Assembly: GCA_017473925.1 (NCBI GenBank)
Contig: JAFUIY010000008.1
Coordinates: 1 to 54,115, forward strand
Length of the DNA: 54,115 bases
Origin: Clostridia bacterium
GTDB taxonomy: Bacteria > Bacillota > Clostridia > Oscillospirales > Acutalibacteraceae
Direction of reading: 5' to 3'
Shown: positions 1 through 54,115 of the stretch, in pieces
How positions within the stretch are numbered: the stretch's first letter is position 1
Layout of the letters: each line of letters begins with the position of its first letter
Notes under the pieces: model-generated
Told to the model about the DNA's origin: nothing
What the model saw: the letters and a program-made list of their open reading frames with translations, nothing else
Database searches by the model: none
Translations under genes and position numbers: made by a program

Positions 1-84
1 AGCTGTAAAGTTATAGATACAAATCCACAGTGCTTGTCTTTATTATATCGCAGATAACTATTCCTGCAAATACAATAACTTTTT

Positions 85-133
85 AAGAAAGGAGACATAA
101 TTAAAAACCACCCCCTTTGAGATGGTTTTAATT
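85..133 (+). promoter_or_regulatory. Distant SD and leader hairpin before HTH gene
   Basis: The strong SD AAGAAAGGAG (85-94) lies about 50 bases before the ATG at 145. Between them is an imperfect hairpin (99-111 against 121-133, one bulged A). The bases just before the ATG hold only a weak GTGAG. The hairpin could bring the SD close to the start codon, or it could be a terminator or attenuator of something upstream. The role is inferred from layout only. Confidence 0.4.
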
Positions 134-144
134 ATACGTGAGTT

Positions 145-945
145 ATGAAAATCGGAAACACAATCAGAGAACTCAGAAAAGATAAAAAGCTTACACAGGA
201 GCAGCTGGCTGAAAAACTGCATTTATCCTTTCAGGCTGTCAGCAAATGGGAAAATAATATTTCTTTACCTGATATATCCGTAATACCGTCACTTGCCTCT
301 GTTTTAGGTGTGTCTGTTGACAGATTGTTTTCAGAGGATATAAAAGAAATTGATGAGGATATTTCCGGAATATGCGAGAATGCATATGAATTCCGTGAAA
401 CCGATCCCGATAAATCAAGAAAAATTCTTGAAAAAGGACTTGAAAAGTACCCTGAAAATGATATTCTCCTGAATAATCTGCTTTATACGGTGAATTACAG
501 CGAAAATCCCGATGAAACAATCAGGATTGCAAGCAAGCTGATTGACAGAACTGATATGAGCGATGTCAGATATGATGCACTGCGTTTCCTTGCTTATGCT
601 TTTAATGCAAAAGGCGATAAGGAGAGTGCTGTCAATGCCCTTGAACAGATTCCAGAAATTTATTTTACAAAATTATCGGAATTGTCATTCATTCTGAACG
701 GAGAAGAAAAATATAAAGCAGCAGAAAAACAGAAATGGATATCCTTTGAAATACTGCTTCAGATGCTGTGGAAAATAGCAGAGTATTATGAAGAAAAAGG
801 TGAAACGGGAAAAGCGATTTCAGAAACAGAAAAAGCACTGTCGTTTATAGAGGTTCTGAAGAATGAAGAAAAAATTGATAATTTCCACGGCTACAAAGAA
901 TTTTTTACAAAGCATATAAACAGAATGAAGAAAATCGCAGATTAA
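145..945 (+). CDS. XRE-family HTH regulator with TPR-like C-terminal part
   Basis: This is a 266-residue cytoplasmic DNA-binding regulator. Residues 1-60 are a typical Cro/C1 helix-turn-helix: a LTQEQLAEKL helix, then the recognition stretch FQAVSKWENN and the PDIS/LGVSVDRLF tail. Residues from about 80 on are helical and charged and read like degenerate tetratricopeptide repeats (paired helices around YPENDILLNNLL and KGDKESAVNALEQIP). That architecture is common in Firmicutes regulators that sense a peptide or partner protein. No partner gene lies next to it, since the following lipoprotein has its own promoter, so the target is unknown. The ATG is chosen because the HTH begins right after it, although the best SD is 50 bases upstream behind a hairpin. 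Confidence 0.85.
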   Translation: MKIGNTIRELRKDKKLTQEQLAEKLHLSFQAVSKWENNISLPDISVIPSLASVLGVSVDRLFSEDIKEIDEDISGICENAYEFRETDPDKSRKILEKGLEKYPENDILLNNLLYTVNYSENPDETIRIASKLIDRTDMSDVRYDALRFLAYAFNAKGDKESAVNALEQIPEIYFTKLSELSFILNGEEKYKAAEKQKWISFEILLQMLWKIAEYYEEKGETGKAISETEKALSFIEVLKNEEKIDNFHGYKEFFTKHINRMKKIAD

Positions 946-988
946 TTTCTGTCAATTTATAAATTTTTTAAATTGTCCGATAAATTAC

Positions 989-1017
989 TTGTTCTTACAC
1001 GCAAACAGGTGTATAAT
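989..1017 (+). promoter_or_regulatory. Sigma-A type promoter for the lipoprotein gene
   Basis: TTGTTC-N17-TATAAT, about 50 bases before the ATG at 1064. A small hairpin (GGTTC/GAACC, 1025-1037) sits in the predicted leader before the GAGGA ribosome site. Confidence 0.55.
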
Positions 1018-1063
1018 CATTGCAGGTTCATAGAACCACAATAAAAAAAGTGAGGAAAACGGT

Positions 1064-1927
1064 ATGAAAAAAATTGCAGCAATTCTGATGGTAATCATCA
1101 CACTTGTTTCTGTGCTTTGTGCATGCGGAGATTCAGGTAACAAAAACAATAATTCTGTTGTAAACACAACAGAAGCAGTAGAAGAGCAGGCAGCTGACTC
1201 AACAGATAATATCAAAATTGACGGTCTGTTTGTTGATGAATCATATGTAGTTGAAGAAGGTTCATCACTCAAGCTTCTTTATCTTTTCTATACACTTACT
1301 GCAACAGATGCAAATCTTGAAATTGACAGTAAATATACATATATGACAATTGGTGCTAATAAGTATGAATCAGGTCATATTCCCGGTGTTGCCAAAAATA
1401 TGTCAAGTTATGTTTATACAAGCTATATTGAAGATGTATATGTCGGTGAATCTCTTAAAGTTGTGGCTACATTTAAGGTTCCTGCAGCAGATCTTGCTCC
1501 CGGCAAGACTATTGCTCTTGAGGATTCGCAGCTTCCGAATGAAGAAAAGCTTGAATTGATAACAGATTCAATCCAGTTCAAGGCGAATACTGAAGAAATT
1601 GCAAAGGTTGTTGATCCTGAAGGTTATGCTGCTGAGCAGGGTAAACTTCAGCCTGCTGATGATGAAAGAAAATCTGCTGTTGTTAACGAAGTGAATGGTT
1701 ACGAATGGAGTTTCTATGTTAACAGTACATCTTACAAGATTTCATTTACCGGAAATGGTTTTACACTGACAACAGCTTTTGGTTCAAACAGTGGTACATA
1801 TGAAGTGCTTAACGGATACATTGTATGTACATATCCCAACGGTAATTCTGTAAAAATTCCTTATGAAATAGTCGACGGTGAAGTTGATATTGACTTTGTA
1901 GCTGGCTTTGATGTAAAAGAAGGCTAA
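1064..1927 (+). CDS. Secreted lipoprotein, DUF5067-like
   Basis: This 287-residue protein has a lipoprotein signal peptide: KK, a hydrophobic stretch, and a lipobox with Cys21 as the likely lipidated residue. A low-complexity linker rich in N, T, E and A follows (about 25-48). Residues 50-170 form a beta-rich domain with the look of DUF5067/DUF4352 immunoglobulin-like extracellular modules (a pattern of extended strands, EGSSLKLLYLFYTLT and VGESLKVVATFKV). The C-terminal 80 residues resemble a small lipocalin-like or META-like strand set (YEWSFYVNSTSYKISFTGNGF). The gene is transcribed alone, with its own promoter and a strong terminator. It should sit on the outer face of the membrane; its ligand or function is unknown. 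Confidence 0.75.
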   Translation: MKKIAAILMVIITLVSVLCACGDSGNKNNNSVVNTTEAVEEQAADSTDNIKIDGLFVDESYVVEEGSSLKLLYLFYTLTATDANLEIDSKYTYMTIGANKYESGHIPGVAKNMSSYVYTSYIEDVYVGESLKVVATFKVPAADLAPGKTIALEDSQLPNEEKLELITDSIQFKANTEEIAKVVDPEGYAAEQGKLQPADDERKSAVVNEVNGYEWSFYVNSTSYKISFTGNGFTLTTAFGSNSGTYEVLNGYIVCTYPNGNSVKIPYEIVDGEVDIDFVAGFDVKEG

Positions 1928-1934
1928 TATGATT

Positions 1935-1966
1935 AAAACGGGGTTTTAGCTTACCCCGTTTTTTTA
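1935..1966 (+). terminator. Rho-independent terminator after the lipoprotein gene
   Basis: A 9-bp stem AAAACGGGG/CCCCGTTTT with a 10-base loop, followed by a run of T. It begins seven bases after the stop codon. Confidence 0.9.
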
Positions 1967-1988
1967 TTTGAAAGATTCTTTTAATTTG

Positions 1989-2017
1989 TTGCAATTTGCA
2001 TTTTTTAATAGTATAAT
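1989..2017 (+). promoter_or_regulatory. Sigma-A promoter of the radical SAM operon
   Basis: TTGCAA-N17-TATAAT with ideal spacing, 30 bases before the chosen ATG at 2047. This is the likely start of the radical SAM-DUF2344 transcript. Confidence 0.7.
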
Positions 2018-2046
2018 AAATTGATAAATTAAAGGATGTGTTTCAG

Positions 2047-3903
2047 ATGAAACGAGAAGTTGAAAAAATACTCGGTCTTGTTCAGAAGCCTGCCCGTTAC
2101 ACAGGCGGTGAACTGAATGAAGTCATTAAAAATAAAGATGATGTTGATTTGCGTTATGCATTCTGTTTCCCCGATACTTATGAAATCGGCATGTCCCAAC
2201 TCGGCATGAAGATTTTGTATTCTCTTATCAATGCAAGGGAAGATGCATGGTGTGAGCGTGTGTTTGCGCCCGATGTTGATATGGAAGAAATTATGCGTGA
2301 GCGTAATATTCCTCTCTTTGCCCTTGAAAGCGGTGACTACATAAAGGATTTTGATGCAATCGGTTTTACTCTTCAGTATGAGCTGTGTTATACCAATGTT
2401 CTTAATCTTCTTGACCTTGCAGGTCTGCCCGTGCTTTCAAAGGACAGAACATCTCTTACTCCGATTATAATGGCAGGCGGTGCCTGTGCATGCAATCCCG
2501 AACCGATTTCCGATTTCGTTGACCTTTTTCAGCTCGGTGACGGTGAGGAAATGATGAACGATGTGCTCGACCTTCTCAAAGACTGCAAAAAGAACGGTGA
2601 AAGCAAAGAGGAATTCCTTAAAAAAGCATCACAGATTCAGGGTATCTATGTGCCCTCTCTCTATGATGTCGAATATAACGATGACGGCACCGTAAAGTGT
2701 GTCACTCCCAAGGAAAATGCACCTGCAAAGGTAACTAAAAGGATTATCAGTGATATGGATAATGTTTTTTATCCCGATAAATTCGTTGTGCCTTTTATTG
2801 ATGTTGTTCACGACAGGGTAGTGACAGAGATTTTCAGAGGCTGTACAAGAGGCTGCCGTTTCTGTCAGGCTTGTTTCCTGAATCGTCCCATAAGAGAAAA
2901 ATCAGTCGATGTTATCAATGAAGACTGCAAGAAGCTTTGTGCATCATCGGGTTATGATGAAATTTCTCTCTGCTCACTTTCAAGCAGTGACTATTCACAT
3001 CTTCCCGAGCTTTTAGGGGAGCTTCTGAGCTGGTGTACAGACGATAAAATCAATGTTGCTCTTCCGTCTTTGCGTGTTGACAATTTCCCCGAAGAGCTTG
3101 TAAAAAAACTTAACGAAGTCAGACGAAGCGGTCTTACATTTGCTCCCGAGGCAGGTACACAGAGACTCCGTGATGTTATAAATAAGAATGTTACGGAAGC
3201 AGAAGTCCTTGAAACATCAAAAAAAGCATTTTCAGGCGGCTGGTGTGCAGTAAAGCTTTATTTTATGCTCGGTCTTCCTACGGAAACTATGGAAGATGTT
3301 GAGGGTATTGCTCAGCTTGCACAGAAGGTTGTCAATGCTTTCTATTATAACCCCGATAAGCCCAAGGGTAAGGGCGTAAATGTAAGTGTAAGTGCCTCTT
3401 CTTTTGTTCCGAAGCCTTTCACTCCTTTCCAGTGGGAAGCACAGGATACTCCCGAAATGCTCGAAGCAAAACAGGAGCATCTGAAAGAGAGTGTCACAAC
3501 AAAGAAAGTTACTCTCAAATTCCATAAAATTCCTATCAGCTTCCTTGAGGGTGTGCTTGCAAGAGGTGACAGAAAACTCGGTGAAGTCATCCTTAGAGCA
3601 TGGCAGAAGGGCTGTAAGTTTGACTCATGGGATGACCACTATAAATTCGATACATGGATGGAAACATTCGAGGAGTGCGGAATTGATCCCCGTTTCTATG
3701 CATCAAGAAAGCGTGAATTTACTGAGGTTCTTCCTTGGGACCATCTCGATTACGGTATCAGAAGAGAATTCCTTGAAAATGAATGTAAAAAGGCTTATGA
3801 GGGTGTGACAACTGCTCAGTGCCGTGAAAACTGTGCCGCATGCGGTGCAAATAAGCTTAACGGAGGTAAATGCGATGCGCTTGGTAAGAATATGGTTCAG
3901 TAA
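2047..3903 (+). CDS. TIGR03960-type B12-binding-fold radical SAM protein
   Basis: This 618-residue enzyme has a radical SAM core whose CX3CX2C motif (Cys266, Cys270, Cys273, in RGCTRGCRFCQ) binds the [4Fe-4S] cluster. The N-terminal 240 residues contain a cobalamin-binding-like Rossmann fold of the kind seen in YgiQ and MiaB-like relatives, with GGACACNPEP and a DGEEM stretch. The C-terminus carries a late Cys cluster (CRENCAACG, then GGKCDALG) that may hold a second metal site. The family is conserved in Clostridia and nearly always sits beside, or is fused to, DUF2344, as here, where the two overlap by 29 bases. The substrate is not established. A GTG nine bases upstream is possible, but the ATG at 2047 has better spacing to the AAAGG site. 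Confidence 0.88.
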   Translation: MKREVEKILGLVQKPARYTGGELNEVIKNKDDVDLRYAFCFPDTYEIGMSQLGMKILYSLINAREDAWCERVFAPDVDMEEIMRERNIPLFALESGDYIKDFDAIGFTLQYELCYTNVLNLLDLAGLPVLSKDRTSLTPIIMAGGACACNPEPISDFVDLFQLGDGEEMMNDVLDLLKDCKKNGESKEEFLKKASQIQGIYVPSLYDVEYNDDGTVKCVTPKENAPAKVTKRIISDMDNVFYPDKFVVPFIDVVHDRVVTEIFRGCTRGCRFCQACFLNRPIREKSVDVINEDCKKLCASSGYDEISLCSLSSSDYSHLPELLGELLSWCTDDKINVALPSLRVDNFPEELVKKLNEVRRSGLTFAPEAGTQRLRDVINKNVTEAEVLETSKKAFSGGWCAVKLYFMLGLPTETMEDVEGIAQLAQKVVNAFYYNPDKPKGKGVNVSVSASSFVPKPFTPFQWEAQDTPEMLEAKQEHLKESVTTKKVTLKFHKIPISFLEGVLARGDRKLGEVILRAWQKGCKFDSWDDHYKFDTWMETFEECGIDPRFYASRKREFTEVLPWDHLDYGIRREFLENECKKAYEGVTTAQCRENCAACGANKLNGGKCDALGKNMVQ

Positions 3904-4534
3904 GCAGGGCAGAATCAAGTATGTTTCACATCTTGATATCATGCGTTGTATGACAAGAGCCGTCAGACGTGCAGACATTCCTCTTTGGTATACGGAGGGC
4001 TTCAATCCTCATCCCTATCTCAACTTTTTACAGCCGATGCCTTTAGGTGTTGAGGGGCTTAATGAACCTCTCGATATCAGAATTGAGGGCGAAATCTCAG
4101 ATAAAGAGATCATGGATAAGCTCAATGCTGTTCTTCCTGTCGGTATAAAGGTAACAAAGGTCACTCAGCCTTATATGAAATCAAACGACCTTGCCTTTGC
4201 TGAGTATGAGATTTATTTAGAGAAAGAAGAAAATCTTACGGATAAGCTCACAAAAGCAATGGATTCGGGTGTTCTTTCCTGTGAAAAAATGGGTAAGGTC
4301 AACGGCAGAAAGAGAGTAAAGGAAGTCAATGTTTCCGAGAATATAAAGAAGTATTCTCTGTGTGAAAATGATGATGCGGTTGTTATGAATGTTGTGCTTC
4401 CCGGCGGTAACACAAAAAATGTCAATCCCATGAATCTTCTTGATGCACTGAACAGATATCTTGAAACAGACATTGTGCCTCTTAATATCGTAAGACTGGG
4501 GCTTCTTGACGAAAAACTTATACCATTTGAATAA
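3875..4534 (+). CDS. TIGR03936 / DUF2344 radical SAM-linked protein
   Basis: This 219-residue protein opens with the family signature RIWFSKQGRIKYVSHLDIMR, followed by TRAVRRADIPLWYTEGFNPHP. It is the usual partner of the TIGR03960 radical SAM protein and overlaps that gene's end. Translational coupling is likely, since the SD GGAGG (3862-3866) lies inside the upstream gene, 8 bases before this ATG. The C-terminal half is a less conserved alpha/beta region. Its role is unknown; the fixed pairing suggests it presents the substrate (perhaps RNA) to the radical enzyme, but that is inference. Only the ATG at 3875 combines a good SD with the family N-terminus. Confidence 0.88.
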   Translation: MRLVRIWFSKQGRIKYVSHLDIMRCMTRAVRRADIPLWYTEGFNPHPYLNFLQPMPLGVEGLNEPLDIRIEGEISDKEIMDKLNAVLPVGIKVTKVTQPYMKSNDLAFAEYEIYLEKEENLTDKLTKAMDSGVLSCEKMGKVNGRKRVKEVNVSENIKKYSLCENDDAVVMNVVLPGGNTKNVNPMNLLDALNRYLETDIVPLNIVRLGLLDEKLIPFE

Positions 4535-4576
4535 ATAAACGCCTCAAAAAAAGTTGTTAATAGTAATAAAAAACTA

Positions 4577-4605
4577 TTGCATTCCTGATTCTGTTGTGAT
4601 ATTAT
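4577..4605 (+). promoter_or_regulatory. Promoter for rplS
   Basis: TTGCAT-N17-TATTAT. It predicts a transcript start near 4612 and a 5' leader of about 120 bases before rplS. Confidence 0.65.
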
Positions 4606-4611
4606 ATATAA

Positions 4612-4733
4612 GCGTTCGTTTGCGTTTAGAGATTAAAACCACTAAACGGCGATTAATGCACAGCGTACATTAAAGCGGTCGGTCCTCTGGCAGTGTTGCG
4701 TAAGAACGGCTGAAAAAATCAGGAGGTAAAATT
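4612..4733 (+). ncRNA. Probable L19 ribosomal protein leader RNA
   Basis: The roughly 120-base leader between the predicted start and the rplS ATG contains paired segments, for example CGTTTAG with CTAAACG around 4623-4649, and a GCGGTCGGTCC block. It ends in an AGGAGG site. Firmicutes rplS genes commonly carry an autoregulatory L19 leader (Rfam L19_leader), in which free L19 is thought to bind its own mRNA. Position, length and pairing fit; a covariance-model search would decide. Confidence 0.5.
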
Positions 4734-5078
4734 ATGGACGCACTTAAACTCATTGCTCAGGACAGCATCAAAGCTGACGCACCTCAGTTCAAGGTTGGTG
4801 ACACTGTAAAGGTTCACGTTAAAATCCGTGAGGGCGAAAAAGAACGTATTCAGGTTTTCGAGGGTACTGTTATTGCTCGTAAGGGCAGCGGTGTAGCTCA
4901 GACATTCACAGTAAGACGTGTTTCTTACGGTGTTGGTGTTGAAAGAGTATTCCCCGTTCACTCACCCAACGTTGCTAAGGTTGAAACTGTCAGAACAGGT
5001 AAGGTTCGCAGAGCTAAGCTCTACTACCTTCGTGACAGAGTCGGTAAGGCAGCTAAGGTCAAGGAACAGATCAGATAA
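4734..5078 (+). CDS. rplS: 50S ribosomal protein L19
   Basis: This 114-residue protein matches bacterial L19 along its whole length: [28 protein letters not shown], with the basic core [23 protein letters not shown] and the terminal [20 protein letters not shown] (quoted here in pieces). It sits at the interface of the 30S and 50S subunits. The gene follows its own promoter and leader, and a strong terminator follows it, so it is probably expressed mainly as a single gene with some read-through into the signal peptidase genes. The AGGAGG site is seven bases upstream of the ATG. Confidence 0.97.
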
Positions 5079-5091
5079 GTTTTTTCCGGGC

Positions 5092-5119
5092 AAAAGGGGC
5101 AGTTATGTCCCTTTTTTTG
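5092..5119 (+). terminator. Terminator after rplS
   Basis: The stem AAAAGGGGC/GTCCCTTTT (one G-U pair) with a six-base loop is followed by T-rich sequence. It separates rplS from the lepB array. Confidence 0.85.
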
Positions 5120-5159
5120 CTTTAATTTTATTGTTTTTAATATTCCGGTTGGTGAGCAT

Positions 5160-5771
5160 GTGACAGACAGACAAAACGGATACATATATTATGATTATAA
5201 TACAAAAAGTGAATCACAGAAAATTGCAGCCACTGCATGGAGCTCCGTTTTCCATTGGGTAAGCGGAATCGTTGCGGTGTTGTCATTATTTTTTCTTGTT
5301 GTGACATTCTTTTTCCGTCCCGTTACTGTTGCAGGTCCCTCAATGGAGCCTACACTTCATAACGGAGACCGTCTGTTTGTTTATTCTCTCGGCTATACAC
5401 CGTGTCATGGCGATATTGTAGTCATCGGCACTCCCGACAATTCACTTGAACCTATCATAAAGCGTATCATTGCAACGGAAAATCAGACTGTTGACATTGA
5501 TTACATAAAAGAAGAGGTTTATGTTGACGGTATAAAGATAGAGGAAGACTATATCAAGGGTATGACTAAAGCAGCCATAAATGAAATAGAGTATCCGTAT
5601 ACAGTTCCCGAGGGTCATGTCTTTGTTATGGGTGATTACCGTGATGAATCCCGTGACAGCAGATGCAAAACAGTAGGTGCAATTGATGAGGACAGAATCG
5701 TCGGCAAGGCTGTTCTGAGGTTTTATCCTTTCTCATCGTTCAATGTAATTATTCATAAGGAGGCAGAATAA
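5160..5771 (+). CDS. lepB: Type I signal peptidase (first of three)
   Basis: This 203-residue membrane-bound serine protease removes signal peptides from exported proteins. One membrane segment (about 35-55) is followed by the catalytic Ser61 (GPSMEPTLHNGDRL) and Lys101 (IIKRIIATE), plus the family boxes VPEGHVFVMGDYRDESRDSR and VGKAVLRFYPF. It starts with GTG at 5160; the nearby ATG at 5158 runs straight into a stop. Compared with the two that follow, it has a longer, glutamine- and tyrosine-rich cytoplasmic head (NGYIYYDYNTKSESQ) and is more diverged. It overlaps the next lepB by one base, so the genes are clearly co-translated. Confidence 0.93.
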   Translation: MTDRQNGYIYYDYNTKSESQKIAATAWSSVFHWVSGIVAVLSLFFLVVTFFFRPVTVAGPSMEPTLHNGDRLFVYSLGYTPCHGDIVVIGTPDNSLEPIIKRIIATENQTVDIDYIKEEVYVDGIKIEEDYIKGMTKAAINEIEYPYTVPEGHVFVMGDYRDESRDSRCKTVGAIDEDRIVGKAVLRFYPFSSFNVIIHKEAE

Positions 5772-6328
5772 TGAAAAATAAAATTGTTTCAGGCATATTT
5801 GAGCTTATATCTCTTGTGATTTCTGCAGTTATTGTTCTTTCATTTCTGTTTTCCTTCGGTCTGAGAATTGCTACTGTAGACGGTACTTCAATGGTTCCCA
5901 CACTGCAGCATCAGGACAAGCTTTTTGTCTCCGTGGTTCATTCAGATTATGAATATAAGGATATAGTTATTGTCGTTGAACCCAATGAGCTTCTTTACGA
6001 GCCTCTTGTCAAGCGTGTTATTGCAACAGAAGGCCAGTGGGTGGATGTCCGTTATGATGAAGGACTTGTATATGTGGGCGACACAAAAGATACAATGGTT
6101 CCTCTCGATGAACCATACACTGCAGAGCCTACGGAAGACAAGCCTTATGAAGATATGAATGAATACCCCATACAGGTTCCTGAAGGACAGTATTTCTGCA
6201 TGGGTGATAACAGGAATCATTCAACAGACAGCCGTTCATACCGTGTCGGATTTGTTGAAGAGGATTACATTCTCGGCAAGGCATTTCTCCGTATAATGCC
6301 TTTCGGTGATTTTGATATATATAACTGA
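5771..6328 (+). CDS. lepB: Type I signal peptidase (second of three)
   Basis: This is a 185-residue paralogue with one N-terminal membrane helix (about 10-33), catalytic Ser40 (DGTSMVPTLQ) and Lys81 (EPLVKRVIATEG). The later boxes are VPEGQYFCMGDNRNHSTDSR and GKAFLRIMPFGDF. It is closest to the third copy: both share EPLVKRVIATEGQWVDV and an insert around TMxxLDEPYxxEP that the first copy lacks. The ATG overlaps the stop of the first gene (TAATG) and is preceded by AAGGAGG. All catalytic residues are intact, so it should be active on the outer face of the membrane. Confidence 0.93.
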   Translation: MKNKIVSGIFELISLVISAVIVLSFLFSFGLRIATVDGTSMVPTLQHQDKLFVSVVHSDYEYKDIVIVVEPNELLYEPLVKRVIATEGQWVDVRYDEGLVYVGDTKDTMVPLDEPYTAEPTEDKPYEDMNEYPIQVPEGQYFCMGDNRNHSTDSRSYRVGFVEEDYILGKAFLRIMPFGDFDIYN

Positions 6329-6340
6329 TGGTGATAATTT

Positions 6341-6922
6341 ATGAAATCTGTTTATGATAAGCTTGCATCAACCGTATTTGAACTGGCTTCTGTCATTGTT
6401 TCTGCCGTTGTTGCAATTGTTCTGATTTTTTCTTTCGCAGTAAGGCTTGTCGGTGTCAGCGGAAGCTCCATGGTTCCCACACTTCGTAATGAAGACTGGC
6501 TTATTACTGCAACTGCAGTCAGAGATTATAATTATAAGGATATCGTAATTGTTGTTCAGCCCGGTGCTCTCAATGAGCCTCTTGTCAAGCGTGTTATTGC
6601 AACTGAAGGTCAGTGGGTTGATGTTGATTACATCAACGGTGTTGTCAGAGTCGGTGATACACCTGATACAATGGCGGAACTCGATGAGCCTTATATTTAT
6701 GAGCCTGCAACCGTTCATCATTTTTCCGATGAGCATGTCTATCCCGTGCAGGTTCCCGAGGGACATCTGTTTGTAATGGGTGATAACAGAAATAATTCCA
6801 CAGACAGCCGTTCTTCACTTGTCGGCTTTATCAATGAGCAGTATGTTCTCGGTAAGGCAATGTGCAGACTTATTTCCGGCGAAACAGGCTTTGATACAGA
6901 TAAATTTAAAATTTACGAATGA
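6341..6922 (+). CDS. lepB: Type I signal peptidase (third of three)
   Basis: This 193-residue paralogue has an N-terminal membrane helix (about 13-35), catalytic Ser43 (GSSMVPTLRNED) and Lys83 (LVKRVIATEG). It also has VPEGHLFVMGDNRNNSTDSR and LGKAMCRL. The copy-two-specific DTPDTMAELDEPYIYEP insert is present here too, so copies two and three look like a recent tandem duplication. The gene starts 12 bases after copy two with a GGTGAT ribosome site. A hairpin with a T tail follows it directly. Confidence 0.93.
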   Translation: MKSVYDKLASTVFELASVIVSAVVAIVLIFSFAVRLVGVSGSSMVPTLRNEDWLITATAVRDYNYKDIVIVVQPGALNEPLVKRVIATEGQWVDVDYINGVVRVGDTPDTMAELDEPYIYEPATVHHFSDEHVYPVQVPEGHLFVMGDNRNNSTDSRSSLVGFINEQYVLGKAMCRLISGETGFDTDKFKIYE

Positions 6923-6949
6923 CAGGGGCTGATTTCAGCCCTTGTTTTT
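6923..6949 (+). terminator. Hairpin terminator or attenuator between lepB and rbgA
   Basis: A ten-pair stem (6923-6932 with 6935-6944, one G-U pair), very short loop, then TTTTT. Because rbgA starts only about 15 bases later without an obvious promoter of its own, partial read-through is likely. Confidence 0.7.
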
Positions 6950-6963
6950 GGAAGGTGAGATGA

Positions 6964-7842
6964 ATGGCAGATTCCGTAAAGCAGCAGGTTCAATGGTTCC
7001 CGGGCCATATGGCAAAAACAAGAAGGCTTATAAAGGAACAACTGAAGCAGGTTGATGCTGTAACAATGCTTCTTGATGCAAGAATTCCTGAAAGCAGTAA
7101 GAATCCCGAAATAGATGAGCTTATTCAGGGTAAACCTACAATTATTCTTTTTAATAAGGCAGACCTTGCAGACTCCAATGCCACAAAGCAGTGGATAGAT
7201 TACTATGCAAAAAAAGGTGCAGCTTCGCTTGAGGTTGACTGCAGAACGGGAAAAGGGCTGAATAAATTCCGTCCCCTTGTAAGGGAAGTCCTTGCAGATA
7301 CAATCAAACGTAATGAAGAAAAGGGAATGCCCGGTAAAACTCTCAGAATTATGGTTGTCGGTATTCCCAATACAGGTAAATCTTCATTTATCAATAAAAT
7401 GGGTGCAGGCGGCAAAGCAAAGGTTGAGGACAGAGCAGGTGTAACAAGAAACAATCAGTGGTTTGTTATCGGCGGCGGTATTGAAATGCTTGATACTCCC
7501 GGTGTTCTCTGGCCCAAATTTGAAGACCCCGAGGTGGGTGACAAGCTTGCATTCACAGGCGGAGTAAAAGACCAGATACTTGATATTGAAACACTTGCCG
7601 TAAGATTCCTGCAGGTAATGAAGGATAATTATCCCGACAGACTCAGGGAGAGATACAAAATCGATGATTTTGAGGAGCTTGAAGCATGGGAAATCCTCGA
7701 GCTTATCGGCAAAAAGCGTGGCATGATGATAAGAGGCGGCGAAATTGACACAATGCGTGCTTCCGTTGCCGTGCTTGATGAATACCGTGGCGGAAAGCTC
7801 GGAAGAATGACACTTGAATGGGTGAATAAAAATGACTTATGA
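6964..7842 (+). CDS. rbgA: Ribosome biogenesis GTPase RbgA (YlqF)
   Basis: This 292-residue circularly permuted GTPase acts in a late step of 50S subunit assembly. The G motifs appear in permuted order: G4 NKAD at 64-67, then G1 GIPNTGKS at 133-140, and G3 DTPG at 177-180. The N-terminus [14 protein letters not shown] is diagnostic of YlqF. The C-terminal helical domain (from about 205) is the RNA-binding ANTAR-like part. It lies in the conserved rplS-lepB-rbgA-rnhB order and overlaps rnhB by 11 bases. The GAAGGTGAG ribosome site precedes this ATG; an overlapping ATG at 6960 is out of frame. Confidence 0.95.
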
Positions 7843-8431
7843 ATTTGAACACAAGGCTCATGAAGAGGGGTTTGCTGTAGTCTGTGGCGTTGATGAAGCA
7901 GGCAGAGGCCCCCTTGCAGGACCTGTTTATGCGGCAGCTGTTATACTTCCCGACGGTCTTGAAGACATGGGCATCAATGACTCAAAGAAAATGAGCGAAA
8001 AGAAAAGGGAAGCCCTTTTTGATATTATAATTGAAAATGCAACAGCTTACGGCATAGGCTTTGCAACCGAAACGGAAATTGACGAAATCAACATTCTTAA
8101 TGCAACCTTTCTTGCAATGAGAAGAGCTGTTGAAGCTATGGGCGTAAAGCCCGACCTTGTACTTGTTGACGGTAACAGAAAACCGAATACAGGCTATGAA
8201 GAAATGACTCTCGTAAAAGGTGATGCAAAGTCAATATCCATTTCAGCGGCTTCAATCCTTGCAAAGGTCAGCCGTGACAGATATATGAAGGACCTTGCAG
8301 AAAGACATCCCGAGTATAAATTTGAACAGCATAAGGGCTACGGCACAAAGCTGCATTATGAAATGATTGAACAGTACGGTATTCTGCCCGACCACCGCCG
8401 TTCATTCCTTAAAAAGATTCTTGAAAAATGA
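7832..8431 (+). CDS. rnhB: Ribonuclease HII
   Basis: This 199-residue enzyme cleaves RNA in RNA-DNA hybrids and removes single ribonucleotides from DNA. The catalytic acids fit the family: Asp21 and Glu22 in [19 protein letters not shown], Asp113 in [10 protein letters not shown], and Asp131 in KGDAKS. The signature [15 protein letters not shown] follows, and the C-terminal GYGTKxH...LPDHRRSF ending is typical. It overlaps rbgA by 11 bases and yraN by 4 bases, so the three are translationally coupled. Confidence 0.96.
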
Positions 8432-8781
8432 TTACCGAATCTAAGAAAACAGGTCTCTGGGGTGAAATATATGCTGCAAGGTATCTCAGACAGAAGGGAT
8501 ACAGTATAAAATCATCCAATTACCGTCTTTCAGGCGGTGAAATAGATATCATTGCCGAAAAGGATGATGTCTTCTGTTTTGTCGAAGTCAAAACAAGAAG
8601 CGTCGGTGCTTATTTTTCTCCAGGCGAAGCTGTTGATTATCACAAGGAAAACAATATAAAAAATGCTGCGGCTGCTTATACGGCAAGGTATAAAATTGAT
8701 AAAGACATAAGATTTGATATTATTGAAATCATTCTTGATAATGAAAATTATAAGCTTAAGCATACGGAAAATGCTTTCTGA
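8428..8781 (+). CDS. yraN: UPF0102 / YraN-family nuclease-fold protein
   Basis: This 117-residue protein matches YraN. The motif [17 protein letters not shown] at the start and [21 protein letters not shown] in the middle form the endonuclease-like core (acidic, acidic, E-x-K of the PD-(D/E)xK fold). It is usually found next to rnhB, as here, where ATGA overlaps the rnhB stop. Its cell function is not settled; a role in DNA processing is often assumed. The C-terminus is slightly short but keeps DIRFDIIEI, the conserved last strand. Confidence 0.92.
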
Positions 8782-8790
8782 GGTTTAATT

Positions 8791-9708
8791 ATGCGATTTT
8801 TTGATTTACATTGTGACACTATAACGGAGCTTCATAAAAGAAAGGGAAGCCTTGCGAAGAATGACGGACACATTTCCCTTGACAGAGCTTCATATTTAAC
8901 GGAATATGTTCAGGATTATGCAATTTTCATTCCCGATGAATACAGAGGTAAAGCGGCTGTTGATTATTTTGACAGTGTATATGCTTATTATAAAAATGAA
9001 ATGAGCATAAACGGTATAAGTGAATATGCCGACAGAAAAAATACAAGATTTAAATCGATTCTTTCTGTTGAAGGCGGAGCAGGTTTGGGAGGCACAATTG
9101 ACGGACTTCATCATCTTGCAGACTGCTGTGTAAAGCTTATTACTATTACATGGAACGGCAGAAATGAGCTTGCAAGCGGTTGCTTTGATGAAGAGGATAT
9201 CGGTCTGACTTTTTTCGGAAAAGAAGCGATTAAGGAAATGGAAAAGCTCCGAATTGCCGCTGATGTTTCGCATCTTTCGGTAAAAGGCTTTTATGACCTT
9301 GCCGATATTGCAGAAAAGCCCTTTATGGCTTCACATTCATGCATTGATATAGTTGATAATTACAAGGCAAAGCACAGGAATCTTACAAAAGAACAGGTTA
9401 AGATTATTGCTGAACATAAAGGTGTTATAGGCATCAACCTCTGGGAAAAGCTTCTCGGTAACGAAGATAATTCTTCTGCTGCCGTACTCCGTCATATGAG
9501 TGAAATTATTGATGTCGGCGGAGAAGATATTGTCGCAATGGGAACTGACTTTGACGGCTGTGACATCAACCCTGACCTTGCAGGAATTGAAAAGATTCAG
9601 TCGCTTCATGACTATCTTTCTCGTCACGGTTTTGATGAAAAACTTCTTGATAAGATATTTTTCTCCAATGCAGACAGATTTTTTACTAATCTTCTATTTA
9701 CAAAATAA
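8791..9708 (+). CDS. Membrane dipeptidase-like metallopeptidase (peptidase M19)
   Basis: This 305-residue TIM-barrel zinc hydrolase of the renal dipeptidase family cleaves dipeptides. Visible metal ligands are His7 and Asp9 (FDLHCDT) and the bridging Glu94 (SVEGGAG). Later boxes are ITWNGRNELASG, ADVSHLS, MASHSC and MGTDFDGC. No signal peptide is present, so it is probably cytosolic and recycles or degrades dipeptides. It begins nine bases after yraN with a GAGGT site and looks like the last gene of the rbgA transcript. The sequence directly after it contains the predicted thrC promoter. Confidence 0.92.
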   Translation: MRFFDLHCDTITELHKRKGSLAKNDGHISLDRASYLTEYVQDYAIFIPDEYRGKAAVDYFDSVYAYYKNEMSINGISEYADRKNTRFKSILSVEGGAGLGGTIDGLHHLADCCVKLITITWNGRNELASGCFDEEDIGLTFFGKEAIKEMEKLRIAADVSHLSVKGFYDLADIAEKPFMASHSCIDIVDNYKAKHRNLTKEQVKIIAEHKGVIGINLWEKLLGNEDNSSAAVLRHMSEIIDVGGEDIVAMGTDFDGCDINPDLAGIEKIQSLHDYLSRHGFDEKLLDKIFFSNADRFFTNLLFTK

Positions 9709-9730
9709 TATAGTTCTGTTATACTATAAT
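9698..9730 (+). promoter_or_regulatory. Possible thrC promoter
   Basis: TTACAA-N16-TATACT overlaps a better -10 match, TATAAT (9725-9730), which lacks a good -35. Either would give a short thrC leader. Confidence 0.35.
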
Positions 9731-9763
9731 GTGATTTTTATGAATTGAAAGGATGTAATCCGA

Positions 9764-11263
9764 ATGTTTTATACATCAACAAGAGATAAATCTCTTAAAG
9801 TGACTTCAGCCGAAGCTATCACAAAGGGCATTTCAGAGGAAGGCGGTCTTTTTGTACCCTGCGAAATTCCTCAGATTGACCTTGATTTTATCGCTTCAAT
9901 GAAGGACAAGTCATATATTGAAAGAGCAAAGAAGGTTCTTGCACTTTATCTTACAGACTTCACTGCAGATGAAATCGCAGCATTTGTTGAGGGTGCTTAC
10001 AAAGAGGGTAAATTCTCAAGTGATGAGGTAGCTCCCGTTGTAAATCTTCATGACAATGTGAATATTCTTGAGCTCTGGCACGGTCCCACATGTGCATTCA
10101 AGGATATGGCTCTTCAGCTTCTTCCTTATCTTCTTATCGGCTCATCAAAGAAGACTCTCAAGGATAAGGAAATCGTTATTCTTGTTGCAACATCAGGCGA
10201 CACAGGCAAGGCTGCACTTGAAGGCTTCAAGGATGTTGATTCAACAAAAATTCTTGTTTTCTATCCCAACGACGGTGTAAGCCCCATGCAGAAGCGTCAG
10301 ATGTGCACTCAGGAGGGCAACAATGTCGGTGTCTGTGCTATCAACGGCAACTTTGACGATGCCCAGACAGGCGTAAAGACTATCTTTACAGATGCTCAGA
10401 TCAAGGAAGTTTTTGCAAAGAATAACCTTGTATTCTCATCAGCTAACTCAATCAACTGGGGCAGACTTGTTCCTCAGATTGTTTACTATTTCTCTGCATA
10501 CTGCGATATGTTAAAGCAGGGCAAAATCAACCTCGGTGACAAAATCAATGTTGTTGTTCCCACAGGTAACTTCGGCAACATCCTTGCTGCTAACTATGCA
10601 ATGAAAATGGGGCTTCCCATAGGTAAGCTTATCTGTGCTTCAAATGCAAACAATGTTCTTACAGATTTCATCACAACAGGTAAGTACGACAGAAACAGAA
10701 GCTTCTTTGCTACTATTTCTCCCTCAATGGATATCCTTATTTCTTCAAACCTTGAAAGACTTATGTTCACTCTTCACGGTGAGGACGATGCAGCTGTCAG
10801 GGAGCTTTACGGTTCACTCAAGGATAACGGCACATTTGAAGTTTCAGAAGAGGTTCTTGCAAAAATCAAGGCTCTTTATTCTGCAGGCTGCTGTGACGAT
10901 GAAGAAACAAAGGCTACAATCAAAGAAGTATATGATACATACAACTATCTTTGCGATACACATACTGCAGTTGCTGTAAAGGTATGTGAAGACTACCGTA
11001 AGGAAACAGGCGATATGACACCCGTTGTTGTTGCATCAACAGCAAGCCCCTATAAGTTCTGTGCAAGCGTTCTCACAGCCCTTGAAGGCAGTGCTGACGG
11101 TGACGAATTCTCAATGCTTACACAGCTTGAAGAAAAGACAGGTGTTATCGCACCCGAACAGCTCAGAGGTCTTGAGAACAAAGAAGTCCGTTTCAATAAT
11201 GTATGTGAAAAAGATGCAGACAGCATGAGAAAGGTCTGCTTCGATATGCTCGGCATTGAATAA
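9764..11263 (+). CDS. thrC: Threonine synthase
   Basis: This 499-residue PLP enzyme converts O-phosphohomoserine to threonine. The N-terminus (MFYTSTRD, SAEAITKGISEEGGLFVP) is that of the longer, E. coli/yeast-type threonine synthases. The PLP lysine is Lys113 in HGPTCAFKDMALQL. Further signatures are VATSGDTGKAALEGF, YPNDGVSPMQKRQM and the phosphate-binding VPTGNFGNILAANYA. It is encoded alone, preceded by AAAGGA and followed directly by an AT-rich repeat element. No threonine attenuator or T-box was seen upstream. Confidence 0.96.
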   Translation: MFYTSTRDKSLKVTSAEAITKGISEEGGLFVPCEIPQIDLDFIASMKDKSYIERAKKVLALYLTDFTADEIAAFVEGAYKEGKFSSDEVAPVVNLHDNVNILELWHGPTCAFKDMALQLLPYLLIGSSKKTLKDKEIVILVATSGDTGKAALEGFKDVDSTKILVFYPNDGVSPMQKRQMCTQEGNNVGVCAINGNFDDAQTGVKTIFTDAQIKEVFAKNNLVFSSANSINWGRLVPQIVYYFSAYCDMLKQGKINLGDKINVVVPTGNFGNILAANYAMKMGLPIGKLICASNANNVLTDFITTGKYDRNRSFFATISPSMDILISSNLERLMFTLHGEDDAAVRELYGSLKDNGTFEVSEEVLAKIKALYSAGCCDDEETKATIKEVYDTYNYLCDTHTAVAVKVCEDYRKETGDMTPVVVASTASPYKFCASVLTALEGSADGDEFSMLTQLEEKTGVIAPEQLRGLENKEVRFNNVCEKDADSMRKVCFDMLGIE

Positions 11264-11386
11264 TTTGCAATTGGAAATTTGCAATTCGCAATTCAGGAAA
11301 AGGCTACGCCTTTTGAACCATTATAATGGGGCAAGGGGTGAAACTCCTTCATAAATTGCACATTGATAATTGCGCATTGATAATTA
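11264..11386 (+). repeat. Short AT-rich hairpin repeat element
   Basis: A non-coding block of about 120 bases begins one base after the thrC stop. It has repeated TTTGCAATT/CGCAATT units at one end and ATTGCACATTGATAATTGC-like units at the other, roughly inverted. Between them are small hairpins: AAAAGGC/GCCTTTT (11298-11314) and the perfect palindrome CCATTATAATGG (11318-11329). The same style of element recurs near 20.8, 37.3 and 53.9 kb. Confidence 0.6.
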
Positions 11387-11415
11387 AAAAAATGAGGACG
11401 GTCTGTGCCGTCCTC
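11385..11415 (-). terminator. Terminator of the DUF1540 gene
   Basis: On the - strand, stem GAGGACGG/CCGTCCTC (arms 11394-11401 and 11408-11415) followed by a run of seven T. It lies nine bases after the mini-gene's stop. Confidence 0.85.
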
Positions 11416-11423
11416 TCAGTTTA

Positions 11424-11588
11424 TCAGCCGTTCATTGTCTTGTTGTCATTCATTCTGAATGTTTCGCAGGCTGTTTCACCGCATTTGCATGCTGTAGGAT
11501 TACCTACTGTGATGCAGTCAGCAGTGCAGTGGTTCTGTGTTGTGTGATATACGCAGTTCTTTACTTCGCACTTGATTTTGTTTTCCAT
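11424..11588 (-). CDS. DUF1540 cysteine-rich mini-protein
   Basis: This 54-residue protein is encoded on the opposite strand to its neighbours. It has a spaced cysteine set (KCEVKNCVYH, CTADCITVG, ACKCGETACETF) that matches DUF1540, a small probable metal-binding domain common in Clostridia and Bacilli. The start has a clear AAAGGTGA ribosome site five bases upstream, the stop is doubled (TGA TAA), and a perfect terminator follows, so the gene is well supported despite its size. The family has no firmly established function; spore or storage roles have been suggested for similar Cys-rich mini-proteins. Confidence 0.88.
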   Translation of the reverse strand: MENKIKCEVKNCVYHTTQNHCTADCITVGNPTACKCGETACETFRMNDNKTMNG

Positions 11589-11693
11589 TTTTATCACCTT
11601 TGATAATTTATTGTGAGAATTATCTCGTATATAGTATTTACGGAACAGTCACTATTATTTTTACCATTTTTTACTATTTAAGGAGGCGGCATA

Positions 11694-12383
11694 ATGAATC
11701 TTTTCGGCATCGGAGACACACATCTTACATTCGGCAAAAACAAGCCCATGGATATATTCAAGGGCTGGGATAACTATGTTGAAAGACTCGAAAAGCAATG
11801 GCGTGCTGTCGTTACTCCTGAGGATACAGTCGTAATAAACGGAGATATCTCATGGTCAATGAAGCTCAGTGAATGCTATGAGGATTTTAAGTTTCTTCAT
11901 GAGCTTCCCGGCAGAAAAATTATCATGAAGGGAAATCACGATTACTGGTGGACAACACTTAATAAAATGAATAATTATCTTAAAGAGAATGAATTTGACA
12001 CAATTGACATTCTTTTCAATAATTCTTTCAGTTTCGGGGATTATGCTGTGTGCGGAACACGTGGCTGGTTCTATGATTCACCTGAGAGTGACAACAAGGT
12101 AATTCTTCGTGAAAGACAGCGTCTTATCCGTTCAATTGAAGCAGGTCTTGAACAGGGTAAGGAGCCGATTGTTTTTCTTCATTATCCTCCTGTTTTTGAT
12201 GACAGAGTATGCGAAGAAATATATTCCGTACTGACAGAGTATGAAATAAAGCGTTGCTATTTCGGACACATTCACGGTGAAAAGACAGGGAAGTATGATC
12301 ATTTTGAAAGAGACAACATAAAGTTTTCGCTGATTTCCTGCGATTGGCTTAAGTTTTGTCCAAAATTAATAGAAAAAGCCTGA
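11694..12383 (+). CDS. Calcineurin-like metallophosphoesterase
   Basis: This 229-residue cytosolic phosphoesterase has the full dimetal set. Asp8 and His10 lie in GDTHLTF, then NGDISWS, KGNHDYWW, a His in FLHYPPVF, and the final FGHIHGE. The CGTRGWFYDS block is typical of the YkoQ/YvnB-related predicted phosphohydrolases of Firmicutes. The substrate is unknown. It starts with an AAGGAGG site and stands alone between the DUF1540 gene and the trigger factor promoter. Confidence 0.92.
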   Translation: MNLFGIGDTHLTFGKNKPMDIFKGWDNYVERLEKQWRAVVTPEDTVVINGDISWSMKLSECYEDFKFLHELPGRKIIMKGNHDYWWTTLNKMNNYLKENEFDTIDILFNNSFSFGDYAVCGTRGWFYDSPESDNKVILRERQRLIRSIEAGLEQGKEPIVFLHYPPVFDDRVCEEIYSVLTEYEIKRCYFGHIHGEKTGKYDHFERDNIKFSLISCDWLKFCPKLIEKA

Positions 12384-12442
12384 AAAACCTTAACAAATTT
12401 TCCATATTTTTTTAAATAATAGTGGAAATTATTTTTATAATT

Positions 12443-12489
12443 TGTTATAATACAAAAGTTGAAATATATCATCTCATATTAATATGAGA
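12443..12489 (+). promoter_or_regulatory. tig promoter (extended -10) and leader palindrome
   Basis: An extended -10, TGTTATAAT (12443-12451), has only a weak -35 (TGGAAA, 12423). Just downstream in the leader is a perfect 18-base palindrome, TCTCATATTAATATGAGA (12472-12489). It ends two bases before the CGGAGGA ribosome site. It could be an operator or an RNA hairpin that hides the ribosome site. Confidence 0.5.
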
Positions 12490-12505
12490 ACGGAGGAAAA
12501 TTTAA

Positions 12506-13882
12506 ATGAGTTTAAAATCATGCGAAAAAACCGGTACAAATGAAGTAACACTTGAGCTTTCAATCAGCGCTGAAGCATTTGCTGACGCTAACAACAAGGC
12601 TTACAACAAGGTTAAGAAGAGCATTAATGTTCCCGGTTTCAGAAAGGGTAAGGCTCCCAAAGCTTTTATTGAAAAGTTCTACGGCGAAGGCGTATTCTAC
12701 GATGATGCACTTGAAATCGCATTCCCCGAAGCATACGAAGCAGCTGTTGAAGAAGCAGGTATTGACCCTGTTGACAACCCCTTTGCATTTGACATCAAGT
12801 CAATCGGCAAGGAAGGTGTTGAGCTTTCATGCAAGGTTACAGTAAAGCCCGAAATCGAGCTTGGTGAATATAAGGGCCTCAAGGCTGAAAAGGAAGCTGT
12901 AGCTGTTACAGCTGAAGAAGTTGAAGCAGAGCTTCAGAAGAAGCTTGAAGACTGTGCAAGAATCGTTGATGTTGATGACAGAGCAGTTGCTGACGGCGAT
13001 ATCGTTACAATCGACTACGAAGGCTTCAATGACGGCGTTGCATTCGACGGCGGTAAGGCTGAAGAATTTGACCTTACAATCGGCAGCGGTCAGTTCATCC
13101 CCGGTTTTGAAGAGAAGATTATCGGTCACACAATCGGTGAAGAATTCGATATCGATGTTACATTCCCCGAAGAATATCATGCAGAAGACCTTGCAGGCAA
13201 GCCCGTTGTTTTCAAAATCAAGCTTCACGGCATCAAGGTTAAGGAGCTTCCCGAGCTTGATGATGAGTTTGCAAAGGATGTCAGCGAATTCGACACACTT
13301 GCAGAGCTCAGGGCTGACCTTGAAAAGAACATGACAGAAGCTAAGCAGGCAAATGCTGACAAGGCTTTTGAGTCAAAGCTTCTCGACCTCGTTGTTGAAG
13401 CTGTAAGCGGTGAAATTCCCGAATGTATGATTGAAAAAGGCATTGATGACATGATCAGCGATATGGATTACAGACTCCGTATGCAGGGCCTTGATTTCAA
13501 GACATACATGACATACATCGGTATGGATGAAAAGACAGTCAGAGAGCAGTACAGAGCTCAGGCTGAAAAAGATGTCAAGCTCATGCTTGCTCTTGAAAAG
13601 ATTGTGGCTAACGAAGGTCTTGAAGCATCAGAAGAAGATATCAATGAGCTTTATCAGAAGTATGCTGATGCTTACGGTATGGAGCTTGACCAGATCAAGG
13701 CTGCTATCCCCGAGAAGACAGCTAAGGGCGACATCGTAAACAAGAAGGCTATTGACTTCATCGTTGCTAATGCAAAGGCTGCAAAGCCCAGAAAGACAGC
13801 AGCTAAGAAGACAACAACAAAGAAGACAACAAAGAAAGCAGAAGCTGCTGAAGATGCTCCCGCAGAAGAATCAGCAGAATAA
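12506..13882 (+). CDS. tig: Trigger factor, ribosome-bound chaperone and prolyl isomerase
   Basis: This 458-residue protein binds nascent chains at the ribosome exit. The N-terminal ribosome-binding domain carries the signature VPGFRKGKAPKAFIEKFYG (G-F-R-x-G-x-x-P). The FKBP-type isomerase domain spans about 150-245 (DGDIVTIDYEGFNDGVAFDGG, split here as a motif region, and GSGQFIPGFEEKIIG). The helical C-domain follows. An extra tail of about 35 residues, rich in Lys, Ala and Thr then acidic (AAKKTTTKKTTKKAE, ending AEESAE), goes beyond the usual chaperone length. tig, clpP and clpX stand in a row, a common order, linking folding and proteolysis. Confidence 0.97.
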   Translation: MSLKSCEKTGTNEVTLELSISAEAFADANNKAYNKVKKSINVPGFRKGKAPKAFIEKFYGEGVFYDDALEIAFPEAYEAAVEEAGIDPVDNPFAFDIKSIGKEGVELSCKVTVKPEIELGEYKGLKAEKEAVAVTAEEVEAELQKKLEDCARIVDVDDRAVADGDIVTIDYEGFNDGVAFDGGKAEEFDLTIGSGQFIPGFEEKIIGHTIGEEFDIDVTFPEEYHAEDLAGKPVVFKIKLHGIKVKELPELDDEFAKDVSEFDTLAELRADLEKNMTEAKQANADKAFESKLLDLVVEAVSGEIPECMIEKGIDDMISDMDYRLRMQGLDFKTYMTYIGMDEKTVREQYRAQAEKDVKLMLALEKIVANEGLEASEEDINELYQKYADAYGMELDQIKAAIPEKTAKGDIVNKKAIDFIVANAKAAKPRKTAAKKTTTKKTTKKAEAAEDAPAEESAE

Positions 13883-13940
13883 TTCTGAATAAATTTCTTT
13901 AAACCGAACTATAATTTAAGAGTCCAAGGAGGTTATTATT

Positions 13941-14522
13941 ATGGCATTGGTACCTACCGTCATTGAACAGACAAACAGAGGCGAAAGAGCTTATGATATT
14001 TACTCACGCCTTCTCAATGACAGAATTATCGTTCTCTCAGATGAAGTTAATGATGCAACGGCAAGCCTTGTTGTAGCACAGCTTCTCTTCCTTGAAAGTC
14101 AGGATGCTGATAAGGACATCAGTCTTTATATCAACAGTCCCGGCGGCTCTGTTTCTGCAGGTATGGCTATCTACGATACTATGCAGTATATTAAATGTGA
14201 TGTATCAACAATCTGCATGGGTATGGCTGCTTCAATGGGTGCATTCCTTCTTTCAAGCGGTGCAAAGGGCAAGAGATATGCTCTCCCCAACAGCCTTATC
14301 ATGATTCATCAGCCCTTAGGCGGTGCAAAGGGTCAGGCAACAGATATTGAAATCGTTGCAAAGCAGATTCTCAAGACAAAGGAAAATCTCAACAGAATTC
14401 TTGCTGAAAACACAGGCAAGCCCATTGAACAGATTTACCTTGACACTGAGCGTGACAATTACATGAATGCTCAGGAAGCTCTTGAGTACGGTCTTGTTGA
14501 TAAGGTTATCACACACAGATAA
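13941..14522 (+). CDS. clpP: ATP-dependent Clp protease proteolytic subunit
   Basis: This 193-residue serine peptidase forms the tetradecameric chamber of ClpXP. The catalytic triad is intact: Ser98 ([11 protein letters not shown]), His123 ([12 protein letters not shown]) and Asp172 (DTERDNYM). The N-terminal axial loop ([20 protein letters not shown]) is normal. The gene has an AAGGAGG site and a TATAAT box (13910-13915) upstream without a convincing -35. It is separated from clpX by a hairpin, so the two may be expressed at different levels. Confidence 0.97.
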
Positions 14523-14528
14523 AATCAG

Positions 14529-14560
14529 AACGGGCAAATCAGTCGGTTTGCCCGTTAGTT
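14529..14560 (+). terminator. Hairpin between clpP and clpX
   Basis: A ten-pair perfect stem AACGGGCAAA/TTTGCCCGTT with an eight-base loop, followed by the weak tail AGTTTT. It is likely a partial terminator or processing site, because clpX starts 24 bases later. Confidence 0.65.
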
Positions 14561-14583
14561 TTCATTAAGGAGTTGAATTATCA

Positions 14584-15879
14584 TTGGCTAAAAATGACGA
14601 TTCAAAAACAGTTCGTTGTTCCTTCTGCGGTAAATCGCAGGATATGGTAAGAAAGCTCATTGCAGGCCCCAACAATGTTTACATCTGCGATGAATGTACC
14701 GGGCTGTGTCTTTCAATAATTGAAGAAGAGGATTATTATTCACAGCCGACAAAAAAAGGTGCAAAGGGTGTTTCTAAGAGAAATCTCCCTAAGCCTGCAG
14801 AAATCAAGGCTAAGCTTGATGAATATGTAATCGGTCAGGACAGTGCAAAAACAGCTCTTTCCGTTGCAGTTTACAATCATTATAAACGTATCTATTTCGG
14901 TCAGGACTGTGATGTTGATATACAGAAGAGCAATGTTCTTCTGCTCGGTCCCACAGGTGTCGGCAAGACAATGCTTGCCCAGACACTTGCAAAGATAATT
15001 GATGTTCCCTTTGCCATTGCCGATGCAACTACACTCACAGAGGCAGGTTATGTCGGTGAAGATGTTGAGAATATTCTTCTCCGTCTTATTCAGGCAGCTG
15101 ATTTCGATATAGAAAAGGCTGAAAGAGGCATTATCTATGTCGATGAAATTGATAAGATTTCACGCCGTTCCGAAAATCCCTCAATCACAAGGGATGTCAG
15201 CGGTGAGGGTGTTCAGCAGGCGCTTCTGAAAATTCTTGAAGGCACTGTGGCAAATGTTCCTCCTCAGGGCGGAAGAAAGCATCCTCAGCAGGAGTTTATT
15301 CAGATTGACACAACAAATATTCTCTTTATCTGTGGTGGTGCATTCGACGGCATCGAAAAGATAATTGAAAAGAGAATGGGTAATTCAGTTATCGGCTTTG
15401 AAGCTGAAGTCAAGAGCAAGGCAGAGCTTGATTCTGATTATATCATGGCTCAGGCAACACCTCAGGATATCGTAAAGTTCGGTCTTATTCCCGAGCTTGT
15501 AGGACGAGTTCCCGTTATAACACCTCTTCAGAATCTTGACAGAGAGGCACTCGTAAGAATTCTGAGAGAACCTAAGAACTCAATCGTCAAGCAGTATATT
15601 CAGCTGTTTGATATGGACAAGGCTGAGCTTGTTTTCACAGATGATGCTCTTGAAGCGGTTGCTGAAATGGCACTTGAAAAGAAAACAGGTGCAAGAGGTC
15701 TTCGTGCAATAATGGAAAAAGCTCTTCTTGATATAATGTTCACAGTTCCCTCAGACCCCACAATTTCAAGGGTTACAATCACAAAGAACTGTATCGTTAA
15801 CGGTGAAGCACCCGTTATTGAACATGATATGTCAAGAGAAACAGAGAAAAAAGAAAAACCTGCCGTAGCAGGAGCATAA
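14584..15879 (+). CDS. clpX: ATP-dependent unfoldase ClpX
   Basis: This 431-residue AAA+ unfoldase delivers substrates to ClpP. The N-terminal zinc finger has Cys12, Cys15, Cys35 and Cys38 (RCSFCGK and ICDEC). Walker A is GPTGVGKT at 122-129 and Walker B is IIYVDEID at 183-190. The pore loop [10 protein letters not shown] and the ClpP-docking IGF-type loop (VIGFEAE) are both present. The start is a TTG at 14584, set by the AAGGAG at 14567-14572; no ATG lies before the zinc finger. Confidence 0.96.
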
Positions 15880-15880
15880 T

Positions 15881-15911
15881 AAAACGGTCACCTTGATAGG
15901 GTGACCGTTTT
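15881..15911. terminator. Bidirectional terminator between clpX and a hydrolase gene
   Basis: A 12-pair stem AAAACGGTCACC/GGTGACCGTTTT flanked by A and T runs. It serves the two convergent genes on either side. Confidence 0.88.
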
Positions 15912-15915
15912 ATAG

Positions 15916-16869
15916 TTATACCGTTACTTTTTTGTTGTCTATATCTTCGCAGACTTTATCCATGAACTTTATTCCGCTTTCAACACACTGCATTGATTTT
16001 TCACTTTTGAGAGTGAGGTGGAAGTCATGACCGTAAAGAAGACCGTCTGCATAAGATGTAGAAACATAAGGACAATGCTTCATTAGTTTTTCTGCCATAG
16101 GTCTGCCCTGATTGGGGCATACGAAGTCTGAATCTGACCATGAAATGAATGCAGGACACCAGTTGTCATTTACAAAATCATTTACGCTCATATATTTAAA
16201 ATACTCATAATCATAAATATCGCTCAGGTCTTCTTTCAGCTTATATCCTACAAGCATGGATGCAAGCTCCGGAATAATACCGAGAGGGAGCTTTGCACTG
16301 AGCATTTCTTTAAGGTCATAGGGGCCCGAATTGAGCACAAGACCTGCAATATCAATGTTAACAGCTGGAACATGAAGCTCTTCATTGAGACCGTCATTGA
16401 ATCGTAAAGCGGCGATGTATGCTGCAAGGAATGCACCCGCTGAGTCACCGGTAACAATTATTTTATCAGTATCAATATTATATTCCTGAGCAAGAACATT
16501 GATATGATTTGCTGAGTTGACTGCATCTTCAAGACAGCCGAAAATGTTGACAGCAGGGGGCATACGGTAGTTGACATTGTATACAAAGTAACCACGGCTT
16601 GCATAAAGCTCTGAAAGAGTTTTTCTGTAATCCTTATCACCCATAACAAAGCCGCCGCCATGGAAATTCAGAATTATCGGATGTTTTTTTCCGTCTTTGA
16701 GAAGACTCGGGTCAAAATAAAGGTCACCTACAGTCATTTTAGGGTCTATGTCACTGTATGCGATGTCTTTTACAGCATAAATGTTTTCTATATTATAAGG
16801 ATTCTGAGGCTTATCAAACACAACGTCAATAGCCTTGAAAATAAATTGAGATTTATTCATAAAATACAC
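15916..16869 (-). CDS. Alpha/beta hydrolase, HSL-type carboxylesterase
   Basis: This 317-residue enzyme of the hormone-sensitive lipase type has the oxyanion-hole motif HGGGF (70-74) and the nucleophile Ser143 in GDSAGAF. A likely acid is in SWSDSDFVCP and the likely catalytic His in YGHDFH. No signal peptide is evident, so it probably acts in the cytosol on short-chain or acetylated esters. Given the neighbouring glycosidases, deacetylation of imported sugars is possible but only inferred. It is a single gene with its own promoter and a strong terminator. The SD AAGGAAGGTG precedes the ATG. Confidence 0.88.
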   Translation of the reverse strand: MYFMNKSQFIFKAIDVVFDKPQNPYNIENIYAVKDIAYSDIDPKMTVGDLYFDPSLLKDGKKHPIILNFHGGGFVMGDKDYRKTLSELYASRGYFVYNVNYRMPPAVNIFGCLEDAVNSANHINVLAQEYNIDTDKIIVTGDSAGAFLAAYIAALRFNDGLNEELHVPAVNIDIAGLVLNSGPYDLKEMLSAKLPLGIIPELASMLVGYKLKEDLSDIYDYEYFKYMSVNDFVNDNWCPAFISWSDSDFVCPNQGRPMAEKLMKHCPYVSTSYADGLLYGHDFHLTLKSEKSMQCVESGIKFMDKVCEDIDNKKVTV

Positions 16870-16890
16870 CTTCCTTATAAAATTTATACT

Positions 16891-16919
16891 ATTTTACCAT
16901 ATTTTAATAAAAAAATCAA
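16891..16919 (-). promoter_or_regulatory. Promoter of the HSL-type hydrolase gene
   Basis: On the - strand, TTGATT-N17-TAAAAT, about 22 bases upstream of the ATG at 16869. It is divergent from the nitroreductase promoter. Confidence 0.55.
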
Positions 16920-16949
16920 ATAATGTTGTTCAATATCTTAAAATTCATA

Positions 16950-16978
16950 TTGTAATTTTGTAAAAATTTTGTTAAAAT
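16950..16978 (+). promoter_or_regulatory. Promoter of the nitroreductase gene
   Basis: TTGTAA-N17-TAAAAT ends 30 bases before the chosen ATG at 17009. Confidence 0.5.
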
Positions 16979-17008
16979 TATATTATTAAAATGAATGGAG
17001 AAAAGCAC

Positions 17009-17527
17009 ATGAATGAAATTATAAGAAACATAAAAACAAGAAGAAGCGTCAGAAAATTTTCAGCTAAGCCGGTCGAAGATAATATTCTTAATGAAATAAT
17101 CACTGCAGGGCTTTATGCACCCAGTGCAATGAATACTCAGCTGTGGCAGATTACTGTTATTAAAAATGAAGATATGCTTGTCCGTCTTCAGAAGGCTGTT
17201 GCAAAAGCACTTGACAGACCGGATTATCACAGATTCTATAATTGTCCCGTATTTATTATTGTTACCGTGCCTGAGGATTACCGTCACGGTGCAGTTGATA
17301 CGGCATGTGTGCTTCAGAATATGTTTCTTGCTGCACATTCACTCGGCGTCGGCTCTGTATGGATAAATCAGCTCAGGGACTGTTATGATAACAGGGAAGT
17401 CAGAGAGCTTCTGACAGAGGCAGGAATTCCCGAAAATCATATCTGCTTCGGCTGTGCTGCAATCGGTTATCCTGACTGTGAATTGCCCTCTGACAGAGAG
17501 AACAAGGGTGTTGTTAAGTTCTTTTAA
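17009..17527 (+). CDS. Nitroreductase-family FMN oxidoreductase
   Basis: This 172-residue flavoprotein reduces nitro, quinone or similar acceptors with NAD(P)H. The signature RRSVRKFSAKPVEDNILNEI lies near the N-terminus, followed by APSAMNTQLWQITVI (FMN phosphate site) and the C-terminal ALGVGSVWI-like block SLGVGSVWINQLRD and IGYPD. The short length is that of the compact subfamily. The ATG at 17009 has GGAG eight bases upstream; an in-frame ATG at 16991 has no ribosome site. The physiological acceptor is unknown. Confidence 0.92.
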   Translation: MNEIIRNIKTRRSVRKFSAKPVEDNILNEIITAGLYAPSAMNTQLWQITVIKNEDMLVRLQKAVAKALDRPDYHRFYNCPVFIIVTVPEDYRHGAVDTACVLQNMFLAAHSLGVGSVWINQLRDCYDNREVRELLTEAGIPENHICFGCAAIGYPDCELPSDRENKGVVKFF

Positions 17528-17544
17528 AATATTTTATTTAATGA

Positions 17545-17573
17545 TTGTATTTCATGACTGATGATGATATAAT
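17545..17573 (+). promoter_or_regulatory. Promoter of the alpha-mannosidase gene
   Basis: TTGTAT-N17-TATAAT, 32 bases before the ATG at 17606. Confidence 0.7.
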
Positions 17574-17605
17574 TAATTGACTCTTTATGAGAAAGGAAGA
17601 AAAAT

Positions 17606-20600
17606 ATGCTCACATCACAACAGATCGACCGTATGCTCGGCAAGCTCAAGAGATTTGAAACAATTCTTGATCCTTTGCTTTTCAAAAAGGTCGCAAAAAT
17701 AGACTCTGTCAAGGCTTACGAAACTCTTGACAGACTTTATGAAATCCCTGCAGATGATAAATACACCGAGGCAAAAGCCGGTGAATATATATGGGGTGAC
17801 AATGAGTCATTCTGCTGGTTCAAGACTGATTTTACCGTTCCTGCAGAGCTTGACGGCAAAAATCTTTTCATTATGCCTCACACAGAGGGTTATGAAACAC
17901 TTCTCTGGGTAAACGGCAAGCCTTTCGGCACCTTTGCAACAAAAATCGTATTTACAGGCCACGGCAACCATTACTGTGACCTCCTCAAGCAGAATGTAAC
18001 TGCAGGTGAAAAAATTGATATTGCACTTGAAGTTTATTCAGGTCATACATATATGGGCTGTGACCCTCTTGAAGAGCTCAAGCTCAGAGAGTATAACTAT
18101 CATTTTGACGGTATTGATATCTGCCTTAAGGATGAATTCATTCAGGAATTCTATTTTGACCTCAAGGTTATCAATGAACTTACAGAAACACTTTCCGAAT
18201 CTTCATACAGAAGAGGCGAGCTTGTAAACGCTCTGTATGAGGTTCATAAGAGACTTTACTATTCATATGAGGATGTTGATGAAGAAACCTTCAGAAATGC
18301 AATGAAGGACGCTCATCCTTTCCTTAAGGAGGTTCTTGCTGTTAAGAATGGGCCTGAAGCTCCCTTTGCAGGCATCATCGGTCATTCTCATATGGATACA
18401 GCATGGCTCTGGATGTCTTCAGAAACAATCAAAAAGTGTGCAAGAACATATGCAAACCAGATTTCTCTCATGGAGCAGTATCCTGAATACAAATTTGTTC
18501 AGTCGTCAGCCTGTCACGGTGATATGATTCTTAAGCATTATCCCGAACTCTTTGAAGACATCAAGAAGAAGGTTGCAGAAGGCAGATATGAGCCCAACGG
18601 CGGCGTATGGGTTGAATGTGACTGTAACATCACATCGGGTGAATCAATGGTCCGTCAGTTCCTTTGGGGACAGAGATTCACAAGAGAACACTTCGGCTAC
18701 ACTTCAGACTGCTTCTGGCTTCCCGATACATTCGGTTACTCAGCAGCAATACCTCAGATTATGAAGGGCTGTGCTGTTGACTATTTCCTTACAACAAAGA
18801 TTGACTGGAACGATACAAACAAATTCCCCTATGATACATTCTGGTGGGAGGGTATCGACGGCACAAAGGTTCTCACTCACTTCAACAAAACTCATTGCTG
18901 GCCTGCTCCCGAAGCACTTCACGATATGATTACAGGCAATATAGATGAGACACACTCAGTCAAGGAAAGAAGCGTAACAAACAAGCGTCTTATTGCTTAC
19001 GGCTACGGTGACGGCGGCGGCGGACCTCAGTATGAAATGGCTGAAACTGCACGCAGAGTAAAGGACCTCAACGGCTGTGCAAAGGCTGAATACACAACAG
19101 TCAGCGACTTTATGAAGAGTGTTGAAAGAGATGTAAAGAATCCCAATACATATATGGGTGAGCTTTATCTTGAGCTTCACAGAGGTACTCTCACAAATCA
19201 GCATAACATCAAGCATAATAACAGAAAGTCAGAAATGGCTCTCCGTGACCTTGAATATCTTACAGTTGTAAATGCCGTAAAGAATAATGAAGTTGCAAGT
19301 GATGAAAAGATTCATCCTCTTTATGAAACACTTCTTCTCAATCAGTTCCACGATATTCTTCCCGGTACATGTATTGCAAGAGCACACGAACTTTCACTCA
19401 AGCAGACAGGTGAACTCCTTGAAACTGCCGATAAGCTCATCACAGAAGCAGTTACAGGCGAAGGCAATGTTGTAACAGTTACAAATACTCTTTCATTCGA
19501 CAGAAATGACGCTATTTTCCTTGAATGTGAAGAAGGCTATATTGCAGATATGCCCTGTAAACAGCAGGCTTATAAGAACCTTGACGGCAAGAATATCCTT
19601 GTTATCAGCGGTGTTACAGTTCCTGCATTCGGCACCGTTAAAATCAATCTTGTAAAGGGTACACCCGATAATGCAACAGAACTTGTTGTTTCTGATAACG
19701 GTGTATCAACCCCCTTTGCTGATGTTACATTTGATGCTAAGGGTTATATTTCATCATTTGTTGATAAGAGAGCAAACCGTGAGCTTTGCGGTGACGGATA
19801 TCCTCTCAATACATTCCTTATGGCAGAAGATCTTCCCGCACATTGGGATAACTGGGATGTTGATGCTGACATCGAATGCAAATTCAATGATAATTCAGCT
19901 CTTCTTTCAAGAGAAGTTGTTTCAGTCGGTGCTGCTGCTGTTATTATCAGAAGCAAGTATTCAATTTCCAAGAAATCAACAATCACTCAGGATATGATTT
20001 TCTTTGCAGATTCACAGGAAGTCAGATTTGACACAGTTATGGACTGGCAGGATGACCACAGATTCCTCAAGACTGCATTCGATACATCTGTTCAGAACAG
20101 CTTTGCACGTTTTGAAATCCAGTACGGTAATGTTATGCGTCCCACAACAAGAAACGATTCTGTTGAAAAGGCTAAGTTTGAAGTTGTAAACCACAAGTTC
20201 ACAGACCTTTCAGAAACACGTTTCGGTGTTGCAATGCTCAATGACAGTAAGTACGGTATCACTGTTGAAGGCGGAATGATGCGTCTTTCACTTCATAAGG
20301 GCGGCAACAGACCTGACTATGTCGGCGACAAGGGTGTTCATAAGACTGTATATTCATTCCTTCCTCATAACAGCGGTTTTACAACAGAAGAAGTTATCAG
20401 ACCTGCATATGAACTCAATATGCCTGTTGTTCAGGGTAAGGGCGACTTTGAGGCTGTTGCACTTGTTGTTCCTGCAGCTGCAAACGTTATTGTTGAATCA
20501 ATCAAGCCCTGTGAAGACAACGAAAAGGCATTCATCGCAAGACTTTACGAAACAGAAGGCACATACACCAATTCTGCAATTAAGTTCTTCGACGGTGCAA

Positions 20601-20707
20601 AGAAGGTTGAAGTCACAAATATGCTTGAAGAAGTTCAGAGCGCTGCAGAAGGTAATGACTTTACATTCAGACCCTTTGAAATCAAGACTCTTAAAATCAC
20701 ATATTAA
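17606..20707 (+). CDS. Alpha-mannosidase, glycoside hydrolase family 38
   Basis: This 1033-residue cytosolic enzyme (no signal peptide) trims alpha-linked mannose, probably from imported glycan fragments. The GH38 zinc site is visible as His262 and Asp264 in GHSHMDTAWLW. The likely nucleophile is Asp374 in FWLPDTFGYSAA. The stretch WVECDCNITSGESMVRQF and the receiver box LYLELHRGTLTNQH are also typical of the family. Residues 1-245 are the beta-rich accessory region in front of the catalytic barrel, and the C-terminal 400 residues are the beta-sandwich domains. It has its own promoter and terminator. Codon use is biased like thrC and tig, which suggests high expression. Confidence 0.94.
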   Translation: MLTSQQIDRMLGKLKRFETILDPLLFKKVAKIDSVKAYETLDRLYEIPADDKYTEAKAGEYIWGDNESFCWFKTDFTVPAELDGKNLFIMPHTEGYETLLWVNGKPFGTFATKIVFTGHGNHYCDLLKQNVTAGEKIDIALEVYSGHTYMGCDPLEELKLREYNYHFDGIDICLKDEFIQEFYFDLKVINELTETLSESSYRRGELVNALYEVHKRLYYSYEDVDEETFRNAMKDAHPFLKEVLAVKNGPEAPFAGIIGHSHMDTAWLWMSSETIKKCARTYANQISLMEQYPEYKFVQSSACHGDMILKHYPELFEDIKKKVAEGRYEPNGGVWVECDCNITSGESMVRQFLWGQRFTREHFGYTSDCFWLPDTFGYSAAIPQIMKGCAVDYFLTTKIDWNDTNKFPYDTFWWEGIDGTKVLTHFNKTHCWPAPEALHDMITGNIDETHSVKERSVTNKRLIAYGYGDGGGGPQYEMAETARRVKDLNGCAKAEYTTVSDFMKSVERDVKNPNTYMGELYLELHRGTLTNQHNIKHNNRKSEMALRDLEYLTVVNAVKNNEVASDEKIHPLYETLLLNQFHDILPGTCIARAHELSLKQTGELLETADKLITEAVTGEGNVVTVTNTLSFDRNDAIFLECEEGYIADMPCKQQAYKNLDGKNILVISGVTVPAFGTVKINLVKGTPDNATELVVSDNGVSTPFADVTFDAKGYISSFVDKRANRELCGDGYPLNTFLMAEDLPAHWDNWDVDADIECKFNDNSALLSREVVSVGAAAVIIRSKYSISKKSTITQDMIFFADSQEVRFDTVMDWQDDHRFLKTAFDTSVQNSFARFEIQYGNVMRPTTRNDSVEKAKFEVVNHKFTDLSETRFGVAMLNDSKYGITVEGGMMRLSLHKGGNRPDYVGDKGVHKTVYSFLPHNSGFTTEEVIRPAYELNMPVVQGKGDFEAVALVVPAAANVIVESIKPCEDNEKAFIARLYETEGTYTNSAIKFFDGAKKVEVTNMLEEVQSAAEGNDFTFRPFEIKTLKITY

Positions 20708-20713
20708 TCTTAC

Positions 20714-20743
20714 AAGACTGCGGAGAAATCTGCAGTCTTTTTA
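20714..20743 (+). terminator. Terminator after the alpha-mannosidase gene
   Basis: An 11-pair stem AAGACTGCGGA/TCTGCAGTCTT (one G-U pair) closed by a GAAA tetraloop, then TTT. Confidence 0.9.
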
Positions 20744-20867
20744 CAAATCAGAATTTGTCAATGAACAATTTACAATTTACAATGTACAATGATTTACAAA
20801 GAACTGCCTGTATCGCTGCATCTGCACGATTGTAAATTGTACATTGTACATTGTTAATTGGCTCGAT
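20743..20867 (+). repeat. Short AT-rich hairpin repeat element
   Basis: A non-coding element begins with the hairpin ACAAATCAGAATTTGT (20743-20758). Two long imperfect inverted arms follow, made of CAATTTACAATGTACAAT-like units (about 20766-20791 and 20829-20860) around a GC-richer core. The head AAATCAGAATTTGTC recurs at 53852, and ATTGTAAATTGTACATTG (20829-20846) recurs exactly at 37307. Confidence 0.65.
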
Positions 20868-20887
20868 AAATTACTGTTTATTGCTTG

Positions 20888-20916
20888 ATGACAAATCAGG
20901 AAAAATATGTTATAAT
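20888..20916 (+). promoter_or_regulatory. Promoter of the alpha/beta hydrolase gene
   Basis: ATGACA-N17-TATAAT gives a start near 20923 and a very short leader holding only the GAGGTGAG ribosome site. It argues against any translation start upstream of 20935. Confidence 0.6.
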
Positions 20917-20934
20917 CAGAAAGAGGTGAGTACA

Positions 20935-21894
20935 ATGCTCTTTGAAAAGAAAATTATTGATATATATAAGAATATTGCTTTTGTCAGGTGCGATGATAAC
21001 GGCACTGCATATTATTTTTCAGCAGATGATTTTGAAGGACTCCGTAAAGATGCTTTCTCGTTCCCGTCGTCAAAAGGATATACGCTTCAGGGGTATTTTT
21101 ACAGTTATGATAATCCCGTTGACAACAGAATAATTGTGTTTGATCACGGCTTCGGCGGAGGTCACCGTTCATATATGAAAGAAATTGAAATGCTGTGCCG
21201 TAAGGGTTACCGTGTGTTTGCTTATGACCATACGGGCTGTATGGAATCAGGCGGTGAAAACACTGGAGGTCTGTCTCAGTCGTTGTGTGACCTTGACGAC
21301 TGCATGAAAGCTCTTAAGGAAGAATATAAGGATGTCAGCTTCTCTGTTATAGGGCATAGCTGGGGAGGTTTTTCCACTATGAACATCACTGCGCTTCACC
21401 CTGAAATCACTCATGTTGTTCCCATATCGGGCTTTGTTTCTGTTGAAAGAATGGTTTCTTCATTCTTCGGCGGTATTCTTAAAGGCTATTGCAGATGTGT
21501 TATGGAAACAGAAAAAGAATCAAATCCTTCCTATGTCAGTTATGACGGGGTAAAAACACTTTCAGAGACAACTGCAAAGGTTCTGTTGGTGTATTCCGAT
21601 AATGACCCGATGTGCAAAAAAGCTGATTCTTATGATGTCCTGAAAAATGCCCTTGACGGTAAAGAAAACATCGCATTTCATCTTGAAACCGAAAAATGGC
21701 ACAATCCGAATTATACAAAGGATGCAGTTATATATAAAGATGCTTATGTTGCAAAGCTTAATAAGATGAATAAGAGAAAAGCTGTTACGACTACTGAAAG
21801 CAAAAAACACTTTCTGTCAGAATTTGATTGGGAACGGATGACTGTTCAGGATGAAAAAGTATGGAATGTGATTTTTGATTTCCTTGAGAAGTAA
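20935..21894 (+). CDS. Alpha/beta hydrolase
   Basis: This 319-residue serine hydrolase has an oxyanion region DHGFGGGHRS (70-79), the nucleophile Ser142 in GHSWGGFST and a likely acid in VYSDNDPM. The catalytic His is probably in EKWHNPNY. It resembles the YqkD/FrsA-like cytosolic esterases more than secreted lipases, since no signal peptide is seen. The insert between the nucleophile and the acid is short, so the cap is small. It is encoded alone, between a repeat element and a bidirectional terminator. The substrate is unknown. Confidence 0.85.
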   Translation: MLFEKKIIDIYKNIAFVRCDDNGTAYYFSADDFEGLRKDAFSFPSSKGYTLQGYFYSYDNPVDNRIIVFDHGFGGGHRSYMKEIEMLCRKGYRVFAYDHTGCMESGGENTGGLSQSLCDLDDCMKALKEEYKDVSFSVIGHSWGGFSTMNITALHPEITHVVPISGFVSVERMVSSFFGGILKGYCRCVMETEKESNPSYVSYDGVKTLSETTAKVLLVYSDNDPMCKKADSYDVLKNALDGKENIAFHLETEKWHNPNYTKDAVIYKDAYVAKLNKMNKRKAVTTTESKKHFLSEFDWERMTVQDEKVWNVIFDFLEK

Positions 21895-21895
21895 T

Positions 21896-21930
21896 AAAAA
21901 ACCATCGGTTATGGCAACCGATGGTTTTTT
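21896..21930. terminator. Bidirectional terminator
   Basis: A 15-pair stem (21896-21910 with 21916-21930, core CCATCGGTT/AACCGATGG) flanked by six A and six T. It ends the + strand hydrolase gene and the - strand beta-propeller operon. Confidence 0.92.
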
Positions 21931-21944
21931 GTTATATTGATTGT

Positions 21945-22799
21945 TTATTTCAGTTTATATGTTCTTATGAATGTTGAAACAAGTTTGTTGTAATCTGAAA
22001 TAGTGAATACAAGCTCATTGTTTTCATCCTTCATGACACTTAAACCTTCTGCTTCTGTGTCATAACCTGTTGTGTTTCTGTCAAAGAGAAGCTTTGTTTC
22101 ACCTGTTGCAAGGTCAACCTCATAAACAGTTTTGTTTTCTCCTTTGGGATCGCAGTTAAGATATGCTTTGCCGTCAAGGACATCGCCTGCCTGAACTCTG
22201 AATAATGTTTCTGAAAGCTCAACTGTGTGTGAAAAGCTCATATCATCAATGTTATATACAACAATTCTGTCAGCCTCATTGAACTGTGATGTATAAAGAT
22301 AGTATTCATCTGTTGCACACCATGCGATACCGTCTTTAAGGTATTCCCAGTCAACAGCATAAAAAGTGCCTGTGTATTCAAGTGTTTCAGCATCATAAAG
22401 AAGTACAAGGGGATGTGTTTCGGGCTCATTTTCTACGGGAGCATAGATTATGCCGTTCTGAACAGAAATATCACCAATATGGTTGTAATCCTGATTTTTG
22501 AATTCCTGAGGAAGTGCATCGAGGTTTTCTTTAATAACTTCACCTGTTGCCTTGTCGATAATTCCGAGACAGCAGATTTTTATGGCTGAAAGTGAGCCTG
22601 ATGTGTAATAAAGGTCACCTTCTTCATCGAGTCCTTGACCACAGAGAAATGCATCAACAAGTGAATAACCGAATTCATTTGTAATTTCAGCTTTTTTTGT
22701 TGCGGCAGGAGTGGGACAGATTAATGATGAAATCATCATTATAACTGCTGTAAGGGGTGACAGGACAACTTTGAGATAACTGAATAATGTACCTAACAT
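21945..22799 (-). CDS. Membrane-anchored or secreted beta-propeller-like protein
   Basis: I do not recognise a named family for this 284-residue protein. The first 30 residues hold a hydrophobic stretch (LSPLTAVIMMISSLIC) that may be a signal peptide or a lipid-anchored helix ending in Cys28. The rest is a run of repeated beta units of about 45 residues, with patterns such as LLYDAETLEYTG, VVYNIDDMSF and YEVDLATGETKLLFDR, typical of YncE or DPP-like propellers. It is the last gene of the - strand run and starts 17 bases after the larger propeller protein. The two probably work together on the cell surface, but the ligand is unknown. Confidence 0.7.
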   Translation of the reverse strand: MLGTLFSYLKVVLSPLTAVIMMISSLICPTPAATKKAEITNEFGYSLVDAFLCGQGLDEEGDLYYTSGSLSAIKICCLGIIDKATGEVIKENLDALPQEFKNQDYNHIGDISVQNGIIYAPVENEPETHPLVLLYDAETLEYTGTFYAVDWEYLKDGIAWCATDEYYLYTSQFNEADRIVVYNIDDMSFSHTVELSETLFRVQAGDVLDGKAYLNCDPKGENKTVYEVDLATGETKLLFDRNTTGYDTEAEGLSVMKDENNELVFTISDYNKLVSTFIRTYKLK

Positions 22800-22816
22800 A
22801 TTTTTTCTCCTTTTGA

Positions 22817-24991
22817 TTAATCTCCTAAGAGACCGTAATATCTGCCCATCCAGTAGGGAAGAAGATAGATGTAGGGCATCATTGCTTGCATACCGTTTGC
22901 ACCTGTTGAGGGTAGTGTTGAAGTTCTGTTAACGATCTTTGTGTTTACATTTACAAATTCCTCACAGCCGGAGTCGCATACACACTGGTTGCCGTCGTAA
23001 TGAACAAGAACTCTTGAGCTGTATTCAACGGGGTATTTAAGCTGTGCGGGAGCTCCCATTGCCTCCTGCTCGGTATCCCAAACGATATCTTTTCTGTAGC
23101 TGTTGAACACAGGCCAACGGATAAGGTCGAGGTTCATCTCAGAGAGCGATTTTGCTGCATTTTCAATGTCGCAGGGATTATGTGTCAGAGCACCGTAAGT
23201 GATGTTGAACATGGGTGAACGCTCAATTTTTTCATAATCAAAATGATGTGTAAGACCCATTTTGAAAATTTCGTTATGTGCTTCGTTTTCTGTGTAAACG
23301 ATAAGGGGATAGATGTTTGTGAAGTCAAGCTGGTCATCAATGTGTGCAAGGTGGCCGTCTTCACACTTGTATTGCATACAGTTCATTGCATAATGATGCT
23401 TTTTTATAAGCATATTATATACATCGTTGTATTTCTCTTCACCTGTAACATGGTATGTAGTTTTGAGGAATGAGAGAATTTCGAGTGAGTTTGTTCCTCT
23501 TTCATAGTACCATCTGTCGTCATTGTTGAGGAGGTCAGGCTCCCAGTTTGCCCATGTTGTGGGAACTCCGTCAACATCGCAGAGATGGAAATTGTTTTCG
23601 AGAATGTGGTCTGTGATAGTCTTAACCACTTCTGCAATTCTCTTTTTTTCTTTCTTGTCAGCAACAAGGTCAAAGTAAATACCGTATGCATAATAGTGAC
23701 CTGTCATTTCGTCACTTGATGTTTCTCCGAGCCATTCGCAGTCGGGATTATCTTCGCAGATGTGCCATTCTTCACGGTTGCCTGTCATAAAATTCTCTTC
23801 ATGAGAATATCTTGTGGCTCTTGCTGTAAATCCTTTTTTGCCTGTTACCTCAGTCAGTTTTATCATAGCTTCAACGGCTCTTTTTGCATTAGCCTTTGCT
23901 TCTTCAGAGCCTGTAACGGCATAACGGAAGCACTGGCTTGCACAGTAAAGACCTGTGAAAAGACCGTCATTATCAGAATTGGGAAGCCAGCCTGATTCTA
24001 TGTCACCGTATTTTCTCAGCTGTCTTGAAACCTGATAGCCCTCGTTTCTTGTAAAGTATTTCACAGCCATTGCATCGTAGTGAGCAGCCTTTTCTTCAAG
24101 AGTCATAACCTTTGAAGTGATGATGCTGATGCCTCTGGGAGTAACGGCAGCAATTGTACCTTTATCAGAAACAGTAATCTTTGTAACAGTTGGATGCATA
24201 AGCCATGCGCCGAATGAATAGTATGAAATCTTACCTTCAATAAGCGTTACAATACCCGTATTTGTTGCAAAGTATTTCTTGCCGTCTTTTGCGAAGAACA
24301 TATCATTGAATGAACCTGCGGGAACAGAGTAGAAGTCATTACCGTTGAACCAGAAGCTTCTGCCGTCGTAAATATTCAGACCTTCATCGGAGCCTACCCA
24401 TATATGGCCGAGACCGTCAATTGCAACACAGTTGATGCTTCTTGAAAGTACGGGTGTCATTTCAGGGATAAGCTCCGCCCAATGACGGCGTTTGCCCTTC
24501 ATTGACATAAAACCTTCAACCTGAGAGCCGATGTAAACTGTTTCACCGTATTTTGATTTGTTATCAAGTGCTGCAACACATACTGTACCTTCGGGAAGGT
24601 CTACAATTTCTTCAAAACCGTCATCTTTTTTAAGATAAAGATTTGTTTCCGTAATAAGCCAGAAAGAGCCGTCGAGAGCAATAGAAATATCCTTAACGGG
24701 AGTATCAAACTCAGCAATTTTCTTAAGCTTACCTTTCTTTATTTCGCAAAGGTTGTTACCCACAGCACCGTAAAGTTTACCGTCTGCTGAGAAAATCTTT
24801 GATGCACCGATTGCAGTTTTCTTCAGTTTACCGTCCGTATATTCAAAAACACCGTCAGGCTGTGTAATGTAAAGTGTTTCACCGTCAAAAGCAACGGAAG
24901 TCACATTTTCGCAGTCAATGCCGTTGTCGGCTGTCAGAAAAACTTTGTCAAGCTGTCTGAATTCACCGAGGTTAAATGTTGATTTTTTCAT
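22817..24991 (-). CDS. Beta-propeller plus (alpha/alpha)-barrel protein
   Basis: This 724-residue protein has two parts. Residues 1-300 are repeated beta blades with two-component-regulator-propeller (Reg_prop) flavour: VTSVAFDGETLYITQPDGVF, GHIWVGSDEGLNIYDGRSFW and KYFATNTGIVTL. Residues from about 310 form helices with the aromatic-rich boxes WHICEDNPDCEWLGETSSD, TGHYYAYGIYFDL and DDRWYYERGTNSLEIL that look like an (alpha/alpha)6 toroid. That toroid is common to lyases and glycosidases such as GH88/GH127-type enzymes. No signal peptide is visible. A sugar-processing role fits the neighbours, but no catalytic residues could be assigned. The SD AGGAG is seven bases before the ATG. Confidence 0.72.
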   Translation of the reverse strand: MKKSTFNLGEFRQLDKVFLTADNGIDCENVTSVAFDGETLYITQPDGVFEYTDGKLKKTAIGASKIFSADGKLYGAVGNNLCEIKKGKLKKIAEFDTPVKDISIALDGSFWLITETNLYLKKDDGFEEIVDLPEGTVCVAALDNKSKYGETVYIGSQVEGFMSMKGKRRHWAELIPEMTPVLSRSINCVAIDGLGHIWVGSDEGLNIYDGRSFWFNGNDFYSVPAGSFNDMFFAKDGKKYFATNTGIVTLIEGKISYYSFGAWLMHPTVTKITVSDKGTIAAVTPRGISIITSKVMTLEEKAAHYDAMAVKYFTRNEGYQVSRQLRKYGDIESGWLPNSDNDGLFTGLYCASQCFRYAVTGSEEAKANAKRAVEAMIKLTEVTGKKGFTARATRYSHEENFMTGNREEWHICEDNPDCEWLGETSSDEMTGHYYAYGIYFDLVADKKEKKRIAEVVKTITDHILENNFHLCDVDGVPTTWANWEPDLLNNDDRWYYERGTNSLEILSFLKTTYHVTGEEKYNDVYNMLIKKHHYAMNCMQYKCEDGHLAHIDDQLDFTNIYPLIVYTENEAHNEIFKMGLTHHFDYEKIERSPMFNITYGALTHNPCDIENAAKSLSEMNLDLIRWPVFNSYRKDIVWDTEQEAMGAPAQLKYPVEYSSRVLVHYDGNQCVCDSGCEEFVNVNTKIVNRTSTLPSTGANGMQAMMPYIYLLPYWMGRYYGLLGD

Positions 24992-25045
24992 ATAAATTCT
25001 CCTGTGTATTCAATTATAATTTCAAAATAAATCACAATATCCGTT

Positions 25046-25573
25046 TTATTCTACTACTTGAATTAAAATAGGACAATAATTCATATTGTCTTCTCTAAAT
25101 ATAAGAAGTGTATTTCCTATTTTATTTGTTGTAACAGATATTTCTTTTTTGTCATTCCATTTTGAATTTTCATAATTTGTAGATATAGATTTTCCAAATT
25201 GAATACAACTAACATTTCTTTGTTTTCCTTGAATTGTGAGATAGAATGAAAATTCTTGATTATTTTTAATTATATATTTATTTGATTCTGTGAATATATT
25301 TTTCGATAAATTGTTAGAATTGATATAATTATCATATTTGTAAAGAATATCATTATCTTCATTATTTTCTGATTTTGTTTGCGGTTCAATTTCTTCAATT
25401 TTTTCTTTATTGTCAGATTTTGTAATTTTTTTATAAATAAAAATGAAAAGACCTAATAACAGAATAGTTGGAATTCCACCTAATAAAATTCCTGCAGAAT
25501 TTAAACCAACAACAATAATTGAGTAAACAACGGTAAGTAAAAAACCAATAAGTATTTTTTTTGATGTTTTCAT
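25046..25573 (-). CDS. AT-rich orphan membrane protein
   Basis: This 175-residue protein is not recognised. Residues 5-30 and 32-48 are two hydrophobic helices (IGFLLTVVYSIIVVGLNSAG and a GIPTILLLGLFIFIYKK stretch). A highly charged K/E/N linker and a small beta-rich domain (residues 90-175) that ends CPILIQVVE follow. It is much richer in Asn, Lys and Ile codons and more AT-rich than the genes on both sides. It starts with a strong AAAGGAG site and lies 14 bases after the lipase-like gene. A horizontally gained insert or a rapidly evolving surface gene is likely. Confidence 0.7.
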   Translation of the reverse strand: MKTSKKILIGFLLTVVYSIIVVGLNSAGILLGGIPTILLLGLFIFIYKKITKSDNKEKIEEIEPQTKSENNEDNDILYKYDNYINSNNLSKNIFTESNKYIIKNNQEFSFYLTIQGKQRNVSCIQFGKSISTNYENSKWNDKKEISVTTNKIGNTLLIFREDNMNYCPILIQVVE

Positions 25574-25587
25574 GATTAATCGCTCCT

Positions 25588-26541
25588 TTAATTGTAAAAA
25601 TTACATAAAAGCATACTATTGTTTTCGTTAAGCCAATCGAGAATGTCGTTATAGATGCCTTCATAATCGTCCTCATTGAGTATTTCGTGACGAAGACCGG
25701 GGTAAATTTTCATAAAGGTGTCAGCACCGTAGTATTCGTATTTGTCACAGGCTGAAAGAACACCTCTGCCGAATAATCCTATAGGGTCCTTACCGCCGGA
25801 AATAAGCATAACGGGAAGCCCTTGCGGAATCATTGCATAGCAGTCGTCAGAAGATGCTCTGAGAAGCATTTTTGCAACCATCATGGCACTCGCATTTGTT
25901 ATGGGATAATCAAAGTAAGGGTCATTCAGTGCTTCATCTCTGTTTTCACGGCTGACAGACAGCCATGCACTGTCATCATCTTCCTTGAAATATCTTGCTG
26001 TGATTTTGCCGAGAACCTCACTGCCTGTGTCAGAATATTTGTCAGCCCCTATCATTTCTCCGAAGGGCAGTACCCATTCTGAGAGTACGGATAGCTTTCC
26101 GCTTACATGGGTTGTACCGCACAGAATAAGTCCCGAAAGACCGTCACCGAACTGTGCCGTATAAAGTCTTGCAAGGAATGAACCCATTGAGTGACCTAAA
26201 AGAAAATACGGCAGATCGGGATATTTCTTTTTCATAATATTTGCAAGCACATTCATATCATCGACCATGCGGATATCTGTATCGGGAGCACCGAAATTGC
26301 CGAGCTTGCCGCTTTCGGCAGCAGCAATTCCGTGTCCTAAATGGTCGTTGCCGCATACGACATAGCCTTGCTCACAAAGGTATCTTGCAAATCTGTCATA
26401 ACGGTCGATGTGGTCTGTAAGACCGTGGGATATCTGAACAACACCCATTGGGGGAAGCTCGTCATTTCTCCATATTAATGTTCTTATCATATCTTCACCA
26501 GTGGTGGAGTTATAATAAGCCTGAGTTCTTATTATTGACAT
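25588..26541 (-). CDS. Alpha/beta hydrolase, monoacylglycerol lipase/lysophospholipase-like
   Basis: This 317-residue hydrolase of the Hydrolase_4 type has the HG pair of the oxyanion hole (ISHGLTDHIDRYDRFA) and nucleophile Ser118 in GHSMGSFLAR. The acid is in ISGGKDPIG and the catalytic His in YPGLRHEIL. The order and spacing match bacterial monoglyceride lipases. No signal peptide is seen. It starts nine bases after the GH13 gene and shares its transcript. The SD AAGGTGAT lies just before the ATG. Confidence 0.9.
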   Translation of the reverse strand: MSIIRTQAYYNSTTGEDMIRTLIWRNDELPPMGVVQISHGLTDHIDRYDRFARYLCEQGYVVCGNDHLGHGIAAAESGKLGNFGAPDTDIRMVDDMNVLANIMKKKYPDLPYFLLGHSMGSFLARLYTAQFGDGLSGLILCGTTHVSGKLSVLSEWVLPFGEMIGADKYSDTGSEVLGKITARYFKEDDDSAWLSVSRENRDEALNDPYFDYPITNASAMMVAKMLLRASSDDCYAMIPQGLPVMLISGGKDPIGLFGRGVLSACDKYEYYGADTFMKIYPGLRHEILNEDDYEGIYNDILDWLNENNSMLLCNFYN

Positions 26542-26550
26542 AAGATCACC

Positions 26551-28230
26551 TTATTTGAAAAGATATACTCTTGCTTCGTAGGGCTTGAGTACACAGCTGT
26601 TGTCCTTTGTTTTTGCGTCATTGTATGTGCACATTGCAAGCTCACCCTCTGAAAGATTGAAGCCTGCAGGAGCATCAAACATCATGGGCTTGTCACTGAA
26701 GGAACAGATAACAAGCATTCTTTCATTCTTATAATGTCTTGAGTAAACAAAAAGGTCGTTTCTGTCATGGAAATGCTCTTTGTACTGACCATAAATCACA
26801 ATTTCATTTTCTTTACGGAATCTGAGGAGCTTTCTGTAATAATGAAGAATTGAATCGGGATCCTTTTCAGCGGCCTCAACATTGATTTCTGTGTAGTTAG
26901 GGTTGATGTGGAACCAGGGCTTGTCTGCTGTTGTGAAGCCTGCATTCTTTTCTGCAGACCACTGAACGGGAGTTCTTGCATTGTCTCTTGAAGCATATCT
27001 TGCCATCTTCATTGTAGTGTCCTTGGGGAGGATTTTGCTTACCATCTTGTAAACAGTGACGGTTGAAACATCCTCGTACATATCAATTGAGGGAAGTGAA
27101 ATGTTTGTCATACCGATTTCCTGCCCCTGGAAAATAAAGGGTGTACCGCAAAGACAGATGTACATTGTTGCGAGCATCTTTCCGCTTTCAACACGGAATT
27201 TTTCGTTACCGTAACGGCTGATAACTCTGGGTTGGTCATGGTTTTCAAGATAGTTTGCATTCCATGCCTTGCCGTAAAGCTCTGTCTGCCAGTTTTTATA
27301 AACAGTTTTGAGTTTCTTGAGATTGAAAGGTGTATGAAGCCAGCTGTTGAGGAAACAGTCTGCTTCCATGTGCTGAAAACTGAACATCATGTTAAGAACC
27401 TGTTCGGGGCCTTCAGTGATGTGCTTGAGAGCTTTCTTTGTTGTCATCATGGGAGCTTCACCGATGGTTACGCTGTCATAGTTGTCAAGAACATCTCTCT
27501 TGAATTCAGCAAGATAATCGTGAAGATGGGGGCCGTCCATGTAATGCTCCATACCGCCGATAATGGGAATGGGCAGACCGTCAGGGAGACCTGCATCCTT
27601 AGAAATATAAGTGATAACATCTTCACGGAAGCCGTCAACACCCATATCGAGCCAGAATTTCATTATATCCTTTACTTCCTGACGGACTTTAGGATTGTCG
27701 TGGTTAAGGTCGGGCTGTTCCTTTGCAAAAAGGTGAAGATACCATGCATCAGCCTCTTCATCGAATTCCCATGCACTGCCTGAGAAGTTTGACTGCCAGT
27801 CATTGGGAGGGAGCTTGTTTCCGCATCTGCCTTTTCTCCAGAAATAGTAATCTCTGTAAGGGCTGTCGGGATTTTTGCTCTGCTTGAACCATTCGTGCTG
27901 GTCTGAAGTGTGATTGATAACAAGGTCCATAATAACCTTGAGACCTCTTTCATGAGCCCCGTCAAGAACTGCCTTGAAATCGTCATTTGTGCCGAAATAT
28001 GAAGCAATCTTCCTGTAGTCGGAAATGTCATAGCCATGGTCTTTACCGGGTGATTCGTAAAGAGGGGAGAACCATATAGCGTCAACGCCGAGGCTCTTTA
28101 TGTAATCAAGCTTTGACAGAATACCCTTAAGGTCGCCCACACCGTCTCCGTTACCGTCACAGAATGAACGGGGCCAAATCTGATAAACTGCCATTTCCTT
28201 GTACCAGCATTTTTTGATGTTTTCACTCAT
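26551..28230 (-). CDS. GH13 alpha-glucosidase, oligo-1,6-glucosidase-like
   Basis: This 559-residue cytosolic enzyme hydrolyses short alpha-glucosides. The N-terminus VYQIWPRSFCDGNGDGVGDL and the calcium-like DGNGDGVGD loop mark the GH13 subgroup of oligo-1,6-glucosidases, dextran glucosidases and trehalose-6-phosphate hydrolases. Catalytic residues are Asp204 (VDGFREDVI), Glu258 (TIGEAP) and Asp332 (LENHDQPR). The usual Met two before the nucleophile is Glu here. The exact substrate (isomaltose, panose or a phosphorylated disaccharide) cannot be told from motifs. It is coupled to the HAD gene upstream (18 bases) and to the lipase gene downstream. Confidence 0.93.
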   Translation of the reverse strand: MSENIKKCWYKEMAVYQIWPRSFCDGNGDGVGDLKGILSKLDYIKSLGVDAIWFSPLYESPGKDHGYDISDYRKIASYFGTNDDFKAVLDGAHERGLKVIMDLVINHTSDQHEWFKQSKNPDSPYRDYYFWRKGRCGNKLPPNDWQSNFSGSAWEFDEEADAWYLHLFAKEQPDLNHDNPKVRQEVKDIMKFWLDMGVDGFREDVITYISKDAGLPDGLPIPIIGGMEHYMDGPHLHDYLAEFKRDVLDNYDSVTIGEAPMMTTKKALKHITEGPEQVLNMMFSFQHMEADCFLNSWLHTPFNLKKLKTVYKNWQTELYGKAWNANYLENHDQPRVISRYGNEKFRVESGKMLATMYICLCGTPFIFQGQEIGMTNISLPSIDMYEDVSTVTVYKMVSKILPKDTTMKMARYASRDNARTPVQWSAEKNAGFTTADKPWFHINPNYTEINVEAAEKDPDSILHYYRKLLRFRKENEIVIYGQYKEHFHDRNDLFVYSRHYKNERMLVICSFSDKPMMFDAPAGFNLSEGELAMCTYNDAKTKDNSCVLKPYEARVYLFK

Positions 28231-28248
28231 AATATCAATTCCTTTCCG

Positions 28249-29025
28249 TCAGATATATTCTTTAAGATATTTAAGGCTTTCTGCCGCAACAGTTGCCTTT
28301 ATATCAGATTTTTCATACATTTCGGGTGTTGTGACACCTGAATAAACAAGCACACTCTTGGTGCCGTTTTTCATACCGATTGCAATGTCTGTTTCAAGTC
28401 TGTCACCTATAAAACAGATTTCTTCTCTTTTACAGCCGAGCTTGTTTGTAACAAAGTCTACAGTATGTCCGTAAGGCTTGCCGATGATAATATCTGGATA
28501 TCTGCCTGTTGATGCGGCAAACATTTCAATCATTGAACCAGTATCGGGCATGAAGCCGACAGCAAGAGGACAGTTTTTATCAGGATGTGTTGCGATGTAT
28601 TCAGCTCCGTTTGCAAGGAAATTTGCAGCCTTGTTGATTTTCTCATATGTGAGAGTTGTGTCAAAGCCGAGAAGAACAATATCGGGGTTATCATCAACGA
28701 GATTAAGCCCTGCTTTTACACAATCTCTTGTGAAATTCTCATTGCCGAGAAGATATATTCTCTTTCCCTTTCTGTTTCTTTCAATAAAATCAATCGCTAC
28801 ATGTGAAGAGATAATAATTTTATCCTCAGGCACGGGATAGCCGATTTTAATGAGCTTCTGAAGACACTCTGCAGCATCGTGTGACGAATTGTTTGTGAAG
28901 AACCAAAAGTCCTTGCCCTTTTCGGGAAGAGCATCTGTGAATTCATTTGCCCCCTCAATCATATGGTCACCGAGATAGAACGTGCCGTCCATGTCGATAA
29001 TAAAGTATTTTACGTCTTTAAGCAT
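28249..29025 (-). CDS. HAD-IIA (NagD-like) sugar phosphatase
   Basis: This 258-residue phosphatase of the HAD superfamily uses nucleophile Asp11 and general acid Asp13 in DMDGTFYLGD. Motif II is Thr44 in FFTNNSSHD, and the late motif is GDRLETDIAIG with GKPYGHTVDFV before it. The C2b cap lies between these, as in NagD/AraL proteins that dephosphorylate nucleotides or sugar phosphates. It overlaps the upstream membrane protein gene by 16 bases, and a GH13 glucosidase follows it, so release of a sugar from its phosphate is plausible. This role is inferred from context. Confidence 0.92.
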   Translation of the reverse strand: MLKDVKYFIIDMDGTFYLGDHMIEGANEFTDALPEKGKDFWFFTNNSSHDAAECLQKLIKIGYPVPEDKIIISSHVAIDFIERNRKGKRIYLLGNENFTRDCVKAGLNLVDDNPDIVLLGFDTTLTYEKINKAANFLANGAEYIATHPDKNCPLAVGFMPDTGSMIEMFAASTGRYPDIIIGKPYGHTVDFVTNKLGCKREEICFIGDRLETDIAIGMKNGTKSVLVYSGVTTPEMYEKSDIKATVAAESLKYLKEYI

Positions 29026-30413
29026 ATTATTTCTCCCTGGATTAATATTGTTATTATCATTATCAGTACACAGCAGGTTATGAAATATGCATGTACTGTT
29101 TTTTCACTTGGTGAAAGCCTTGAACTGCCCGTTTCAAGCTTCTTCATTCCGTAAAAAGCACATTCGTAAACAGCAGTATAAATAAACATTACAGATGTAA
29201 GATTGAGTAAAATTTCTTTAGTAATTGCTATGATTGATACTGCAATAACGGGAATGAATAAAGGTATTTTTCCGACAGGCTTTGTATGACCTGTTTTGTT
29301 GAATTTTTCTGAAAATTCCTGAATCAATACGAGCAGGACAACTGAAAATGCAATAAAAGAAGCCACCTTGTATGAGCCGAGCATTATGAATGTAAACGGA
29401 ATAATGCTGTATACTGCAAATTCAGTGTTATTGCAGATTTTCATATATTTCTTATATTTCTTGCTGTCTGAAGGGATAACAAAAAACTGAATAAGGTCAA
29501 AAGCTATGATTATAAGATAAAATATGAATAATATGTAAGTGATTTTGCTCTCACTGATAACGGAATGATAGCCGTATGAATCAATTTTACTGAGCTTTTC
29601 GTGGAATAAAGGCTTTGTGAGAATGAAAGTCAGTGCAGAGCCACCGCCGCCGATAAATCCGAAAACACATTCCATTATCTTCCATGCATCAACAGCATTT
29701 TTTCTGCCGAGCTTTTCGAGGAATCTCTTTCCGTTTTTTGCAGGATGTTTTGCCCGTATCTGCATAAGCTGAGCAATATACCAGCCGACAGCACCCGAAA
29801 TAAATGAACCCATAGTCATTGCAAGGGAAGACCAATCTCTGAAAATGATAGTGAAAAGCAATATTTCAATCAGTATTCCGAGAAGTCCGCCCCATGTTTC
29901 TTTTCTTTTTATTGAAAAGTAAATCTTCGGAAATATGTTTTTCTCTTTGTCATAGGGCTTGTTAAACAGATAATAAAAAGCAAGTGAGAAAACAGGCAAC
30001 AGAGCAAAGAATGTGATTATCTGCCATAATTCATAAGTGCCTGAAGCAGCAGACAGAAACATTGAAATAAATCCGCCGCAGATGCCGAACCATATTCCGC
30101 CTCTGAGAAAAAGACCGCCGAACATATTTCTGAGGAAATTAGGGGGATTTTTCTCATGCATAGTAAGATGCAGAGTTTCGGCATATGTCATGTTTCCGCC
30201 GCAGTACATACCGACGGCTCCTACACCGGCAAGCATCCATGGTGTGTTCGCAAGAACATCAGAGCCTGAAAACAGAGCAATAATCATTCCGAGAAATGCA
30301 CCGGGAAGCATTGCACCCTTTTCTCCGCCGATTATTGTTCCTCTCATGCCCCACCCGTAGGAAACGGCAATTGCAGTAAAAACAACAAAAATAATGCTGT
30401 TCAGAATGTCCAT
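29010..30413 (-). CDS. Unrecognised polytopic membrane protein
   Basis: This 467-residue integral membrane protein has about eleven hydrophobic segments; I do not recognise the family. Notable conserved-looking pieces are SYGWGMRGTIIGGEKGAMLPGA near the N-terminus (split by two glycine-rich turns), the paired MYCGGNMTYAETL, LRGGIWFGICGGF and GFIGGGGSALTF, and charged loops with YKKYMKICNN. The many buried glycine and polar residues, plus its place between an acetyltransferase and a sugar phosphatase, fit a transporter or a membrane-bound acyl or glycosyl enzyme. No motif decides between these. It overlaps the HAD gene by 16 bases. Confidence 0.8.
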   Translation of the reverse strand: MDILNSIIFVVFTAIAVSYGWGMRGTIIGGEKGAMLPGAFLGMIIALFSGSDVLANTPWMLAGVGAVGMYCGGNMTYAETLHLTMHEKNPPNFLRNMFGGLFLRGGIWFGICGGFISMFLSAASGTYELWQIITFFALLPVFSLAFYYLFNKPYDKEKNIFPKIYFSIKRKETWGGLLGILIEILLFTIIFRDWSSLAMTMGSFISGAVGWYIAQLMQIRAKHPAKNGKRFLEKLGRKNAVDAWKIMECVFGFIGGGGSALTFILTKPLFHEKLSKIDSYGYHSVISESKITYILFIFYLIIIAFDLIQFFVIPSDSKKYKKYMKICNNTEFAVYSIIPFTFIMLGSYKVASFIAFSVVLLVLIQEFSEKFNKTGHTKPVGKIPLFIPVIAVSIIAITKEILLNLTSVMFIYTAVYECAFYGMKKLETGSSRLSPSEKTVHAYFITCCVLIMIITILIQGEIICLKT

Positions 30414-30422
30414 TCAATCACC

Positions 30423-30974
30423 TCAGAAATCAAGAGTCATGAGTATGCCTTTGCCGAAATTGAGAAAAGAACTGAAACCGTTCTTTTTATAGAATTTAAC
30501 AGCATTTTTGTTTGAGCTGTTAACAACAAGCATAACAGAATGTATACCTTTTGAGGCGAGATTTTCTTTCAGTGCATTCAGTAGCTTAGCACCGTAGCCC
30601 TTGTGCTGATAAGGCTGAAGTATATCAATGTGCATGTGTGCCTTGCATTTTCCTGAAGCAGGCAGATGTGCAAGTATTTCACCCCATGAGTAAAGATATT
30701 GCATCATACCTTTTGATTTTATAAGTGACCTGTAAGTGCACATGTTTTTTGTGTATCTTTTCAGGTTTTCACTGCAGAGGATATATCCGACAGCATCATC
30801 ATTATCATCAGCAAGTACGAAGCAATTCTGAGGCTCCTGTTCAATATAATAGTCGCAATAAAGATTTAAAATAACTAACTTTTCTTTTACGGGAGCTTCA
30901 TGTCCGACGGATGTTTCTATACAGATATTTCTGACATTATTTTTGTCTTTTTCCTGATAAGGTCTTATTGTCAT
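30423..30974 (-). CDS. GNAT-family N-acetyltransferase
   Basis: This 183-residue acetyl-CoA-dependent transferase opens with MTIRPYQEKDKNNVRNIC and carries the acetyl-CoA loop in PYQHKGYGAKLLNAL (the Q/R-x-x-G-x-G/A variant). It ends with the typical AVKFYKKNGFSSFL. The relation is closest to sugar- or O-GlcNAcase-associated GNATs by the MHIDILQPYQ stretch, but the acceptor is unknown. The start at 30974 has AGGGAGAC upstream; an in-frame ATG at 31007 lacks a ribosome site. It heads the - strand run of glycan-related genes. Confidence 0.88.
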   Translation of the reverse strand: MTIRPYQEKDKNNVRNICIETSVGHEAPVKEKLVILNLYCDYYIEQEPQNCFVLADDNDDAVGYILCSENLKRYTKNMCTYRSLIKSKGMMQYLYSWGEILAHLPASGKCKAHMHIDILQPYQHKGYGAKLLNALKENLASKGIHSVMLVVNSSNKNAVKFYKKNGFSSFLNFGKGILMTLDF

Positions 30975-31122
30975 AAAAACGTCTCCCTGAATATACTGCA
31001 CGACCATAATTTAACATTCTAATTATATATAAAAATTTTATTTATGTCTACTCTTTTTATAAAAAAAGTATTTAAAAAAATAAAATGTTATGTTATATTA
31101 TACAAGAAAAGGAGTAGATCTG

Positions 31123-32094
31123 ATGAGAATTGCAACAATCGGCACATCCTGGATAACGGAAAGCTTTATTGCTTCTACCCGTTATGTTGAAAATATAAGT
31201 ATTTACGCTGTTTATTCAAGAAGTGAGGATAAAGCAAAAGCATTTGCACTTAAGAATAATATTGAAAAATATTATTTCTCACTTGAAGAAATGCTTTCTG
31301 ATGATAATATCGATGCAGTTTATATTGCAAGTCCCAACTCAGTGCATTATGAGCAGGCAAAAAAGTGTCTTCTTGCAGACAAACATGTTATATGCGAAAA
31401 GCCTGCAGTTGTTACATGTGAACAGCTCAAAGAAATTTATGAAATTGCAGACAGCAGAAATCTTATATTTCTTGAAGCAATGAAATCAATGCATTCAGAC
31501 GGTCTTGAAGTTATCAGAAATTCACTTGCCGACCTTGGTGAAATTAGAACTGCAAGCATTGATTTTTCTCAGCATTCGTCAAAGTATGCATCATACAAAA
31601 GGGGAGAGAATCCCAATATTTTCAATCCTGAAATGTGTACGGGTGCTCTTATGGATTTAGGCGTTTACTGTGTTTACTTCGCACTTGAAATTTTCGGTGA
31701 GCCCGTTAAGGTTATTTCTCATTCCGACTTTTTAGAATCCGGTGCAGACTGTACGGGCACTCTGATTTTTGTATATGATGACAAAACGGTCACAATCACA
31801 TATTCAAAGACTGCAAACGGATTTTTGGGAAGCCGTATTCTCGGATATAACGGAGCTGTTACCGTTAATTCTGTTTCAAAGCTTACGGGGATTAACCGAT
31901 ATTATAATGACGGCAGAATAGAGGAGCTTTATCCCGTTATAGATGAAAATATAGTTATGTCAAAGGAAATTGAAGCATTCAGAGATTTCATTGACGGTAA
32001 AAACAAAGAATATTACGATTATTGCAAGCAGCTTGCCTTTGCATCCTGCAGAATAATCGAAATCATAAGAAAAGAAAACAATTTCGGTTTCTGA
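31123..32094 (+). CDS. Gfo/Idh/MocA-family oxidoreductase
   Basis: This 323-residue NAD(P)-dependent dehydrogenase has a Rossmann N-terminus (RIATIGTSWITESFI; the usual GxGxxG is relaxed to GTSW) and the family's catalytic-lysine motif in HVICEKPAV. The C-terminal alpha/beta domain carries MGTGALxDLG-like MCTGALMDLGVYCVYF, which marks the dehydrogenase rather than the oxidase type. It is the first gene of a + strand sugar operon whose next members are a beta-helix protein and a large glycosidase. Its substrate is probably the sugar they release. The start is set by the AAAGGAG at about 31108. Confidence 0.92.
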   Translation: MRIATIGTSWITESFIASTRYVENISIYAVYSRSEDKAKAFALKNNIEKYYFSLEEMLSDDNIDAVYIASPNSVHYEQAKKCLLADKHVICEKPAVVTCEQLKEIYEIADSRNLIFLEAMKSMHSDGLEVIRNSLADLGEIRTASIDFSQHSSKYASYKRGENPNIFNPEMCTGALMDLGVYCVYFALEIFGEPVKVISHSDFLESGADCTGTLIFVYDDKTVTITYSKTANGFLGSRILGYNGAVTVNSVSKLTGINRYYNDGRIEELYPVIDENIVMSKEIEAFRDFIDGKNKEYYDYCKQLAFASCRIIEIIRKENNFGF

Positions 32095-32110
32095 CACTGG
32101 AGGTTTTACA

Positions 32111-33037
32111 ATGAACTTTGTAAATGTGCTTAATAACAAAAATGTTTTTGCTGACGGCATTCACGATGACACAAAAGCATTGCAGGCTTGTATTGATGAA
32201 GTGAAGAATGGCGGTACAGTTTATTTTCCTGATGGTACATATCTTATTTCAAATGCACTTATATTCTATTCCAATCAGGTTTTCCGGCTTTCTGATAAGG
32301 CTGTAATTCTCAGAAGTGATAAAAGCGAGCCTCTCACAAAATATCTTCTTGCAGCTTATTCCGAACCCGAATGGGGCGGTTATGAGGGGACTCACGATGT
32401 TGTTATTTCAGGCGGTATTTTTGACGGCAATGAGAATATGACGGAAAAGTCAACTCTTGTAAACACTGTCCATTGCAGAAACATTACAATAGAGAATTGC
32501 AGATTTGTGCATTGCTCACAGTGGCACATGATTGAAATCAATTCAACTGAAAATGCCGTTGTCAGGAACTGTGTTTTTGATGGCCCCACATATACAAGTG
32601 TCAATGAAATACTTTATAATGAGGAAATTCAGATTGACCTTGCCCGTGAAGGCTCATACGGTCCCGTATACAACTGTGACCATACTCTTATTGATTTCAA
32701 GCGTGATGATACTGTCTGCCGTAACATAAAAATTCACGATAATATCTTCAAGTGTGACGGTTTTCCTGCAATAGGTCATCACGGAGATGCTCCCCACCAC
32801 GATATTGAGATTTATAATAATATTTTTGACGGACCCTCGGGCAGAGACGGCAAGAGCAGAGGTTATCTCATTTTCAGACCGTTGGTTTATGATATAAAGG
32901 TAAGAAACAATGCTTTCCTCGCACCCGAAGAAACAGATTCACCTGCATACGGTATTATCGCAGAAAACCCTGATAAATCGGTTCTTATTTCTGAAAATAA
33001 CCTTTTTACAGGTAAAATTGATAAAGAGATTTATTAA
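32111..33037 (+). CDS. Right-handed beta-helix protein, pectate lyase 3/GH28-like
   Basis: This 308-residue protein folds as a right-handed parallel beta-helix. The N-terminal DGIHDDTKALQACIDEVKNG plus GTVYFPDGTYLIS is the Pectate_lyase_3 signature seen in GH28 polygalacturonases and related tail proteins. Repeated coils follow (GGIFDGNENMT, CRNITIENCRFVHCSQWH, VVRNCVFDGP, DNIFKCDGFPAIG, YNNIFDGPSG). It lacks a signal peptide, so it would act on sugars inside the cell. It sits 16 bases after the oxidoreductase and 18 before the large hydrolase. A classic GH28 catalytic NxD...DD set is not evident, so lyase or binding functions remain open. Confidence 0.82.
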   Translation: MNFVNVLNNKNVFADGIHDDTKALQACIDEVKNGGTVYFPDGTYLISNALIFYSNQVFRLSDKAVILRSDKSEPLTKYLLAAYSEPEWGGYEGTHDVVISGGIFDGNENMTEKSTLVNTVHCRNITIENCRFVHCSQWHMIEINSTENAVVRNCVFDGPTYTSVNEILYNEEIQIDLAREGSYGPVYNCDHTLIDFKRDDTVCRNIKIHDNIFKCDGFPAIGHHGDAPHHDIEIYNNIFDGPSGRDGKSRGYLIFRPLVYDIKVRNNAFLAPEETDSPAYGIIAENPDKSVLISENNLFTGKIDKEIY

Positions 33038-33055
33038 TCATAAGGAGAATGAACT

Positions 33056-35974
33056 ATGATTTACAAAAAGAACAGTGAAAAGTGTCTTTCAAAAGAACTT
33101 TTTAAAAATCCTACAAGTGAATACAGAGGAACACCCTTCTGGGCATGGAACTGCAAGCTTGATAAAGAAGAACTCAAGTGGCAGATTGAAGTGTTCAAGG
33201 AAATGGGTCTGGGCGGCTTCCATATGCATGTAAGAACAGGTATGGCAACCCCTTATCTTTCTGATGAATACATGGATATTGTCAAGGCTTGTGTTGAAAA
33301 GGCAAAGGAAGAAAAAATGCTTGCATGGCTTTATGACGAGGACAGATGGCCCTCAGGTGCAGCAGGCGGTCTTGTAACGAAAGATAAAAAATACCGTGCA
33401 AGATATCTTCTTTTTACTCCCGAATCATACGAAGACAACGCAACAAGTCTGAATGTCAATGACTCAAGAAGTGAAGGCGGCAGAAACGGTGAAGGAGACT
33501 TTCTTGCAGCATACGATGTTGTTCTTGACGGTGAGGGTTATCTGAAATCATATAAGAGAATCGGCAAGGATGACAAAACTGAGGGCACAAAATGGTATGC
33601 TTATATGGAAATCAGCTCATCATCAAGCTGGTATAATAATCAGGCATATCTTGACACTCTCAGCAAGGATGCCGTAAAACGCTTTGTTGAGGTCACACAT
33701 GAAAGATACAAAGAAACAGTCGGTGATGACTTCGGTGATGCCGTACCTGCAATCTTTACTGATGAGCCTCAGTTCTGCAGAAAACAGACACTCCGTAACT
33801 CAACTGATAAGCATGATATCAATCTGCCCTGGACAGACGATATCCCCGAAACATATAAAAAGGCATACGGTGATGATATTCTTGATTTTCTTCCCGAGCT
33901 TTTCTGGGACAAGAAAAACGAAGTAAGCCTTGCCCGTTACCGTTATCATGACCATATTTCTGAGCGTTTTTCAGAGGCTTTTGCCGATGTATGCGGCTCA
34001 TGGTGCCGTGAAAACGGACTTTATCTCACAGGTCATATGATGGAAGAACCCTCACTTCACAGCCAGACTGCAGCTCTCGGTGAAGCAATGCGTTCATACA
34101 GAGGCTTTGACCTGCCCGGTATTGATATGCTTTGCAACAGCTTTGAGTTCACAACAGCAAAGCAGGCACAGTCGGCATGTCATCAGTTCGGCAGAGAGGG
34201 TGTTCTCTCCGAGCTTTACGGTGTAACAGGCTGGGATTTTGATTTCAGAGGGCATAAGCTTCAGGGCGACTGGCAGGCAGCACTCGGCGTGACAGTCAGA
34301 GTTCCTCATCTTTCATGGGTTTCAATGGCAGGTGAAGCAAAGCGTGATTATCCTGCATCAATTCATTATCAGTCACCCTGGTGGAAAGAATATTCTTATG
34401 TTGAAGACCATTTTGCAAGAGTTTACTCTGCAATGACACGCGGTAAGCCTGTTGTCAAGGTCGGTGTTATTCATCCCGTTGAGTCATTCTGGCTTCATTG
34501 GGGACCCAACGATAAATCAGAGCTTGCCCGTGATGCACTTGATGAAAAATTCTTCAATGTCACAGACTGGCTTCTCAAAGGCAGCATCGACTTCAACTTT
34601 ATCAGTGAATCACTTTTCCCCACACTCTGCGAAAAGGGTACAAATCCTCTTAAAGTCGGTGAAATGGAATACGATGCTATTGTTGTCCCCGATTGCGAAA
34701 CACTCCGTTCATCAACTCTTGAAAGACTTGAAGATTTTGTAAAGAACGGCGGTAAACTCATATTTATGGGCTCTGCTCCCGAATTTGAAAATGCCCTACC
34801 GAGTAATAGAGGTAAAGAACTTTATAATAACAGCACGGTGATTTCCTTTGACCGTGAAAAGCTTCTTTCAGCACTCGAAGACAACAGAACAGTCACAATC
34901 CGTTATAAAAACGGTTCACTTTCAGACAGACTAATTTATCAGATGCGTCAGGATAACGATTGTGATTGGCTCTTTGTGGCTCATGCATGCAATCCTTATA
35001 ATAAGGATGTTTTCTCATCAAAGGATGTAAGAATCTATCTTGACGGTGATAAAAAAGTCACGGTTTATGACACAATTTCAGGTGAAATTTATCCTGCAGA
35101 TGTTGACTATGCAAACGGCAAGACAGTCATAAAACAGGAAATGTATGATTTTGACAGCCTTCTTGTAAAGATTGAAGACGGCAGAAATGATACAGCCGTT
35201 GCAAAGTCTGAAACAAAGGCTTGTGAAAATTTAAAAATCCCCACTTTTGTAGATTATACTCTCGATGAAGAAAATGTTCTTCTTCTTGATATGTGCCGTT
35301 TCAGGACAGATGACGGTGAGTGGCACGACAAGGAAGAAATTCTTATTGCAGACAACATTGCCAGAGCAGAAGCCGGACTTGACGAAAGAGGTGGCTCTGT
35401 ACCTCAGCCATGGGTAATTCCCGAAGAAGAAATTAAACACTCAATCACACTTGAATTTACAATTGATTCAGAAATTGAAGTTGCTTCTCCCGTACTTGCG
35501 CTTGAAGATGCAGAAAAAGCTGAAATCACATTTAACGGACAGAAAGTTGCAAACAATGTTATCGGCTGGTATGTTGATAAATCAATAAAAAAAGTTGCAC
35601 TTCCTTCAATTATCAAGGGTGAAAACATTATAACTGTAAAACTTCCTTTAGGTAACCGTACAAACACAGAATGGTGCTATTTGCTTGGTGATTTCGGTGT
35701 CAGAGTTATCGGCAGTATGGCAACAATCTGCAAAAAGGCTGAAAAACTTACATTCGGTGATATTGTGCCGCAGGGACTTCCTTTCTACGGTGGTAACATC
35801 ACATATCATCTTGAAGCAGAAACAGACAAGGGTGAGCTTCTTATAACTGTTCCCCGTTACAGAGGCGGTCTTGTAAAGGTTATTGTTGACGGTGAAGACA
35901 AGGGTAATATCGTTTATTCTCCCAATGAGCTTCTTGTAAAGGACTTTCAGACGGAAAACATAATGTGGATATAA
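33056..35974 (+). CDS. Large GH106-like glycoside hydrolase, 3' frameshift
   Basis: This 972-residue cytosolic protein starts TEYRGTPFWAWNCKLDKEE-like (SEYRGTPFWAWNCKLDKEE) and continues with EMGLGGFHMHVRTGM and LYDEDRWPSG. These match the N-terminal region of GH106-type alpha-L-rhamnosidase relatives. A TIM-barrel follows with IFTDEPQF and GHMMEEPSL as likely acidic-residue sites, then beta-sandwich domains. The reading frame stops at TAA 35974, but the next 160 bases in another frame encode the expected family ending. One base thus seems to be missing near 35939, and the product as read lacks about 60 C-terminal residues. It is part of the oxidoreductase and beta-helix operon, suited to pectin side-chain sugars. 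Confidence 0.85.
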   Translation: MIYKKNSEKCLSKELFKNPTSEYRGTPFWAWNCKLDKEELKWQIEVFKEMGLGGFHMHVRTGMATPYLSDEYMDIVKACVEKAKEEKMLAWLYDEDRWPSGAAGGLVTKDKKYRARYLLFTPESYEDNATSLNVNDSRSEGGRNGEGDFLAAYDVVLDGEGYLKSYKRIGKDDKTEGTKWYAYMEISSSSSWYNNQAYLDTLSKDAVKRFVEVTHERYKETVGDDFGDAVPAIFTDEPQFCRKQTLRNSTDKHDINLPWTDDIPETYKKAYGDDILDFLPELFWDKKNEVSLARYRYHDHISERFSEAFADVCGSWCRENGLYLTGHMMEEPSLHSQTAALGEAMRSYRGFDLPGIDMLCNSFEFTTAKQAQSACHQFGREGVLSELYGVTGWDFDFRGHKLQGDWQAALGVTVRVPHLSWVSMAGEAKRDYPASIHYQSPWWKEYSYVEDHFARVYSAMTRGKPVVKVGVIHPVESFWLHWGPNDKSELARDALDEKFFNVTDWLLKGSIDFNFISESLFPTLCEKGTNPLKVGEMEYDAIVVPDCETLRSSTLERLEDFVKNGGKLIFMGSAPEFENALPSNRGKELYNNSTVISFDREKLLSALEDNRTVTIRYKNGSLSDRLIYQMRQDNDCDWLFVAHACNPYNKDVFSSKDVRIYLDGDKKVTVYDTISGEIYPADVDYANGKTVIKQEMYDFDSLLVKIEDGRNDTAVAKSETKACENLKIPTFVDYTLDEENVLLLDMCRFRTDDGEWHDKEEILIADNIARAEAGLDERGGSVPQPWVIPEEEIKHSITLEFTIDSEIEVASPVLALEDAEKAEITFNGQKVANNVIGWYVDKSIKKVALPSIIKGENIITVKLPLGNRTNTEWCYLLGDFGVRVIGSMATICKKAEKLTFGDIVPQGLPFYGGNITYHLEAETDKGELLITVPRYRGGLVKVIVDGEDKGNIVYSPNELLVKDFQTENIMWI

Positions 35975-36138
35975 AACTCTTCACACACCGCTTTAATTCT
36001 TTCGGTGCCGTTCATCTTACAGATATTTCACATTCATGGCACGGACCGGGAGCTTGGCGTGAAGAAGACGAAAAATGGAGTTATGAATATAACCTTAAAA
36101 ATGTAGGTATTCTCACGACTCCGTGGATTAAGAAATAA
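35941..36138 (+). pseudogene. Out-of-frame C-terminal part of the GH106-like hydrolase
   Basis: Read in the -1 frame from about 35941, this stretch gives GLSDGKHNVDIKLFTHRFN, then FGAVHLTDISHSWHGPGAW and WSYEYNLKNVGILTTPW, ending at TAA 36136-36138. This fits the last strands of the same galactose-binding-like domain. It joins perfectly if one A is added to GTAAAGG at 35936-35942. It may be a real mutation or a consensus error. Confidence 0.8.
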
Positions 36139-36156
36139 TATATTAAGCATAAAATT

Positions 36157-36188
36157 AAGCAGTTGCTGTGTTTTCAGCAACTGCTTTT
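36157..36188 (+). terminator. Terminator of the sugar operon
   Basis: A 12-pair stem AAGCAGTTGCTG/CAGCAACTGCTT with a six-base loop and T tail, 19 bases after the restored stop of the hydrolase. It may also serve the opposing gene at 36204. Confidence 0.88.
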
Positions 36189-36203
36189 TACATAAAAAGT
36201 ATT

Positions 36204-36566
36204 TTATATAACTTCCGCATAATTAAATTTTATTGAAACAATGTTTTCTTTACCTTTTTTGTCGCAGACGGTTATATCAAGAATAAACTTATTGTTTTCT
36301 TCTCTGAGAGTATCGCAAAACCACCAATTTCCTATAACAAACTCACCTTGAATCATTTTACTATTGTAAAACTTTATTAAACGAGTATTTACAAGTGTTA
36401 ATTCAATTTCGTAATAATTTTTGACAGGTTTCGGGTTGGTATAGTCATAATCAAGATTTATTATATTCACTGCTGTTATTTTAGCATCGTGAAATCCTCC
36501 TGATTTGCCCCAATACCATGAAGGATTTTTACCCGAAAGGTTTTCTGTTGTGTAAATTCTGCTCAT
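36204..36566 (-). CDS. Small orphan protein
   Basis: This 120-residue cytosolic protein is not recognised. It opens with SRIYTTENLSGKNPSWYWGK and GGFHDAKI, and continues as alternating beta strands (YYEIELTLVNTRLIKFYN, then WWFCDTLREENNKF and LDITVCDK). The size and strand pattern recall small immunity-type or DUF proteins found beside secreted proteins. It lies 20 bases after a lipoprotein gene on the same strand, so the two are probably one unit. Confidence 0.65.
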   Translation of the reverse strand: MSRIYTTENLSGKNPSWYWGKSGGFHDAKITAVNIINLDYDYTNPKPVKNYYEIELTLVNTRLIKFYNSKMIQGEFVIGNWWFCDTLREENNKFILDITVCDKKGKENIVSIKFNYAEVI

Positions 36567-36586
36567 GTCAGACTCCTTACAGCAAA

Positions 36587-37096
36587 TTAACTTAAATACT
36601 CATATAATGCCTGCATTTTGTCTGCATAGGCTTTTGCACATTCGTACTCTTTTTCTGTTTTCCATATACTTCCGTAAGTTCCGCCCTGAAATTTCACGAC
36701 AGCAAAATTATTGAAAAATTCAATATTGTTATTGAACTCATTTTCAAGATATTCGCAATACTCGTCAAGAGTTAGATATGCAGAATCAAAAGAGAAGTTT
36801 TCATATCCTATCGCTTCATTTTCTCTTTCTTTGTATTCTTCTTTAATAAGTTCTTTGTATTTGTTTGCACGGTTTATTTCGTCATCTGCCATTTTTGAAA
36901 TTATTTCTGTTCTTTCGTAATTGCTGATGCTCATGTCAGACAGAACGGAAGATAATTCTTCGTCTGTTTTTATGCTGTATGTATTATTTTCAGTTACAGA
37001 ATCCTGCGGATTATCGGATAATTCTTCTTTATTGCATGAGGGTAAGATGATAACAGTGAGCACCAGGATAATTAAAATGGGAATATATTTTTTCAT
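36587..37096 (-). CDS. Small lipoprotein
   Basis: This 169-residue protein has a lipoprotein signal peptide with Cys21 after LPS, then a short D/N/T-rich linker and a mainly helical, highly charged domain (EISNYERTEIISKMADDEI-like and YKELIKEEYKERENEAIG). It should be anchored on the outer face of the membrane. No family was recognised. It is followed by the 120-residue orphan gene. A - strand TATAAT (37175-37180) with a poor -35, TTCAAT, lies upstream. Confidence 0.7.
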   Translation of the reverse strand: MKKYIPILIILVLTVIILPSCNKEELSDNPQDSVTENNTYSIKTDEELSSVLSDMSISNYERTEIISKMADDEINRANKYKELIKEEYKERENEAIGYENFSFDSAYLTLDEYCEYLENEFNNNIEFFNNFAVVKFQGGTYGSIWKTEKEYECAKAYADKMQALYEYLS

Positions 37097-37268
37097 GGTT
37101 TCAACTCCTTATTTTATCATTTTCAATGAATAATTTACATTAATAAAACCATTGGAATCAGCCCTTTTTATTTTATTATAACTCTGATGATGTTTGTATT
37201 GAAATAACTTTTTAGTATAAATTTGATTTTTGTTAAATGTGCATAAATATTGATTGTCTGTTTCGTGC

Positions 37269-37302
37269 AAAAAAAACAGTTACTGCCGTAAAGCAGTAAC
37301 TG
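37269..37302 (-). terminator. Terminator of the glycyl radical enzyme operon
   Basis: On the - strand, stem CAGTTACTGC/GCAGTAACTG (arms 37277-37286 and 37293-37302) with a six-base loop and eight T. It ends the transcript after manA and the repeat arm. Confidence 0.88.
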
Positions 37303-37338
37303 CATAATTGTAAATTGTACATTGTTAATTGTTCATTG
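37303..37338 (-). repeat. Single arm of the AT-rich hairpin repeat
   Basis: ATTGTAAATTGTACATTG (37307-37324) is identical to one arm of the element at 20829-20846. The arm runs into the 3' end of the manA-like gene and supplies its last codons. Confidence 0.6.
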
Positions 37339-38344
37339 GTAAATCACACTGAATAATCTTCATATCACCCTCAGCAAAAAGTTTGCCATCAATTACTGCA
37401 GGTGCAAAGAAATAATCGCCTTTTTTTACTTCTCTGACAAATTCATCACAGATAACTTTTCCGTTGCCGTCTGTTACAACATAAACACTCGGACAGGGAA
37501 GTGAAACCTTTTCATCTTTAACATTGTATCTGCTGACAGCAAAGCAAGGTGTTTTTTCGTGGGTGATTAGTCTTTCAATGTGCCCCTCTTTTACAGGCTC
37601 ACATTTTGCGGCTTTGAGAGTTTTTTCGAGAGAATCAAGCTCCATATCAAAGCAATCAAAAGCAACATCGGGAGTCAGACCTAAATATTTTTCGTTGTCA
37701 CTGAGAACATATTCACCGCATTTGTTTTCGGGCTGAATGGTGAAATCAGTCGGTTCCTGAACTTCAAGAAGCAGGCAGTTTTTACCGATTGCGTGAATTG
37801 CTTTGCCCGGGATAAGAAAAACATCACCTACGTTTACGGGAATTTTGTTAAGCATTGAAACAAGCACGCTTTCATCTTTATCAAAAGCGGCTCTGAATTC
37901 CTCTTTTGAGTATCTCTTGTTGAAGCCAAAGTATATACAGGCATCTTCTCCTGTACCGAGAATTATCCAGCTTTCAGTCTTGCCGTATTCGCTGTTGAAA
38001 TACTTTCTTGAAAATTCTTTGTCAGGATGACACTGAACGGGAAGTCTTATTGATGAATCAAGTATTTTTGTAAGAATGCCCAGTTCAGTTCTGCCTTCAC
38101 CGAGCATTTCTACCGTATGATTCTTCAGAAGTTCATCGAATTTTTCACCGTCTTCTGTTATCGAAATACCTTCATCGGGAATTTCACTGCCTTCATTGAG
38201 TGCTTTTACATAGGAGCAGACCCACTCTTCGGGGAAAAAGCCCTCTGTGCTGTCATCACCGAAAAATGATGCAAACTGACTTCCGCCCGTGTAAATTCTT
38301 CTTACTCTGTTTTTCTTGAAAAATAATGGTTTGTTAAGGTTCAT
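37325..38344 (-). CDS. manA: Class I mannose-6-phosphate isomerase-like protein
   Basis: This 339-residue cupin metalloenzyme would interconvert mannose- and fructose-6-phosphate, or a related aldose/ketose phosphate. Zinc ligands fit: Gln104 and His106 (PVQCHPDKEF), Glu124 (KTESWIIL), and His184 (KAIHAIG). The N-terminus is divergent (TGGSQFASFFGDD and EEWVCSYVKALN replace the usual GExWELS region), so another substrate is possible. It is the last gene of a seven-gene operon, nine bases after an FGGY kinase, which suggests both act on the same phosphorylated sugar. The final residues MNN come from a repeat arm. Confidence 0.82.
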   Translation of the reverse strand: MNLNKPLFFKKNRVRRIYTGGSQFASFFGDDSTEGFFPEEWVCSYVKALNEGSEIPDEGISITEDGEKFDELLKNHTVEMLGEGRTELGILTKILDSSIRLPVQCHPDKEFSRKYFNSEYGKTESWIILGTGEDACIYFGFNKRYSKEEFRAAFDKDESVLVSMLNKIPVNVGDVFLIPGKAIHAIGKNCLLLEVQEPTDFTIQPENKCGEYVLSDNEKYLGLTPDVAFDCFDMELDSLEKTLKAAKCEPVKEGHIERLITHEKTPCFAVSRYNVKDEKVSLPCPSVYVVTDGNGKVICDEFVREVKKGDYFFAPAVIDGKLFAEGDMKIIQCDLPMNN

Positions 38345-38353
38345 TGTGTCACC

Positions 38354-39685
38354 TCATTGATAGTGTATCATCTGTTTTGCGGCTTCAAAGGTGTCTTTAT
38401 AAATGCCTGCTGCAACACTTGCGAAAATAGCGGCACCGAATGATGCTTCTTCCGTGTGTGCAGGGACATAAAGCTTTATGCCGAAAAGCTCTTCAAGATA
38501 ATGTCTTAAAACAGAACTTTTTCTTACGGCATTACCTGAAGACACAAGCACGGAACCATTTATTCCGAAGCCGTCAAAAAGTGTATAAAGCTCACTTGCC
38601 ATGCCGTATAAAAATCCTCTTGTAAGCTCTGCAGGATTGAAATTACTCTCAGTAATCCCCGTAACAGCTCCCTTTAAATCGGGAATTTTTCTTGTACCGC
38701 AGAAACGGGTGTCAACTGTCAGTGAATGTTCATCGGGTCTGATTTCAGCTATCTTGTCCATGTTTTTATAGACATCGTCTTTGTTTCCGCCGAAGATTTC
38801 TGCACACTCAGTGAAGAATTTATGAAGCAGAGCAAAGCTTCTCCCACCACAAAGGGGAGCCCCTACAAGAATATATTTGTTGTCATTCAGAGGTCTTGTT
38901 TCACCGTCTGAAAGTGCTTTCGGCGTGTCAGTTATAACCGATACCTGACTGCCCGTGCCGATGTTTACAAGAATGCTGTTTTCGTCACTTACAGAACCCA
39001 GAACAGACGCCTGATTGTCGCCGATTGCAACTGATACGGGTACACCGTTTTCGTCTTTACCTGCAATAGTACAATCATTGCAGACCTCAGAAAGAAAGCT
39101 TCTGTCAATGCCGATTTTTAATAGTGCATCTTTGTCAAAATCAGCCTTTGTAAGGTCAAAGCAGCCGAGACTTGCCGCATCACTCGAATGTATAAGGGGT
39201 GTTTTTCTGCCTGTCAGCTTCATCACAAGATAGTCGTGAATTGTTGAAAGTGTAACGGCATTTTCAGGAACATTATTTTCCTGAATATTAACGAAATGAG
39301 TAACAAGCCCGAAGCCTGATGCCATTGTATAACCTGTTGCTTCTGTAAGGTATGATGCATAAGTGCCGTCTTTGAATGGCTTGTTTCCGCTTTCATCCTG
39401 CCAGGTGTAAAGAGGGCTTACGGCTTCTCCGTCTTTGTCAAGATACACAATACCGTGCATCTGCCCCGTAACACCGATTGCGGTTATGGGAGAGTATTTT
39501 TCAACAAGCTCATTTTTGATTCTGAGAACTGTGTCAATTATAATTCCGGGATTCTGCAGCTTTGTGCCCTGAATAACAGAATCGTTTTTTACTGTTCTGC
39601 TCTCAAGTATTTTTCCCGTTTCAGCATCAGTCACAACAGCACTGATTGTTGTTGTGCCGATGTCAAGTCCTAATATCTTTAACAT
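38354..39685 (-). CDS. FGGY-family carbohydrate kinase
   Basis: This 443-residue sugar kinase has the ATPase-fold phosphate-1 loop GLDIGTTT (6-13), the substrate-binding GVTGQMHGIVYLD and TWQDESG, and a catalytic Asp223 in AIGDNQASVLG. Phosphate loop 2 is NIGTGSQVS and the adenosine motif is VSSGNAVRKS. The length and GQMHG box are closer to sedoheptulokinase- and xylulokinase-like enzymes than to glycerol kinase. It overlaps the glycyl radical enzyme gene by seven bases and precedes manA by nine. Likely it phosphorylates a ketose or polyol linked to the radical enzyme. The substrate is unknown. Confidence 0.88.
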   Translation of the reverse strand: MLKILGLDIGTTTISAVVTDAETGKILESRTVKNDSVIQGTKLQNPGIIIDTVLRIKNELVEKYSPITAIGVTGQMHGIVYLDKDGEAVSPLYTWQDESGNKPFKDGTYASYLTEATGYTMASGFGLVTHFVNIQENNVPENAVTLSTIHDYLVMKLTGRKTPLIHSSDAASLGCFDLTKADFDKDALLKIGIDRSFLSEVCNDCTIAGKDENGVPVSVAIGDNQASVLGSVSDENSILVNIGTGSQVSVITDTPKALSDGETRPLNDNKYILVGAPLCGGRSFALLHKFFTECAEIFGGNKDDVYKNMDKIAEIRPDEHSLTVDTRFCGTRKIPDLKGAVTGITESNFNPAELTRGFLYGMASELYTLFDGFGINGSVLVSSGNAVRKSSVLRHYLEELFGIKLYVPAHTEEASFGAAIFASVAAGIYKDTFEAAKQMIHYQ

Positions 39686-42042
39686 TCTATTCCACCTGTT
39701 GATTTCGGGTCAAGTCTTGTTATGATATCCTGCTGAATTGCAGGTGAGAGGTCAAGGAAATTAACAAATGTGCCGTGAATTCTCATGATATATACACCGC
39801 TCGGAGCATATTTCTTGGGATTATCAAGCACCTTTCTGAGCATTTCGGGTGTTGTGATGTTAAGATACATATAGAACGGTGAAATGCCCTGCTGTAAGGG
39901 ATTGAAGAAAAGGGGATTTACGATTTTTGTTCTGAATTCAAGTCCCTTTGCTTCGTATGTTTCACCTTTGAAATATTTGGGGGCAATACCGAGATGTGAT
40001 GCACAGCCTCCGCACATTTTGTCATAGGGAAGCTTCATCTGTGAAAGTGTACGGAAACCGAGTCCCTGATTGGCATCACCGTGAAGAGGGTCAATACCGT
40101 AGTTGAGCATTTCTCTTGATTTTCTGCCGTCAGGAAGTGCTCCGACCCAGTAACCGTAAAGAAGATGTGTTGACGGTGTGCTGAAATCAGGACGGAAAGG
40201 ATTGCCGAGATAGTTTTTCTTTGATGCAACAATATCGGCAATCTTTGATGTAACCTCAACTGCTTCCTTATCTGCAATTTCATTATTATTTCCGAATTTG
40301 GGGCAGGAGAGAAGATAATCTCTGAGTTCTTCATAGCCCTCAAAGTTATTCTTTATAGCGTCAATAAGCTTGTCTGCATCCTCGGGACGGTCTTTAAGAA
40401 GACAGTCAATTGCAACAAAGCTGTCTGCAACAACGCTTGTGCCGTGAATAAGACATCCGCTGCCGTTGTATATTGTTCCCTGATTATCGATGTCTCTTGC
40501 ATCGTAGCCTGACTCAATACCGCCCATAACAGCTGAGAGGAAAGGCACGGGGAGAAGTGAAAGTGCTTTTGAAGCACCGTTTGCGGCATCTGTCATAAGA
40601 GAAGCATATTCTTCTGCATTTGCATAGAACTTTTCTCTGATATTCTGCAGTTTTTCGAGGGCAGAAGAATCATCTGTCTTTCCGATTCTCTTGCCTGTAA
40701 TCTCCGAAAAACCGCCTGTGAGTGTGAGTTCAAGAATTTTGCCGAGATTGAACCAGCTGTTTGTTGTGTTACCTGAATCCTTACCCATGATAAGGGGTTC
40801 CTGACAGCCTGCAATTGAGTAATCTGCAAGATGCTCAGTTTTTACTCCGTGGTTTGAAAGTACTTCAAACATTGCATCGTCATTGAAAAGTGAGGGTGTA
40901 AGACAACCTGGTGTGAAGAAGAATTTACCCATAGCCTCATAAACTGAGTCGGGTGTATTCTTGTGAAGCTTGACTGAGAGAATAGGCTGAGGCATGTTCA
41001 TATCGTAATAAGCATCGAAAAGGGCAAATGATGTTTCATTTGTCATATCATTGCCGTTTTCATCCTTGCCGCCGATAATAAGATTCTGAGAAATTGCCCA
41101 GCTTCTGTCTGCAACATTATAGAAAACAAGAAGATGCTTGAGAAGTGCTGCTGTGTCTTCTCGTGAAAGGTTTTCCTTTGCTCTGTAAGGCTCGAAAATT
41201 CTGTCTGCATTGCCGACAGAGAATGCAAAGGGATTGGGAGCCTGCTCAAGACACATAATCTGCCACAGGAGTATAAAACTCTGTATAGCCTCGAAGAGTG
41301 TTTCTGCACCCTTAGCAGGGACCTTTGCGAGTGCTTCTGCAATATTGATAAGCCGCAGCTTTTCGTCTTCATCATTTGTTTTTTCTGCATTTTCAAGAGC
41401 AAGATTTCTGTATCTTTCTGCAAGGATAAGAACAGCTTCAAGGGCATATTTCATACCTCTGCGGTGTGAATTCTGCTTGTCGTTGCCCTCTTTTTTGTCA
41501 AGCTCTTCAATAAGGTGCTTTACACCGTATTTTATTGCAGGTCTCATATCGGGAATAACATGTCCCGTAACCTGCTCAATGAAGAATGCAACCTCATCTG
41601 TGTATTCGCTGTATTTGTCATAAACCTTTGAAAGCTCTTTAACAAAGGGCGTTTCTTTATCGTAAGCACGCATCTTCTCAATGCGTTCTTTTGTGAATTC
41701 TGCGTCTTCATCGATATCATCATAGACTGCTGTGGGGTCACAGTAGCCTGAGAATGTTTCAACTCTGAATGCAGGATTAATAAGAGCATAGCTTCTTGCA
41801 AAAGCATCTCTCTGTGTACCCGCAAATACAGCGTATCTGCTGATTGAAAGAGGCAGTCTTTCTGCAATGATTTTAAGCTGCTGACCTGCTTTTTCAACGG
41901 GAGGAAGGTCCTCCCACAGTTCGTCTGTTTCCCGTCTGTATTCCTTGATTCTGAACCAGCCGTCAAGCTTTTTGAGTGAACGCTCCTCCTTGAAAAGTTC
42001 CTTTGCGAGGTTTGTCAGATGTTCGTGATTGCCGATTTTCAT
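39679..42042 (-). CDS. Glycyl radical enzyme of unassigned class
   Basis: This 787-residue oxygen-sensitive enzyme belongs to the pyruvate formate-lyase-like family. The thiyl Cys413 lies in SIAGCQEPL with Glu415 two on, the C-x-E pattern of glycerol dehydratase and choline lyase; PFL has CC. The radical glycine aligns with Gly757 in VYIMRIHGTFVNFLDLS. That loop differs from the usual RVxGY, with His before and Thr after the Gly. The rest of the C-terminal helix (LSPAIQQDIITR) is normal. A dedicated activase is encoded 11 bases upstream, and a sugar kinase and an isomerase follow. A C-O or C-C cleaving role on a polyol or sugar-derived substrate is inferred. Confidence 0.88.
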   Translation of the reverse strand: MKIGNHEHLTNLAKELFKEERSLKKLDGWFRIKEYRRETDELWEDLPPVEKAGQQLKIIAERLPLSISRYAVFAGTQRDAFARSYALINPAFRVETFSGYCDPTAVYDDIDEDAEFTKERIEKMRAYDKETPFVKELSKVYDKYSEYTDEVAFFIEQVTGHVIPDMRPAIKYGVKHLIEELDKKEGNDKQNSHRRGMKYALEAVLILAERYRNLALENAEKTNDEDEKLRLINIAEALAKVPAKGAETLFEAIQSFILLWQIMCLEQAPNPFAFSVGNADRIFEPYRAKENLSREDTAALLKHLLVFYNVADRSWAISQNLIIGGKDENGNDMTNETSFALFDAYYDMNMPQPILSVKLHKNTPDSVYEAMGKFFFTPGCLTPSLFNDDAMFEVLSNHGVKTEHLADYSIAGCQEPLIMGKDSGNTTNSWFNLGKILELTLTGGFSEITGKRIGKTDDSSALEKLQNIREKFYANAEEYASLMTDAANGASKALSLLPVPFLSAVMGGIESGYDARDIDNQGTIYNGSGCLIHGTSVVADSFVAIDCLLKDRPEDADKLIDAIKNNFEGYEELRDYLLSCPKFGNNNEIADKEAVEVTSKIADIVASKKNYLGNPFRPDFSTPSTHLLYGYWVGALPDGRKSREMLNYGIDPLHGDANQGLGFRTLSQMKLPYDKMCGGCASHLGIAPKYFKGETYEAKGLEFRTKIVNPLFFNPLQQGISPFYMYLNITTPEMLRKVLDNPKKYAPSGVYIMRIHGTFVNFLDLSPAIQQDIITRLDPKSTGGIEC

Positions 42043-42053
42043 TTTATCACACC

Positions 42054-42761
42054 CTATGTTTTAATAACTTTAATTGAGTTTTTTTTGAATTTATCAATAA
42101 ATTTCTTTATTGTTTCATTTTTTACAAAGCCGTCTGTGACGGTGTATTCTTTGCCGAGCTTCAGCCACTTTTCCTTGCCGTATTCGTGGTAAGGAAGTAT
42201 TTCCACATCATAATTATCATTAAGGGAACTGAAAAAATCAATAAATCCCTGAAGTGATTCGTCATCATCATTGAATGAGTGAATCAATGGAATTCTTATA
42301 TGAATGTGTTTTGATTTTTCAATATTTCTGATATTGCTTTCGATTACCTGAAGATTACCGACTGTTATAGCTTTCAGTCTTTCCTGTATGGGGGATTTGA
42401 AATCTGCAATTACGGTATCGCATTTTTTTGCAACAGAGAGAAAATCAGGTGTATCAGCATTTGATTCAATACAGAAGCTGACATGGGGAAGACTGTCAAT
42501 TATTTCGCATAATGCTTCTGCCTGCAGAGTACATTCACCGCCCGTGAATGTTACACCTCCGCCGTCAAAAAACATCGGCTCTGAAGAAATGATTTCATTG
42601 ATTATTTCCGATGTGTCATATTCTTTTCCCGATTTTGTCATACCCTCGGGGTTTGAACACCATGGACAGACCATGTTACACCCCGAAAGGTGATATACAA
42701 GTCTGTTTCCGGGGCCGTCCTGAGAATAATTGAATCCTTTTTCAAAAACTGTTATCTTCAT
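42054..42761 (-). CDS. Glycyl radical enzyme activase (radical SAM)
   Basis: This 235-residue radical SAM protein makes the glycyl radical on its partner. The CX3CX2C motif is Cys28, Cys32 and Cys35 (LSGCNMVCPWCSNPEG), with the SAM-binding TFTGGECTLQ and, further on, VIADFKSP. It is of the short, PFL-activase type: there is no ferredoxin-like insert with extra clusters after the CxxxCxxC loop. It overlaps the transporter gene by four bases and lies 11 bases before the radical enzyme gene, so they are translated together. Confidence 0.93.
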   Translation of the reverse strand: MKITVFEKGFNYSQDGPGNRLVYHLSGCNMVCPWCSNPEGMTKSGKEYDTSEIINEIISSEPMFFDGGGVTFTGGECTLQAEALCEIIDSLPHVSFCIESNADTPDFLSVAKKCDTVIADFKSPIQERLKAITVGNLQVIESNIRNIEKSKHIHIRIPLIHSFNDDDESLQGFIDFFSSLNDNYDVEILPYHEYGKEKWLKLGKEYTVTDGFVKNETIKKFIDKFKKNSIKVIKT

Positions 42762-43714
42762 TTTTTTGCTTTATTACCGATTTTAAAATCGGGAAGCTGA
42801 GCCATAATGATTGCAACAAACATGACTGCAAAGCCGATAAATTCTCTCTGTGTCGGGAGATTTCCTCGGATAACCCAGTCTGCAAGACCTGAGAAAACTG
42901 ATTCAAGACTCATAAGCAAGGGAGCGAGAATATGATTACAATGCTTCTGTCCGATAATCTGAAGAGTAAAGGCTGCACCGCCTGAAAGGACACCTGAATA
43001 AAGAAGAGGAATTGCATTTGCCTTGATGACCTCAAGGTCAGGCTTTTCAAATATCAGCATAAGAATGGTTGCAATCAGTGCTGTAATGCCGAACTGAATA
43101 CATGAAAGCTTTACGCCGTCAACCTTATCCGAAACCAAGTCAACCGTGATAATCTGAGCACCGAAACCGAATGCACATATAATGAGCATAATGTCAGCAG
43201 TTGACATTGAAAGTCCTGCACCGGGAGTGATTGAAATAAAATACAGACCTACCATGCCGACAGCAACGCTGAGCCATGCCATAAGGCCTACCTTTTTCCT
43301 GAAGAAAATACCGAATATCGGTACAAAAATTATGTAAAGAGCTGTAAGGAATGCTGCTCTGCCTGTGGAAACATCCTTGCCCTGCATATCAATACCGTAT
43401 TGCTGAAAAATACAGCCTACAGCAAGTGTGATACCGCATATAATACCTGCTATGGTGAGTGTTTTGTTTTCTGTAAACCAATGCTTAAGACTATTGTATT
43501 TTTTCTTGTTAAGCTTTGCTTTGCCTGTATTGTTCTGTATGAGAACAACCACAAGGATTGAAAGGAATGCAAGAGTGCTTCTGATGCTCTGGAATGTGAA
43601 TGAGCCCACATCTCCGCCTTCACTCTGTGCAACGAATGAAATACCCCATATAAGTGATGCAAGTACAATGAGAAGGGGACTGATAATTTTTTGTGCCTTT
43701 AATTTTCTGTCCAT
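42758..43714 (-). CDS. DMT-superfamily transporter (EamA)
   Basis: This 318-residue membrane protein has ten predicted helices in two repeated EamA halves. The first half opens with LIVLASLIWGISFVAQSEG and the second ends LESVFSGLADWVIRGNLPT, both typical. DMT/EamA transporters export or import amino acids, sugars or metabolites; no motif tells the substrate. It sits between alanine racemase (three bases upstream) and the activase (four-base overlap), so a role in moving the substrate or product of the operon is likely. Confidence 0.9.
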   Translation of the reverse strand: MDRKLKAQKIISPLLIVLASLIWGISFVAQSEGGDVGSFTFQSIRSTLAFLSILVVVLIQNNTGKAKLNKKKYNSLKHWFTENKTLTIAGIICGITLAVGCIFQQYGIDMQGKDVSTGRAAFLTALYIIFVPIFGIFFRKKVGLMAWLSVAVGMVGLYFISITPGAGLSMSTADIMLIICAFGFGAQIITVDLVSDKVDGVKLSCIQFGITALIATILMLIFEKPDLEVIKANAIPLLYSGVLSGGAAFTLQIIGQKHCNHILAPLLMSLESVFSGLADWVIRGNLPTQREFIGFAVMFVAIIMAQLPDFKIGNKAKK

Positions 43715-43717
43715 TTT

Positions 43718-44872
43718 TTACCTCAGATAATTGACTGTTTTTATGATTTTTCCGTCTTTTTTATAGACTCTCGGTATTCTTCTTGAAACACCGCATATAA
43801 CTTCATAATTGAAGCTCATTGATTTTTCACCGATTTCTTCTGCAGAAACGGTGAGATTGCCGTCAGAGCCGAACAGGATGACTTCATCTGTTACATCACA
43901 ATCAATGTCGGTTACATCAATCATGAACATATCCATACATACTCTGCCCACGATAGGAGCATATTTACCGTTTACAATTACTCTTCCGCAGCCTGACAGT
44001 GCTCTGGGATAGCCGTCTGCATAGCCTGCAGAAACGGTTGCAATGCGACGTTTTTCAGATGTTTTATATGTGTGACCGTAGCTTATACCTACATTTTCAT
44101 TTACATCTTTTATGCTTATTATGTGGCTTTTGAAAGTTAAAGCAGAATAAAGATTAATTTTTGATTTATCAATTTCATCTGACGGATATAATCCGTATAG
44201 TGAAATTCCCATTCTGACAAGGTCAAAATGCTCATCGAATTCGGAAATGCCTGCAGAATTGCACATGTGATGGATACTGAATGAAACACCTGCATTATTA
44301 CATTTTTCAACAAAGTCCTTGTAAAGAGCAGTCTGCTTATCTGAAACAGTCTTGTCTGTCATATCTGCACACGCATAATGCGAGAAAATGCCTTCAAGCT
44401 CAATGTTTTCAAGTCTGCTGATTTCACATACTGCTTTTACTGAATCCTCATCGGGGGTAAATCCAATCCGTGTCATTCCCGTATCAACGGCAATATGTAT
44501 TTTTGCAACTTTTCCGAGCCTTTTTGCTGTTTCGCTTATTTTCTTTGCTCTTTCTTTATTGTAAACAGTCAGTCTTACATCATTGTTGATAAGCTCTTCA
44601 TAGTCATCGGAATGTGTGTATGAAAGTATAAGTATGTTATTATTAATTCCCGAGCTCCTGAGCTCCATTGCTTCATCTGCCGATGCAACGGCAAAAAAAT
44701 CCACTTTATCTGAAAGTAATTCTGCAATTGTAACAGCTCCGTGACCGTAAGCATCAGCCTTTACAACGGCACAGCTTAGGGTGCCACTGCTTATGCATTT
44801 CTTAAGCTCCTTGAGATTATGTTCAATTGCATCAACATCAATTTCAGCAAATGTTCTTAAATATCTGTTCAT
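43718..44872 (-). CDS. alr: Alanine racemase
   Basis: This 384-residue PLP enzyme converts L- to D-alanine. The PLP lysine is Lys38 in CAVVKADAYGHGA. Other signatures are HIAVDTGMTRIGF, FSHYACAD, MCNSAGI and the tyrosine box GISYGHTYKT, ending PIVGRVCMDMFMIDVT. Together these confirm a full-length type III fold racemase, probably cytosolic and usually needed for peptidoglycan. Its ATG overlaps the stop of the aminotransferase gene by four bases. Whether it is the cell's only racemase or a pathway copy cannot be judged here. Confidence 0.96.
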   Translation of the reverse strand: MNRYLRTFAEIDVDAIEHNLKELKKCISSGTLSCAVVKADAYGHGAVTIAELLSDKVDFFAVASADEAMELRSSGINNNILILSYTHSDDYEELINNDVRLTVYNKERAKKISETAKRLGKVAKIHIAVDTGMTRIGFTPDEDSVKAVCEISRLENIELEGIFSHYACADMTDKTVSDKQTALYKDFVEKCNNAGVSFSIHHMCNSAGISEFDEHFDLVRMGISLYGLYPSDEIDKSKINLYSALTFKSHIISIKDVNENVGISYGHTYKTSEKRRIATVSAGYADGYPRALSGCGRVIVNGKYAPIVGRVCMDMFMIDVTDIDCDVTDEVILFGSDGNLTVSAEEIGEKSMSFNYEVICGVSRRIPRVYKKDGKIIKTVNYLR

Positions 44873-45762
44873 TTAATTTCACCTTTATCAGTGTTATTAA
44901 TGTCTGTTTTTGTGAGAAAATCGTTCATCAGATAATCCTGCAGTTTTTTTAGCATTTCAGGATTTTTTCCGCCGACGGGTTTACCGTCTATTTCAACGGT
45001 CCTTATGCAGAATGTGTCGCAGCAAGTTATGATTACTTCGTCAGCATTCATCAGGTCTTCAAGATAAAATTCCTTTTCTGCAACTTCATAGCCGAGTACT
45101 TTTGCGGCATTCATAAGGTGTCTTCGTGCTATTCCAGAAAGAATAAGATTGTCAGCAGGAGGAGTAATGAGTGTGTCATTCTTTATGATATGCACATTTG
45201 AATGGGCACATTCCGTAACCCTGCCGTTTCTGTGGAGAATTGCTTCGTCACAGCCCTTTTCGAGTGCAGTCTGATAAGCCATGATTGCAGGGATAAGGTT
45301 GAGGGTTTTTATGTCACAGTGAAAAAATCTTGTGTCAGGCACGGTGATTGCCTTGTATGTCGTATTGATGTCAACAAACTGTGTTTTGTCAATCATAATC
45401 CAGATGTTGGCTTTACTGCCGTCTGTGGGAAATGCGTGACTTCTCAGCCCTGAGCCTCTTGTTGCCTGCCAGTATATGAAGCAGTCACCGAAATCCATCT
45501 TACGGAGCATTTCATAAAGGAGATTTTTCATTTCTTCTTTTGAGTGGGGAAGCTCAATCCTGAGCTTTTCGGCACTTCTGAAAAACCTGTCTATATGCTC
45601 ATCTATATTGTAAATTATGTAATTTCTTGAAAAAGTGGCATCGTAACAGCCGTCACCGAAGTAACAGCCTCTGTCCGTCATAGGAACCTGCATATTTTCA
45701 ATTTCATCAAATCTTCCGTTGTAATAGCCGAGAGTTTTCACCAGTTTCACCTGACTTTCCAT
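44869..45762 (-). CDS. dat: Class IV aminotransferase, D-amino-acid type
   Basis: This 297-residue PLP enzyme interconverts D-amino acids and keto acids. Lys152 in HCDIKTLNLIPAIMA is the PLP lysine, and the family boxes are DRGCYFGDGCYDATF, TRGSGLRSHAFP, GCDEAILHRNGRVTE and ILSGIARRHLM. The D-amino-acid transaminase is favoured over branched-chain types by DIKTLNLIP and by the alanine racemase neighbour. The predicted transcript start nearly coincides with the ATG. A GTG seven codons in (45741), preceded by AGGTGA, could be the true start and would give a normal leader. Confidence 0.85.
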   Translation of the reverse strand: MESQVKLVKTLGYYNGRFDEIENMQVPMTDRGCYFGDGCYDATFSRNYIIYNIDEHIDRFFRSAEKLRIELPHSKEEMKNLLYEMLRKMDFGDCFIYWQATRGSGLRSHAFPTDGSKANIWIMIDKTQFVDINTTYKAITVPDTRFFHCDIKTLNLIPAIMAYQTALEKGCDEAILHRNGRVTECAHSNVHIIKNDTLITPPADNLILSGIARRHLMNAAKVLGYEVAEKEFYLEDLMNADEVIITCCDTFCIRTVEIDGKPVGGKNPEMLKKLQDYLMNDFLTKTDINNTDKGEIK

Positions 45763-45768
45763 CTTTTT

Positions 45769-45797
45769 ATTATAACATTATTAATATATAAAGTCAA
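45769..45797 (-). promoter_or_regulatory. Promoter of the seven-gene radical enzyme operon
   Basis: On the - strand, TTGACT-N17-TATAAT, a near-consensus sigma-A site. It ends seven bases before the aminotransferase ATG and lies right after the terminator of the ABC operon. Confidence 0.78.
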
Positions 45798-45798
45798 G

Positions 45799-45827
45799 AA
45801 AAAACGCAGAGTAAAAACCTCTGCGTT
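45799..45827 (-). terminator. Terminator of the ABC transporter operon
   Basis: On the - strand, stem AACGCAGAG/CTCTGCGTT with a T-rich tail. It overlaps the stop codon of the ATPase gene. Confidence 0.88.
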
Positions 45828-46467
45828 ACAATAATTCTGCTTTAATTTCATCGGGACATGAAAAATGATTTTTATCATCAATTCTTAAGCCGGTTACAGG
45901 CTTTGAGTCGATGAAAATTATTCTGTCTGCAAGAAAAAATGCTTCCTCGGGACTGTGTGTAATAATGAATGCTGTTTTATCCTTTACCGTGCTTTTTATC
46001 ATTTCAAGAATTCCCTGAGATGTCTTTGCATCAAGTCCGTAAAGAGGCTCATCAATAAAGAAAATATCACCGTCAAAAGCAGTGGCTCTTGCAATTGCCG
46101 TACGCCTTGCCATGCCTCCGCTTAACTGAGTAACTCTTTTGTCTTTGTCTGCAATAAGTCCTGTTTTTCTGAGTGCATCGTCAATTTTTTCCGTATTATC
46201 AGTGACATATTTCAGATTGTCAATAACACTCATATGCGGCAGAAGTCTGTTTTCCTGAAAAATATAGGATTTCCTCATTTTTTCGGATCCTGTGATTTTT
46301 CCCGAATCAACAGCTTTTAACCCTGCAATCAGGTTCATGAGCGTTGTTTTTCCGATTCCCGACGGCCCCATTATACAGTAGATTTTCTTTTCTTCAAGTT
46401 CTGCTGACATCTCAGAAATTATTTTTTCATTATTGTAGGAAAAGGAGATTTTATCAAGCTTTATCAT
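45826..46467 (-). CDS. ABC transporter ATP-binding protein, NitT/TauT type
   Basis: This 213-residue ATPase has Walker A GPSGIGKTT, a Q-loop in YIFQENRLLPH, the ABC signature LSGGMARRTAIARA and Walker B FFIDEPLYGLD, followed by the switch His in IITHSPEEA. The QENRLLPH form is typical of nitrate, sulfonate and taurine importers. It overlaps the permease gene by 14 bases. It energises uptake of the ligand bound by the lipoprotein encoded two genes upstream. Confidence 0.94.
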   Translation of the reverse strand: MIKLDKISFSYNNEKIISEMSAELEEKKIYCIMGPSGIGKTTLMNLIAGLKAVDSGKITGSEKMRKSYIFQENRLLPHMSVIDNLKYVTDNTEKIDDALRKTGLIADKDKRVTQLSGGMARRTAIARATAFDGDIFFIDEPLYGLDAKTSQGILEMIKSTVKDKTAFIITHSPEEAFFLADRIIFIDSKPVTGLRIDDKNHFSCPDEIKAELL

Positions 46468-47224
46468 TCTTTTTCTCCTTTCTGAGTATCAGAAGCATTA
46501 TTTTTTCAAGAATAATGCTGAGAATAACAACAACGGCAGTCCATGCAAACATTGCAGATGGTTCAAAATATACCTTTGATTCGTAAATACCGTTGCCGAT
46601 TGACATTGTTGGATTGCAGATTACCTCTGCGGCAATTCCGGCTTTCCATGCCAGTCCCATTGCAGTCGTAGCAGCCGAAATAAAGTATGGCTTGACTGAC
46701 GGAATATAAAGCTTTAAGAGCTTTCTTCCGAAGGGGACACCGAAAGCATCAGACATTTCAATAAGACCCCTGTCAGTTTCTTCAAAGCCCGTTTTTATGT
46801 TTGAATAGACAAATGGGAAAACAATAAGTGCTGTTGCAAATGACGGAATATTGCCCGTTTTAAGCCATATTACAGCAAGAATAATAAATGATGCAACGGG
46901 TGTTGCTTTGATTATGCTGACAAGAGGGGATAGGAATTCAGAAAATCCTTTTACAAATGAAGATACAGCACCCGTCAGAACACCTGCAAGAGTTCCCGTA
47001 ATAAAACCGACAGAAATTCTTACAACTGAAAGCAGAACAGACATCCAGAAATCACTTGTTACAACGAGCTTTTTCAGTTCAATGATTGTATCTATAGGAG
47101 ACGGAAAAAGGACGGAAAGCCCGATAACGGCAGACAGAGCCTGCCATATACCGAGCCATATAATTGCTATGATTAATTTTTTGCCTGTTTTTTTAAGCGT
47201 TTGTGTCAACATAGAAATCATCAC
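46454..47224 (-). CDS. ABC transporter permease, NitT/TauT type
   Basis: This 256-residue inner-membrane permease has about six helices. The cytoplasmic coupling loop is EMSDAFGVPFGRKLLKLYIP, with the later AATTAMGLAWKAGIAAEVI. Both match the SsuC/TauC group. The start is uncertain: ATGs at 47224 and 47212 (MLTQTLKK) both follow weak GGTG sites. The gene overlaps the binding-protein gene by 32 bases. Transported substrate unknown. Confidence 0.92.
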   Translation of the reverse strand: MMISMLTQTLKKTGKKLIIAIIWLGIWQALSAVIGLSVLFPSPIDTIIELKKLVVTSDFWMSVLLSVVRISVGFITGTLAGVLTGAVSSFVKGFSEFLSPLVSIIKATPVASFIILAVIWLKTGNIPSFATALIVFPFVYSNIKTGFEETDRGLIEMSDAFGVPFGRKLLKLYIPSVKPYFISAATTAMGLAWKAGIAAEVICNPTMSIGNGIYESKVYFEPSAMFAWTAVVVILSIILEKIMLLILRKEKKNDKA

Positions 47225-48230
47225 CGGGCATCTGTCCGCCGATTATTTTTGCATTCTGATTGAAAAGAACATTGTAACAGCTGCTCAGAGCCTGTTTCAT
47301 TTCAGCACCTGTGTAGCATACGATGTTTGCATTGGGGATTGCCTTCTTTGCAACTGCAGCAGGCATAATGTCATGCTTTTCAATGAGTGCAGCGGCATCT
47401 TCAATATTTGCGTTTACATAATTTACAGATTCATTGTAATCTGCAAGGAATGCCTTTACAGCATCTTTATTTTCTTCATAGAATTTTGCATTGACTGCGA
47501 TACATCCCATTGCGAGAGTGCATTCACCTGTCTTTTCCCATTCTTCAGTGATGTTGATTGCAACTGAGAAGGATGCATCCTTTGTGATAATCTGTGATAC
47601 AAAGGGCTCGGGAAGGAGTACTGCATCGTAACCGCCTGCGATAGCTTTTGTAACAGATTCTGCATGCTCTGTTGAAAACTCAATTGTAACATCTGTACCG
47701 ATTGTGAGATTATTTGATTCAAGAACATAGTTGAGAGCATACTCTGCAATTGTGCCCTGACCTGAAGCAAGGATTGTCTTGCCCCTGAGGTCTTCTACAG
47801 AGGAAACTGCACCGTCTTTTGTCACGATATAAAGAACGCCAAGAGTATTGACTGCAATAACCTTGACCTTGCCTTCAGATTTCTGATAAAGAGAAGCTGC
47901 AAGGTTTGTGGGAACAGCTGCAATATCATATTCACCCTTTATAAGCTTGGGACCTACTGTTGTAGCATCTGTATCAAGAGTGATGTTGTAGTTGTTTGTT
48001 GTTTCGCCGTTAACTGATTTTTCCCACATGTAGGCACCGCCCATACCTGTAGGACCCTTGAGAAGTGAAACATTGATAACATCTGTGTCAGAAGCTGTGC
48101 TTTCTGCTTCTTCAATAATGCTTTCGCTGTCTGTTGAAGGTTCTTCGTTAACTGTTGTGTCTGAACATGCTGCAAATGATACAAGAATCATCATAAGTGC
48201 AAGCAATGCTGCTGTGATTTTTTTTGTCAT
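47193..48230 (-). CDS. ABC substrate-binding lipoprotein, NMT1/SsuA-like
   Basis: This 345-residue lipoprotein (Cys22 after SFAA) captures the ligand outside the cell. The mature part is of the NMT1/THI5, SsuA or TauA type: INVSLLKGPTGMGGAYMWEK, LRGKTILASGQGTIAEYAL and GYDAVLLPEPFVSQIIT. Typical ligands are sulfonates, nitrate, or thiamine and flavin precursors; sequence alone does not decide. The start at 48230 has an AGGAGG site; longer upstream readings lack one and begin inside the regulator's end. It is probably cotranscribed with the Crp-like gene 37 bases upstream. Confidence 0.92.
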   Translation of the reverse strand: MTKKITAALLALMMILVSFAACSDTTVNEEPSTDSESIIEEAESTASDTDVINVSLLKGPTGMGGAYMWEKSVNGETTNNYNITLDTDATTVGPKLIKGEYDIAAVPTNLAASLYQKSEGKVKVIAVNTLGVLYIVTKDGAVSSVEDLRGKTILASGQGTIAEYALNYVLESNNLTIGTDVTIEFSTEHAESVTKAIAGGYDAVLLPEPFVSQIITKDASFSVAINITEEWEKTGECTLAMGCIAVNAKFYEENKDAVKAFLADYNESVNYVNANIEDAAALIEKHDIMPAAVAKKAIPNANIVCYTGAEMKQALSSCYNVLFNQNAKIIGGQMPGDDFYVDTNA

Positions 48231-48267
48231 GGTTTTGTCCTCCTGTTTTGCATGACGCATTTTATAC

Positions 48268-48933
48268 TTATATTTTTTCGAGAGCATTATAATCAAGGAT
48301 TGTAATTTTTTTTCCGTCACGGCTGATTATACAGTCATTTTCAAGTGTTTCAAATGCCCTGTAAACAGAAGCTCTGCCGACTCCCAGTGCATCTGCAACC
48401 TTTGTGATGCTGTAGGGAAGTGTGACAGAATTTCTGTCATCATCCGTGTTCTGAAGAATGAAAAATGCAACCTTCTGGATTGTTTCTGCTCTTGTATAAG
48501 TGCTGATTTTTTTGTTGAGAAAATGAATTTTCTCAGAAAGTATTGTGATATAGTTTTCGTTAATCTGAGGATAGAGAGATAACATCGCTCTTACATTATC
48601 CTTTGAAAAAACAGCCATGGTGACCTTTTCACAAGCCTTGATTTCGGTCAGGTAATTGTCTTCTTCATAAAACAATGTTGCCATTCCGAAGATATCACCT
48701 TTTTTCAGAATGCTCATAAGTATTTCTGTTTCACCGCTGTGTTTCGTAACGGTTGCAGAGCCCTTTATGATAATACCGAGTGACCTTGTATAGTTGTTTT
48801 CGGAAATGATTGTTTCATATTTTTCACATACATTTATTGTCATGTATTTTTCTGCCAATAACTGTAATTCAGAAACATCAATCCCTCTGAACAATGGACA
48901 TTCTGAAAGTGATTCAATTACTGATTTTTTCAT
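48268..48933 (-). CDS. Crp/Fnr-family transcriptional regulator
   Basis: This 221-residue regulator has a cyclic-nucleotide-binding-type beta-roll (residues about 10-120, with GIIIKGSATVTK and LKKGDIFGMATLF) and a C-terminal winged HTH (ITKVADALGVGRASVYRAFETLE). No N-terminal Cys cluster is present, so it is not an oxygen-sensing FNR. The start at 48933 is set by a GAGGTG site; upstream in-frame ATGs lie in the promoter. A consensus promoter overlapped by a perfect inverted repeat lies just upstream, so it probably represses itself and, through read-through, the ABC genes. Confidence 0.92.
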   Translation of the reverse strand: MKKSVIESLSECPLFRGIDVSELQLLAEKYMTINVCEKYETIISENNYTRSLGIIIKGSATVTKHSGETEILMSILKKGDIFGMATLFYEEDNYLTEIKACEKVTMAVFSKDNVRAMLSLYPQINENYITILSEKIHFLNKKISTYTRAETIQKVAFFILQNTDDDRNSVTLPYSITKVADALGVGRASVYRAFETLENDCIISRDGKKITILDYNALEKI

Positions 48934-48949
48934 AAAACACCTCAAAATC

Positions 48950-48965
48950 TGTATCACATGATACA
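48950..48965. promoter_or_regulatory. Likely Crp/Fnr-type operator
   Basis: TGTATCACATGATACA is a perfect inverted repeat, TGTATCA-N2-TGATACA. It resembles the TGTGA-N6-TCACA and TTGAT-N4-ATCAA layout of this family. It covers the end of the -10 and the predicted start point of the regulator's own promoter, a position that suits repression. Confidence 0.7.
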
Positions 48966-48993
48966 TTATATGTGTTTTTTTGTATATTGTCAA
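48965..48993 (-). promoter_or_regulatory. Consensus promoter of the Crp-like gene
   Basis: On the - strand, TTGACA-N17-TATAAT, both hexamers perfect. An 11-base inverted repeat ATTGTTAATTT/AAATTAACAAT (48993-49003 and 49018-49028) lies just upstream. Confidence 0.85.
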
Positions 48994-49040
48994 TTGTTAA
49001 TTTATATAATTGATAAAAAATTAACAATATGTTTTTGTGC

Positions 49041-49072
49041 AAAAAAGAAAACGGTTGCTTTACACAACCGTT
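49041..49072 (-). terminator. Terminator of the muramidase gene
   Basis: On the - strand, stem AACGGTTG/CAACCGTT with a seven-base loop and a T-rich tail (TTTCTTTTTT), 12 bases after the stop. Confidence 0.82.
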
Positions 49073-49083
49073 CTGAAATGCTG

Positions 49084-50685
49084 TCAGTCAATATTTGCCG
49101 CTTTTCTGAGAATCAGTCTTGCATCGGCAGCAGTGACTTTTCCGTCATTGTTGTAATCTGCTGCTTCGTTCTGTATACCCTCAAGCTCGGAAAGACCTGC
49201 AGCAGCTCTGAGTGCTTCACGGGCATCGGCAGCTGTTATTTTGCCGTCACCGTTGATGTCGCCCTTTTCTCGGGGAGTCTCAACATCCTTATCTGTGTTG
49301 TAGCCGAGGTCTTCAATGAGTAAAGGATAATTTATGTAACAGTAATTCATGTCAGTATATCCGTCAATACCTTCAACCTTACCTGCATCGGTGTACTGCC
49401 ACATTGCATAGTCACCCTGATATCCGCAATAGCCTCTCCAGTCAGCAACCCATAAGGAATGCCCTGAAAAGATTTCTGGTGAATAATAATCAAGCATCCA
49501 GTTTGAGCTTGTATATACACCTGAATAAAGATTTTCTTCATCCATTACCGTAAAGAATTCTTCAGTCATGGCTATTATATTATCACTGCCCGTATCTCTT
49601 ATAACATCATCTTCCACATCCCAGTATACGGGCATGTCAAATTTCAGATCATTGTTTTTTATAATATCAATCATGAAGTCGGCTTCTTCACGGGCTTCGG
49701 TAACAGTTGTTGCACCTGAATAGAAGTAACAGCCTACATGAAAACCGTTCTCAATTGCTTTGTTGTAAAATTCAAGGAATTTTTCATCATAATACATGAC
49801 CTTTGACACAGTTCCTCTGAAGCCGATTCTGAGGATTATAGCATCAATATCCTGCGCACTGAGCTTGTTCCAGTCAATTTCACCCTGGAATTTTGAAATG
49901 TCTATAACATTCCAGTTTACGGCATAGCGGGGTGAGTCAATATGTGTTGTGTCATATTCAGCAGCATAATCCATGCTTATGTAACCGTCTTGTCCGTCGT
50001 AACGGATGCTTCCCCAGCCGTCTTTGATTTCTGTTATGTCAACAATTGTTCCCATGGGGATTTTTGCAAGTATTTCAGACGCTGTTGTCGGTTCGCTTCT
50101 GAAATTAAGGAAATCGGCTGTTGTTATGTAATTTCCTGACCTTACAATAGTGCGGAGTGTGTAGTCGGGCATGGTATAGCCTTTGATTTTTGACAGTGAA
50201 AGGTCATACATTTTCTTTTTTACAGTGTTATCGTCATCACCGATTATAGCTGTTACATATTGATTGTCACAGTAGGTTACGATTCCGCATAATGCAAGAA
50301 TCCCGTTTTCTGCAATGAAAATCAATTCACCTTCCTGGGGAATATGATTGTCGTCTGTAATGATTTTGTCTTTGCCGTCATAGAAAGAAAACAGCTCGTC
50401 AACGGTAACAACATGGGGGATTGACTCCTCGGAAATACCTGCCTTCAGTACACACCATGCAATAAAGGATGCGCTCCAGTTGTCTGATTTGTTACCTGTA
50501 ACACTGTCAAACATTGAGCCGTTTTCATCTGATGTATAGCCTGTTTTTGTTTCTGCATGCCCGATAAAATCCTTGAGCAGATTGCCTGTGTTGGTGTATG
50601 TTTTATCATCTTCCTGTGCAGCAGCAAATACAGATAATGAAAACATAAATGTCAGGCAGAGAAGAACGGAAAGAAATTTTTTCAT
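49084..50685 (-). CDS. Secreted GH25 muramidase with CHAP-like, SH3 and dockerin domains
   Basis: This 533-residue exported protein has a signal peptide (cleaved near AAAQ at 21-24). A CHAP/NlpC-like N-domain follows (NWSASFIAWCVLKAGI, with a Cys as possible nucleophile), then an SH3 domain (TADFLNFRSEPTTASEILAKI region, quoted in part). The GH25 barrel has the acids in VIDISKFQGEIDW and PVYWDVEDDV. A type I dockerin (GDINGDGKITAADAREALR and DYNNDGKVTAADARLILR) ends the protein. It should cut peptidoglycan and could dock on a cohesin-bearing scaffold. It has its own promoter and terminator. Confidence 0.93.
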   Translation of the reverse strand: MKKFLSVLLCLTFMFSLSVFAAAQEDDKTYTNTGNLLKDFIGHAETKTGYTSDENGSMFDSVTGNKSDNWSASFIAWCVLKAGISEESIPHVVTVDELFSFYDGKDKIITDDNHIPQEGELIFIAENGILALCGIVTYCDNQYVTAIIGDDDNTVKKKMYDLSLSKIKGYTMPDYTLRTIVRSGNYITTADFLNFRSEPTTASEILAKIPMGTIVDITEIKDGWGSIRYDGQDGYISMDYAAEYDTTHIDSPRYAVNWNVIDISKFQGEIDWNKLSAQDIDAIILRIGFRGTVSKVMYYDEKFLEFYNKAIENGFHVGCYFYSGATTVTEAREEADFMIDIIKNNDLKFDMPVYWDVEDDVIRDTGSDNIIAMTEEFFTVMDEENLYSGVYTSSNWMLDYYSPEIFSGHSLWVADWRGYCGYQGDYAMWQYTDAGKVEGIDGYTDMNYCYINYPLLIEDLGYNTDKDVETPREKGDINGDGKITAADAREALRAAAGLSELEGIQNEAADYNNDGKVTAADARLILRKAANID

Positions 50686-50717
50686 TTTATTATCCTTTCA
50701 TTTTATAATATGCTTAT

Positions 50718-50746
50718 ATTATGCATGATGTAAAATATTAATACAA
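50718..50746 (-). promoter_or_regulatory. Promoter of the muramidase gene
   Basis: On the - strand, TTGTAT-N17-CATAAT, 32 bases before the ATG at 50685. Confidence 0.5.
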
Positions 50747-50763
50747 GCGTATAATAATGGAAA

Positions 50764-51471
50764 TCAGAAGAAGAATTTCCTTGAAAGCCAGTCATAGAGC
50801 TTTTTATTTCTGTCTGTTGCAATGAAAAATACAAGCAGAATAAGGCATGAAACACCTATAATCAATGTGATGTAAGTTGCAATTACAGAGTATCTGTACA
50901 GATTGATTACAAGACATGTGAAAATATCTGCAGCAGTAAAGAATGTAAGGATTGCAATTGCACTTTTCACCTTTGTGGGCTTTTTGGAAAAATAGTAATT
51001 GAGCAAGGCAATCATCAGGAATATTCCTGCATCAAGAGGTAATGCAAGCTTCCAGAACCAATCTCCCGAGCCTGTTGAATTCAGGTAATAGAAAACAAAA
51101 ATGTATACAGCCGTTGCGATTGCATCAACAGTCAGTATTATATAAGGATGTGTTTTCTTTATTATGAACGGGAAAACAAAAAGGAACCAGAACATAAGTG
51201 ATGATGAAACTACATAAACACTCCACAGCAATTCAGGCGTCAGAAGAAGATTTGTGATTATGCATACAATGTTCGGTATAAGCATGAGAATGGAAATAAT
51301 AATCGCACCGAACCTGCTTTTTGTTTCCTTCGGAAGCTCAATTCTTTCGGGAAATGCAGGAGTATAATCAGTATTGTTCAGTTCATTGGGATTTATAACG
51401 GGTGTATCGCAGAGAGCACACTTTTTTGTGCCTGCACTGAGTTCTACACCGCAATTTACACAGTAAGACAT
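50764..51471 (-). CDS. Zinc-ribbon membrane protein, DUF6320-like
   Basis: This 235-residue protein has an N-terminal zinc ribbon with Cys4, Cys7, Cys18 and Cys21 (SYCVNCGVELSAGTKKCALC), then a proline-rich linker and six hydrophobic helices. The fold and the neighbouring condensation-domain gene match the Clostridia pair often labelled DUF6320 and alcohol acetyltransferase. The start at 51471 has AAGGAG seven bases before it; an ATG ten codons upstream lies inside the previous gene's end. The function is unknown, but the constant pairing suggests it helps localise or feed the acyltransferase. Confidence 0.8.
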   Translation of the reverse strand: MSYCVNCGVELSAGTKKCALCDTPVINPNELNNTDYTPAFPERIELPKETKSRFGAIIISILMLIPNIVCIITNLLLTPELLWSVYVVSSSLMFWFLFVFPFIIKKTHPYIILTVDAIATAVYIFVFYYLNSTGSGDWFWKLALPLDAGIFLMIALLNYYFSKKPTKVKSAIAILTFFTAADIFTCLVINLYRYSVIATYITLIIGVSCLILLVFFIATDRNKKLYDWLSRKFFF

Positions 51472-51481
51472 ACGGTTCTCC

Positions 51482-52768
51482 TTATTGCTTATTGCTTTCA
51501 ATTTTTACATGTATACCTTCTCTGACAAGGAATCTGAAGAATTCTCTTTCAACGTCAGTTTCTTTATACATGTTTGAAAATGTTATTGCCATTGTGTTTC
51601 CGATAGAAGCGGCACCGACTCTGGCACCGTTGAGTCTGCCGGGGCTTGGCATAAGAATGAAGCTTTCAATATGCTCCATCATTTCATCGGGCACCTTTGC
51701 AACACCGAGATTTGTAAATACGGATGTTGTTGTTTTTTCTGCACCGAATACAAAAACAAGACCGACTGCAAGATCTTTTATAAACAACGGAATGAACCTC
51801 ATGAAAGGATTTTTCTCCATTGCAAGGTTTGCTGCAAACATAACGGAAAGATGCTTCGGATTGTTTGTGAGCCTGAGACTGAGTGAAAGGTGTCTTAACA
51901 CTTCTTCAAATGTGTAATCTCCCCAGTTGGGGTCAATACGCAGATTGTAGTTGACGGAGAAGTTTCTGAGCGTTTTTGAGGGAAACTGATTTCTCGAATT
52001 AACGGGAATCTGCATGCATACATCCTTCTGCTTTTTGCCTTCAGCCTTCTGGAACTGAATGTGCAGATACATAAGTATACCTGCAAGGTATTCGGTGATT
52101 GTTACACCGTATTGCTTGGCTTTTGCTTTGACTTCATCAACGGGAACATAGCCTGTCGTGATGATTGATGTATGCTTCGGCATTCTTGTGCCTTTTTTAT
52201 GATAGGTTTTGAATAAAGGCAGCTTCTCAGAACCTGTCTTTGAAGCATATTTTACGAATGAATCTTCAATTTCCTCAGCCTTCGGTTCTTCGTTGATATC
52301 AAGAACCATACCGCCGACAGGAATGTCATATCCCTTGAGCCTTAAGTATTCTGCTGTGATTGTATTCAGGAATACACATGCTCCGAAGCCGTCTGTAAGG
52401 GCATGGAATATTTCAAGCGATATTCTGTTTTTATAGTAGAAAATTCTGAACATGTATCTGTTATCTTCGTTGAATTTGATACGGCGGCAGGGATTATTTG
52501 CGTCGGGAAGAATAACGGGTGGTTCGGGATTTTTTTCAATATAATGCCAGAAAAAACCGTTACGGAGTCTGACCGCCATGGTAGGAAACCTCGGCAGACA
52601 TCTTTTTGTAGCTTCTGTCAGCAGCTCGGGGTCAACCTCTTCCTTAAGGTTTATTGACGCCCTGATGACATTTGACCATGTCTGGGTGTTCTGCCCGGGA
52701 AAGACAGTGCCGGCATTGTCAAGCTTGAACCATGTTTTGTTTTTTATGTTTTTCTTTATTTTTTTCAT
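51482..52768 (-). CDS. Condensation-domain acyltransferase, alcohol acetyltransferase-like
   Basis: This 428-residue cytosolic protein belongs to the chloramphenicol-acetyltransferase/condensation superfamily. The catalytic motif is FHALTDGFG with His122 and Asp126, a relaxed HHxxxDG (the first His is Phe). The second subdomain holds INLKEEVDPELLTEATKRC-type and MQIPVNSRNQFPSKTLRNFS signatures. It lies between ispG and the zinc-ribbon protein with gaps of about ten bases, so all three are one transcript. It likely joins an acyl group to an alcohol or amine; donor and acceptor are unknown. Confidence 0.85.
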   Translation of the reverse strand: MKKIKKNIKNKTWFKLDNAGTVFPGQNTQTWSNVIRASINLKEEVDPELLTEATKRCLPRFPTMAVRLRNGFFWHYIEKNPEPPVILPDANNPCRRIKFNEDNRYMFRIFYYKNRISLEIFHALTDGFGACVFLNTITAEYLRLKGYDIPVGGMVLDINEEPKAEEIEDSFVKYASKTGSEKLPLFKTYHKKGTRMPKHTSIITTGYVPVDEVKAKAKQYGVTITEYLAGILMYLHIQFQKAEGKKQKDVCMQIPVNSRNQFPSKTLRNFSVNYNLRIDPNWGDYTFEEVLRHLSLSLRLTNNPKHLSVMFAANLAMEKNPFMRFIPLFIKDLAVGLVFVFGAEKTTTSVFTNLGVAKVPDEMMEHIESFILMPSPGRLNGARVGAASIGNTMAITFSNMYKETDVEREFFRFLVREGIHVKIESNKQ

Positions 52769-52779
52769 CTGTATTTATA

Positions 52780-53835
52780 TCAGAAAGAATTGTTGATTTC
52801 ATTGACAAGCTCGTCAAGAAGCTTGTCCTCGGGCACCTTTCTGAGTATTTCCCCTTTTTTGAAAATAAGTCCGCAGCCGTCACCGCCTGCAATACCGATA
52901 TCGGCTTCTCTTGCTTCTCCGGGACCGTTTACAATACAGCCCATGATTGCAACCGTGATTTCTTTATTGCAGTCCTTAAGCTTTTCCTCAGCTTCGGCTG
53001 CGAGCTTTATAAGGTCAATTTTTGTTCTTCCGCAGGTAGGGCATGAAACAAATTTTATACCCTTGTTACGAAGACCGAGAGCTTTTAAAAGGTCGTATGC
53101 CACATAAATTTCTTTTACGGGGTCTGCAGTGAGTGATATTCTCATTGTATCACCGATACCGTTGAGAAGCAATGCTCCGAGACCTGCAGAGGATTTGATT
53201 ATTCCCATCCTCTCTGTTCCTGCTTCCGTTACACCGATATGTAAGGGATAGTCACATTTTTCACCGACAATACTGTAGGCTTCAAAGGATTTCATTACAT
53301 CTGATGATTTGAGTGACAGAATTATATTGTCAAAATCAAATTTTTCAAGAAGTGAAGCATGATACATTGCGCTTTCGGCAAGTGCTTCGGGAGTAGGAGA
53401 GCCGTATTTTGCAAGAATCTCCTTTTCAAGAGAGCCTGAATTTACACCGATTCTTATGGGAATGTTCTTTTCTCTGCACTTGTCGGCAACGGCTTTTACC
53501 CTGTCATCTGAACCGATGTTGCCGGGGTTGATTCTGATTTTGTCAATTCCTGCCTCTGCACATTCGAGAGCAATTCTGTAATCAAAATGAATGTCAGCAA
53601 CAACGGGAATTGAAAGCTTTTCCTTGAGCTTGTATACGGTGTTGACGCAATCAAGGTCAGGAACAGCAGTTCTGATTATTTCACAGCCTGCCTTTTCAAG
53701 TCTTAATGCCTGTTCAACACAGGCGTCAGCATCTGATGCAAGAGTGTTGAGCATTGACTGTACTGCAATCGGGTGATTTCCGCCGATTGTGATGTTGCCT
53801 ATTTTAACTTCCTTTGCTTTTCGTCTTGTGTACAT
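52780..53835 (-). CDS. ispG: 4-hydroxy-3-methylbut-2-enyl diphosphate synthase
   Basis: This 351-residue iron-sulfur enzyme makes HMBPP in the MEP isoprenoid pathway. The TIM barrel opens with GGNHPIAVQSML and carries DIHFDYRIALE and RIGVNSGSLE. The cluster cysteines are in FVSCPTCGRTK and MGCIVNGPGEA. It starts at 53835 behind AAAGGTGAT; longer readings would take in a repeat sequence and are not supported. It is the first gene before the acyltransferase pair. Confidence 0.95.
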   Translation of the reverse strand: MYTRRKAKEVKIGNITIGGNHPIAVQSMLNTLASDADACVEQALRLEKAGCEIIRTAVPDLDCVNTVYKLKEKLSIPVVADIHFDYRIALECAEAGIDKIRINPGNIGSDDRVKAVADKCREKNIPIRIGVNSGSLEKEILAKYGSPTPEALAESAMYHASLLEKFDFDNIILSLKSSDVMKSFEAYSIVGEKCDYPLHIGVTEAGTERMGIIKSSAGLGALLLNGIGDTMRISLTADPVKEIYVAYDLLKALGLRNKGIKFVSCPTCGRTKIDLIKLAAEAEEKLKDCNKEITVAIMGCIVNGPGEAREADIGIAGGDGCGLIFKKGEILRKVPEDKLLDELVNEINNSF

Positions 53836-53851
53836 ATGATCACCTTTTGAT

Positions 53852-54115
53852 AAATCAGAATTTGTCGGGATAATGCACAATGCAAAATGCATAATGCACA
53901 ATTATATGTTTCTCATCGTATGGGCTGCCATTGGCAGTCCGTCGTAATACAAACATATTTCGTAGGGCGGCTTGCCCTCAAGCCGCCGATTGCGGAGTGT
54001 AACGGAGCAATAACGGTGGCACACCGTTCTATTACAACAAATTCAATATTCAGATTTGTCTGATAGTGGAAATCAAAGATTTCCAATTTGTCTTCGACAA
54101 ATCGGCGGGTTGAGG
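53852..54115 (+). repeat. Hairpin-rich repeat region at the window end
   Basis: About 260 non-coding bases. It starts with AAATCAGAATTTGTC, also present at 20746. CAAT/GCAT-type short repeats follow, then five compact hairpins at 53923-53940, 53966-53987 (GGCGGCTT/AAGCCGCC), 54012-54028, 54068-54084 and 54086-54102. It continues past the window edge. It lies upstream of ispG, so the ispG promoter must be in it or beyond. Confidence 0.6.

Follow-up and report, generated by a model that had tools for sequence, protein, structure and literature searches.

A conserved activase, glycyl radical enzyme and FGGY kinase gene set of gut Clostridia points to a possible anaerobic carbohydrate breakdown

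Genes for a radical-SAM activase, a glycyl radical enzyme and an FGGY carbohydrate kinase form a conserved unit in Clostridia from the guts of animals such as sheep, goats and buffalo, and a gene for a mannose-6-phosphate-isomerase-like (PMI-like) protein is part of it in about six loci out of ten. The set, which a sequence-only reading had picked out in the window analysed here (54,115 nucleotides of contig JAFUIY010000008.1 of a Clostridia bacterium), recurs in other genomes. We collected 84 distinct loci and, counting those with sufficient flank, found the activase gene directly in front of that of the radical enzyme in 82/83, the FGGY kinase gene after it in 71/75 and the PMI-like isomerase gene at most 5 kb downstream in 45/73. 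These counts are tblastn-based, and the set was reduced from 94 to 84 loci by removing identical or contained enzyme proteins only, so that related genomes are counted more than once. The core set recurs amid otherwise different gene neighbourhoods, and no transporter was found to be conserved in it. Our best reading, to which we give an even chance, is that the cassette would serve anaerobic carbohydrate catabolism: a radical enzyme of the eliminase type would convert a neutral polyol or anhydro-sugar, and the kinase would phosphorylate the keto product.

In the window, the set lies within a run of seven ORFs, all on the minus strand, between positions 37325 and 45762. The features are, in the direction of transcription:

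45797-45769, minus strand: promoter-like site 5' of dat (TTGACT-17-TATAAT; consensus match only)
44869-45762, minus strand: dat, D-amino-acid-transaminase-like neighbour gene (TIGR01121, 233 bits, below the cut-off of 277.45)
43718-44872, minus strand: alr, alanine racemase, neighbour gene (TIGR00492, 355.6 bits, above the cut-off of 168)
42758-43714, minus strand: EamA-type transporter (PF00892), a neighbour outside the conserved set
42054-42761, minus strand: radical-SAM activase, 235 aa (PF04055/PF13353; CNMVCPWC)
39679-42042, minus strand: glycyl radical enzyme, 787 aa (PF02901, 365.8 bits; Cys413-x-Glu415, Gly757, His161)
38354-39685, minus strand: FGGY carbohydrate kinase, 443 aa (PF00370/PF02782; GQMHG, ketose-kinase-like)
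37325-38344, minus strand: manA-like class-I mannose-6-phosphate-isomerase-like protein, 339 aa (TIGR00218, 70.7 bits, below the cut-off of 116.2)
37303-37276, minus strand: terminator-like hairpin behind the manA-like gene (12 pairs and a T run; consensus match only)

The gene order on one strand is as the sequence-only reading had it, and the Pfam and NCBIfam matches agree with all seven gene names. The six junctions, described there as overlapping or at most 11 bases long, measure -4, +3, -4, +11, -7 and +9 bases from dat to the manA-like gene, according to the ORF coordinates. The promoter and terminator placed at the two ends are both present as sites, the former matching 11 of 12 consensus positions with a TG preceding the second hexamer, but such sites are not rare locally: a scan of positions 36500-46500 gave 37 promoter-like sites where 24.0 are expected and 13 terminator-like sites where 7.1 are expected, which is above chance. 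As the -10 box ends 7 bases upstream of the listed dat ATG, either the message would have almost no leader or the true start of dat lies further inside the listed ORF. An Rfam search of positions 36000-47000 gave no match.

The tight junctions, together with a promoter-like site at one end of the locus and a terminator-like site at the other, would fit a single seven-gene pathway for D-amino acids or an amino-sugar that follows the gene order. Nevertheless, the seven genes are not conserved as one unit. EamA and alr genes are found in front of the radical enzyme gene in 4/73 loci each and dat in 2/73, and the loci that bear them all belong to one close clade. Moreover, alr is the single PF00842 match in the genome of the window and the sole alanine racemase found there; hence, the D-amino-acid genes are neighbours, and alr most likely serves the cell wall. 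With these genes and EamA outside the pathway, an amino-sugar substrate loses its ground. We thus reject the seven-gene pathway, contradicted as it is by the comparison of the 84 loci and by the single alr, as highly improbable.

As for the radical enzyme, its orthologues are 58-95% identical, and all remaining matches are at 32% identity or less. In plasmid records, relatives of the enzyme were found at 22-29% identity only, among the best 40 of 139 matches. The PFL-like barrel domain is clearly recognised (PF02901, cut-off 24.3 bits), and none of the cut-offs of the named NCBIfam glycyl radical classes, namely HypD, CutC, two sulfopropanediol dehydratases and the indoleacetate and 4-hydroxyphenylacetate decarboxylases, is reached. 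The best NCBIfam match is the subfamily model TIGR01774 (247.7 against a cut-off of 678.2); HypD scores 209.3 against 1100 and CutC 159.1 against 1050. HypD, CutC, the sulfopropanediol dehydratases and isethionate lyase, the last compared with the window enzyme through PDB matches only, belong to the same superfamily and have the Cys-x-Glu (CXE) motif in common with the family. By sequence, the best structural relative is the B12-independent glycerol dehydratase (1r8w/1r9d; E value 2.5e-58, 2.3e-77 with a profile), a distant one at 201 bits over 731 residues. In a phylogenetic tree the family forms a single clade (SH-aLRT 100), set off by a stem of 2.33 changes per column, and long branches meet there, which makes its place among the other glycyl radical classes unsafe.

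Could the enzyme be a PFL-type or other C-C lyase whose substrate is a keto acid or a sugar, with the kinase as an incidental neighbour? There is a distant match to the PFL model TIGR01255, and the CXE motif is not exclusive to eliminases. However, this match amounts to 64.7 bits, far from the cut-off of 994.2, and the enzyme thus lies outside PFL, the known class named in the sequence-only reading. All 81 members read have GCQE where PFL carries its pair of cysteines. In addition, the genome of the window encodes a separate PFL-like protein that groups with E. coli PflB (L002), and the kinase subfamily is tightly paired with the enzyme (29/30 genomes with it, 0/30 without). A C-C lyase is therefore improbable.

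The catalytic residues are strongly conserved. Cys413-x-Glu415 lies in a GCQEP motif, and AGCQEP is found in 81/81 members read; the glycyl loop, with Gly757 in the window enzyme, reads RIHGTF in 80/80 complete members. The enzyme ORF was not called in three loci, L118, where a 1098-aa antisense ORF takes its place, L125 and L168, so that motif counts cover 81/84 loci. Cys413, Glu415, Arg754 and Gly757 are invariant in an alignment of 19 family members, and Cys413, Arg754 and Gly757 in alignments of 40 and of 10 sequences, the latter including PflD and YbiW. The loop departs from that of the comparators, R[VI][ASG]G[YF] in 29 sequences; 14 of the 19 loci of other enzymes (L014-L032) were used in this comparison. 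The Pfam Gly_radical model (PF01228) gave no listed match in three of three members and values of about 1e-30 in two of two controls, in a scan with a limit of 10 in which the HMMER filters drop most matches above about 0.1. The missing match and the loop mismatch are a profile criterion, not chemistry.

Both features would also be accounted for if the protein had no glycyl radical and were a relic or a binding protein. The invariance of the four residues in the 19 aligned members, the motifs shared by all members read (81/81 and 80/80), the activase gene in front in 82/83 loci and the purifying selection on the enzyme (dN/dS of 0.05-0.08 between the window and L033-L035) argue against it, and we consider it quite unlikely. 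The window activase itself has the CX3CX2C motif as CNMVCPWC and lacks the cysteine-rich insert seen in longer activases; it reached none of the NCBIfam activase cut-offs listed.

Which type of reaction might such an enzyme catalyse? The CXE motif is also present in arylacetate decarboxylases and is therefore no proof of elimination. The proposal of a cleavage or dehydration is borne out to the extent that the motif is compatible with dehydration or elimination; the amino-sugar variant of that proposal is unsupported. The role of the motif in eliminases is described in an excerpt of PMC7077986. Glycerol dehydratase and the eliminases resemble the family in this motif, in the first-strand His and in the Cys and Gly loops. 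In contrast, the active-site pocket of glycerol dehydratase and its glycyl loop are not preserved. According to the alignment, invariant Asp312 with adjacent Arg313 takes the place of Phe333, Phe or Tyr272 and Ala273 that of His281/Ser282, and an invariant Thr-Thr-Asn that of the Asp447 region. In PflD, the loop before the Asp312 place is longer than in the family.

The kinase is closely paired with the enzyme. The kinase subfamily was found in 29/30 genomes with the enzyme and in 0/30 without, a conserved co-occurrence in hand-picked, non-random, mostly well-complete genomes, the positives taken from 60 enzyme-bearing genomes and the negatives from those showing no enzyme match. The kinase gene is interrupted by stops in two of the 29 (one TGA and one TAA in G089, one TGA in G195), and in two genomes, G081 and G229, it lies on a different contig from the enzyme gene. 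It is absent from 4/75 loci, and at least one of these carries a kinase elsewhere. In plasmid records, kinase relatives were found at 24-26% identity only, among the best 30 of 329 matches. The best NCBIfam match is xylulokinase XylB (TIGR01312, 138.5 bits), whose cut-off of 380.25 is not reached, and in a tree the kinases form their own clade on a long stem. Like XylB, the only one of six E. coli FGGY kinases compared that has it, they carry the GQMHG motif (19/19 sampled). Ketoses are the substrates of FGGY kinases that carry GQMHG; the family kinase presumably also resembles sedoheptulokinases in its motifs.

The isomerase is a looser partner. The sequence-only reading had counted it in the pathway; it is indeed frequent but not universal, missing from 28/73 loci. 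Residues 66-203 of the window protein align with the B. subtilis-type PMI 1qwr, a homology shared with class I ManA, whose equivalog cut-off it does not reach. A second PMI-like match in the same genome (C96) is 33% identical to it. At an E value of 1e-50, PMI-like proteins occur in 27/30 genomes with the enzyme and in 1/30 without, at first sight nearly as close a pairing as that of the kinase. In 11 of the 27 positive genomes, the sole such copy lies away from the radical enzyme gene (36-43% identity). The copy of L188 sits in an inositol-like cluster with GFO/IDH, TPP-enzyme and xylose-isomerase-like genes, as established by scanning, and L185 and L191 resemble it by clustering; other copies lie beside a RhaA-type gene (L183, scanned; L186, by clustering). 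As these copies lie away from the enzyme, some in other sugar clusters, the co-occurrence is not taken as proof of a functional link.

We infer that the radical enzyme would be an eliminase and its substrate a carbohydrate; the exact substrate and the placing of the radical step before phosphorylation are guesses. In our best reading, the activase would install the radical on Gly757, which would generate a thiyl radical on Cys413. The latter would abstract a hydrogen from an OH-bearing carbon of the neutral polyol or anhydro-sugar, with Glu415, assisted by His161, accepting the OH proton while a neighbouring OH or the ring oxygen departs. The deoxy-keto (or deoxy-aldehyde) sugar so formed would be phosphorylated at its terminal OH by the xylulokinase-like FGGY kinase. 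Where present, the isomerase would shift the carbonyl for entry into sugar-phosphate metabolism. A keto product suits the kinase; a 1-deoxy-ketose, however, could not serve as a normal PMI substrate, and the aldolase family expected to cleave it is present in just 5/30 genomes with the enzyme (3/30 without), both of which count against this reading. It is tempting to go one step further and to regard the family as a deep, unnamed glycyl radical class with an altered loop, in which His precedes and Thr follows the radical glycine in place of a small and an aromatic residue. Such enzymes would perform an undescribed radical reaction on a sugar, polyol or anhydro-sugar that bears no phosphate, and a dedicated FGGY kinase would take up the keto product, which would amount to a radical entry into sugar catabolism; we put this forward tentatively, as possible rather than probable.

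Alternatively, phosphorylation might come first. The FGGY kinase, with or without the isomerase, would yield a sugar phosphate or anhydro-hexitol phosphate for the radical enzyme to open or dehydrate. The GQMHG motif of the kinase, being that of ketose kinases, speaks against this order, as does the lack of PTS genes in the gene set. A precedent exists in E. coli YbiW and PflD, which act on 1,5-anhydroglucitol-6-phosphate and 1,5-anhydromannitol-6-phosphate according to an excerpt of PMC12441222 (section 5.1). Both systems place a radical enzyme and its activase among carbohydrate genes. Their companions differ: in E. coli they are PTS and/or aldolase genes (PTS genes and fsaB alongside pflD, fsaA alongside ybiW), in the family the FGGY kinase and the PMI-like isomerase. 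An aldolase partner reappears in one family locus, L049, where a transaldolase/fructose-6-phosphate-aldolase gene lies between those of the enzyme and the kinase, and the invariant Arg313 could hold a phosphate. Nevertheless, the family is 26% identical to PflD and 21% to YbiW and does not group with them in the tree, a weak argument given the long branches. The L049 aldolase has a relative in 1/84 loci; on identity and aldolase linkage, the family falls outside the YbiW/PflD class. Prompted by L049 and the E. coli genes, we considered whether a 1-deoxy-ketose phosphate might generally be routed through a fructose-6-phosphate aldolase, an idea weakened by the occurrence of the aldolase family (PF00923) in 5/30 genomes with the enzyme against 3/30 without. 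Phosphorylation first is thus rather unlikely, if the strongest of the alternatives.

The gene surroundings favour a role in carbohydrate catabolism but do not name the sugar. AraC-type regulators are found in the retrieved stretches of 14/84 loci and ROK regulators in 12/84. Genes for GH51, GH38, GH32, an aldose epimerase or a transaldolase/fructose-6-phosphate aldolase are part of the same gene run in single lineages. We tried to deduce the substrate from adjacent glycosidases, but GH51, GH38, GH32, a weak GH2-like match, a DUF2961 protein and a beta-helix protein turn up at different loci and show no convergence. As the neighbouring glycosidases vary by lineage, they point to no common sugar.

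The distribution of the radical enzyme is patchy (60/398 genomes of the sampled family), and record titles mention a ruminant gut site for 19 of the 27 close relatives found in named records. The cassette may thus mark a nutrient of the ruminant gut habitat. Among the matches listed in the open-licence literature, we found no description of the activase, radical enzyme, FGGY kinase and PMI set, which leaves its novelty unproven. Glycyl radical classes have previously revealed anaerobic gut reactions of choline, hydroxyproline, isethionate and 1,5-anhydroglucitol. The RIHGTF loop raises the question of how little of the Gly loop suffices to make and hold the radical. If the family is indeed a novel class, profile-based annotation can miss such a family because the Gly_radical model is blind to its loop. 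With a tightly paired kinase, the substrate can be hunted from both ends, and the gene content of the cassette points to an undescribed anaerobic breakdown of carbohydrate.

ORF calling recovered the seven-gene run proposed in the sequence-only reading exactly as placed, with six junctions of -4, +3, -4, +11, -7 and +9 bases, and a promoter-like site and a terminator-like hairpin were found in front and behind, as had been claimed.

Features in the window
37325-45762, minus strand: seven ORFs (dat, alr, EamA transporter, activase, glycyl radical enzyme, FGGY kinase, manA-like; ORF calling)
45797-45769, minus strand: promoter-like site (consensus match only)
37303-37276, minus strand: terminator-like hairpin (consensus match only)
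31090-35974, plus strand: GFO/IDH/MocA oxidoreductase, rhamnogalacturonase-like beta-helix protein and 972-aa GH106-like protein in a row
45826-48993, minus strand: ABC transporter (ATPase, permease, phosphonate/NMT1-like binding protein) with Crp-like regulator directly upstream, same strand
49084-50685, minus strand: GH25 lysozyme-type protein with SH3 domains and dockerin

The seven products match Aminotran_4, Ala_racemase, EamA, Radical_SAM, PFL-like, FGGY and, weakly, class I PMI (Pfam/NCBIfam). As only 7 bases separate the end of the -10 box from the listed dat ATG, the promoter, if used, likely yields a nearly leaderless message, or dat begins later. A 169-aa lipoprotein-like ORF (36587-37096, minus strand) with no Pfam match lies behind the operon.

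A contig-database scan with the enzyme returned 40 loci, which fall into 27 with 59-95% identity and 13 with 23-29%. In a set of 60 related genomes, a match of at least 61% was present in 11, our own among them, all other matches listed being at or below 32%. The enzyme was matched in 60 of 398 genomes of the family Acutalibacteraceae, from 22 of 135 genera (E up to 1e-150), in 10 of 394 genomes of the order sample and, of 398 in the phylum sample, in our own alone (both E up to 1e-90). In the window's genus, to which genomes G004 and G010 belong, the enzyme is 91-95% identical in some genomes, only 61-63% in two and missing from 5 of 11; this mixed presence may reflect gain and loss, or transfer.

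The surroundings of the positives gave 94 loci with the window, or 84 once identical enzymes were removed, with a lowest local identity of 58%. Counting only loci with enough flank, the activase lies directly in front of the enzyme in 82/83, and an FGGY kinase of this subfamily (71/75) and a PMI-like gene (45/73) lie within 5 kb downstream; 43 of 72 loci have all three. The search for the set in other genomes thus bears out its conservation, with the kinase and isomerase order swapped in several loci (e.g. L053, L054, L059, L154, L156). Contrary to what had been supposed, the D-amino-acid genes and EamA do not belong to that unit: EamA and alr precede the enzyme in 4/73 loci and dat in 2/73, these being confined to the window and its relatives at 91-95%, L033-L035. 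The window's alr is the single PF00842 alanine racemase match in our genome (93% complete). Outside the activase-enzyme-kinase(-isomerase) set the neighbouring genes vary (tRNA synthetase, DNA polymerase beta clamp, carbamoyl-phosphate synthase and RecD2 helicase, among others), so this set is kept or moved as one unit.

Thirty of the 60 enzyme-positive family genomes were compared with 30 lacking the enzyme. The kinase subfamily (E up to 1e-20) was present in 29/30 versus 0/30; in the sole exception, G024, the enzyme lies 250 bases from the contig end, on the side expected for the kinase. G081 and G229 carry the kinase on another contig, though the enzyme's contig runs many kb further on that side; so does G176, where the enzyme's contig ends. 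Stops within the kinase match in G089 and G195 argue against constraint there or point to sequencing errors. Three weaker FGGY matches in the tested genomes had 28-29% identity. Our genome has five FGGY_N matches over the cut-off, including the window's kinase. Nineteen kinases sampled from the family were placed in a tree together with six FGGY kinases of E. coli and the four others of our genome; the 19 group as a single long-stemmed clade (SH-aLRT 100). All 19 carry GQMHG, found among the other ten only in E. coli XylB.

By count, the PMI-like gene (E 1e-50; 27/30 versus 1/30) co-occurs almost as tightly, yet this is weak evidence for a link, because in 11 of the 27 genomes the sole copy is not beside the enzyme, and in several it belongs to another sugar cluster. 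In L185, L188 and L191 it comes last in an inositol-like cluster (GFO/IDH, TPP enzyme, xylose-isomerase-like, PHP; domains scanned in L188, the others assigned through clustering), where it may take the place of the IolB isomerase. Transaldolase/fructose-6-phosphate aldolase (FSA) was found in 5/30 enzyme-positive versus 3/30 enzyme-negative genomes; 52 of these 60 incomplete assemblies had no match to the family at E 1e-10, and many family genomes may run pentose phosphates without it.

By fold, cysteine, glycine and activase, the protein appears to be a glycyl radical enzyme, and by motif eliminase-like. Among solved structures, glycerol dehydratase 1r8w (E 2.5e-58) and 2f3o (E 1.1e-57; an entry named pyruvate formate-lyase 2) are nearest to it in sequence, and a profile search agrees. 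Placement in a known class, which would have refuted the sequence-only reading, did not result: no NCBIfam class cut-off is reached (best, the broad TIGR01774, 247.7 versus 678.2). AGCQEP occurs in 81/81 members read from the 84 loci and RIHGTF in 80/80 with a complete end. The loop reads R-[VI]-[ASG]-G-[YF] in 29 comparators: 12 other scan loci, 13 other enzymes of relatives, our genome's PFL-like protein and E. coli PflD, YbiW and PflB. A further comparator, L017, is outside this count, as the antisense ORF taken there yielded no motif. Pfam Gly_radical was not among the matches listed for three of three members (limit 10, filters dropping most above about 0.1) and scored about 1e-30 in two of two controls; PF02901 gave 345-366 bits in three members versus about 700 in controls. 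The enzyme tree gives the family as a single long-stemmed clade without resolving its neighbours. The enzyme, which has an altered loop and a dedicated kinase, falls outside every named class tested, and among the papers listed by a partial literature search none was found to describe this gene set. The strong constraint indicated by dN/dS of 0.05, 0.05 and 0.08 against L033-L035 argues against a relic.

Most of the activases are close to 235 aa long and have CX3CX2C but lack a cysteine-rich insert, which some members do carry (e.g. L039 and L046, 287 aa). In L053 (14631-15464) and L055 (5972-6805) the operon ends with an additional activase, a canonical one of 277 aa with extra cysteines; searching both stretches by tblastn with the enzyme of the window turned up no second radical enzyme.

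The pocket comparison started from the contact residues of glycerol dehydratase (GD). Residues were matched to GD and trans-4-hydroxy-L-proline dehydratase (HypD) by reading the alignment, and invariance was taken from the family alignment. In this comparison, His161, Cys413 and Glu415 are conserved. An invariant Asp312 stands where GD has Phe333 and HypD has Ser334; GD His281/Ser282 correspond to Phe or Tyr272/Ala273 and GD Tyr339 to Ser318, while GD Asp447 falls within the invariant T426-T427-N428. Residue roles follow the portions of PMC7077986 and PMC8473560 that describe them.

Among the neighbours, the row at 31090-35974 is likely a pectin/rhamnoside cluster; the GH106-like gene and oxidoreductase also adjoin the cassette in L033-L035. 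In L033 and L035, where dat was not found, the ABC transporter run reaches alr with small gaps. In seven loci (L036:14770-15420 and six others), with enzymes 66-68% identical to that of the window, the isomerase gene is followed by a 216-aa protein that has no Pfam match over the cut-off. In L110, L111, L112 and L115, where the isomerase gene is absent, a 516-537-aa beta-helix protein starts 27-30 bases after the kinase; a search with one of the four found no solved relative.

The closest precedent is the ring opening of 1,5-anhydrohexitol-6-phosphate by YbiW/PflD, which uses the PTS according to the part of PMC12441222 that covers it. The E. coli genes adjoin aldolase genes, an arrangement resembled by one member locus, L049, with an aldolase-family gene between enzyme and kinase. 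Most likely, the radical would pass from Gly757 to Cys413, which would take a hydrogen beside an OH; assisted by Glu415 and His161, elimination would follow, and the paired ketose-type kinase would then phosphorylate the product, with aldose-ketose isomerisation last in many lineages. The catalytic roles of these four residues are those most likely by homology, and placing the radical step before phosphorylation is a guess. The kinase, sugar-type regulators (AraC, ROK) and scattered glycosidases make a carbohydrate-type substrate most likely.
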